Assembly (NCBI GenBank): GCA_021163225.1
Contig: JAGGXE010000009.1
Span: 1-38,051 of the forward strand
Source of the DNA: Candidatus Micrarchaeota archaeon
GTDB lineage: Archaea > Micrarchaeota > Micrarchaeia > Anstonellales > JAGGXE01
Direction of reading: 5' to 3'
Length of the DNA stretch: 38,051 bases
Both the position numbers and the translations under genes were made by a program. Positions 1 through 38,051 of the stretch are shown one piece after another; position 1 is the first letter of the stretch; each line of letters starts with the position of its first letter. Under the pieces are notes generated by a model, which saw only the letters and a program-made list of their open reading frames with translations, was not told the DNA's origin and searched no databases.

Positions 1-1
1 A

Positions 2-1165
2 ATAGGTAGGAAAAAAAGCAATTTAGATATCCTTCCTTTAAAGGATGTGGAACCTTTTAGGCATTTTTTTGATAATAACGGAAATCTGAAATATAATGAA
101 TTGGACATGATTGATGGTGCTTGGACAAGAAGAGAAGTCTTAGCGAGGTATCTTTTATTAAGCGCAGTTCTAGATCAGGGACCTGATATTCATGGAGTTA
201 GAGAACTTCTCAAGAACGTAACAAATGTTCTCTATAGGAAAGAAATTAGAATTTTCCATCGTCCAATAGATTTCTTTAGAGAATTAAATATCTCTATCAA
301 TGAGATTTTGGAGACACATAAGTCTATTAAAAAAATAAGGGCAGAAATATGGGCTAAATACAATAAATCAAACCCCAACAAATACAATTTGTTTTTTGCT
401 CAATCCCAACGAGGAATAATTTCCATAAATCAAGTTTTGGATTATAGTATACATAGATGGGGAGTTCCTCTTTGTGTTCCTCTTTTGTTGGAAAAAGACT
501 TGAGAGGGAGAGAATCATTTCAACCATTAATTGAACATTTAGAGAGTTTTCCATCTTCAGAAATAATGAGCATACAACTGAAACAACATGAAAGATATGG
601 TTTAGGAAGTGCAATTGGAAACAAAGCAGCTCATTTATTTGCCAAATGGTATATTCACACATTTAAACTATCAACCAAAAAAGAAAGTGGATGGAGTAAA
701 TGGTCGTTTGAGGTCCCTTTTGACAGTAATGCTGGAAGAGTCCTATTTAGGACGGGATTTTTTACAATCTTAGCTACTTTAAAAGACTATGAAAAATGGG
801 GAGTAATCCAAAAAAATAAAGGAAAGGGCAAAACACATTATATTAGGGTCACAAACATAAGAGGAAAAAAAGTTCAGAACAAGAAAATCCTCAATCAACA
901 AATAATAGAAAATTATAATAAAATAATCACTCAGCACCTAAAAATAAGAAAGAGATCTTCTACTCTTGTTGAAATACAACACATTCCAAATGCTATTCTT
1001 CTAAACTCAAAGTATGGAATAGGTGATTTTGATGATGGTTTAATCTATATCGGAACAAACTTTTGTTTTAATCATGATAAACCAAAATGCAAAAGATGTC
1101 CATTAAAAGATTTGTGTATGGGGAATAATTGGAAAACAAAGTTTATTAAAAATTACAGGACCTAA
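2..1165 (+). CDS. Fe-S cluster HhH-GPD-like DNA glycosylase, N-terminus outside window
   Basis: The reading frame is open back to base 2, and the upstream codons look coding, so the true start probably lies before the window; a GTG at 47 is the first candidate start inside it. The recognisable part is the C-terminus. Four cysteines (C340, C348, C351, C357 counted from the GTG) are spaced CX7CX2CX5C and preceded by a glycine-rich 'YGIGDFDDG' stretch. This resembles the [4Fe-4S] loop of endonuclease III/MutY-type glycosylases, where CX6CX2CX5C is usual. A helical segment with 'GNKAAHLFAKW' (about residues 190-200) fits the helical glycosylase fold, but no clear helix-hairpin-helix or catalytic Asp/Lys can be assigned. 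The gene is AT-rich and sits beside nuclease and methyltransferase genes, so a role in DNA modification or defence is as likely as housekeeping repair. Function is inferred. Confidence 0.6.
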   Translation: MGRKKSNLDILPLKDVEPFRHFFDNNGNLKYNELDMIDGAWTRREVLARYLLLSAVLDQGPDIHGVRELLKNVTNVLYRKEIRIFHRPIDFFRELNISINEILETHKSIKKIRAEIWAKYNKSNPNKYNLFFAQSQRGIISINQVLDYSIHRWGVPLCVPLLLEKDLRGRESFQPLIEHLESFPSSEIMSIQLKQHERYGLGSAIGNKAAHLFAKWYIHTFKLSTKKESGWSKWSFEVPFDSNAGRVLFRTGFFTILATLKDYEKWGVIQKNKGKGKTHYIRVTNIRGKKVQNKKILNQQIIENYNKIITQHLKIRKRSSTLVEIQHIPNAILLNSKYGIGDFDDGLIYIGTNFCFNHDKPKCKRCPLKDLCMGNNWKTKFIKNYRT

Positions 1166-1199
1166 TAATCTCTTAGAGCTTCCAACTATTCCTAACAAT

Positions 1200-1232
1200 C
1201 CCTCCTGGGGCTTGTTGCAGAATGTAGGAGGG
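1200..1232. repeat. Inverted repeat between convergent genes
   Basis: CCCTCCT (1200-1206) and AGGAGGG (1226-1232) are perfect complements separated by 19 nt. They lie in the 92-bp gap between two convergent genes. The element could form a hairpin in either transcript and might act as a bidirectional terminator, although no long T-tract follows it directly. Confidence 0.4.
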
Positions 1233-1257
1233 CGGACAATTCCGATAAAATCACGTT

Positions 1258-2553
1258 TTAAGAATTTTGCAATTCTTTGATTAGTTCTTTTAGGTTGTCG
1301 TAACCGATGATTTTAAACTCCTTTTGAATGAGCCCACTCAGCCGCTTATATTCCAGTTTAGTTTTTTCTATCTCGTCTTGTGGGTAATTTATAACGAGAA
1401 AAACCCCATCAAATTTTACTTTCCTTTTTTTCTCCCAATTTTCTATGTTCTTTTCAATTTGTTTTAGGGAATCTTCCAGCTTCTTTCCAACTTCTGTAAG
1501 CTCTGTCTTTCTTTTTACGCACTTTATCTCTATATAAAACTGTTTATTACCGTGTGTGACAATGAAATCTACCTCGTTAATCTCTCCTCTGGGTTTTTTG
1601 CTTTTTTCAGAGATACCTCTTACGTGTGGAATAAAAGAGATTTCGTGTTTTTTCAGCAAATATGCCACAATATATGGATAGAAACCTTCAGGATTCATTA
1701 TCCTTTTGGATATTTCAGGAATAAATGTGAAAAATCTTATCTTTTTTAATTGTTTGTTGCAGATCGGACATTTGGGGTTTGATAGGCTATCAAATCTTCC
1801 ATAGTGAGGCAACACTACAAAATGAAATGGAGGAGATTTGTAATCATGGTTCTTGTAATTGTCACATAAATACACAGTTAAAACAGGAAAAACAGTGTCA
1901 GTTTTTACCAGCGACTCTATTTCGTCTGCGGTTAGGTCATGGTTTTTCTGAACATTTTTTATTATTGAAATAGAAGCATAGGGAAGGATGTATGCCATGG
2001 TAAAAAAATCTAAGCTTGAAGAATAAACTAATTCTTTTAGTTCTTTGGTAATTTGCTTCCACATTTTATCAGTTTCTTTAATATTCTTACGTAACTCTTC
2101 AATTGTAGTTCTATACGTTTCTTCCTCCAGAACTTTTTTATATGGTAACTTTTTGAGTCTTGCTATTGTTTCGTCTGAAAGTGAAGATAACAAAGTCTTT
2201 ATAAAAGCCATAAAGATCCGATTAGATAATCCCGAGATAGGAAATAAAAGTGCTTCTAACTTCTGAATCTGAGTAGTATAATAACGATCTAACAAATTGA
2301 GCGTTTTTTCACTAATATTTTCCCCAATAAAGAGCATAGGTCTATTTTCAAATCCTTTTATGTAAAATGTGGATTTATGGGAAGAGAATACCCTTAAAAA
2401 TTTCTCAGTATTAGTTATCTCTTCCATAAAATATTTTATTTCTTCTTTTCTGGACAACTCATCAAGAAAGATAAAAATATCATCGTCTTCATCAGCATTT
2501 TCTTCAATATCATTTCCATCTTCAGTTCTCAGCTTAATTTTAGGCTTTGACAT
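1258..2553 (-). CDS. Zinc-finger PD-(D/E)XK nuclease-like protein
   Basis: This 431-residue protein starts with a very acidic segment (residues 11-25), continues with a long helical region, then a CPIC motif (C262, C265), and ends in a probable PD-(D/E)XK nuclease domain. In that domain D329 ('EVDF') is followed 13 residues later by E342 and K344 ('IEIK'), the classic metal-binding and catalytic core, with predicted beta-strands around it and a closing helix rich in Lys and Glu. Such domains occur in restriction endonucleases and other DNA-cleaving effectors. The start overlaps the end of the upstream winged-helix gene by 14 bp, so the two are probably co-translated. The nuclease fold is well supported by the motif; the target and the biological role are not known. 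Confidence 0.6.
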   Translation of the reverse strand: MSKPKIKLRTEDGNDIEENADEDDDIFIFLDELSRKEEIKYFMEEITNTEKFLRVFSSHKSTFYIKGFENRPMLFIGENISEKTLNLLDRYYTTQIQKLEALLFPISGLSNRIFMAFIKTLLSSLSDETIARLKKLPYKKVLEEETYRTTIEELRKNIKETDKMWKQITKELKELVYSSSLDFFTMAYILPYASISIIKNVQKNHDLTADEIESLVKTDTVFPVLTVYLCDNYKNHDYKSPPFHFVVLPHYGRFDSLSNPKCPICNKQLKKIRFFTFIPEISKRIMNPEGFYPYIVAYLLKKHEISFIPHVRGISEKSKKPRGEINEVDFIVTHGNKQFYIEIKCVKRKTELTEVGKKLEDSLKQIEKNIENWEKKRKVKFDGVFLVINYPQDEIEKTKLEYKRLSGLIQKEFKIIGYDNLKELIKELQNS

Positions 2554-2938
2554 ACTTATATGCCTCCTTAACTAACTCCTGAGTTGATCTCTTATTTAAA
2601 TCTGATACTAACGCTCTAATAGAAGGTTCTTCTTCCAGAGGATGTTCTTCTATAAATGCTTTTCCTTTTTCTGTTAGTTCATATTCATAGACGCTAACAA
2701 AGAAATCAACTTCTCTTCGTGTTTCTTTTATCATACCCATAAGTTTCAGCCTATCAATAGTATTTTGTAGCTCCGAAGAATAAGGTCCATAATGATACTT
2801 CACAAAAATAAATGGGATATCTAACATATATTTCATCTTTGCTAAGAACATCATTTTTTGAAATTTTTTCCTACCTAAAATTGGCCCGAATTTCAAGAAC
2901 GTTAGGATTATTTTTTCCTTTTTTCCTATATCTAACAT
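2540..2938 (-). CDS. Winged-helix protein resembling Panacea/YwgA-type regulators
   Basis: A 132-residue protein. Its N-terminal half has the pattern 'KKFQKMMFLAKMKYML...FVKYHYGPYSSELQNTIDRL', which matches the general layout of YwgA/DUF4065 (Panacea/SocA-like) proteins: a K-x-Q-K-hydrophobic helix, an aromatic-GPYS turn, and a helix leading to 'LxxxGxI'. A winged-helix-like C-terminus ('YELTEKGKAFIEEHP') follows. Panacea-domain proteins are known as antitoxins or regulators that neutralise diverse toxic partners. It lies directly upstream of, and overlaps, the PD-(D/E)XK gene on the same strand, the arrangement expected of an antitoxin-effector or regulator-effector pair. Family assignment is by pattern only. 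It could instead be an ordinary winged-helix transcription factor. Confidence 0.5.
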   Translation of the reverse strand: MLDIGKKEKIILTFLKFGPILGRKKFQKMMFLAKMKYMLDIPFIFVKYHYGPYSSELQNTIDRLKLMGMIKETRREVDFFVSVYEYELTEKGKAFIEEHPLEEEPSIRALVSDLNKRSTQELVKEAYKYVKA

Positions 2939-3098
2939 AATGTAATATCAGACCAACAATTTTTATAAGGTTTCGCTTTTCTATTTTCCCCTTTTGAACT
3001 TTTCCACATTAGTTTATAATATACGTTATACTTAGAAGTATGCTTTTTTCTCTTTTTCTTCCTTATCTTTATTACTATCTTCGCACCTCACACCTATT

Positions 3099-3239
3099 CT
3101 ATCCGTTCTCTTCCCCAGGATCGCCCTCTTCCTCCATCGCCTTCTTTATACTCAGCAAAATCTCTTCCGTTGTTAAGGGAGTTGGTCTTCCTTCTTTGTA
3201 AATTTTCCATCTGTTCTGAGGTTGGATTAATATCAGCAT
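3099..3239 (-). CDS. Small hypothetical protein, 46 residues
   Basis: A short ORF begins with ATG at 3239 and ends with TAG at 3099. The product starts MLILIQPQNRWKIY, has a central 'EGRPTPLTTEEIL' segment, and ends in a charged amphipathic helix rich in Glu and Gly. The composition is protein-like rather than random. A TATA-like GTTTATAA (read on the plus strand, 3258-3265) lies 19-26 bp upstream of the ATG, compatible with a leaderless transcript. I do not recognise the family. Its size and charge would fit a small antitoxin or an accessory peptide of the neighbouring nuclease unit, but that is speculation. Confidence 0.4.
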   Translation of the reverse strand: MLILIQPQNRWKIYKEGRPTPLTTEEILLSIKKAMEEEGDPGEENG

Positions 3240-3432
3240 TTATGGGAATATGCAAATGTTTATAATCAATAATAGAAAATGAATTAAAAGATTAGTTGGT
3301 GTAATAATGTTAAATGGTTTTTAGTAAATTTGTATGCTCATATTATGATGAAGAAGTATGATGATCCGAGGGAAGAGATAGAGGAGAAAAGAAGGTTGCT
3401 GTGATGATCAAAAATTGATATGTGAGAAACCC

Positions 3433-3441
3433 TTATAAATA
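3433..3441 (+). promoter_or_regulatory. TATA box of methyltransferase operon
   Basis: TTATAAATA lies about 35 bp before a 14-codon leader ORF (ATG at 3472) and 76 bp before the methyltransferase start. It is a good archaeal TATA element; transcription would start near 3463. Confidence 0.5.
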
Positions 3442-3471
3442 CATCTATAGAAATAGCAACACGGTGGGTTG

Positions 3472-3516
3472 ATGAGAATCATAAATATTGCGCGTTCTAT
3501 TGCTGGCAAACCATGA
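3472..3516 (+). CDS. Possible 14-residue leader peptide
   Basis: ATG at 3472 is preceded by a GGTGG Shine-Dalgarno-like sequence (3463-3467). It opens a 14-codon frame (MRIINIARSIAGKP) whose TGA stop overlaps the ATGATGG start of the methyltransferase. The overlap would allow translational coupling. It could be a regulatory leader, the remnant of a controller gene, or chance. Confidence 0.3.
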   Translation: MRIINIARSIAGKP

Positions 3517-4553
3517 TGGAAGATGTAGGTGAAAAAATGGAAGAAAATAATGTAGGTATAAATACGTCAAATGTAATAAAAAGAAAAAAAACATCAAGTT
3601 ATACAATCCCCGGATCTGATTTAGCTTATATTGAAATGGAGGAAGTTACATTAAAAGACTATGAAGAATATTCCAATGCTTATAAGTATGTGATTATTGA
3701 AGACACAAAGCTTGAAATAGGCAAAGAATGGAAAGTTAAGGAGTACCAACCAAAAGACTTTGAGCTTGAGGCTACTACAGTCTGGAGTTTTCCTAATAGA
3801 GGAAAGTGGGCAACACATTACTTAAATGCAAAATATAGAGGGAATTGGGCACCACAGGTAGCAAGAAATTTAATTCTAAGATACACAAAAGAAAAAGATA
3901 CTGTGTTAGATGCTTTTGTTGGCTCAGGAACCACGTTGATAGAAGCAAAGCTTTTACACCGAAATGGGATTGGTGTAGATATTAATAAAGACGCTATAAT
4001 GGTTACTCTTGATAGATTACGGTTCTCTTATAATACTTTAGAAAAGAAACCTAAAACATGGATAAGGACTTACGTAGGAGATGCAAGAAACCTTGATAAA
4101 ATTGAGGACGAAAGTGTTGATTTGATAGCTACTCATCCACCTTATGCAAATATCATCGGATATACAAAAAACTCAAATCATAAAAAAGAAGGAGATCTAT
4201 CCAAAGTTAGGAATGTTGAGGAATTTGCCAACGAAATGAGAAAGGTGGCTAAAGAGTTCTATAGAGTTCTGAGGCCTGGGAAATATTGCGCTATTTTGAT
4301 CGGGGATACAAGGAGACATAAACATCACGTCCCGATTTCTTTTAGAGTCATGCAATCATTTTTGGACGTTGGTTTTATTCTCAAAGAGAACATAATAAAA
4401 CTACAACACAACATGAAAGCAACACCCCTTTGGAGGAAAAAAAGTATTCAATACAACTTTTTACTGTTAGCACATGAACATTTATTTGTTTTTAGAAAGC
4501 CAGAAAAAGGAGAAAAAACTGAGAAATTTAAGGAAAGCATGAGGTGGTGGTAG
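3513..4553 (+). CDS. DNA N4-cytosine/N6-adenine methyltransferase
   Basis: A 346-residue S-adenosylmethionine-dependent DNA methyltransferase. The SAM-binding motif I 'DAFVGSGTT' is at about residues 133-141 and is preceded by the characteristic 'FPNRGKWATHYL...YRGNWAPQVARNLI' segment. The catalytic motif IV 'HPPYAN' is at 208-213 and is followed by a typical 'FYRVLRPGKYCAILIGDTR' region (about 250-270). With S/H-PPY in motif IV after motif I, it belongs to the N4/N6 class that modifies exocyclic amino groups of cytosine or adenine; the sequence alone does not say which. The last codons overlap the GTG start of the next gene, so the two are translationally coupled. It may be the modification half of a restriction-modification system in this island, or a solitary methylase. 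The recognition sequence is unknown. Confidence 0.88.
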   Translation: MMEDVGEKMEENNVGINTSNVIKRKKTSSYTIPGSDLAYIEMEEVTLKDYEEYSNAYKYVIIEDTKLEIGKEWKVKEYQPKDFELEATTVWSFPNRGKWATHYLNAKYRGNWAPQVARNLILRYTKEKDTVLDAFVGSGTTLIEAKLLHRNGIGVDINKDAIMVTLDRLRFSYNTLEKKPKTWIRTYVGDARNLDKIEDESVDLIATHPPYANIIGYTKNSNHKKEGDLSKVRNVEEFANEMRKVAKEFYRVLRPGKYCAILIGDTRRHKHHVPISFRVMQSFLDVGFILKENIIKLQHNMKATPLWRKKSIQYNFLLLAHEHLFVFRKPEKGEKTEKFKESMRWW

Positions 4554-5107
4554 TGGAAAGCTTACATGAGTTCATGTATGACAAAAGACTGAAGCTTAAA
4601 CCTATTAGCGTTATTAGACTCAACGATTCATATATTTTGGCTATCTATCCTGGAAGAAAAAGCGATGCCGATATTATAATAAAATATAGACAGAAACTCA
4701 AAAATGGGAAATGGTCTAATATAAGAACTCCTAAGCATATCCATTGGACCGTTGATTTATTAATAAAATCATACAGCAATCGAGAACTTACATCTAAATT
4801 TATTGATGAATTGATGAAAGTTTGGGAAAAGATCCAACCTATAAAAAGCAAAGAAGAAAGAGATAAATTAAGTTTAGAGCAACTATTAGAATATGATCAA
4901 GAAACTATCGAAAAGTTTAAAGAGCTAAGCAAATACGGGGAGTACAACATCAAATTTCTAATTTTGCTTGCACAGCTTCTTATGTTGCAGGAGAAAACAA
5001 ACTATCCTCACGGAAAAATATTTCAAACATTACTAAAGAAACTCAAACAAGGCGAAGATATATTTACAATATTGGCTACCGCAACATTGAGAAAATTAGG
5101 TAAATAA
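4544..5107 (+). CDS. Unrecognised protein coupled to the methyltransferase
   Basis: A 187-residue soluble protein starting at a GTG inside the end of the methyltransferase gene; several GTG codons in a row leave the exact start uncertain by up to 9 bp. It has an N-terminal beta-rich part with 'ADIIIKYRQ' and 'RTPKHIHWTVDLLIK', and a helical C-terminal half with 'GEYNIKFLILLAQLLMLQEKTNYP' and 'DIFTILATATL'. The conserved-looking His/Trp/Asp residues and the tight coupling suggest a partner of the methylase, such as a cognate restriction subunit or a specificity/accessory factor. I cannot place it in a named nuclease family and see no PD-(D/E)XK or HNH signature. Its AT-rich composition matches the rest of the island. 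Confidence 0.65.
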   Translation: MVVVESLHEFMYDKRLKLKPISVIRLNDSYILAIYPGRKSDADIIIKYRQKLKNGKWSNIRTPKHIHWTVDLLIKSYSNRELTSKFIDELMKVWEKIQPIKSKEERDKLSLEQLLEYDQETIEKFKELSKYGEYNIKFLILLAQLLMLQEKTNYPHGKIFQTLLKKLKQGEDIFTILATATLRKLGK

Positions 5108-5304
5108 TTCCTTGAGATGGATTTAAATGCAAACCTCTTATCTTTTCCCGATTTTCAAACTTTCTAAAGATGAAAGGGTGAACCTTCTACGAATGTATCC
5201 TGATATATCAGATTCTTTTATTGGATTCGGGGATTGTATTTTGGAAATTTCGGGAAGAATAACTCCATCTGTGCAGGTTCTTTACTTCGGGTTCTATTCT
5301 CTCA

Positions 5305-5369
5305 AGTTTTACTTTAATTTTGGCAGGGTGAAAATTAAACCTTACTTAAATTTTAGCAGGGTAAAACTT
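5305..5369. repeat. Double 33-bp repeat, left flank of ATPase gene
   Basis: Two head-to-tail units sharing TTACTTAAATTTTGGCAGGG-type sequence occur at 5305-5336 (diverged at its 5' end) and 5337-5369. Bases 5316-5349 are identical over 34 bp to 6598-6631 on the other side of the ATPase gene, in the same orientation. The repeat runs up to the stop codon of the ATPase gene (5369-5371). Confidence 0.8.
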
Positions 5370-6574
5370 CAAATATAATAGTAGGGTATCCCGTATATGG
5401 TGGTATTTTTAACCTTCTTCTCAAAAGTATCCTGGGAGAGAACGAGGGCGATCTCGGGTTGATACTTCTCTATAAAGCTTAAGAGGGACGGCGTTATCTT
5501 ACCGGTAATCTTTACCTCTACAGGGATAATACTACCGTCTTCCCTCCTCAGGATGAAATCAACCTCAGCCTTACTCTTAGTCCTCCAGTACAGAACCTCT
5601 CCGTACTTAATGAGTTGAGTCCATACACTATTCTCCAAGGTAGCACCTCCGTCCGGTCGTTCTTCTATACCAGAAAAGGTACCGATCAGTTGGTTTCTAA
5701 AACCCGAATCATAGAAGTACACCTTCTCCCTTTTGGTTAACTCGGTCAACTTATTCGTGGAGAAGGTAGGGATCGTCTTCAACACAAAGGACCTCTCCAA
5801 GATTGAAATATACTCCTGGGCGGTAGGGTAACTCACCCCTAAACTACTGTAGTCCAACAGGTTACCAGTTATGACTGCCAACCTCTTGACCACGTTCCAG
5901 AGTTTTTTCCCCTCTCTCAACGAGAAATACCTAATTATATCCTCCTCAATAGTTGTTGTTACTAAGGAACTGAGGAGTTCCCTATCCTTATTTATCACAA
6001 TCTCGGGATACCCTCCCCATATACAGTATAGGTCATACAGTTTTTCAAGGGATTCTGATTTCTCAGGAAGTTTCTCCTCACCCTCCAATAACCTTTCAAA
6101 CTTCTGGTGTCCCCTCTTGTAGATGAGGAAAGTATCCTTCCCCTCCCAACTCGTGACCTCACTAAACCTTAGAGGTAGTAAGTCAAATAGGTAGACCCGA
6201 CCGACCAGGTATCTCAACAGATTCATCTTTATGTCAAAGGCACCAGACCCTGTTAGTACTACTGGACCTTCTTCCAGTGTATCATAGATCAGTTTAAGGG
6301 CCTTTGCACCTTCTTCTCCCAAGTATTGTACCTCATCTAAGTATAGAGGGGTACCTCTCTCCTTGACGAATCCGATCGGATCCCTGAGAAAGGCCTCCCT
6401 TGCGATTGGATCTTCAAAGGTTACGTATTCTCCTCCCCGTATCTCTTTTATCCTTTTGAGAAGGGTTGTCTTTCCAGACCTCCTCGGACCACGGATCAGA
6501 ATAAACTTGCTTCCGAATACCCTCAAGACCTTCTCTTCCAACTCTCTCGGTAGGTACATGATCCTATTACTCAC
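5369..6574 (-). CDS. AAA_14 / DUF4143-type ATPase in repeat-flanked cassette
   Basis: A 401-residue member of the archaeal ATPase family with an N-terminal AAA domain and a C-terminal DUF4143-type domain. The Walker A 'GPRRSGKTTLLK' is at residues 29-40 and the Walker B 'LYLDEVQ' at about 93-100; a 'LTGSGAFDI' sensor-like segment follows. Near the C-terminus 'EVDFILRREDG...PVEVK' (about 345-365) is a PD-(D/E)XK-like motif typical of DUF4143. Family members occur in many near-identical copies in archaeal genomes and their cellular role is unclear. This gene is more GC-rich than the island to its left and is bracketed by the same tandem repeat on both sides, suggesting movement or amplification as a unit. 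The repeat also covers the promoter region, so autoregulation is another reading. Confidence 0.85.
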   Translation of the reverse strand: MSNRIMYLPRELEEKVLRVFGSKFILIRGPRRSGKTTLLKRIKEIRGGEYVTFEDPIAREAFLRDPIGFVKERGTPLYLDEVQYLGEEGAKALKLIYDTLEEGPVVLTGSGAFDIKMNLLRYLVGRVYLFDLLPLRFSEVTSWEGKDTFLIYKRGHQKFERLLEGEEKLPEKSESLEKLYDLYCIWGGYPEIVINKDRELLSSLVTTTIEEDIIRYFSLREGKKLWNVVKRLAVITGNLLDYSSLGVSYPTAQEYISILERSFVLKTIPTFSTNKLTELTKREKVYFYDSGFRNQLIGTFSGIEERPDGGATLENSVWTQLIKYGEVLYWRTKSKAEVDFILRREDGSIIPVEVKITGKITPSLLSFIEKYQPEIALVLSQDTFEKKVKNTTIYGIPYYYI

Positions 6575-6585
6575 GCTCTGTTTTT

Positions 6586-6651
6586 AAACCTTACTTAAAT
6601 TTTGGCAGGGTGAAAATTAAACCTTACTTAAGGTTTAGCAGGGTTTTAACT
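6586..6651. repeat. Double 33-bp repeat, right flank and promoter of ATPase gene
   Basis: Two tandem units, 6586-6618 and 6619-6651, share the ACCTTACTTAA(A/G)(T/G)TTT(G/A)GCAGGGT pattern. Bases 6598-6631 match 5316-5349 exactly. Because the ATPase gene is on the minus strand, this copy sits directly upstream of its start (6574) and includes AT-rich TTTAA motifs that could serve as the promoter. Confidence 0.8.
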
Positions 6652-6722
6652 AAACCCAAACATGATAACCTCGTTTGTTGTTAGGCATCTGTTGGGTATC
6701 GAGGGGTTTTAAGGTCCGGACA

Positions 6723-6992
6723 TCACATTCTCTTAAACCCGATCACCCACAACCCGTACTTCTCTATTTCTTCCTTACTCCAGTGATCCTGATCCTTTGT
6801 GTTGGTTACATAGGTGACCCTTAACCTCAACTCTCTTCCGGTATACTCCTTCTTCTCAGGATCCCATTCCTTGAGAACTAGGATATCATCCTCTTTTATA
6901 CCGAAATCGGCCAGTCTTATTTCAAAGGTCTTCTTCCCGCTCTTAATCAACTCAAAATACTTCGGCCATATCTTCTTTTCTATGATTGTCAT
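6723..6992 (-). CDS. ASCH-domain (DUF3850-like) protein
   Basis: An 89-residue protein covering a whole ASCH/PUA-like fold. Typical features are 'K.IWPKYFELIKSGKKTFEIRLADFGIKEDD' at the N-terminus, 'LKEWDP...YTGRELRLRV' in the middle and 'LWVIGFKR' at the end. ASCH domains bind RNA or modified nucleotides and are found near translation or defence genes. I chose ATG 6992 because a GGAG Shine-Dalgarno sequence lies 8 nt before it; an in-frame GTG at 7001 would add three residues (M-M-C). It is a single-gene unit between the ATPase cassette and a gene remnant. The precise substrate is unknown. Confidence 0.75.
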   Translation of the reverse strand: MTIIEKKIWPKYFELIKSGKKTFEIRLADFGIKEDDILVLKEWDPEKKEYTGRELRLRVTYVTNTKDQDHWSKEEIEKYGLWVIGFKRM

Positions 6993-7088
6993 GCACATCA
7001 CTCCTTCATGCTTTGTGTCGTATTTATGGTATAAACGTAAGATTTTTATATATGCTTTTATGTATTTAAACAGAGAGAACTTTTATAT

Positions 7089-7448
7089 CCGATAAAATGC
7101 ACTGCAACCAACGAATCTACGAACTCCAAAGCACTTCTATACATCAAGGGAGACAAGTATCACTTTGAGATAATTAATGCGACTGGAAAAGTAATAGAAA
7201 TTGTTGTTAAAGATAATAAAGGTTATCTGAGAAATTTGAACCCTCAACCAGGAATGGAAGACTGTGATTGGGTAGTAAATGACGGTCCATATATAAAGCA
7301 CGGCCCTTGGAAGTTGAGTCCGGTTGACATCCCGGACTCTCATTTCATTAAACAGTATCATTGTGTGAGAGACAATTTCGGTGATGAGATATTTGATACC
7401 CCAGGCAAATTGTGTAATAGCGATCAGGTAATGGAAAAAAGTGATTAA
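7089..7448 (+). pseudogene. 5'-truncated remnant of a secreted protein gene
   Basis: A reading frame without a normal start codon runs from a TAA at 7038-7040 to the TAA at 7446-7448. From about 7089 its translation looks like genuine protein: 'KALLYIKGDKYHFEIINATGK', then 'VIEIVVKDNKG', then 'PGMEDCDWVV'. The pattern recalls periplasmic/lipoprotein-type small beta proteins that bear a 'GDK...GKV...' core. No signal peptide or ATG precedes it; the first usable in-frame starts are internal (TTG at 7236). I read this as the C-terminal end of a gene whose 5' part was lost, at the right edge of the accessory region. It could still be a gene using an unusual start. Confidence 0.45.
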
Positions 7449-7478
7449 CTTTTGAGTGAAATTTTTAAGGGTAAGGTC

Positions 7479-7997
7479 TCAATCTCCCAGCACACGTATC
7501 TTTTTTAGTCTTTCTTTAATAATCCCTTCTACTTCCTCTGCCTCATCCTTTCCCAAACCTAGGAAGGATATCTCAGGTCTTCTGAGTCCGATCCCAGCGG
7601 TCTGTATGTTTACCCTGTAAATGCCAAAGATGATATCTACGAAGGTTTGCGCTACATCCACATTAGTTATTTTGTAGTAGGGTACGAATTTTTTCCTTCT
7701 GTAGAATATTCCACCCTGAAAGTTTACTCCTTCTTCATCAACCCAATACCTGTACGTTTTGAAGAGAGCTTTGAAGTATATTGTTATGATCAGTAGAGGC
7801 ACCACCAGGATAAGCACAGGTACTCCAACAATAAATGGTAGGAAAGACAATTCACGTAGAAAAACAAACGACATCAAAAACGGAGCCCAGAAAATTATTA
7901 TGAGCACTAAAAACGGTATTCCTACCAGTAACGTTTGAGCTATCCACAACTTTTCTGACGGTTTACCTTCCCACAGAACCTTACCCTTTTTTGTCAT
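7479..7997 (-). CDS. Membrane protein with bacterial-type PH (DUF304-like) domain
   Basis: A 172-residue protein. After a short cytoplasmic start ('VLWEGKPSEKLW') come two or three hydrophobic helices (about residues 18-75). A soluble C-terminal domain follows with 'YRYWVDEEGVNFQGGIFYRRKKFVPYYKITNVDV' and 'IYRVNIQTAG', which is the pattern of the bPH2 (YdbS/YdbT-like, DUF304) domain: 'Y.(I/V)..EGI....G.....+..IPY.KI..V......G...I'. These proteins are widespread small membrane proteins of unclear function. It is the last gene of a five-gene minus-strand run; the gene before it (8032-8478) also encodes a small membrane protein, 34 bp upstream. Confidence 0.75.
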   Translation of the reverse strand: MTKKGKVLWEGKPSEKLWIAQTLLVGIPFLVLIIIFWAPFLMSFVFLRELSFLPFIVGVPVLILVVPLLIITIYFKALFKTYRYWVDEEGVNFQGGIFYRRKKFVPYYKITNVDVAQTFVDIIFGIYRVNIQTAGIGLRRPEISFLGLGKDEAEEVEGIIKERLKKIRVLGD

Positions 7998-8010
7998 TCC
8001 TACACGCCCC

Positions 8011-8023
8011 TAAAAATAAAAAA
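8011..8023 (-). terminator. T-rich tract downstream of 8032-8478 gene
   Basis: On the minus strand CTTTTTTATTTTTA follows the TAA of the upstream gene within about 9 nt, as in archaeal oligo-T terminators. It may also act as part of the leader of the next gene. Confidence 0.4.
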
Positions 8024-8031
8024 GCAAGGAG

Positions 8032-8478
8032 TTATTCGAGTTCAACCTTTGTTTTTCTGGCAGCTTCTTCCACGTATTCCCGCAGGTTTCTTACCATCTC
8101 TTTTTCTTTTGCTTTAATGAAGTAGTTTATGATGTAATAGTAGATGATTGCGCCGACGACCCCGGTGACGACTCCGTACAGAGTCCCCAAAATGATGTCC
8201 ATCAGGATAAAAAGTCCTATGATACCGAATATTGCCATGTACAATGTCTCTGTCTTTGAATCGGCAATAATTTCCAATTCGGTAGTTTTCTCGTGTTCTT
8301 CACGTATAACCCTTCCCCTTACTGAAAACAGAGGGTTTGACTCGTACATTCTTACTTCGTCGTCGCTAGTCTTAACCTCTTCGACAGACTCTCTTTTAAT
8401 CATCTCTACCAGCGTTTTCCAAAACTCCTTAACCTTCTTTCCCGTGGCTTTCAGAGAATAATACTTTTTAAACGACAT
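8032..8478 (-). CDS. Small membrane protein, unrecognised
   Basis: A 148-residue protein: a charged N-terminal domain of about 75 residues with 'KATGKKVKEFWKTLVEMIKRES' and beta-rich 'TTELEIIADSKTETLY', then two hydrophobic helices (about residues 80-122: 'AIFGIIGLFILMDIILG' and 'VVTGVVGAIIYYYIINYF'), and a charged helical tail. It starts after an AT-rich promoter region and precedes the PH-domain membrane protein. I do not recognise the family. The two neighbours may form a membrane complex, which is only a guess from proximity. Confidence 0.65.
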   Translation of the reverse strand: MSFKKYYSLKATGKKVKEFWKTLVEMIKRESVEEVKTSDDEVRMYESNPLFSVRGRVIREEHEKTTELEIIADSKTETLYMAIFGIIGLFILMDIILGTLYGVVTGVVGAIIYYYIINYFIKAKEKEMVRNLREYVEEAARKTKVELE

Positions 8479-8561
8479 ATTCTATCACCCACAGATATAA
8501 AACAAGATAAGTAATATAAATGTTTTTGTTACTTCCTTCTGCCGGTACTTCTCTCTATCGT

Positions 8562-9077
8562 CTAAAACCTCTTCAGGAATTTCATTCGATTGTTTCTGAC
8601 AACATATCTGGGTGAGTAATCGGCCCATCCTTTGTACGGCAGTTCGCCCCTTCTCATCATTTGTGTAAGCTTAATCTTCAGTGTATCTTTACTTAGTCGG
8701 ATCCCAAGTTTGGTTTTGAGATCCGCCGCCAGTACGCATCGGCCATTTTTACCGTTATACTTATCAGGATTGTTTTCTACAAACGTCTTGATGAGACGGT
8801 ATGTTTCATAATCCTTGAACAACGGTTTTTCCATCTCTATTTTATTCCGTAGCAATTGATAAACAGTCTTACAACTTACCTTGATGGAAAATATTTCCCG
8901 GATCTTTTCTGCTATGAGATACGGTCTGCTGTACCTGTCACCTATTTTTAAATCTATACCTAACATGTCCAGGACCTTTTCATCATCGAATATCTTTTTC
9001 AGCATCCTTTTCTTGTTTCTTTTTCCGACCTCCATCAAATACTGTTTAACCATTTTGACTTTCTCGTATTCTGGCAC
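8562..9077 (-). CDS. Unrecognised basic protein, possible DNA binding
   Basis: A 171-residue, Lys/Arg-rich, mostly helical soluble protein with a GTG start. Two similar segments can be seen: 'YSRPYLIAEKIREIFSIKVSCKTVYQLLRN' (about 49-78) and 'RCVLAADLKTKLGIRLSKDTLKIKLTQMMRRGEL' (about 113-146). Both look like helix-turn-helix units in which an '(A)xxLxxxxxIxxSxxTLxxxL' pattern precedes a basic tail. This suggests a duplicated DNA- or RNA-binding fold. The gene follows the next one by only 19 bp on the same strand. No named family is evident. Confidence 0.6.
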   Translation of the reverse strand: MPEYEKVKMVKQYLMEVGKRNKKRMLKKIFDDEKVLDMLGIDLKIGDRYSRPYLIAEKIREIFSIKVSCKTVYQLLRNKIEMEKPLFKDYETYRLIKTFVENNPDKYNGKNGRCVLAADLKTKLGIRLSKDTLKIKLTQMMRRGELPYKGWADYSPRYVVRNNRMKFLKRF

Positions 9078-9096
9078 TCCATCGACAAAGATTTCC

Positions 9097-9450
9097 TCAG
9101 ACCTTTTTCTTCTCCCTCTCTTTCTCTTTTTTTTGAGATTTTATCTTTGCAATGACAAGGTTGATCGTACATTCATCCTCATCGCGCAGAACATGTCTTA
9201 CAAACCGTTCGAGTTCTTCTTCATCCAATTCGCACAAAGGTCTTTGATGAACGTGCAGAGTAGAGTAATGTGTATGAACCTCCTCAACCTTTTCTAAGTA
9301 ACAAAAATACTGTCCCGGAGCATCTTCTAAAGGTCTGTACCTCAATATCCTTTTCATAAGATACGATGTGAATGTATCGTACCTGTTTTTAACCACCGAA
9401 ACCAGTTTTTTAACGCTTCTTCTTTTCGTCGTTCGTTTTACTGTTTCCAT
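9097..9450 (-). CDS. Unrecognised small basic protein
   Basis: A 117-residue protein with strongly basic ends (N-terminal 'KRTTKRRSVKKL', C-terminal run of Lys/Glu) and a central conserved-looking part containing 'HTHYSTLHVHQRPLCELDEEELERFVRHVL'. The clustered histidines could bind metal, but there is no recognisable motif. It lies 47 bp downstream of serRS and directly upstream of the possible DNA-binding gene, so it is probably part of the same transcript. Basic tails are compatible with nucleic-acid binding. Function unknown. Confidence 0.55.
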   Translation of the reverse strand: METVKRTTKRRSVKKLVSVVKNRYDTFTSYLMKRILRYRPLEDAPGQYFCYLEKVEEVHTHYSTLHVHQRPLCELDEEELERFVRHVLRDEDECTINLVIAKIKSQKKEKEREKKKV

Positions 9451-9497
9451 AGATGTATTTTTGTGTCATTCCAATTATTAAATCTATCCCTCACCCA

Positions 9498-10754
9498 TCA
9501 CAAGACTTCAAATCCAGTATACTTTTGCAACGGTTTAGGTATCGTTACGTCCCCGTCTTCGTCCTGAAAATTCTCTATTATTGCAACGATAGTGCGTGTA
9601 TCTGCCAATCCGGTACCGTTCAACGTATGCACCCATATCCGGTCTCCTTTTCTGAGAAAACGTATCTTTGCAGGTATTGATTGATACGTTAGACAATTCG
9701 AACAGGATGTTATTTCACGATATTTCTTTTGTGCCGGGAACCATGCTTCTATGTCATACATCTTAGCGGCAACCAACGGCAGATCTCCGGAGCACACCTT
9801 TACAACTCTGTAAGGTATGTTCAGGGAGCGGGTCAATTCTTCCTGTATCCTTACCATCTCTTCATGGATCTTCTCGGAATCTTCGGGTCTACTGAACACA
9901 AACATCTCGGTCTGCATGAATTGATGAACTCTGAAGATACCTTTCGTATCCTTTCCGTGCGACCCTGCCTCTTTTCTGAACGCCGGCGAATATCCTACGT
10001 ACTTGAGAGGTAATTCTTTCTCATCTACAATCTCATTATAATGATAACCCAATATCGGATGTTCTGTTGTAGGTATTAGATAGAGGTTTTCATCCTCCAC
10101 TTTATACAGTACTTCTCTGAATGCAGAGATCTCGGTTGCAGCGGATTCGATTTCATGTTTTGTTAGAAACGGGGTATAAATAGGTTTGAAACCTTTTTCA
10201 GTTATAAAATCCAACGAATACATGAGCAAAGCCATCTGAAGTTTAACGAGTTTATCTTTGAGAAAATAAAATCTGGCTCCAGACGTTTTTGCAGCACGTT
10301 CAAAATCCGCATAACCTTTCTTTACCAGCCAATCAACGTGATTAACAACTTCATCCTCTCTCGGATTCCCCCATCTTCTTATTTCTACATTGTCGGCCTC
10401 ATCCTTCCCTGTCGGAACATCATCCAGTATAACATTGGGCAATCGTTGCAGGTTTGCTTCCAGTTCGGTTTTCACACTCACCAGTTCGTTCTCCATTCTT
10501 TCGATTCGGTTGGACAGATCCCTGGCTTTGCTGATGAGTTGATTGTTTTCTTTACCTTCCTTTTTGAGTTTGTTGATCTCTTTGGAAACTACGTTTCGTT
10601 GATGCCTGAGCCGGTTCACCTGTTCCAGTAACCCCCTGTACTTTTCATCCAAGGCGGCTACTAGATCAACCAATTCGGCATACTCCTTCCCTCTTTTTTC
10701 CATGTCCGCCTTTACTTTTTCCTTTTGGTTTCTTATGAGTTCTATATCAAGCAT
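9498..10754 (-). CDS. serS: Seryl-tRNA synthetase
   Basis: A 418-residue class II aminoacyl-tRNA synthetase that charges tRNA-Ser. The N-terminal ~110 residues form the long antiparallel coiled coil that grips the tRNA variable arm (heptad-rich 'LLEQVNRLRHQRNVVSKEI' and 'IERMENELVSVKTEL'). The catalytic domain has motif 2 'FRKEAGSHGKDTKGIFRVHQF' split around residues 255-275, and motif 3 'NGTGLADTRTIVAIIENFQ' near the C-terminus. Length and motifs match the common (bacterial/eukaryotic and most archaeal) SerRS, not the rare methanogen-type enzyme. The gene heads a minus-strand run of five genes. Its GC content and codon use resemble the core genes to the right. Confidence 0.96.
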   Translation of the reverse strand: MLDIELIRNQKEKVKADMEKRGKEYAELVDLVAALDEKYRGLLEQVNRLRHQRNVVSKEINKLKKEGKENNQLISKARDLSNRIERMENELVSVKTELEANLQRLPNVILDDVPTGKDEADNVEIRRWGNPREDEVVNHVDWLVKKGYADFERAAKTSGARFYFLKDKLVKLQMALLMYSLDFITEKGFKPIYTPFLTKHEIESAATEISAFREVLYKVEDENLYLIPTTEHPILGYHYNEIVDEKELPLKYVGYSPAFRKEAGSHGKDTKGIFRVHQFMQTEMFVFSRPEDSEKIHEEMVRIQEELTRSLNIPYRVVKVCSGDLPLVAAKMYDIEAWFPAQKKYREITSCSNCLTYQSIPAKIRFLRKGDRIWVHTLNGTGLADTRTIVAIIENFQDEDGDVTIPKPLQKYTGFEVL

Positions 10755-10863
10755 GGATTTAGTATCTTTAAGAAGATTTTAAAACATATCTCATCTTCTC
10801 AGTTGTCGATACCATGGATAAACTGAGGTTTCTTTCCTCTGTAGCACACGTCGGAGAATCTAT

Positions 10864-10938
10864 CTATTTTGTCAATAGATATGTTATCACGATGATGATG
10901 AGAATAAGCACTATTTCTACGAGCAATCTTTCGACCAT
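10864..10938 (-). CDS. Possible single-span micropeptide
   Basis: A 24-codon ORF (ATG at 10938, TAG at 10864-10866) encodes a peptide that is almost entirely hydrophobic after 'MVER'. It is antisense to a 43-codon ORF at 10814-10945 on the plus strand. Neither has a convincing ribosome-binding site. It is listed only because a membrane micropeptide would escape normal annotation. Confidence 0.15.
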   Translation of the reverse strand: MVERLLVEIVLILIIIVITYLLTK

Positions 10939-10962
10939 GTTTTAGTTTACGTGGAGGTTATA

Positions 10963-10970
10963 TTTATAAA
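10963..10970 (+). promoter_or_regulatory. TATA box for leaderless lipoprotein gene
   Basis: TTTATAAA is centred 26.5 bp upstream of ATG 10993, the standard archaeal TATA-to-start distance. It argues for a leaderless transcript and for ATG 10993 as the start rather than the GTG at 10951. Confidence 0.6.
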
Positions 10971-10992
10971 ATTAATCCGAATTAGGTATCTC

Positions 10993-13419
10993 ATGAACAA
11001 AGGAGTATCAGGTCTGATCGTAATGTTTCTGTTGGTCGTGATAGTTTCTACCGGCTGCGTCACGGAATCGAAATTCGGCGGTAACCCTGATAAAATAACG
11101 TCTGCCGTAGAAACCGATGTTAACCGTGACGGACTTGTAGATTACGCCACCTACTCGTTCGCCAACCATACTTTAGACGGTATACGTGTAAGGCGTGTTA
11201 TAACCGTTCGTCCGGTTTGGAACCTGACTCAAGCGGTAACGAACATATCTGGTTCGAACGAATCTCTCAGGTTCTCCGTATCGCCGGATGTGTTGGATTC
11301 TGTGCGTGCACTGATAATCCGTTTCAACCAAAGTCGCGGTACCGAAGATGTGACCGGACATGGTGAAGCCTTCTGTAAACGTACAATGGGTTTAGACCTT
11401 GAAGAATACCCATGTACAGATAAAAGCTCGTGCACGGAGACATGCAGTTATTCCTATGTATGCAACTCTGTACGCAATCTGGTCGGTGAAATGATTGTAA
11501 CAGACCTGCTCGATCTTAACAACGATTTTAAAGAGATAGACCATCTAACGGATGATACGGTTTCTCTTATCGATTCGATGGCGGCGCATCCGAATAACGT
11601 TTCTAAGAAAGAAGTGGACACATTCCTTACTAACGTTCAACGGTTGAGTCTTATTGCCCAGGAGGTTAACCAGAATCCCATCGTGAACCCGTCGGTTTAC
11701 GGATTATGTTTTCCGATAGAATACGATACCGAAGCGCTGCAATCAGCGGTTTCGATATTCGTTGAAGGATTATCAGTCGAATCGACCGTTCCCACAAACG
11801 TTTCTGTTGAGACGACGATGCCGTCTGTCGAGCGGGTTCGGTACGATGTGGTGTTGTTCATAACGGTGCCTGAGAACCAGACCCTTGTTAACGGGAAGAT
11901 TGTTGAACTGATACCGCCTTCCTTGAACCTGTCATCTGAATCGATTCATGCAGACAATCTTACTTCAGTCATCGACAAACCGTTATCTCTGGAAAAGACG
12001 ATAAACAAGTTAGGTTCCGGTAAATTCGAGACATACCTATACTACTATTTTCATTCTGACCGACTTTACAACGGGTCATGGTTTGAGTCCCATTATTCAG
12101 TCCCTGTTCTGACGGTTAAACAGATGAGTTTGGAATCTTTCCCTGTGATAGGTGGTGTTTGGGTTTGGAGCAATTCCATGTATGCGAGTTTGGAAGGTTT
12201 GACCAATCCTTTCTTTGCATTGGGTGTCACCGTACTGGTGTTGATCATATGTTTGAAATTAGTATATCTTTTATTGACGTTATTGTTTACGGTGATAGGC
12301 GCTTTTCTTACCAAACGCGATGTGAATAAGGCATTCAAGGAATGGCTCGGTAGAGCCTCGCCGGTATTTTGGGAATACCTGGTGATCGGTGCGGTGTTAA
12401 TAATCATCGGCTATTATTTTACATCGAATTATACTGGTAACGTTGTCGGGGCTTTGAACATGGAAATGTTTGCCCGTTTGTTCCAGACGCATGTGATAGA
12501 AACTGCAGGTATGATCATGGTTGTTATGGGAGGGATATCCGTTTGGCTTGGGATTGAGGATACTGTGCGCGCATACGTTTTCAGAACCGGGTTCTATGAA
12601 AGTGTTCGGCAACGTTTGTATACGAGAAACAGAGAAAACCTTTCCATGCTAAAGAAGGAACTCGCAGAAGTCGAAAAACTTCTGCAGAGTGCCAGTAAGA
12701 TGATGATAGACATTTTTGAGGAACAAGAGATGTATCATTCGATCCCGATAGACCGGATAGAGCGATTGGTCGAAGAGGAAGACGACCAAAAATTGGCGGA
12801 GCAACTGATCACTCAATCCCTTAACAAGATAGACATGTGTAAAGCTTCATTAGAACAGAAGATCAGTATCGCATCGACTCTTAAATCCGAATGGTTACCG
12901 AAGATCAAGAAGATGTTGTCAGACAAAGGCAAGGTTACCGTTTCGATGTTGGTAGGTGTGCCAAAACCATGGCGTGAATGGTTATTAGAGTCGTATCTGG
13001 TGGAATCCGGAGCTACAGATCTTATAATCGAGAACGGAGTTTTGAAACACGTTGAACGACCTGCACAGAAACGGAAGATACTCACTCAGATGGTAGAAGA
13101 GATTGCATCCTCTGAGATTCCGGTGGTTGGAGTTGTCGGGTTGGACGGCAAGGTCTACGCATTCATAAACAATACAAACGTTAAGGTGAGTCGTCAGATA
13201 ATCGGTATCTTAGTATCGCGGGTTAGTAAGATGATCAAGAGTTTTGACGAAATCACGTCGAGCAAACCCAAGTTCTTGGCAGGTAAGATAGGTAACTGGT
13301 TGTACGTTGTGAGATATTATCCAGATATGTCTGTCCTTTGTATTGCTGATCCAAAGGTATCGATACTTAACATCGTATCCCGTATAGATATGGCAAAAGA
13401 AAAGAGCGAGAGAAAATAA
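10993..13419 (+). CDS. Membrane lipoprotein with cytoplasmic roadblock/LC7-like domain
   Basis: An 808-residue protein from ATG 10993; an in-frame GTG at 10951 would place basic residues and the TATA box inside the gene. Order of parts: lipoprotein signal peptide ending 'VSTGC' (C22); a calcium-loop-like 'DVNRDGLVD' at about 42-50; an extracellular domain to about residue 395 with many N-glycosylation sequons and a Cys-rich patch; three or four membrane spans (about 404-440, 459-477, 499-519); a cytoplasmic coiled coil (about 549-585); and a C-terminal domain (about 697-802) with 'IPVVGVVGLDGKVYAF...', the strand-turn-strand start of roadblock/LC7 folds. Roadblock proteins regulate small Ras-like GTPases. 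The architecture suggests an envelope sensor or anchor passing a signal inward. I do not know a named family with this layout. Confidence 0.75.
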   Translation: MNKGVSGLIVMFLLVVIVSTGCVTESKFGGNPDKITSAVETDVNRDGLVDYATYSFANHTLDGIRVRRVITVRPVWNLTQAVTNISGSNESLRFSVSPDVLDSVRALIIRFNQSRGTEDVTGHGEAFCKRTMGLDLEEYPCTDKSSCTETCSYSYVCNSVRNLVGEMIVTDLLDLNNDFKEIDHLTDDTVSLIDSMAAHPNNVSKKEVDTFLTNVQRLSLIAQEVNQNPIVNPSVYGLCFPIEYDTEALQSAVSIFVEGLSVESTVPTNVSVETTMPSVERVRYDVVLFITVPENQTLVNGKIVELIPPSLNLSSESIHADNLTSVIDKPLSLEKTINKLGSGKFETYLYYYFHSDRLYNGSWFESHYSVPVLTVKQMSLESFPVIGGVWVWSNSMYASLEGLTNPFFALGVTVLVLIICLKLVYLLLTLLFTVIGAFLTKRDVNKAFKEWLGRASPVFWEYLVIGAVLIIIGYYFTSNYTGNVVGALNMEMFARLFQTHVIETAGMIMVVMGGISVWLGIEDTVRAYVFRTGFYESVRQRLYTRNRENLSMLKKELAEVEKLLQSASKMMIDIFEEQEMYHSIPIDRIERLVEEEDDQKLAEQLITQSLNKIDMCKASLEQKISIASTLKSEWLPKIKKMLSDKGKVTVSMLVGVPKPWREWLLESYLVESGATDLIIENGVLKHVERPAQKRKILTQMVEEIASSEIPVVGVVGLDGKVYAFINNTNVKVSRQIIGILVSRVSKMIKSFDEITSSKPKFLAGKIGNWLYVVRYYPDMSVLCIADPKVSILNIVSRIDMAKEKSERK

Positions 13420-13443
13420 AACCCCCTCTTACCTCATTTGATT

Positions 13444-14511
13444 TTAGTTCCGTTTCCTACGCCTTAAGTATATGTCTAACACTACCTGTACGGTTGTGGG
13501 TGAGTACGGTCTTACTATCCGTCTGTCTATCTTAAGTATTGTAAACCCTCGGATCACCTTTTTCAAACTCTCTATCAATCCACTGAACGGATCGTCTATC
13601 GGTGCGAACGCGTACACATGAATCACTCCTTCGTCTTTGAGAGCTGTTAACATCTCAGGCACGTGTTCTATCGCGTTTTTCGGGAGCGGCATAACGATCC
13701 TGTCCGCCCAATCCTTGAACTCTTTTACTTTTTCTAACGCATCGCCTTCAACGACTTTAACATTACCGAGTCTGTTAAGTTTGACGTTTTCTTGGAAATA
13801 TTTAACGGCATGAGGATTGATCTCTATTCCGACAACGGTGACATCTTTGTTGTGCTTCGCAATAGTTATCGCAAAGGGTCCGTATCCGGCAAACGGTACC
13901 AACACATGTTCCCCGGGTCTGACCAAATTGCTGATTCTTTTTCTTTCGTAAGACAGACGTGTCGAATAATACATCTTCGAGATGTCCAACCTGAAAACAC
14001 ATCCGTTCTCCTTGTAGACCGTCTCTGTTTTAGGTTCTCCTGCGATTACTTCTACCTCTCTCACACGCCATCTACCGCTCATACCGCTTTTTTTCTTAAC
14101 TACTGTGCGCACGTTCTTATGTATCTTCATCAGTTCCTCCGCGATCTGGGGTCCGTAAGGTTCTGCTTCTTCGGGCAAAGATAACACTGCTATCGAACCC
14201 ACTATCTCGTAAGACGATATCGGCGGTATGCCTTTTTTAATAAGGATGTCTCTTAACCTACCTTCAGCCGTTTCTTTTCTTTCGAGCGACTTCTCCTCCA
14301 CATCCACATCTTCCGAAAGTCCCTTTTGTTCCAAGCTTTCCAATACCTTCTCTAAACCGTTTTTCCGTAACGTTTCGGATACTGCAAAATAGACATAATC
14401 CTTTCCTGTTCTCGGTTTATATCCATAATCTATATCCAACAGTTTTCTTATCTTCTCTGCCAGACCTTTCCGGATCTTATAACACAACACTTTTTCTTTC
14501 ATCCCCATCAT
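13444..14511 (-). CDS. trm5: tRNA (guanine37-N1)-methyltransferase, Trm5/Tyw2 family
   Basis: About 355 residues from ATG 14511; ATGs at 14508 and 14502 are alternatives. The frame stays open upstream but runs antisense through the RNase P RNA gene, so that extension is not coding. The N-terminal region and the linker 'EGRLRDILIKKGIPPISSYEIVGSIAVLSLPEE' match the D1/D2 parts of archaeal Trm5. The class I methyltransferase core has 'LVPFAGYGPFAITIAKH' (SAM motif I), 'VGIEINPHAVKYFQENVKLN' (motif II) and 'MPLPKNA' in place of the usual NLP motif. Members methylate N1 of G37 in tRNA, or act in wyosine synthesis (Tyw2). The gene is convergent with the roadblock lipoprotein gene, with a 24-bp gap, and divergent from the RNase P RNA gene. 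Confidence 0.9.
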   Translation of the reverse strand: MMGMKEKVLCYKIRKGLAEKIRKLLDIDYGYKPRTGKDYVYFAVSETLRKNGLEKVLESLEQKGLSEDVDVEEKSLERKETAEGRLRDILIKKGIPPISSYEIVGSIAVLSLPEEAEPYGPQIAEELMKIHKNVRTVVKKKSGMSGRWRVREVEVIAGEPKTETVYKENGCVFRLDISKMYYSTRLSYERKRISNLVRPGEHVLVPFAGYGPFAITIAKHNKDVTVVGIEINPHAVKYFQENVKLNRLGNVKVVEGDALEKVKEFKDWADRIVMPLPKNAIEHVPEMLTALKDEGVIHVYAFAPIDDPFSGLIESLKKVIRGFTILKIDRRIVRPYSPTTVQVVLDIYLRRRKRN

Positions 14512-14565
14512 CCTGTAGTTTTCAGTAGAACGATCTATGGCCGACCTTTTTTCAGTCCAGATAGA

Positions 14566-14573
14566 TTTATTAA
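14566..14573 (+). promoter_or_regulatory. TATA box of RNase P RNA gene
   Basis: TTTATTAA is centred 26.5 bp upstream of 14596, the first base of the P1 helix. The near-palindromic AT element may also serve the divergent Trm5-like gene. Confidence 0.6.
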
Positions 14574-14595
14574 GGAATTCAAATACTATAAAAAT

Positions 14596-14790
14596 GGAGC
14601 GGTAGGTGAGCAGCTTACCCCTGATACGGGAGGAAGTTCCGCCCATTACGCGTCTGCTGACGGGAGCAGAAACGACACCCCTTATTAAGGGGATGAAACG
14701 GCCCGTCGGCAGACGATCGTAATGCAAGCCGTACTGGCGCTTAGTAGAATGCTGCTTAAAAACAGAAGGCGGGCTACGGCCTACCGCTCC
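14596..14790 (+). ncRNA. rnpB: RNase P RNA, minimal archaeal form
   Basis: A 195-nt RNA closed by a perfect 11-bp P1 (14596-14606 with 14780-14790). P2 is UGAGCAGC with GCUGCUUA. CR-I 'GGAGGAAGUUCCGCCC' and CR-V 'ACAGAAGGCGGGCUAC' supply the P4 pseudoknot strands. The specificity part keeps a long helix (GCGUCUGCUGACGGG with CCCGUCGGCAGACG), the 'CAGAAACGACA' and 'AUGAAACGG' T-loop-type joining sequences, and a short CCCC-hairpin. P3 is reduced to about 3 bp, and the P15-P17 region to one small hairpin (GCC-GUACU-GGC). Archaeal RNase P RNAs are usually about 300 nt or more, so this is one of the small forms. It would process pre-tRNA 5' ends with protein subunits. The adjacent minus-strand gene is a tRNA modification enzyme. 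Confidence 0.9.
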
Positions 14791-14968
14791 GATCGCGTCT
14801 TGTAAAAAGTAGATATTACTTTGTTCTCTTCCACAGGTCCTATCCGATTGCATCTGATTTTGAGGTTGTTTAATTTGCATATTTATTATTCAAGATTTTC
14901 GAAGTTATTCAACGGCATAGGATATATTTCAACAACGTTTAAAAACATCTTTTTACAAAATTAAACAT

Positions 14969-15919
14969 ATGGTCAAACCAGGACACGCGCCATCAAACAC
15001 TATTAAACCTTCTAAAACTCACGAAACAAAAAAAGACCCGCTTCCCGACTTCATATCTCGGGAACGTGAGGTATTCTTCAACGAGTTTTTACACCTAAAA
15101 CCACTCACCTCACAACACCTGTTTAGGTTGGGGATGGAAGGAGTTGAGAGGAACAAGGCAAAGAACGGTCTGGACAGATTCTCAGGTGGATACCTTGCTA
15201 TATTAAAGAACATGCAACTGAAAAGCCATAACCTATTAAGCCACAGTGTCCGCGTAGCCTTGAACGTAGAGTACGCTGAGATAATGGTAGACGGTAACCC
15301 ATCAGGTGCCTTTTACTCAGGACTACTACATGATATCGGTAAGATAACCTGTACCAATCAAGCATGGTTTACAGACGAGAACCTTCCCATTGATGATAAG
15401 GCGTTCAAGGAGATTAAGGGACACGCCTTAAAGGGGTTTGAGATACTGAGTTCCCAAGACTACCTGTTTGTCGGTATGATCGCCGGGACCCATCACCTAC
15501 TCAGATCTGAAAACCCCTACGGTATAAACCCCATGGAAGCGGTCGTGAGGTTCTCCTCAATCCCCGAGATTACTCTAAGGATGAAGGATATACCTAACAT
15601 TGAATCCTTCATACAGGATGTTGTTGACGCCTCTGCTCTCATTGAGATCGCGGATGTTGTGGATGCTGCATTATCAAGGGAGAGACCTAAAGGTAGGGGT
15701 GATCTCTATCAACGACTGACCAAGATGATGCCTACCAGGATAAACCGGATATTAAGGATACTCTGTAGTCCCTGGAACATCTTATTCTACAGGTTTGATA
15801 GATGGTTGGAAGAAATAAAACATGTTCTCAACAACTCAGCACTTAGAGGATATGTAGAACGACAGTATCCTTGGATCCCGCACGATGTTACTTTTGCGGA
15901 AGATCATCTGAAACAATAA
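14969..15919 (+). CDS. HD-GYP-like phosphohydrolase
   Basis: A 316-residue soluble protein. A variable N-terminal ~85 residues is followed by an HD domain with the HD-GYP layout: 'LLSHSVRVA' (H92, R95), 'GLLHDIGK' (H121, D122, K125), 'KGHALKGFEIL' (H152), 'AGTHHLLRSENPYG' (H175, H176) and 'IEIADVVDAALSRERPKGRG' (D229). HD-GYP enzymes hydrolyse cyclic di-GMP or related cyclic dinucleotides, using the HHExxDGxGYP signature. Here HH and an NPYG ending are kept, but the E, D and first G positions differ, so substrate range is uncertain. Arg codons are mostly AGG/AGA, as in the ATPase gene at 5.4-6.6 kb. A TATA-like GTTTAAAAAC is centred about 28 bp before the ATG, so the transcript is probably leaderless. 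Confidence 0.75.
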   Translation: MVKPGHAPSNTIKPSKTHETKKDPLPDFISREREVFFNEFLHLKPLTSQHLFRLGMEGVERNKAKNGLDRFSGGYLAILKNMQLKSHNLLSHSVRVALNVEYAEIMVDGNPSGAFYSGLLHDIGKITCTNQAWFTDENLPIDDKAFKEIKGHALKGFEILSSQDYLFVGMIAGTHHLLRSENPYGINPMEAVVRFSSIPEITLRMKDIPNIESFIQDVVDASALIEIADVVDAALSRERPKGRGDLYQRLTKMMPTRINRILRILCSPWNILFYRFDRWLEEIKHVLNNSALRGYVERQYPWIPHDVTFAEDHLKQ

Positions 15920-16271
15920 TCTTTGTATTGTTTAGTTCTTTGATTGATACGAAGGTTAGATGGGTTTGAGGAATGGATTGGTTTAAATGATGGATAATTT
16001 GTAGCGTGTTTATCTGTCAGGTTCACGGTTTTTCAATATTTAAACGTGAAATATCAATAAAACTTAATTCTAGGCGATACACCTGAAAAGAGTAGTAGTT
16101 ATAGAAGAGATTACGTGTGAAAAATAAGATTTTCTAAGAATGTGGTCAATATTAAGTATTTGTTCAGTCTCCTTATTTAAGAAGATCATCTTAGGACTTA
16201 TTCACAATCATAAAGAAACGGTAAGTTTAGGAAGTTTTAAAAATACCACTCTTAAATAAATATCTTGTAGT
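15920..16271. other. 350-bp AT-rich intergenic region
   Basis: No open reading frame of credible length and no repeat was found. It ends in the tRNA promoter (TTTTAAAAATA at 16235-16245). The rest is AT-rich with several short TTTAAA-type motifs and nothing I recognise. Confidence 0.5.
16235..16245 (+). promoter_or_regulatory. TATA box of tRNA-Met/tRNA-Val
   Basis: TTTTAAAAATA is centred about 32 bp upstream of the mature tRNA-Met 5' end, leaving a short 5' leader. It probably drives both tRNA genes, which are only 5 bp apart. Confidence 0.5.
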
Positions 16272-16441
16272 GCCGAGGTGGCTCAGTTGGTAGAGCGCCA
16301 GACTCATAGGCACAGCCTTATGAGTGGTGAGGTTACCGATGATCCTAGAAAGGTGGCGCTCGGACATCTGGAGGTCGCGGGTTCGAATGTGAGATAAAGA
16401 CCTTCAATCTGTCGGGGCCACCGACAATCCCGCCCTCGGCA
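16272..16441 (+). tRNA. Elongator tRNA-Met (CAU) with two introns
   Basis: The exons give a complete 73-nt tRNA: acceptor GCCGAGG/CCTCGGC, D arm GCTC-GAGC, anticodon stem CCAGA/TCTGG with loop CTCATA+A (anticodon CAT at 16305-16307), T stem GCGGG/CCCGC, discriminator A at 16441; no CCA is encoded. Two insertions interrupt it. Intron 1, 16309-16365 (57 nt), sits at the canonical position 37/38; its 5' part can pair with the anticodon loop (CTCATAGGC with GCCTTATGAG). Intron 2, about 16388-16427 (40 nt), sits in the T loop; an AAT repeat at its edges leaves the exact site ambiguous by up to 3 nt. Intron 2 contains a GTCGG/CCGAC hairpin. Both would need the archaeal splicing endonuclease. The non-initiator features and acceptor stem match archaeal elongator tRNA-Met rather than initiator. 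Confidence 0.88.
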
Positions 16442-16446
16442 CTACC

Positions 16447-16519
<73 letters not shown>

Positions 16520-16589
16520 TTAACGCTTTGGAAACAGAGTTCGTTTTGAGACGGAAAGTTTAAATACTCATTTTAACACAATTTACTAC

Positions 16590-17759
16590 ATGAAATATAA
16601 GATGCGTAGGAAGGGTCTCCGTAGGGGTCTTAAGAAGGCGGTTTTACTGGGAACTGCAATATTGGGACTTGCGTATCCATCTGCTGTTGGTGCTGCGGAT
16701 AACACATCGTTCCAGAGGATGAAAAAGGATGACCCGAAGATTGAACGTTTGGAATACTCTTTATCCTCTGTAATCGATGACATGGATATTGTACACAGCA
16801 TTATTGAGGTTTGCGACCCGTCAACCGATGTATGGGGTATAGTATTCCCTGAATATGATACACCTGATTTAACGGTTCAATTTCTGAGTGCTTCGTTACC
16901 CCGCGGGATAGAGGTGTACCGTTTCGACAATCCTTTTAAAAAAGAGGATGACGGTACTCCCTATGCATGGGTTTGCGTGTACTCACCTAACAAGGTCGGT
17001 TCAGAAGTTTTGAGAGGCCTTATTCCAAGGGTCAACAGCTTAGAAGAACGGATCGAAAAATCTCACGATAAACATAAGGTCCTTTTACAGACCCTGCTCT
17101 TGAATGCGAAGGCGGACGTTTTTAGAGGCATAAACATGCTCAAGAACGGTGACCCTAAACATGTGAGTTTACTCTGTGCACAAGCATTAACGACAATAAA
17201 ATATTTGGAGTGGTACTTTGCAAAATATCGTTCCGTTCCTAGATTCTCTATTTCACAAGTCAGGTTCTCAACAACAGTCCTAAACAACACCTATTCGTAC
17301 GCAGACGCGTACTTCGATTTCGGGAGTGTTGATGCAGGTATCGGGGTTGAATGGACTGACGGTCCTGAGAAACCGCGCGAGTTCGGAGGTAGGGTAACCA
17401 TATCTTATGATTTGACTGAGCATTGGTCGTTTGCAACGTCTGCGATAATAGACCCTGAACGTTTTTCATTCAAACGTCTTGACCTTGACGTTTACTACTA
17501 CGCATTTGACCAAAGTTCTTACCTTAAGTTTTCATATTTACGGTTCGGTATTATGTATCACAACCTACCCACAGAAGTGATACATGCTCGGATAGGGTAT
17601 ATGTTCCGTCCCAGTCATAACTGGGCATGGTTCCTTACCCTTTACAACACCGATGACCCTAACGGTCCCTCTACAGATAATCCTGATACTGAGAAACTGG
17701 AATACCATTGGAAATTGGGTGTTGGAGTGATTTACTATTTCGGCAGCGGCGATGAATAG
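16590..17759 (+). CDS. Secreted beta-strand-rich protein, possible beta-barrel
   Basis: A 389-residue exported protein with a strongly basic N-region, a hydrophobic core and a likely signal peptidase site after 'AVGA' (about residue 35). The middle (about 40-205) is mixed alpha/beta. From about residue 220 to the end the sequence alternates polar and hydrophobic/aromatic residues in successive strands ('GGRVTISYDLTEHWSFATSAI', 'RLDLDVYYYAF', 'YLKFSYLRFGIMYHNL', 'VIHARIGYMF', 'NWAWFLTLYNT', 'EYHWKLGVGVIYYF'). The last strand ends in aromatic residues, the pattern of bacterial outer-membrane barrels. Proven barrels are exceptional in archaea, so a soluble beta-sandwich is also possible. A TATA-like GTTTAAATAC is centred 27 bp before the ATG. 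It is convergent with the NlpC-like lipoprotein gene, 7 bp away. Confidence 0.65.
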   Translation: MKYKMRRKGLRRGLKKAVLLGTAILGLAYPSAVGAADNTSFQRMKKDDPKIERLEYSLSSVIDDMDIVHSIIEVCDPSTDVWGIVFPEYDTPDLTVQFLSASLPRGIEVYRFDNPFKKEDDGTPYAWVCVYSPNKVGSEVLRGLIPRVNSLEERIEKSHDKHKVLLQTLLLNAKADVFRGINMLKNGDPKHVSLLCAQALTTIKYLEWYFAKYRSVPRFSISQVRFSTTVLNNTYSYADAYFDFGSVDAGIGVEWTDGPEKPREFGGRVTISYDLTEHWSFATSAIIDPERFSFKRLDLDVYYYAFDQSSYLKFSYLRFGIMYHNLPTEVIHARIGYMFRPSHNWAWFLTLYNTDDPNGPSTDNPDTEKLEYHWKLGVGVIYYFGSGDE

Positions 17760-17766
17760 TTTTTAT

Positions 17767-18942
17767 TCATCTTTTTCTGTAGACAAATAGTACTCCGGAA
17801 TCTTTCATGAACAGGTTCAGAGGAACCAATCTGTACCCGTCAGCCGTAGCATTCAGGATCTGCCAACCGTTCTCTTTGACAACTATGCCCCAGTGCGACC
17901 CTGAGGAGTACGGGCTGTCATCGGTGAGCACGATGTCCCCTTCCTTCAACCTGCCATCTATCGTTTCCTCCGTAAACGCACCGGTCTGTTTATATCCGAA
18001 CCTTGAGAGTTTGACCTGGATACTGTTGCTCGATGGATACCACCAGTTTTTGTAAACGTTCTTCAAACCGCCAAAGAACTGTCGGATATTTCTCTTACTG
18101 AGTGTTAGGACCCGTTCAGGTGTGATGTATTCGTTTAACCTTTGTGCCTTTTCGTTGCCCTTGGATAACGTGCGTTTGAAAGCCGTCAGTTTCTTTTTGT
18201 ATTCATCTATGAGCAGGTCACCGTCTACCCCTTTTTTGACGGACACCTCGTACGTCCATTCAAATGTTAGCACGTACATCGCCTCCATCAATTCGGTGTA
18301 ACTGTCAAATTTTAGACCCAGGTCTTCCAGGATCAGTATCCTGATGACCGCATCATAACAATCGTTGTACCACTTCTTGTATCCGCCGTGAAGCGGAAAC
18401 ACACCTATCTCTTCGATCGCTCTGACCATCATACCAAGCGCGCTGTTATCCTGACGTGTATACAGATTACCAATATCCGTGTCCATAGAGGTAACTAAAG
18501 ATATTGCTTGATTACGTATGCTTTTCCCATCAATACACTTCTCTCCTATAAGGATCTTATCAGGAATGAAAAGTAAAAATTCGTTGATGTCAGCATCCTT
18601 TTCCTGCGCATTCTTGACACCGGCATAAACCACGTAGTATCCTATACTTCTTCCAGCGATTCTGTACACTGCCACTATCTTTGGCAGGACGTTTTCTTCG
18701 AATTCTATGTACGGTTTACCTGCATTGATCCAGACATTCTTCCAATCACGTTCAGCGATTTCGTACATGTTATCGATTCTTTGAGCTGACGCGTGCACGA
18801 TTTCTACTTCTTTGTAAGACCTGCTTGTTAACGGAACACATCCTTCAAAAGCCAACGCGACGGCTAAAGAATACGCTAACATTCGTTTCATAGACCCTTT
18901 GCCCTGTCTCTTTGCATTTTCTCGCTTTTTATGTTTTATCAT
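17767..18942 (-). CDS. Lipoprotein with NlpC/P60-like (papain-fold) domain
   Basis: A 391-residue protein. After 17 mostly basic residues comes a lipoprotein signal peptide, 'MLAYSLAVALAFEGC', with the lipid-accepting Cys at 35. The C-terminal half has a cysteine-peptidase/amidase arrangement: C195 in 'YNDCYDAVIRIL', then 'LKEGDIVLTDD...SGSHWGIVV' with H350, then 'ILNATADG' with N364. This Cys-His-polar order and the 'GDIVL...HWGIV' strand pair are typical of NlpC/P60 and YiiX-like enzymes that cleave peptide or amide bonds in cell-wall-type polymers. The substrate in an archaeon without peptidoglycan is unclear. The upstream TAATATTTAAG (about 18957-18967) fits a leaderless start at 18942; an internal Met at residue 18 would give a shorter N-region. 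Confidence 0.7.
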   Translation of the reverse strand: MIKHKKRENAKRQGKGSMKRMLAYSLAVALAFEGCVPLTSRSYKEVEIVHASAQRIDNMYEIAERDWKNVWINAGKPYIEFEENVLPKIVAVYRIAGRSIGYYVVYAGVKNAQEKDADINEFLLFIPDKILIGEKCIDGKSIRNQAISLVTSMDTDIGNLYTRQDNSALGMMVRAIEEIGVFPLHGGYKKWYNDCYDAVIRILILEDLGLKFDSYTELMEAMYVLTFEWTYEVSVKKGVDGDLLIDEYKKKLTAFKRTLSKGNEKAQRLNEYITPERVLTLSKRNIRQFFGGLKNVYKNWWYPSSNSIQVKLSRFGYKQTGAFTEETIDGRLKEGDIVLTDDSPYSSGSHWGIVVKENGWQILNATADGYRLVPLNLFMKDSGVLFVYRKR

Positions 18943-19073
18943 GTTTTCACACCATTAATAATATTTAAGAAGATGTTTAAAAACGTTCTGTTGTACGCAG
19001 AAACGTCGAGGATTAACATAAACACGGCTTATTCCCTTTTCAACTGGGAAATAAGTTTAAGTTAAGAACAGTA

Positions 19074-19096
19074 CAAAAATAAAAAAAGAAAAAAAT
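19074..19096 (-). terminator. Oligo-T terminator of dnaG
   Basis: The minus strand reads two T-runs (TTTTTTTCTTTTTTT and ATTTTT) directly after the dnaG stop codon. This is the normal archaeal intrinsic terminator. A CTTATTCCC/GGGAAATAAG near-inverted repeat lies just beyond (19028-19054). Confidence 0.65.
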
Positions 19097-19099
19097 CTT

Positions 19100-20314
19100 C
19101 TATTCTTTTGTGTATATCTTCACTGATTCGGGTTTCTTAAAGACATTACCCAATTTTAGACCTACGAGATACATGATACCTTTAGATTCTGCAAGGTCAA
19201 CCAAACGCTGCGTCACTATACCGTCAAAAACGACCACACCGACATTCTCCTCTTTTTCTAAGGTTTTTATCACGTTTCTTACCGGTATTTCAGCAATAAG
19301 CTTCTCCTTTTTATCGTAGACCTTGGCCTTCAACGTATTCTCCAGCTCTTTGAGCTCCTCTATATACTTCTTTGGAACGGTAGTCTTCTGCGTTGTTGGT
19401 TTTTCGACACTTTTTTCTTTGAGTTTACCCCCTTTCTTCGTTTCTTTTACCTGTCTCTTAGAAATCCGTCTTTTCGGTTCCGGTTCTTCGTGTTCGTGCT
19501 GTTCTACAGGTACTTTGTTTCTCAGTGCTTTGATTATCTCTTTTCTTGTCAGTTCTTCAACCTCTTTACCGGGTGGTGCCCTCGCCACAAAATCGATATC
19601 TGCAACCCGTTTAAGTTGGCTCAGTATTATGTCCCCGCCTCTATCTCCGTCCAAGAACACGGTGGTCTCTTTTTTCTTCGTGAGCTCTATAATCGTCGGA
19701 CTGATCTCTGTAACGCCGCCGATCGCTATAACATTTTTTATATCGTTTTTCAGCAGATTAAGCACATCTGCTCTGCCTTCTACCAGTATTATGGAATCCG
19801 AGGAATCGATACCCGGTCCTGCAGGAAGTTTATCTTCTCCGTATTCCACTATCTCTGCTTTCTTCACTTCACCTCTCACAAGTTCGGAGATTTCCCTACT
19901 CTCAGGAAGCTCGGATTCTATCATATGTTTAAGCAGTTCTTTGGCGCGCTCAACGATCCGTTTACGTTTCTCGTTTCTTGTATCCTCGACCTTTGTTACC
20001 TTTATATGCGCTTCGCACGGCCCGACTCTATCAACCGTTTCTAATGCCGCTCCCAGGATACACGTTTCCACCATGTCCAAACTGCTGGGCATTTTTATAG
20101 TTCCCTTTGTTTTGTTACCTACAGTAGTCAGTTCGACTTCTATACGACCTATCCTACCGTTCTTTTGCAGTTCCCTGAGGTCTAATTCATCGCCGAGTAG
20201 TCCTTCCGTCTGTCCGAATATGGCACCCACTACATCTGGTTTTTCTACAATACCGTTTATCTCTATGTCAGCATAAACAATATACTTTAACGAATCGATG
20301 TATGTTTTACCCAT
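19100..20314 (-). CDS. dnaG: Archaeal DnaG-type primase (Toprim)
   Basis: About 404 residues from ATG 20314, chosen because an AGAGG sequence lies 8 nt upstream; a GTG at 20323 would add M-I-D. The protein starts 'MGKTYIDSLKYIVYADIEINGIVEKPDVVGAIFG', typical of archaeal DnaG. The Toprim domain has 'IILVEGRADVLNLL' (Glu about 179) and 'FLDGDRGGD' (Asp about 222 and 224), the metal-binding residues. A Lys-rich linker precedes a conserved C-terminal region. Archaeal DnaG lacks the bacterial zinc and helicase-binding domains; it has been shown to synthesise primers in vitro and is a stable component of the exosome. The DUF167 gene ends 17-26 bp upstream on the same strand, so they are probably co-transcribed. 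Confidence 0.95.
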   Translation of the reverse strand: MGKTYIDSLKYIVYADIEINGIVEKPDVVGAIFGQTEGLLGDELDLRELQKNGRIGRIEVELTTVGNKTKGTIKMPSSLDMVETCILGAALETVDRVGPCEAHIKVTKVEDTRNEKRKRIVERAKELLKHMIESELPESREISELVRGEVKKAEIVEYGEDKLPAGPGIDSSDSIILVEGRADVLNLLKNDIKNVIAIGGVTEISPTIIELTKKKETTVFLDGDRGGDIILSQLKRVADIDFVARAPPGKEVEELTRKEIIKALRNKVPVEQHEHEEPEPKRRISKRQVKETKKGGKLKEKSVEKPTTQKTTVPKKYIEELKELENTLKAKVYDKKEKLIAEIPVRNVIKTLEKEENVGVVVFDGIVTQRLVDLAESKGIMYLVGLKLGNVFKKPESVKIYTKE

Positions 20315-20340
20315 ATCTATCACCTCTCTGAACAGTGTTT

Positions 20341-20583
20341 TTACATTTTCAACAGTTTTTCTAGTTCTTCAGTTTTCCCTTCGATCAGGACTTTTTTGAG
20401 ACGTGACTTCGCGCCTCTGATAATTGTCGCTTTTACATTGAATCTCCTTTCTATCATTTTTATGACCTGCAGATTAGCTTTCCCTTTAGAAGGAGGTTGA
20501 GTAACATGAATTATGAGTTTACCACCTTCAACCTGTAATTTGTCGTCTTTTGCATTCGGTATCACTTTAACATCGAGTATCAT
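20341..20583 (-). CDS. DUF167/YggU family protein
   Basis: An 80-residue protein of the UPF0235 family. Signature parts are 'VKVIPNAKDDKL', 'LIIHVTQPPSKGKAN' and 'ATIIRGAKSRLKKVLIEG'. The family is widespread in bacteria, archaea and eukaryotes; its molecular function is not established. It lies immediately upstream of dnaG on the same strand. Confidence 0.9.
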   Translation of the reverse strand: MILDVKVIPNAKDDKLQVEGGKLIIHVTQPPSKGKANLQVIKMIERRFNVKATIIRGAKSRLKKVLIEGKTEELEKLLKM

Positions 20584-20612
20584 TTAGATCACTTGATCGA
20601 AGGGAAGAGATA

Positions 20613-20694
20613 AAGGTGTGCCGTGCATTGTTGACCACACCTTCATTGCAGGAAACAGTCCGACTCGGGCGGCCATCCATGCACAGCAGTTATT
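20613..20694. ncRNA. Structured intergenic element, candidate small RNA
   Basis: In the 160-bp gap between divergent genes a GC-richer island holds several complementary segments: AAGGTGTG (20613-20620) with CACACCTT (20636-20643); GTGCAT (20623-20628) with ATGCAC (20679-20684); and GTCCG-ACT-CGGGC inside. On the plus strand the outer stem is followed directly by an ACA-containing sequence, which resembles an H/ACA guide RNA hairpin. The pairings partly compete, and the coding strand is uncertain. Weak evidence. Confidence 0.25.
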
Positions 20695-20743
20695 ATATTG
20701 TCAAAATTATTATTTAAAAGCTTTGCTTTCAATATGAAACAAT

Positions 20744-21112
20744 ATGAATGATGACCTTCTCCACATGGTAACACATTTTTATCCGATCCGGCTCATCGCG
20801 TTCAGACGAAACTTTGTCGAGATGGAGATCGTGGTGAGCAATAAAGGTAACGAAGCTTACTGGGTAGAAACGGACATTGAGGTACCCTCTGCAATCTCTC
20901 TGGCACCGGATAGACATATCTCTAGAGGTAGAGCACGTATAGGTATTGTTTTTCCAAACGGTATTATAAGTAAGCGTATAAAGATATACGGTACTCCTGG
21001 GTCCTACCCTGACCAGTACCCTATCAAGATGACGTTTTACGGATACAATTCCAAAGGCGTGATTTCTGTGCGTACAGAGAAGAAAGCATTTTTACGTTGC
21101 GAAAGGTTATGA
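20744..21112 (+). CDS. Unrecognised small protein with beta-sandwich pattern
   Basis: A 122-residue soluble protein, no signal peptide or membrane span. The sequence 'NFVEMEIVVSNKGNEAYWVETDIEVPSAISLAP' and 'YPIKMTFYGYNSKGVISVRTEKKAFLRC' has the strand periodicity of an immunoglobulin-like/CARDB-type or arrestin-like fold. It is convergent with, and abuts, the HD gene (no gap). Function unknown; possibly an archaeal-specific conserved protein. Confidence 0.65.
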   Translation: MNDDLLHMVTHFYPIRLIAFRRNFVEMEIVVSNKGNEAYWVETDIEVPSAISLAPDRHISRGRARIGIVFPNGIISKRIKIYGTPGSYPDQYPIKMTFYGYNSKGVISVRTEKKAFLRCERL

Positions 21113-21871
21113 TCAGGTTGATAAGATTTTGGTTTTCTTGTCATCTATTTTAACGATTATTCTCACATGACCGTGTAACAGGGAGTCCCGGATACGTTTA
21201 AGTAACAGTTCATCTATCTGGAACACACCTGCCGGATTAGTCATTTTTACGGTTATGTCTACTACCTTGTCCTTGCACCTACTCTTTGCTATTGAAACCT
21301 CTTCTATCGAGTCTGCAGATTCAGAATGAATACTGAACCTACCTCTTATGATAGGTATACGGGACCTGCCCTTTGTCATGTCCAACGCATCCCCTATTTT
21401 AACACAACTGGCTTCTAATGTGATTGCTTTAAGCGATTCGTGCGCAACGATACAATGCATAACCTCTGTTTTTATTCGTGTTTTCTTGGATGGGGAATAG
21501 TGCGGACTGAGGACACGGTCGATTATGTCTTCGGCCAATATCGCACTCCACGCCTCATGATTCGACCTGTGAACCGCATTCCCTATATCGTGAAGCAATG
21601 AGGATATGTAAACTATAACTTTACCGTCTTCCTCTGTCAATCCGGATTGTTTGCACCAGTTCCATCGATAATGTTCGGCATACGGAAGGGTTAATTCGTA
21701 AAGTTTCAATGCATGTTTAGCAACGATCCGTGCGTGCACCGGTCCGTGGTCATTGTATGCCAACCGTGTCATAGTCATTACGTTAGCCATTCTCCACAAT
21801 GTCTTGAGTTCTCTATCTTTTTCAATATCTGAACGTATTACATCGATCATTTTTTCCATACTATCACGCAT
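21113..21871 (-). CDS. Archaeal HD-domain phosphohydrolase
   Basis: About 252 residues from ATG 21871; a TTG at 21877 or a later ATG at 21859 are alternatives. HD motifs: 'YNDHGPVHARIVAKHALKLY' (His pairs), 'SSLLHDIGNAVHRSNHE' (HD), 'HCIVAHESL' (His), and 'CVKIGDALDMTKGR' (Asp). A C-terminal beta-rich part follows. This is the conserved archaeal HD family of uncharacterised metal-dependent phosphohydrolases. It begins within 16 bp of the ABCE1 stop on the same strand, so it is probably co-transcribed with the ribosome-recycling ATPase gene, hinting at a nucleotide- or RNA-related role. It is not of the HD-GYP type seen at 15 kb. Confidence 0.8.
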   Translation of the reverse strand: MRDSMEKMIDVIRSDIEKDRELKTLWRMANVMTMTRLAYNDHGPVHARIVAKHALKLYELTLPYAEHYRWNWCKQSGLTEEDGKVIVYISSLLHDIGNAVHRSNHEAWSAILAEDIIDRVLSPHYSPSKKTRIKTEVMHCIVAHESLKAITLEASCVKIGDALDMTKGRSRIPIIRGRFSIHSESADSIEEVSIAKSRCKDKVVDITVKMTNPAGVFQIDELLLKRIRDSLLHGHVRIIVKIDDKKTKILST

Positions 21872-21886
21872 CCCCAAATCAACTTG

Positions 21887-23641
21887 TTAAAAGGAATAGT
21901 AGTATTCACCTGTTTCCTTTTGTTTTCTATCTAACACGCTGTTCGGTTTATTAATCTTTGGTCTCAAAGTGTCTTTATCCCTTCTCATAGTTATACCCAG
22001 ATTTTTCAGAAATGTATTCATCCCTTCACGTTTACTGACCGGTGGGTAGGCGTGTCCGTGAACACTGCTCTCGCCATCGAACACTACTAAATGATCCGAT
22101 ACAAGGTCTATCAGGACGATATCGTGGTCTACTATAAACATACTTCTCTCATCGCTTACATTTCGAACAAGATGGGCAAAATGCATCCTTTGTTCGATGT
22201 CTAGAAATGCAGACGGTTCGTCAAATAGGTATAGGTCTGCCTTTTGAGCTAATGCTCCGACGATGGCTACCCTTTGTAGTTCGCCACCACTCAATTCACT
22301 GAGCATTCTGTTCATCAAAACTTCTATGTTCATCCTTCTAACCGCTTCGTTGAACACGAACTCGTCTTTGTCGAGCGTATTAAAGAACTCTGAGACAGGC
22401 ATGTCCTGTTCGATTTGGATGTACTGCGGTTTGTAAGAGACCTTCAATCCTGCTTCATAATCAATGTTGTCAGGTTTGATGATTCCCGCAATCATCTTAA
22501 CGAACAATGATTTACCGATCGCATTTTTGCCGATTATGCCTATTATTTCACCTTTATGTATCTTTCCAGGTTCCACTTCCATAGAAAAGTTAGGAAATCT
22601 CTTGGTCAGTTTTGGATACTCGAGTATTATCTCTTCTGATAATTCTCTGGATTCAGCGCTTTTGTTGAACTTTATCTCAAACTCTCTGAACCTAATGTTC
22701 TCGGTTTTCAGATAACCCGTTAAATATTCATTAATACCGTTCCTTGCATTTCTAAGGTGAGATACCACACCGTATGCGTCTTCTTTACCATAAAAGATAT
22801 ATACATAATCAGAGAGATAATCCAGAATTGCAAGGTCATGTTCCACAACCACAACCTGTTTACCGTCGTCCGATAACGATTTGATAAGTCGGCTGATCAG
22901 CAACCGTTCTTCGATATCCAGGTACGACGTGGGTTCATCAAAATAGTATACGTCCGCTTCTTTAGACCATGCGGCGGCTATTGCAACGCGTTGTAACTCA
23001 CCACCGCTCAGATTATCGAGTTTTCTTCCTTCAATCTTGTTCAATCGAAACCGGTCTATGACCGTGTTTGGGTCTTTTCGAGCAGGATGTATAGATTCGA
23101 TGAGTTCACGTACTGTTCCTTTGAATACCTTTGGCAGAATGTCAACATGTTGAGGTTTATAGGAAAGTTTGATAGAACCTTTGATAAACTGTTTGAAATA
23201 CATCTGTTGCTCCACTCTTAACCGCGGTATAACTTCTTTCCATGTATACTCTTTGTCATAATCCCCAAAATTCGGTATGATCCTGCCAGAAAGTATCTTA
23301 AGAGCCGTTGTTTTACCTATACCGTTTTTACCTACGAATCCAGTCACACCATCTTTCGCAGGGATAGGTATACCGTACAGTCTGAAAGAGTTGACACCGT
23401 ATTGGTAGATAGGGTTACCCATCTCTTCAACCAAATTTATTATCGTTATTGCTTCGGTAGGACATTTCTTCACGCATATCCCGCATCCGGTACACAGAAT
23501 CTCAGAAATCACAGGATATCTAGTCTCATCGTCAACAGTTATTGTTTCATCACCCATCCGTACACCTGGGCAGTACTTCTGACACAGGTACCCGCATCTT
23601 TCTCTTATACATTTGTCTCGGTCGATTATCGCGATCCTCAT
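21887..23641 (-). CDS. ABCE1 / RNase L inhibitor ribosome-recycling ATPase
   Basis: 584 residues from the 'MRIAIIDRDKCIRERCGYLC' start. The frame continues 18 codons upstream, but archaeal ABCE1 begins at this Met. Two [4Fe-4S] clusters: 'CIRERCGYLCQKYC' and 'CTGCGICVKKC'. Two ABC domains follow: Walker A 'GKNGIGKTT' with signature 'LSGGELQRVAI', then Walker A 'GKNAIGKSL' with a second 'LSGGELQRVAI'. Walker B sequences 'VYYFDEPTSYLD' and 'LYLFDEPSAFLD' are both present. ABCE1 splits archaeal ribosomes after termination or rescue, working with aRF1 or Pelota; pelota lies about 2 kb away in this window. Confidence 0.97.
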   Translation of the reverse strand: MRIAIIDRDKCIRERCGYLCQKYCPGVRMGDETITVDDETRYPVISEILCTGCGICVKKCPTEAITIINLVEEMGNPIYQYGVNSFRLYGIPIPAKDGVTGFVGKNGIGKTTALKILSGRIIPNFGDYDKEYTWKEVIPRLRVEQQMYFKQFIKGSIKLSYKPQHVDILPKVFKGTVRELIESIHPARKDPNTVIDRFRLNKIEGRKLDNLSGGELQRVAIAAAWSKEADVYYFDEPTSYLDIEERLLISRLIKSLSDDGKQVVVVEHDLAILDYLSDYVYIFYGKEDAYGVVSHLRNARNGINEYLTGYLKTENIRFREFEIKFNKSAESRELSEEIILEYPKLTKRFPNFSMEVEPGKIHKGEIIGIIGKNAIGKSLFVKMIAGIIKPDNIDYEAGLKVSYKPQYIQIEQDMPVSEFFNTLDKDEFVFNEAVRRMNIEVLMNRMLSELSGGELQRVAIVGALAQKADLYLFDEPSAFLDIEQRMHFAHLVRNVSDERSMFIVDHDIVLIDLVSDHLVVFDGESSVHGHAYPPVSKREGMNTFLKNLGITMRRDKDTLRPKINKPNSVLDRKQKETGEYYYSF

Positions 23642-23844
23642 TTTTGACCCCCTTGACACCCGGATAACAAGATGGTTGAAAAAATGTTGACCCAAAAACC
23701 TTTTTGTAAATAATTCTTTAAAAAGTTGTCTCTATAAGGCAACTGTATGTGAAAAGGGATGTGATTTAAGGTTGTCTAGTCTTTTGGATTTGATCAAATA
23801 TGTTTTTAATATTTCTTCAACATAATAGATAATGGTGTTTTATT

Positions 23845-24447
23845 ATGAACAAACTGAAACGTAAGAAAGGTGTTGATGTAAGACACGGGAGAGATGTAAC
23901 GTCGCGGAAACGTCCGTCGTTCGCAGGGGATGTAAAAGCAGAGCGTACTCTATCACCTGAAAAGGTTACAGAACATCCAGTTAGAAAACATGTTACTCCC
24001 ATGGATACCCAAAAAGATACCTTTTCTAGTAAGAATATGACAACCGCCAATAGAGCGTTCTTGATTTCTACAGGTTCTTTCTTTGTGGCGTCTTTTTCTT
24101 CAGTGTTTTTGAAAAACACGGGTTTCTTAGTAGGTGGCGGATTATGCACGTTGGCCGGGTTTACCGCGTTGGGTGTATCAGTGTATCATCTGAGCAAGGT
24201 CATTCCGAAAGGATTGGGTAGGGTGTTCGGAACGGTCCTTTTCGGTCTGTCAGAACTTATCAGCGGTATGTCTTCATTGGTCCTTGGGATGGTCGCATCT
24301 GCTCCGTTAACCATGTCCTGTTCTCCGTTTACCGGAAGAGATCTTGCGGCCGCAATTACGATGCTAGGATTAGGTGTCACTTCATACTTTGTCGGTACCA
24401 AACATTTGAAAAACAAAGTCGATAAAAACAAAAGCACTTATAACTAA
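23845..24447 (+). CDS. Membrane protein with basic tail, unrecognised
   Basis: A 200-residue protein. The first ~65 residues are hydrophilic and basic ('KLKRKKGVDVRHGRD...'), followed by four hydrophobic segments (about residues 68-88, 90-113, 127-150, 163-183) and a short Lys-rich tail. Gly/Ser/Thr-rich helices resemble small integral membrane proteins, but no family is evident. It is monocistronic and convergent with the secreted-protein gene at 24492-25604. Confidence 0.6.
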   Translation: MNKLKRKKGVDVRHGRDVTSRKRPSFAGDVKAERTLSPEKVTEHPVRKHVTPMDTQKDTFSSKNMTTANRAFLISTGSFFVASFSSVFLKNTGFLVGGGLCTLAGFTALGVSVYHLSKVIPKGLGRVFGTVLFGLSELISGMSSLVLGMVASAPLTMSCSPFTGRDLAAAITMLGLGVTSYFVGTKHLKNKVDKNKSTYN

Positions 24448-24491
24448 AATAAAAACAGAATTAAAAAAGAGAAAGAAGTTAAAAAAGGAAT
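24448..24491 (-). terminator. T-rich terminator region between convergent genes
   Basis: The 44-bp gap is nearly pure A/G on the plus strand, giving T-tracts on the minus strand (TTTTTTAAC, CTTTTTTAATTC, TTTTTA) after the TAA of the 24492-25604 gene. It suits an archaeal oligo-T terminator for that gene. Confidence 0.5.
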
Positions 24492-25604
24492 TTATTTTAG
24501 GAGTTGACCATTCAGCCATGCCCTTAGTTTGTCCCAAAAACTGCAACGTTCGTTAGTTGTTTCACAACGTTCTCCCTGATATCTTCCACCACTGATTATT
24601 ATCTGACATCTACCCTTCTTTCCATGACAGCAACAGAAATCTGAAGCAGCGTTTACCTCATTGCACTTACAGTCGCTTCTACCTCCGGAACCACTACTAC
24701 TTGCTTTCATTGTAGGTTCTGATTCTTCTTCGGAAAGCAGAATTGCCAATTCTGGATCACGTGTCTGTATGCATTGTTTGATCTGGGCTATCTGTTTAGA
24801 TGTTGGCGTGACTTTGAACGCATCTTTTGTCTCGATTCCTACGGACCTGAGACAATAGCCCACTACACTATCTGCATAGGCTTTTCTATCCATAGCTGCG
24901 GAGAGCGAGACGGTCTCTTCGTTTTCAAACACGATATTTCGCGGTTTGCAATCCCATGAGACCTGATAAATCCCTATGCCGTTGTATTTGACAAAGTAGG
25001 ATTTACCTGGCTCCAAAACGTCGCTTGTAACGAAGGTGTGCAGATGCGGGTCGTACCAGTATCCCTTGTCATTCTCGACAGTTCCTTCTCCGAACACTTC
25101 CGTTACGCTTATGTTATGGCAACATGGGTTGGTTATCAGATTCCATCCCGGATACAATAGAATTGTGAACGTGCCGTGCCTGTCTATACAACAGTACCAT
25201 GTCCTATTTTCGATCCGTTGTGAAGAAGTTATATACATCCAGTACCCAGTATTGAACTGAGGCGCCTCAGAATCCATTGTATAGAACCCTCCGCCACCAT
25301 GGTGTATGTACATGAAGTAGTAATAATGACCAAAGTCCGGACACAGACCACTTATGTCATTGCAATATCTGTCAACTCTCGTGGTCTCTTCTATTCTTCC
25401 TGGGAACCCTACCATGTTCCATCCGTAATCAAGGTCCAGAGGTATCAATTTTCCAGTGTAGTCTCCCGTCTGTGTTTTTATCATGCATATTTCAGATTCG
25501 TTCAATCTTGGCGGTTCTGGTATATCCAGTTTTTGTTGCGCGCTCACTATACCGAACAGTCCGACAATCCCTATTATTATCATCCATACAACCATCCTTT
25601 TCAT
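24492..25604 (-). CDS. Secreted Cys-rich protein with GWN repeats
   Basis: A 370-residue exported protein. The signal peptide ('MVVWMIIIGIVGLFGIVSAQQ') is cleaved after about residue 22. Two copies of a 'GWN(M/L)(V/I)xxP' motif are visible ('DYGWNMVGFPG' and 'YPGWNLITNPCC'), each followed by an aromatic-rich beta segment; this 'Gly-Trp-Asn-hydrophobic' element recurs in surface proteins. 'NTGYWMYI' and 'PGKSYFVKY' recur too. A Cys-rich C-terminal domain ('CKCNEVNAASDFCCCHGKKGRC') follows a Ser/Gly-rich linker. Disulfides suggest an extracellular location. The gene is divergent from pelota; it probably contributes to the cell surface, but no catalytic motif is visible. Confidence 0.65.
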   Translation of the reverse strand: MKRMVVWMIIIGIVGLFGIVSAQQKLDIPEPPRLNESEICMIKTQTGDYTGKLIPLDLDYGWNMVGFPGRIEETTRVDRYCNDISGLCPDFGHYYYFMYIHHGGGGFYTMDSEAPQFNTGYWMYITSSQRIENRTWYCCIDRHGTFTILLYPGWNLITNPCCHNISVTEVFGEGTVENDKGYWYDPHLHTFVTSDVLEPGKSYFVKYNGIGIYQVSWDCKPRNIVFENEETVSLSAAMDRKAYADSVVGYCLRSVGIETKDAFKVTPTSKQIAQIKQCIQTRDPELAILLSEEESEPTMKASSSGSGGRSDCKCNEVNAASDFCCCHGKKGRCQIIISGGRYQGERCETTNERCSFWDKLRAWLNGQLLK

Positions 25605-25699
25605 TCAACCACCCTATTCATGTTTTAAATTTTCGTTTCAAATGTGTTATCGACCCAAAAATTTAAAAAAGAAGCGGAAAGATTAACGATGTTGGTTTT

Positions 25700-26758
25700 A
25701 TGAAGATTGTTAAAAGAATGCTCAAACATTCGCAGGGTAGAAGGTTCGAGGGTTCTGTTGTGTTAATCCCGGAAACCATCGATGATTTATGGTATCTTTA
25801 TCGTATTATAGAACCGGGCGACTTTGTGAAAGCCAAGACATACAGAACCTATAAACCTACCGAATCTTCCAAACAGGAACGCAAACCCGTTACCATTACT
25901 ATAGATGTAGAGAAAAAAGAATTTTCCGAATACCACAGGTCCCTTAGATTGACGGGACGTATTGTAGACGGTTACCCTTCTGAATTTGTTCAGATGGGTT
26001 CCTATCATACATTGGAACTTAAACCACATCTGACTGTGACGGTTTCTAAACGATGGTTAAATACTCATCTGTCTATGCTTGACGAAGCGTCGAAACGTTC
26101 TGAAGTGTCGGACATTTTAATAGTCGTGGTGGATGAAGAGAAGGCGTTGTTTGCTGAGGTTAAACCGCGTGGTGTTTCGTACGGTTCGGAACTGTATTCT
26201 GGATTGTCCAAACGCGAACCGCATTACGAAGAAAGGCTTCAAAAGTTCGTAACAGAAATCATAGATAAAGTGAAAGAGTTTGACGGACCGATCGTTATAG
26301 CGGGTCCGGGGTTTGTTAAAGATATGGTCAAGAACAAAATTATGGAAGAGTATCCAGAGCTCAGTGAAAGGGTGGTTTTTGAATCGTGTTCGCATGCGGA
26401 GAGGAACGGTATCGTAGAACTTATCAATAGAGGTGTTCTTGACAGGGTGATAGGTAAGACCACTCTTAAACGTGACCGTGAAGTTTTGGAGGAGTTCAAG
26501 ACACATCTCGGTAAAGAAACAGGGTACGTGGTTTACGGACTTGAGCCGGTCAGTAAAGCTCTCGAATATCATGCCTTGAAGAGGTTGGTTGTTCTCGATT
26601 CTCTATTGTCCGACGTTCGTATTCGCGAACTTATTGCAAAAGCCGAAGATAACCATGTAGAGGTTACGTTTGTTTCAAACGAATCCGATGTTGCGGAAGA
26701 ACTGAAAGGGTTCTCCGGGGTTATAGGTTTTCTTTATTATCCGCTGAGTCTAGATTGA
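25700..26758 (+). CDS. pelA: Pelota/Dom34 ribosome-rescue factor
   Basis: 352 residues with the three eRF1-related domains. The N-terminal Sm-like domain starts 'MKIVKRMLKHSQGRRFEGSVVLIPETIDDLWYLYRII' and includes 'GDFVKAKTYR'. The central domain has 'ILIVVVDEEKALFAEVKPRG' and 'GPIVIAGPGFVKDMVK'-type sequence, and lacks the GGQ of release factors. The C-terminal domain has 'VVYGLEPVSKALEYHALKRLVVLDSL'. Pelota binds stalled ribosomes with an aEF1A-like GTPase and, with ABCE1, releases them. Full length. The next gene starts 70 bp downstream behind its own TATA (AAATATAAATAT near 26800). Confidence 0.96.
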   Translation: MKIVKRMLKHSQGRRFEGSVVLIPETIDDLWYLYRIIEPGDFVKAKTYRTYKPTESSKQERKPVTITIDVEKKEFSEYHRSLRLTGRIVDGYPSEFVQMGSYHTLELKPHLTVTVSKRWLNTHLSMLDEASKRSEVSDILIVVVDEEKALFAEVKPRGVSYGSELYSGLSKREPHYEERLQKFVTEIIDKVKEFDGPIVIAGPGFVKDMVKNKIMEEYPELSERVVFESCSHAERNGIVELINRGVLDRVIGKTTLKRDREVLEEFKTHLGKETGYVVYGLEPVSKALEYHALKRLVVLDSLLSDVRIRELIAKAEDNHVEVTFVSNESDVAEELKGFSGVIGFLYYPLSLD

Positions 26759-26828
26759 AAAGTTTCATCCGGTAACAGAATGCGATCGTAGTTAAATATA
26801 AATATCACATATAAACAAAATTTAAGAA

Positions 26829-28124
26829 ATGACGGTTCGTAGAAAAAGATTCTTCATCGAGACGTACGGTTGCGCTCTTAATCAAGCGGATTCTGCAATG
26901 ATGCGTAAACAATTGTTCGATTCTGGTTACATCGAAGTGGACAACCCTATTGATGCCGATGTCATCATTCTTAATACATGCACGGTTAAGCAGGCTACAG
27001 AATCAAAGATATTTGAAAACTTCAAACGTTACAGTAAGTTAAACAAACCGATCGTGATAGCGGGATGTTTGTACAGAAGACATGAGAGATTTCTGTCGAT
27101 AAATCCGAACATATCTATAATCTCTCCCGGTTCATTACGTATGATAGTTAGAGCGGTGGAATCATCCATCTCGGGAAGGAACTATTTTGATGTCCGACCA
27201 TTTGATAAACATCTTCCGATGAGGTTCACCGGCCCGGTTGTAACGATACCTATAAGCGAAGGATGCCTTGGTTCGTGCACGTTTTGCGAGACACGGTTAT
27301 CGAGAGGAAGACTTCGCAGTAAACGGCCGGAGTATCTCCGGAGTTTAGTTACTGAAGCGGTAGAAAACAAGGCGGTAGAAGTACGGCTTACCGCCCAAGA
27401 TACCGGGTGTTACGGTATCGACATCGGAACATCTCTTACCGACCTTCTTCACAGTCTTTTGGAGATAGAAGGGGATTTCATGATCCGTTTAGGGATGATC
27501 AATCCCGAGCACGCTTACCGTATGCTTGACGACCTTATCGAAATATATACTGATAAGAAGATGTTCAAGTTCCTTCACATACCTGTTCAATCTGGAAGCG
27601 ATAAGGTTCTTAAGGATATGAATAGACGGTATTCTGTTGATACGTTTGTTACGGTGGTCGAACGTTTCAGGCAGAAGTTTCCTGACATGACTATCTCTAC
27701 AGACATCATCATCGGTTATCCGACCGAGTCGGAAGAAGATTTTAGGAAAACCGTGGACCTCATTAAAAGGATGCGGTTCGAAATACTTAACATATCCAGG
27801 TTTACACCGCGCCCCGGAACCCCGGCAGCTAAACTAAAACCTCTGGATAATAAGGTTGTGAAACAACGTGTTGTAGAGGTCTCTAATCTTCACAGGGTAC
27901 AGAGTTTGAAACTGAACAAACAATTTATAAACAGAGAACTGAATATATTAATGACTGGAAGAAACGATACCAAAGGAACGTACATCGGTAGGACACGATG
28001 GTACAAGAAAGTAGCAGTACCGTACGACTGCATGGATATCGACCCGGTCGGACGATGGGTTAGAGTTAAAATAATGAGCGCTACGGAATCGGTGTTGATA
28101 GGCAAACCTGTTAAATTTGAATGA
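26829..28124 (+). CDS. tRNA t6A37 methylthiotransferase (e-MtaB type)
   Basis: 431 residues of the MiaB/MtaB radical-SAM methylthiotransferase family. The N-terminal UPF0004 domain supplies three cluster-ligating cysteines (C15 in 'TYGCALNQAD', C51 in 'NTCTVK', C80 in 'AGCL'). The radical-SAM CX3CX2C is C146, C150, C153 ('CLGSCTFC'). 'HIPVQSGSDKVLKDMNRRY' and 'DIIIGYPTESEEDF' are typical later motifs, and the C-terminal ~60 residues are a TRAM-like domain. Archaeal members convert t6A to ms2t6A at position 37 of ANN-decoding tRNAs. The last bases overlap the next gene's frame (ATGA). A leaderless start at 26829 fits the upstream TATA. Confidence 0.93.
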   Translation: MTVRRKRFFIETYGCALNQADSAMMRKQLFDSGYIEVDNPIDADVIILNTCTVKQATESKIFENFKRYSKLNKPIVIAGCLYRRHERFLSINPNISIISPGSLRMIVRAVESSISGRNYFDVRPFDKHLPMRFTGPVVTIPISEGCLGSCTFCETRLSRGRLRSKRPEYLRSLVTEAVENKAVEVRLTAQDTGCYGIDIGTSLTDLLHSLLEIEGDFMIRLGMINPEHAYRMLDDLIEIYTDKKMFKFLHIPVQSGSDKVLKDMNRRYSVDTFVTVVERFRQKFPDMTISTDIIIGYPTESEEDFRKTVDLIKRMRFEILNISRFTPRPGTPAAKLKPLDNKVVKQRVVEVSNLHRVQSLKLNKQFINRELNILMTGRNDTKGTYIGRTRWYKKVAVPYDCMDIDPVGRWVRVKIMSATESVLIGKPVKFE

Positions 28125-28144
28125 TGTTGGGAAAGGTGTTATTC

Positions 28145-29488
28145 ATGTGCCTTGACTTCGATACAACTTCCGAAATACCGATCCCCGAAGACCCTTTTCA
28201 GCAAGTGATCGGACAGGACGAAGCAGTTTTCAAGGCAAAGATTTGCGTTCGTCAGCATCGTCATCTCCTTTTGGTAGGTCCGCCAGGAACCGGTAAAAGT
28301 ATGATTGCCAAAGCTATGTCAGAGATCCTTCCTCCACCTACTCAGGAAATACTGGTTGCCGATAACCCGTTAGATCCGTTACGTCCCAAAGTTGTAATAA
28401 GAACGATCTCATCATCCAAAAGTTCCCAAGGCCGAGCTCCTTCCTCTGTTGTAGACCCTATCGACGTGCCTTACTATGTTGCGGAAGAATTGGGTTTCAG
28501 ATGTAGACGTTGTGGTAAGATAAGCGACCCAGACCTAGACATATGTCCGTATTGTCATGCTAATAAACACGATTCAGTCCTTCTCGGAACCAAAGAAAAG
28601 AAAAGGGTTGTCCGTGCCGAGGTCGATGGAGAACGTTTTACGTTTGTACGCGAGAATGATAAAATTCGTGTCTATCACAGTGAAGAGAACGATTCCGAAG
28701 AATGTAAAGTGTTGGTACCTATCGACCGTAGTCGGTTTGTCAAGGTTACCGGAGCCACAGAAGTAGAGCTTTTAGGTGACGTGGAACACGACCCGTACGG
28801 TACTGCATTAACGGCCAGTCAACCTCCCTACCGTCGTATTATTCCGGGGGCTATCCACGAAGCTCATCAGGGAATTCTGTTCATCGATGAGATCTCCGCT
28901 CTTGGTGGACTGCAGAGATATCTTCTGACCGCTATGCAGGAAAAGAAGTTTTCCATAGTAGGCAAAAATCCTTCCAGTTCTGGAGCTAGTATTCGAGTTG
29001 ACGATGTACCGTGCGATTTTATACTTGTTGCAGCGGCTAACCATGCTAACTTAAACCGGATACTACCTTCCCTGAGGTCCAGAATCAGAGGTGACGGGTA
29101 CGAAGTTGTTATGAATCGATGGATGGAGGACAACAATGAGAACAGGTTCAAACTGGCACGATTCGTAGCTCAGGAAATAGTTAAAGATGGAAAGATTCCT
29201 CACATGACTAAAGAGGGCGTCATCGAGATTATAAAATATGCGCGTACCGTTGCCCGAACCGTTGACAATGCGAATGGTTTGACTTTGAGGCTTAGGGCAT
29301 TAGCGGGTGTGATACGTGCTGCTGGCGACCTTGCCGTTTCTGAAGGGTCAGAAGTTATAGACAAAGAACATGTGATGAAAGTCATACGTTCTGGTATAAC
29401 CGCTGAAGACCAGGTATCGGATAACTGGTATACCGTTCATAGACGCGACCTTTTCGTTGGGAGCGGTTCTAACGAGGGTGTGCTGTGA
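28145..29488 (+). CDS. LonB-like AAA+ ATPase without protease domain, zinc-ribbon insert
   Basis: About 447 residues from ATG 28145, which has an AAGGTG ribosome site 6 nt upstream; the frame also offers ATG 28121, overlapping the previous stop. 'IPEDPFQQVIGQDEAV' and 'RHLLLVGPPGTGKSMIAKAMSEILP' match the start of archaeal LonB. The region where LonB carries membrane helices, between Walker A (45-52) and Walker B ('GILFIDEIS', D248/E249), instead holds a soluble insert with a CxxC-x10-CxxC zinc ribbon (C120, C123, C134, C137). Sensor-1-like 'AAANHANLN' and the lid region follow, and the protein ends without the Ser-Lys peptidase domain. It is therefore an ATPase or remodelling factor, not a protease. 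The target is unknown; the ribbon may bind nucleic acid or a partner protein. Confidence 0.85.
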   Translation: MCLDFDTTSEIPIPEDPFQQVIGQDEAVFKAKICVRQHRHLLLVGPPGTGKSMIAKAMSEILPPPTQEILVADNPLDPLRPKVVIRTISSSKSSQGRAPSSVVDPIDVPYYVAEELGFRCRRCGKISDPDLDICPYCHANKHDSVLLGTKEKKRVVRAEVDGERFTFVRENDKIRVYHSEENDSEECKVLVPIDRSRFVKVTGATEVELLGDVEHDPYGTALTASQPPYRRIIPGAIHEAHQGILFIDEISALGGLQRYLLTAMQEKKFSIVGKNPSSSGASIRVDDVPCDFILVAAANHANLNRILPSLRSRIRGDGYEVVMNRWMEDNNENRFKLARFVAQEIVKDGKIPHMTKEGVIEIIKYARTVARTVDNANGLTLRLRALAGVIRAAGDLAVSEGSEVIDKEHVMKVIRSGITAEDQVSDNWYTVHRRDLFVGSGSNEGVL

Positions 29489-29521
29489 AGTTTTTTAAAC
29501 TTATCCTTCTTTATCCTAATC

Positions 29522-30079
29522 ATGGAAGAAGAACTGAAAGTCGGAGACTGTATGACCAAGGGTGTTATAGCAATACCTGCTTCACGTCCTGTTATAGATG
29601 CTGCTCGTGCGATGTCTCATGCTAAAGTGGGTAGTGTTATCGTACTGAAAAACAATAAGGCAGTGGGTATCGTGACGGAGCGTGATATTGTCCGAAAGGT
29701 AGTGGCTAGGAACAGAGACCCTTCCAAAGTACGGTTATCCAGTATCATGAGTAGTCCGTTACGTGTTGTGAAGGTCGATACGTCGATAGGCGAAGCGGCA
29801 CGGATCATGAGAAAATACGAAATAAAGAAGCTTCCCGTGGTTAACAATAAGGGGATGCTGGTCGGCGTGGTTACAGAAACGGACATCTTACGCGCCTATC
29901 CAGGGTTGGTCGACGTGCTTGTGGAATTGGCTGAGGTGTCCGCACCTCGGGGAAAAGAACCCGTGGTTGGAGTGTGTGAGCGTTGCGGCACGTATTCAAC
30001 AGATTTGAAACTCGTAGACGGGATGTTACTGTGTAGTGAATGCAGAAAGGAGCTTGAAGAAAGCGAAGAAGAGGTTTAA
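29522..30079 (+). CDS. CBS-pair protein with C-terminal zinc ribbon
   Basis: 185 residues. Two CBS motifs: 'KVGDCMTKGVIAIPASRPVIDAARAM...VGIVTERDIVRKVV' (about 5-62) and 'LSSIMSSPLRVVKVDTSIGEAARIMRKYEIKKLPVVN...VGVVTETDILRAYP' (about 72-130). A C-terminal 'CERCGTYSTDL...LLCSECRKEL' is a CxxC...CxxC ribbon. CBS pairs bind adenine nucleotides or SAM and serve as energy or ligand sensors; the ribbon may recruit nucleic acid or a partner. A TTTTTTAAAC element about 28 bp before the ATG suits a leaderless transcript. The downstream wHTH frame starts inside this gene, so the two may act together. Confidence 0.88.
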   Translation: MEEELKVGDCMTKGVIAIPASRPVIDAARAMSHAKVGSVIVLKNNKAVGIVTERDIVRKVVARNRDPSKVRLSSIMSSPLRVVKVDTSIGEAARIMRKYEIKKLPVVNNKGMLVGVVTETDILRAYPGLVDVLVELAEVSAPRGKEPVVGVCERCGTYSTDLKLVDGMLLCSECRKELEESEEEV

Positions 30080-30563
30080 TGTTCTTTTACGTTTTTTGTA
30101 TGGTGGTCGTGTGATCCCGGAATCAAAGCTTATCGAGCATGAGGTTACGGTTCGTCAATTGACACTTTCTAAGGAAGTGGTATTATCTAAGCGTGCTATG
30201 GTAAGATGGTTAGCATTGGCATTGGGTTTGATATCACCGAACGAATCCCGTCAATCCCTATTGGATGTTCTGGAAGTGTTGTTGGAGTTCCATTTCGACG
30301 GCGTACAACCCACTTCTGGAGATGTTATCGAAGCGGTGAACAAAAAATCATCTGCAATATCCCCCAAGACGGTACGTTATCATCTTACCCAGCTCACCAA
30401 AAAAGGGATCATACAGTGTAAAAACAGAAGGTATTCGTTCCCCAAGAGTGATTACCCTAACGATAGTTTGAGTAGTGCTGTTTACAGAGTCTACGAGAAG
30501 ACGTTGAAGGAATCTTTCTCCAGAATAGACAAGGTTCTTGAAATGTTTGAACGGAATAGATAA
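30036..30563 (+). CDS. Winged-helix protein, putative regulator
   Basis: Up to 175 residues. The start is uncertain: GTG 30036 overlaps the CBS gene by 44 bp, and GTG 30111 gives a shorter product. A C-terminal winged helix is visible: 'FHFDGVQPTSGDVIEAVNKKSSAISPKTVRYHLTQLTKKGIIQCKNRRYSF', with the 'SPKTVRYHLTQL' recognition helix and a 'GII...RRYSF' wing. The N-terminal half is helical with charged residues. It probably binds DNA; coupling to the CBS/zinc-ribbon gene suggests that a metabolite sensed by CBS could influence it. No operator is recognisable. Confidence 0.7.
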   Translation: MNAERSLKKAKKRFNVLLRFLYGGRVIPESKLIEHEVTVRQLTLSKEVVLSKRAMVRWLALALGLISPNESRQSLLDVLEVLLEFHFDGVQPTSGDVIEAVNKKSSAISPKTVRYHLTQLTKKGIIQCKNRRYSFPKSDYPNDSLSSAVYRVYEKTLKESFSRIDKVLEMFERNR

Positions 30564-30603
30564 CAATCACTTTTTCATGCAAAAGTTTCGTGCGAAAGCG
30601 GGT

Positions 30604-31827
30604 TTACGGTGCTCCTGCACCGGTCTTGTGCTTGTTCCCTTTGTACAACCCGAACCTGAGCATCCCTTTCTCGTTGTTGGTTTTGCTCTCCAGTAGTACC
30701 ATGTTGACCAAACGTTCAAAGGTTTCCGCATCCTCGTACGCATCCTTCCATACGTCTACGCCTGCGGTTACCGTTATATGAAGTTTTGGCGGAATAACCT
30801 CTTCGGTGTTTTTCTCGTACACGCCCAAGGAACGTGTATCTACGGTAAAACACATCGATTCATGAATTCTCTTTGCAAAGGGAACGTACTCGTCTTCATC
30901 TACCCATGCTATCACAGCAAACTCGTCTCCACCGCGTCTGCATGCGTATGCATCGTACCCGCTAACCGCTTCCTTAAGACGCATCCCCATCAGTTTTAGA
31001 ACTCTATCTCCTACTTTATATCCGAACCTGTCGTTTATGCTTTTGAAGTTGTCGCCGTCTATCAACATGAGTGCGAGTTTTCTTCCGTTCTTTTCCGTCC
31101 TGGCACGTTCTACTTCTTTCTTCAATTGGTCTACGTAGAACCGCGAATTATACAATTTTGTCAATCCGTCGGTAATGGCGAGCTGCGACAGCGTTTTCAT
31201 CAAGTCTGCCTGAGCGAACAGTTTTTCCAGAATATCGCACATCTCATTAAACACTCCAACAATATAACCTTTGTCGTGACCGTTGATAAATTCTACAACC
31301 AATAACCCATTCACAGAGGATCTCAGGTTGAGTTTTCTTACCATCAACCGTTTAGGTTGAAGTATTTCTATCGTGGGATCTTCATCTCTAATCTCTTCAA
31401 GTTCTTTTTCATTCAATACTACCGGTCTTTTGCTTGTCAGGATTTTCTTAATAAATTCTTTATCCTTCGGTATCCTCTCTTCTTTTAGCAGTTTCCATTT
31501 TTCTTGTTCGATGTACGGTACAGATGCGATGCATTCGAACCCGTCCTCTTTTTCGACCCATAGTCTCACTTTTGTTGCATGACACAGTTTTTGTGTGAGT
31601 TCGAGAATGTTATCCAACTGTTCATACGGATTATTGTGTGTCAACAGTTTGTTTATCACTTCCAGGGTATCTATAACTGCCTTTTGATAACTTCTATCCT
31701 CTAAAGGTTCCCTGCTCGTCCATATGTGCAAACCTTTACCTACTTTTTTGACTGTCTTAACTATCTTGACAACGGTCGGAAAATTCTTTGCAAACCACCT
31801 ATTCTTTGAAGTTTTAACATGTGTCAT
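30604..31827 (-). CDS. GAF-GGDEF protein, putative diguanylate cyclase
   Basis: 407 residues, no signal peptide; ATG 31827 has an AGGTG ribosome site nearby. The N-terminal basic region (1-45) is followed by a GAF-like domain (about 60-210, 'VRLWVEKEDGFECIASVPYIEQEKW...'). The C-terminal GGDEF domain starts 'ITDGLTKLYNSRFY' (218-231), has 'LMLIDGDNFKSINDRFGYKVGD' (253-274) and an intact 'RRGGDEFAVIAW' (R297-W308, GGDEF at 299-303). GGDEF domains condense two GTP into cyclic di-GMP; all visible signature residues are kept. The RxxD inhibitory site that normally lies four residues before GGDEF is absent. GGDEF proteins are common in bacteria and rare in archaea. It is divergent from the giant surface-protein gene. 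Confidence 0.88.
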   Translation of the reverse strand: MTHVKTSKNRWFAKNFPTVVKIVKTVKKVGKGLHIWTSREPLEDRSYQKAVIDTLEVINKLLTHNNPYEQLDNILELTQKLCHATKVRLWVEKEDGFECIASVPYIEQEKWKLLKEERIPKDKEFIKKILTSKRPVVLNEKELEEIRDEDPTIEILQPKRLMVRKLNLRSSVNGLLVVEFINGHDKGYIVGVFNEMCDILEKLFAQADLMKTLSQLAITDGLTKLYNSRFYVDQLKKEVERARTEKNGRKLALMLIDGDNFKSINDRFGYKVGDRVLKLMGMRLKEAVSGYDAYACRRGGDEFAVIAWVDEDEYVPFAKRIHESMCFTVDTRSLGVYEKNTEEVIPPKLHITVTAGVDVWKDAYEDAETFERLVNMVLLESKTNNEKGMLRFGLYKGNKHKTGAGAP

Positions 31828-32061
31828 ATCATTACACCTTACTCTTTTTGATATTGTTATTAATTATGGATATACATGTATTTAAACCTTTTTGTCGAAT
31901 TCCGGAATTTCGTCAAGTTTCGTTTTATAAATCGGACGTTTAAGGGTTGACGAAGTTGTTGTTTTATTAATTTTTGTTTTGGGATGTAAATTTTATAAAC
32001 AAATATTTTTAAATATCGTTGTCAAGATTAAAACGTCATTTAGATCGGGGTGTTGGAACGA

Positions 32062-35000
32062 ATGACGAGGTCGGGTAGGTCAAAATTCGGGATCTTGTTG
32101 GGTGCTATTACATTGTTCGTAGTGTTCTGGGTCGTTTTGTCAGTTTTGTTATTGACTCCTGCCCCTCGACAAACTTCTGTCTCGAATAAGTCATCCGTTT
32201 CTATGGACTTATCTCCGCAGTTTTACAAGTTCCCTTCTGTCCAAGGTCTTTTCAACACAATAACTATGAACATACGTTCCGATGCACCGATGATCCTGAA
32301 GAATCAATCGTTGAACGGTAGTAGACTGGGGTATGATTTAGATTCCATCGAAATGGAAACGAGGTTTGACGCTAAAACGACAACCGTCGATTTGGGTCGG
32401 CTCTATTCTGAAACTGGTGTCAAACAATCGTTGACGATCCGCAACAAACTTGATAAACCCGTGACACTCGAATTAAATTATACCGTGTTTATTCCTTCGC
32501 ACACGATCATCATAAACGGGACCGAACGCACATTCGCACCTGGAGAATCTGCCAACCTTTCTTTAAGTTCCGGGAGCATAAGAATGCAGTCTAACAGTGT
32601 AGAGTTCATTCAACCTTTACCTAAGATACGGTTTGTAACAACCTCCGGTCGTGAAGGTGCTTTGGATTTCTCAGATTTTTCCTCAGTTATCAATGCAGCT
32701 TATGTGAGAAGCACCGAACAGGGTATGCATATAACCGTTTACGGAACATTCGCTCTATCCTCTCACGAATCGGTAACGTTCGACCCCGCATTAACTCGTA
32801 TCCTTCCCGTCCATTCTTACGACATACAGAATATAACCGGTATGACGTTTCCCAGTTCTGTAGAGATTGATGATATCGATGATGACGGTTTCAAAGACCT
32901 TATACTGTCCGTGCGTTCAACGGTTTTCAACGGTAGCGTATGCGTAATAAAGAAATACACGAACCGGCTCTTTTCAAACCACCTCTCTTCGATAGCTACG
33001 TTGGAAGGTGCTCAAGTAGCCAGATGTTTGAGATTTAACGATATCGATTTCCCAAGGGGTACAGCGATAGGCGATATAGACGATGACGGATACAAAGAAA
33101 TCGTTTCCACGGCATTCCCCAGCAGTCTGTTTATCTATGATGTAACCGCTGATCAGAGGATCGAACTACCCCTCAACTACTCATACATCGGTAGACCTTA
33201 CGTGTTCGATGTTGATGATGACGGAGCGGATGACGTACTGTTCCTATCTTACGTTGATAAAGAGTTTCGTCTTGTTGTTTTCTACGGTCCTTTTGACCGG
33301 GAGACCATGTCTTTTCCTAGGGTTAGGGAGACCGGATTGGGGATGTCCGGAGACATACTGTTACCCGCGATAGTTCGTACCGACCGTTACCTTGTTGTTT
33401 CAAATCCTTCTCAGTCGTTGATTGTGGTAATGAACAGGTCCGACCTATCTACTGTGTTCACTGTCAGTAATAAAGAGATTGATCTTTTCGGTTCCTCCAT
33501 TCAGGTTTTGAACGCTTCTGAAGAGACATTGCTGGTGGGAAGTGATGATGGAGTTTTTGAATTGGACCTTTTAAACAATCGGACGGAATGTTTGCTCAGC
33601 GGTCATGACGGATATGGAAGAAGTGCACTTTATGCTAAAGGAATGTTGATTGTCGGAACCCCTCCTGACACTATCTATGTGTATTCAGGCGACCTTACCA
33701 GTAAGAACATAACATTAATAAAGACGTTGCATTCATCGAGTTTCGATATCGGAGAACCATATTCAATGGTGTACGACTCTGAAACTGGTATACTTGGAAT
33801 TGTCGGATACGGTTTGACTTCTGCCGGTGGCGGCATACCTCCTGAAGGTAGAATAGTATTCTATGCGTTGGAACCCGGTTATGTGACGAGTGATTGGCCG
33901 ATGCATCAGGACGATGTGTATCATACAGGTATGTCCGATACGTATAAGACGGTGGTCGGTCCTTATCCTTTAGTCAAGGTATGGAACATCTCTTTATCAT
34001 TGCCTTTCGGGTCAGGACTTCCCAACCAGATCTCTTTTCCGCAGTATATCAGTTATCTTAGCGGTTCTGATCATCTCGTTGTGCCCAGTGTCAGATACGG
34101 TGTGACTGTTGTAAACGCATCAGACGGCAGCATCGTATGGTATTCCTACAATCCGGATCTCGGGCTGATGTACCGATGTTATTCCGAGGATGATCGGCCT
34201 AACACGGTGCCGGTTCAACTCTCCGATAATGCAGTGTATTTAGGTATGTTAAACTCGGGTAATCCAGAACACGAAGTGTTCGGTTTCGCATCTGACATAA
34301 CGTTTGATTCGCATCCTTTGATCGCCATGGCTTCCGCATCGAGTAGAGAGTTGAAATCCTTTTCATTACCTGTAAGTGACGGAACTTCGCTCTATACGGT
34401 TTTAGGAAGCGATGAGACCCCATGTTTCGTGGAGAGATTGACTCTCTCGGGTCATGGCTTGACAAAGCGAAGGTTCGACCTCGATTCTTCTATCGTCACA
34501 TCCGTAACGGGTAACATGATAATATACAATCATACCCTGTTCATACCTTCCGAATCATATCTGACCGGATACAGTCTTCCACTTACGGGGTTGGGTCTGC
34601 GTGCTCTGCTAACACCCTCTGTTGTCATAGATATTCCCGATTCGTCGGAAGTGGCAGTTGTCGGCGGGTCGGGATATGTTTACATCTTCGGTAGGAAGAC
34701 GATGAAAGGGTTGTACGTGGAAAAAGCAGATCCGGAATCTGGAGAGGTATACTGGAGATACACCTTTTCCGACCCCTCTTCTGGAAAAACAACTGTAAAA
34801 ACGCCTGCTCTTTATGGTGATATCCTGGTTCTTCCAGTGTACGATAGACTTATGGCTGTTAATGTATCCAGTTCACCGGACGATCCGTCCTTTGTGCTCT
34901 GGACTTCGTTAATTCTGGGTGAAACTGATGAGGTCGATGTATCTGCACCGGTTATAGGGTCGAACGGGATAGGTTATGTCACATACGTATACGATAATGC

Positions 35001-38000
35001 TCCGGGGTCAGAGGCGATGGGTGTCATACCGTTCAACGTATCCGATGGGACGGTCTATTACTCGCAAGGCGCTGTTGAACATATCGGCCGACCGTTCCGA
35101 CCGATCGTTCCGACGCTTAAGAAGGGTATGCTGTTTGCAATCGCTTATGATAAATTGTTCGCATACGCAAATCCCCCTGCATCGCCGTGCACGTGTTCGG
35201 TCAGTATCGGAAATTCGTTAGACGAATGTTACGAGATAGGTGATAACATAACCGTTATACCTAAGGTGATTACGAGCCCGTCCTGTTCATGTGATGCCAC
35301 CGGGCCTTTCGGTCCTGTTCAATCATGTCTCTTCGGTTCGGTACAACTCTACAATTCTACCGGGGACCTGGTTTACACAACAGATTACGTTTACGGAGGT
35401 CTTCCTGTCGATATACCTACATCCTCCCTTGACCCTGGTGAGTATACCATCGTTGTAACCGGTAATTTCAGCGATATTTCTTCAGGTACCGTATCCTGCA
35501 GTTCTTACACATCTGCATCATTCACAGTTAACCGGACCTGCGGACCCTCTCCTGGACCCGTTCCAATCCCTATAACGAACTGCACGGTAATAAACAGTCC
35601 CGGTGAATATTATCTTGCTAACGATATAACTGTCACGGGTACGTTGTCGGGTCTTGCTCCGCCTTCAACGCTGGTCGCGGATACGACCACACCCCATCTC
35701 TACCGATTTATGAGTCATTATCCGAACCCTGTATTCTGTTGCATTCTTGTCAACACTTCCGATGTATCGATAGACATGAACGGTAAACATCTGGTAGCTG
35801 ACGGATTGGCGTTGAGCAGTATGCTTTACGAATCCGGCGGGATATGCGGACGTCACGTGTCCGATGTCGAACTGTACAATGGGTCGGTATCTGAATTTGA
35901 TAGGGGTGTAGTATTCGTCCACGGGTCGAACATTTCCGTATATAACATGTCTATCGAGGGTTCGGACGATCTTGCCTACGGTTTAGAAGTTCCCGGTGGC
36001 GGTGATTGCAAGACGACAGCGGTCTCCATAACCGATGTGACGGATGCACTGTTGAAAGACCTGAGAACTGTTAAGTACCGCGCAGGTTTACAGATTGTGT
36101 CCTCTTCAAACGTGACTGTTCATAACACTACCCATGTCACAGATACCTATGGTATGGAGTTGGGATGTTCGTTACTCGGTAATAGACCGAATCGTGATGT
36201 CCTTGTCAATAGTTCCGTGTTCAGCGATTGTATGTCCGGGATCCATGTCGCATCTGCGAACAACGTTTCAATAACAGAATCTTTGTTTGACAGAGACCGT
36301 GCCATGGGCATTGAACTGTACACCGCTTCGTCTAACATCAGTATAACCGACAACGTCTTCTATAAAGTCAACGTAGATTCTCCCGATGTCACAGCCGATT
36401 ACGGTGCAATCGTGTTCCGGTACATTAACAATCTTACCGGTAAAACGATTATAAAGAACAATCTGTTCCTGAACAATTCTCGCGCCATATATTTCGAGTC
36501 CGGTTGGAACCGAAATAAACAGTACCATGAGATACTGGTTTCTGATAACAACATAACTAGAAGTTCTGTAGCGGGTATAGAACTCCGTTCCTTGAACTAT
36601 GTCAATTCGATCAGGTTTGAGGATAACAATATCTCAAACAACGAAAGGGGTGTATGGTTACATCCGCCGATACCGGCAGGTGCTGGATATCCGAGGGTGA
36701 AGTATATTTCCTTTGGTACGTTCAACACGACCGGATGGACAGGTGTTCTTTTTGTAGTTAACATTACTGATCCTTCTAATCCGGTAGGTAACGCAGAGCT
36801 TGTGCTACCGTCCTGTTCGTCTTCGCCCTTGGGGTTGCGTTTGGAGTCTTTCTATTCCAATAAGTATGGGATCGTTGACCTATCGAGGGCTGATTCGTGT
36901 TATCCGCCCGGTAGGGTCGAGTTACCTGTTTTCGTTCAAGGATGTCAACCCAGATCAGGTATATCGCCGAATGTAAAGGTTAATTTGAAGGTTCTGGACG
37001 AGAACTTCCGCCGAGTGACTAGGAACACCACAACTTACACGAGTTATTCTCTACGTACCCGTTCCAGTGTTAACATTAGTTTGACTTCAGAAGGGAGGTA
37101 CTATGTGATAGGGAGCGTTGACTGCGAATATCCGACAATGCCAACTTTGAACGAGCGTTACGATTTCTTCCCGTTCACGTTTGTCGTCAGTAACAGTTGT
37201 CCCAGTCCGAGGTTTGCGTTTTCTGTCTATCCGATGTATTCAAACATGAACACTACTTTGCCTTGTCTGTGGATGGACAGCAATATATCCGACTTCGGAT
37301 TCGTGATTCGTGTCAACGGTAGTGTACCGTCTTCCTACATATGGAGAGGTGTGAATGTAGATGTTAAACCCGTTCCAATACGTAGTTACATGAGGTACGG
37401 TGGTGTGAGCAGAACCGTGGACGTTTCCGGTTACAGATACAACCTCTCCTTTAACGGAGATTACGTCTGTTTCAACACCGTAGCAGATGTTCAGGATGAT
37501 GTAATGTACGCGCCTGAACCGGGGGTCCGTGGCGTAACTGTGTTTACTGATGTCACCTGCTCACCGTCGAAGTCGCAGTCTTCAACCGTTTCATCGGTGT
37601 GTTCGTATACCTGCCCTTCCCATTCCCCGCCTTGTGTCTGCGATTTAGATATAACTGGTGTCGAACCCACGTCCGCAACAACTACTGGTGTCACCAACGA
37701 TACTAACATAACTGTGTATTATGAACTCGAATATTCTGGTAGTTGCCCGAGCTATTCTTGCGATAGCATCGGTTACATTGTGTCAGGCCCTGTAGGTTCC
37801 TCGAGTCCCATAATAATACTTAATTCATCCTCACCCTCTATGCCCGGTCCGATCTCATCTGGATGCGATGCATCGTCGGGCTTGGTTACCGGTAACTTTA
37901 CGTTCGCGTTCAAGTGCGGTCACCCGGCAGGTAATTATACGGTTACCGTTTTCGGTCCGAGCGGATGCGGTAGGGACACAGCACATGTGAACTATACCGG

Positions 38001-38051
38001 ATGTTCGGTATGCGCTCATCTGAACGAAAACTGTGATACGGTACCGTGCTG
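32062..38051 (+). CDS. Giant multi-domain surface protein, C-terminus outside window
   Basis: An open frame from ATG 32062 (GGGGTG ribosome site 9 nt upstream) to the last base: at least 1,996 residues without a stop. Order of parts: an N-terminal signal/anchor helix (about 9-31); a domain with three calcium-loop FG-GAP-like motifs ('DIDDDGFKD', 'DIDDDGYKE', 'DVDDDGADD', at about 271, 336 and 382); PQQ/WD-like beta-propeller sequence (about 670-1040) with 'DGSIVWY', 'SGEVYWRY'; a Cys-rich Ig-like segment (about 1043-1163); a right-handed beta-helix/NosD-like region (about 1167-1530) rich in 'NVSI..N.F' repeats; further Ig-like domains; and a second Cys-rich block at the end. N-glycosylation sequons are abundant. 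It is a cell-surface or adhesin-like protein. Confidence 0.88.
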   Translation, partial: MTRSGRSKFGILLGAITLFVVFWVVLSVLLLTPAPRQTSVSNKSSVSMDLSPQFYKFPSVQGLFNTITMNIRSDAPMILKNQSLNGSRLGYDLDSIEMETRFDAKTTTVDLGRLYSETGVKQSLTIRNKLDKPVTLELNYTVFIPSHTIIINGTERTFAPGESANLSLSSGSIRMQSNSVEFIQPLPKIRFVTTSGREGALDFSDFSSVINAAYVRSTEQGMHITVYGTFALSSHESVTFDPALTRILPVHSYDIQNITGMTFPSSVEIDDIDDDGFKDLILSVRSTVFNGSVCVIKKYTNRLFSNHLSSIATLEGAQVARCLRFNDIDFPRGTAIGDIDDDGYKEIVSTAFPSSLFIYDVTADQRIELPLNYSYIGRPYVFDVDDDGADDVLFLSYVDKEFRLVVFYGPFDRETMSFPRVRETGLGMSGDILLPAIVRTDRYLVVSNPSQSLIVVMNRSDLSTVFTVSNKEIDLFGSSIQVLNASEETLLVGSDDGVFELDLLNNRTECLLSGHDGYGRSALYAKGMLIVGTPPDTIYVYSGDLTSKNITLIKTLHSSSFDIGEPYSMVYDSETGILGIVGYGLTSAGGGIPPEGRIVFYALEPGYVTSDWPMHQDDVYHTGMSDTYKTVVGPYPLVKVWNISLSLPFGSGLPNQISFPQYISYLSGSDHLVVPSVRYGVTVVNASDGSIVWYSYNPDLGLMYRCYSEDDRPNTVPVQLSDNAVYLGMLNSGNPEHEVFGFASDITFDSHPLIAMASASSRELKSFSLPVSDGTSLYTVLGSDETPCFVERLTLSGHGLTKRRFDLDSSIVTSVTGNMIIYNHTLFIPSESYLTGYSLPLTGLGLRALLTPSVVIDIPDSSEVAVVGGSGYVYIFGRKTMKGLYVEKADPESGEVYWRYTFSDPSSGKTTVKTPALYGDILVLPVYDRLMAVNVSSSPDDPSFVLWTSLILGETDEVDVSAPVIGSNGIGYVTYVYDNAPGSEAMGVIPFNVSDGTVYYSQGAVEHIGRPFRPIVPTLKKGMLFAIAYDKLFAYANPPASPCTCSVSIGNSLDECYEIGDNITVIPKVITSPSCSCDATGPFGPVQSCLFGSVQLYNSTGDLVYTTDYVYGGLPVDIPTSSLDPGEYTIVVTGNFSDISSGTVSCSSYTSASFTVNRTCGPSPGPVPIPITNCTVINSPGEYYLANDITVTGTLSGLAPPSTLVADTTTPHLYRFMSHYPNPVFCCILVNTSDVSIDMNGKHLVADGLALSSMLYESGGICGRHVSDVELYNGSVSEFDRGVVFVHGSNISVYNMSIEGSDDLAYGLEVPGGGDCKTTAVSITDVTDALLKDLRTVKYRAGLQIVSSSNVTVHNTTHVTDTYGMELGCSLLGNRPNRDVLVNSSVFSDCMSGIHVASANNVSITESLFDRDRAMGIELYTASSNISITDNVFYKVNVDSPDVTADYGAIVFRYINNLTGKTIIKNNLFLNNSRAIYFESGWNRNKQYHEILVSDNNITRSSVAGIELRSLNYVNSIRFEDNNISNNERGVWLHPPIPAGAGYPRVKYISFGTFNTTGWTGVLFVVNITDPSNPVGNAELVLPSCSSSPLGLRLESFYSNKYGIVDLSRADSCYPPGRVELPVFVQGCQPRSGISPNVKVNLKVLDENFRRVTRNTTTYTSYSLRTRSSVNISLTSEGRYYVIGSVDCEYPTMPTLNERYDFFPFTFVVSNSCPSPRFAFSVYPMYSNMNTTLPCLWMDSNISDFGFVIRVNGSVPSSYIWRGVNVDVKPVPIRSYMRYGGVSRTVDVSGYRYNLSFNGDYVCFNTVADVQDDVMYAPEPGVRGVTVFTDVTCSPSKSQSSTVSSVCSYTCPSHSPPCVCDLDITGVEPTSATTTGVTNDTNITVYYELEYSGSCPSYSCDSIGYIVSGPVGSSSPIIILNSSSPSMPGPISSGCDASSGLVTGNFTFAFKCGHPAGNYTVTVFGPSGCGRDTAHVNYTGCSVCAHLNENCDTVPC

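Follow-up and report, generated by a model that had tools for sequence, protein, structure and literature searches.

Genes of the cyclase type and of the phosphodiesterase type for cyclic di-GMP (c-di-GMP) coexist in one archaeal genome: the Candidatus Micrarchaeota archaeon analyzed here encodes two GGDEF-domain proteins and one HD-GYP-type protein, all of them in conserved places. Judged by sequence, this gene set is best read as a minimal archaeal c-di-GMP turnover module, whose receptor would belong to a family other than those searched. The occurrence of GGDEF in conserved core archaeal loci, together with a phosphodiesterase-type gene, makes archaeal c-di-GMP signaling testable and points to a new receptor.

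Archaea have been held to be almost devoid of c-di-GMP enzymes, with their rare GGDEF proteins regarded as possible contamination (PMC5847659, PMC10086821, PMC8646023). Galperin (2018) listed one archaeal GGDEF protein, along with a REC-inactivated GGDEF protein in Ca. Micrarchaeum, and asked whether bacterial-type regulators might be contaminants (PMC5847659); within the literature searched, this is the only source in which GGDEF is joined with Micrarchaea. Romling (2022) considered archaeal GGDEF proteins still in need of confirmation (PMC10086821), and a study of groundwater includes counts of diguanylate cyclases in its ultra-small populations (PMC9938205). Braun (2021) mentions >300 archaeal BLAST hits for GGDEF, many in Asgard and DPANN (PMC8646023), and here the domain was found in 127 of the 295 genomes covered from this phylum (over the cut-off in 109), including 43 of the 96 high-quality genomes; the remark that c-di-GMP signaling is only sparsely reported in archaea, made in the initial sequence-only reading of this DNA, is therefore due for revision. 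The Braun hits and the Ca. Micrarchaeum REC-GGDEF protein resemble the present case in placing GGDEF in DPANN or Micrarchaeota. However, those cases are doubted database mentions or inactivated proteins, whereas the gene described here appears intact, is syntenic in core archaeal loci, and has an HD-GYP partner. Synteny and the HD-GYP partner address the questioned authenticity of DPANN GGDEF hits. No archaeal GGDEF/HD-GYP pair is reported in the titles and abstracts from the literature search. Thus, the presence of GGDEF in Micrarchaeota was already known, while the HD-GYP partner and the synteny appear to be new within the literature searched.

The GGDEF protein and its sensor-like region

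The window (the whole stretch of 38,051 nucleotides that was analyzed) is a complete contig, C9, of a genome of 880 kb that is 96.7% complete and 0.15% contaminated. The GGDEF protein that it encodes, here called GGDEF1 (Table 1), carries a complete and apparently intact GGDEF domain. Residues 217-385 match the Pfam GGDEF profile (5.1e-26, 91.8 bits; cut-off 23.8), NCBIfam TIGR00254 is matched at 5e-28, and the AF2 model has pLDDT values >90 across most of the domain. The motifs TDGLTKLYN, LIDGDNFKSIND, and RRGGDEF are present, and GGDEF1 conserves every invariant column (16/16) when aligned with 27 bacterial relatives, so that the full diguanylate cyclase hallmarks recognized in the sequence-only reading are borne out. 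The same alignment shows conservation of the metal- and guanine-binding positions D257/D259, N265, and D274, with roles known from PleD. D274 occupies the place of PleD D344, where cGAMP-making Hypr enzymes have Ser; no Hypr-type Ser was found at this position in the GGDEF1 alignment. Deviations from the consensus are also seen, namely Y270 in place of the otherwise invariant H of GHxxGD, T354 for S, N375 for D, and N385 for G.

The RxxD inhibitory site, located five residues before GGDEF, is common in GGDEF enzymes but does not define them. It is carried by 21 of the 27 bacterial relatives and was not found in the aligned GGDEF1, which has G at −9 and A at −6 of GGDEF, confirming the absence of this feedback site that had been noted from the letters of the DNA.

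As for the GAF domain that had been assigned to the N-terminus, the order of helices and strands in the AF2 model is GAF-like for residues 45-218, though with pLDDT of only about 43-80, while the match to Pfam GAF falls below the cut-off (E=0.046, 14.7 bits; cut-off 22.4). A long helix connects this region to the GGDEF domain. The best Foldseek matches of the model are sensor-GGDEF enzymes such as 5llw (a bacteriophytochrome cyclase) and 4zmu (DcsBis), but whole-chain TM-scores are low, so the model does not fix how the domains are arranged. Bacterial GAF/phytochrome-GGDEF cyclases, including DcsBis (4zmu), the Idiomarina phytochrome cyclase (5llw), and PleD (1w25), are among the top matches by fold and by profile, and GGDEF1 shares with them the GGDEF fold, the catalytic residues, a putative N-terminal sensor, and the linker helix. 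In contrast to them, it is archaeal, has 17-26% identity to its bacterial relatives, lacks the RxxD site, and gives a weak GAF signal.

Table 1. Features of GGDEF1 and its surroundings (positions in the window)
Feature	Position	Strand	Basis or remark
Pelota, conserved GGDEF1 neighbor	25700..26758	(+)	Synteny
tRNA ms2t6A methylthiotransferase (MiaB-like-B)	26829..28124	(+)	Neighbor of GGDEF1 also in G004 and G077
Winged-helix protein	30036..30563	(+)	Convergent with the GGDEF gene here and in G004, G066, and G280
GAF-like-GGDEF protein (GGDEF1), 407 aa	30604..31827	(-)	ORF list, Pfam, synteny; ATG start
GGDEF (diguanylate cyclase) domain, residues 217-385	30673..31179	(-)	Pfam PF00990; AF2 pLDDT
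GGDEF signature, residues 299-303, without RxxD upstream	30919..30933	(-)	Alignment
GAF-like sensor region, about residues 66-185	31273..31632	(-)	Weak Pfam GAF; AF2 element order
TATA-like element TTTAAATA, ~52 nt upstream of GGDEF1 start	31879..31886	(-)	Sequence reading; putative own promoter
TATA-like element TTTAAATA, upstream of the divergent surface-protein gene	32008..32015	(+)	Sequence reading; putative separate promoter
Giant surface protein, ≥2000 aa, truncated by the contig end	32050..38051	(+)	Next to GGDEF1

Genomic setting of the two cyclase-type genes

The window contig carries the archaeal markers RNaseP_arch, archaeal DnaG (NF003108, 497 bits), and the pelota and RLI/ABCE1 equivalogs. 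In G004, a genome from another family of the order, a GGDEF1 homolog with 31% identity lies within the same gene block, which comprises genes for a CBS protein, DnaG, an AAA ATPase, the methylthiotransferase, the GGDEF protein, the convergent winged-helix protein, ABCE1, pelota, and a surface protein. A diverged copy adjoins the methylthiotransferase and pelota genes in G077, and in G066 and G280 the winged-helix gene is convergent with genes for GGDEF-domain proteins that lack the GAF region. The winged-helix protein was considered as a dedicated partner of GGDEF1 and rejected; since it is encoded by a core gene of the order, present in 73 of 84 genomes with or without GGDEF, it is a neighbor only. 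In the syntenic G077 copy the signature is broken and reads GIGDEF; the copies in family f7, from which the GAF region is absent, have GGDEV. Such altered-signature copies, syntenic or neighboring (L062:4059-5399; L199:5224-6321; L200:5340-6401), are possible inactive or binding-only forms.

A second GAF-like-GGDEF protein of the same genome (GGDEF2; 346 aa) has an intact RYGGDEF signature and is encoded on contig C22, adjoining gyrase genes and a Na+/H+ antiporter. Its reciprocal best match, with 33% identity over the full length, is G077_2 of genome G077, which likewise lies close to a gene that, going by its N-terminal sequence, is antiporter-like, on a contig, G077:C15, that carries archaeal-type EF-1alpha, SecD, and SecF. 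The tetranucleotide fit of C22 to the host is 0.738, with a mean of 0.668 for the genome's own contigs and 0.23-0.31 for bacterial controls. The gyrase and MEP genes had raised the suspicion that the GGDEF2 contigs are contaminants, and this was rejected based on the tetranucleotide fit and the archaeal EF-1alpha and SecD/F. G077:C15 (26 kb) carries bacterial-type MEP genes for IspD, IspG, Dxr, and IspH (L228:1377-6650 with L229:2772-4037); in the genome studied here, genes for AcnX and for UbiD-like and UbiX-like proteins are present instead, in keeping with the archaeal mevalonate route. That Micrarchaeota have acquired MEP genes has been reported previously (PMC12892359).

Contamination of the assembly by bacterial DNA, a caution voiced in earlier work (PMC5847659, PMC10086821), would agree with the bacterial type of the gyrase neighbors of GGDEF2 and of the MEP genes on G077:C15. 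It would also agree with a profile scan of named genomes, in which the GGDEF matches listed were nearly all bacterial, with one Micrarchaeota contig among them, and the best-scoring of those listed were bacterial. Against it stand the archaeal markers on the window contig, synteny in independent genomes, the tetranucleotide fit of C22, and the EF-1alpha, SecD, and SecF genes on G077:C15, leaving contamination extremely improbable and, for GGDEF1 and the HD-GYP gene, already close to refuted. Because the contig is archaeal and the block is conserved in another family, contamination cannot reasonably explain GGDEF1; the case that the sequence-only reading had made from dnaG, pelota, and ABCE1 is upheld and extended by the RNase P RNA gene and by synteny. 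A phylogeny of the GGDEF domain, proposed in that reading as a check, was built from 142 sequences, but with archaeal and bacterial sequences intermixed, 15 changes, and few supported branches, it cannot tell the origin of the domain or the direction of transfer.

That c-di-GMP might control the adjacent giant surface protein had also been suggested. The two genes are divergent and 222 bp apart, and a homologous surface protein (23% identity over 325 aa) is encoded inside the same block in G004; more loosely, Pus10 and a type IV prepilin peptidase gene come after a GGDEF gene in family f14. However, the G004 homolog is located ~8 kb from the GGDEF gene, beside pelota, and the GGDEF genes of G066, G280, and G077 have other neighbors. 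Since adjacency is not kept in any of these four genomes and each gene has its own TATA-like element (~120 bp apart), the surface-protein link is not supported, and with no receptor of the PilZ, EAL, or MshEN type in the genome, governance of this protein by the cyclase is highly unlikely. The GGDEF-Pus10-type IV prepilin peptidase order is kept in L145:605-3777 (‘Candidatus Micrarchaeota archaeon isolate SKW51’), L022, L026, and L027, from another family of the same class, where c-di-GMP may be connected with pili or surface filaments.

The phosphodiesterase-type partner and candidate receptors

Further GGDEF and HD-GYP proteins, which the sequence-only reading had proposed to look for elsewhere in the genome, were found in the form of GGDEF2 and a 253-aa HD-GYP-type protein on contig C24 (G000:C24:15309-16070; HD_5 match 4.8e-21). 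The gene for the latter has AcnX genes to one side and genes for proteasome alpha, SBDS, and the exosome to the other. Its PDB relatives are c-di-GMP or cGAMP phosphodiesterases, namely 4mcw (PmGH, 5e-15), 4r8z (PA4781, 1e-14), and 5z7c (V-cGAP3, 5e-10). The C24 protein carries the HD...HHExxDGxGYP signature with its metal ligands. It conserves HD, K, RHP, HHERWDG, GYP, and a later D, thus sharing the HD, HHE, GYP, and D residues of these enzymes; it differs from them in its 253-aa length without a recognized partner domain and in 11 inserted residues that separate HHERWDG from GYP. A similar insert is found in its orthologs in G077, G066, and G280, all of which, like the genome studied here, also have GGDEF proteins. 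G004 has a GGDEF gene without a match in the HD_5 profile search, and the pair is therefore not obligatory. Across the 295 genomes, HD_5 is over the cut-off in 24, this one included, and co-occurs with GGDEF with an odds ratio of 3.8 (p=0.003, uncorrected for kinship). Two HD-domain genes in the window (14969-15919 and 21113-21877) were rejected as HD-GYP phosphodiesterases, their matches being to the general HD model rather than to HD_5.

A search for PilZ and EAL proteins had likewise been proposed, and neither was found in this genome. PilZ was absent from the profile search results for all 295 genomes of the phylum, EAL was over the cut-off in 1/295, and MshEN was not found in this genome and occurred in 1/295. 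A search for c-di-GMP-I riboswitches gave no match, but its controls gave no match either. The only EAL domain over the cut-off belongs to a GGDEF-EAL protein of 863 aa encoded on the 6.4-kb contig G154:C42 (L003, L146), possibly a bacterial contaminant.

Proposed function and alternatives

The best explanation, with a probability of roughly two in three, is that GGDEF1 is a genuine diguanylate cyclase working in the bacterial-type mode, with GGDEF2 serving another input, the HD-GYP protein hydrolyzing the product, and a receptor of a type other than PilZ, EAL, or MshEN. In this scheme, whose activity, product, sensing mode, HD-GYP breakdown, and physiological output are all predicted, GGDEF1 would combine a cytosolic GAF-like sensor, a signaling helix, and a GGDEF domain free of the product-feedback site. 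The GAF-like domain would sense a ligand or redox state and set the dimer geometry of the GGDEF domain, and this dimer would condense two GTP into c-di-GMP; GGDEF2, of the same build, would respond to a different input, and the C24 protein would hydrolyze c-di-GMP. Of the original interpretation, an intact cyclase domain in an archaeal genome and a plausible c-di-GMP system remain, without the surface-protein link, and such a system is now more plausible than was then known, given that the same genome also encodes an HD-GYP-type phosphodiesterase and a second cyclase.

It is unlikely that GGDEF1 binds or converts GTP as a nucleotide sensor or as the source of another product, with c-di-GMP signaling absent. 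Such a role would be consistent with the lack of c-di-GMP receptors among the searched PilZ, EAL, and MshEN families, with the GGDEV (f7) and GIGDEF (G077) signatures of orthologs, and with several consensus deviations in the C-terminal half of GGDEF1; however, the catalytic, metal-, and guanine-binding positions of GGDEF1 are all conserved, the signature of GGDEF2 is intact, and an HD-GYP-type phosphodiesterase is present. A cyclase making cGAMP or a mixed cyclic dinucleotide, to be degraded by a V-cGAP3-related HD-GYP protein, is suggested by the match of the C24 protein to the 3′3′-cGAMP phosphodiesterase 5z7c. That match is weaker than those to the c-di-GMP enzymes 4mcw and 4r8z, and the guanine-specificity position of GGDEF1 holds D274 and not Ser, making this product very improbable.

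Returning to the cyclase reading, a bolder form of it is put forward tentatively, at somewhat less than even odds: a native Micrarchaeota c-di-GMP system consisting of two GAF-like-GGDEF cyclases, an insert-bearing HD-GYP protein, and an undescribed archaeal receptor class, kept vertically across the families of the order. If this were true, bacteria would not be the only prokaryotes with c-di-GMP signaling. Micrarchaea are believed to live in association with hosts. The title of a study on the cultivation of a Micrarchaeon stresses biofilm formation (Krause et al. 2022, as cited in PMC12892359), and a sessility signal would therefore be of interest in this group.

Other features of the window include a low-GC stretch at 1-4553 (0.32-0.33 vs about 0.43), with an outlying tetranucleotide signature in 1-7600 and an N6/N4 DNA methylase gene at 3513-4553; this stretch is likely an acquired restriction-modification island. 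In addition, the longest frame for the TRM5/TYW2 methyltransferase, at 13444-14880(-), is overlapped in its 5′ part, in antisense, by the archaeal RNase P RNA gene at 14598-14788(+); the true TRM5/TYW2 start codon is probably located further in than that of the longest frame.
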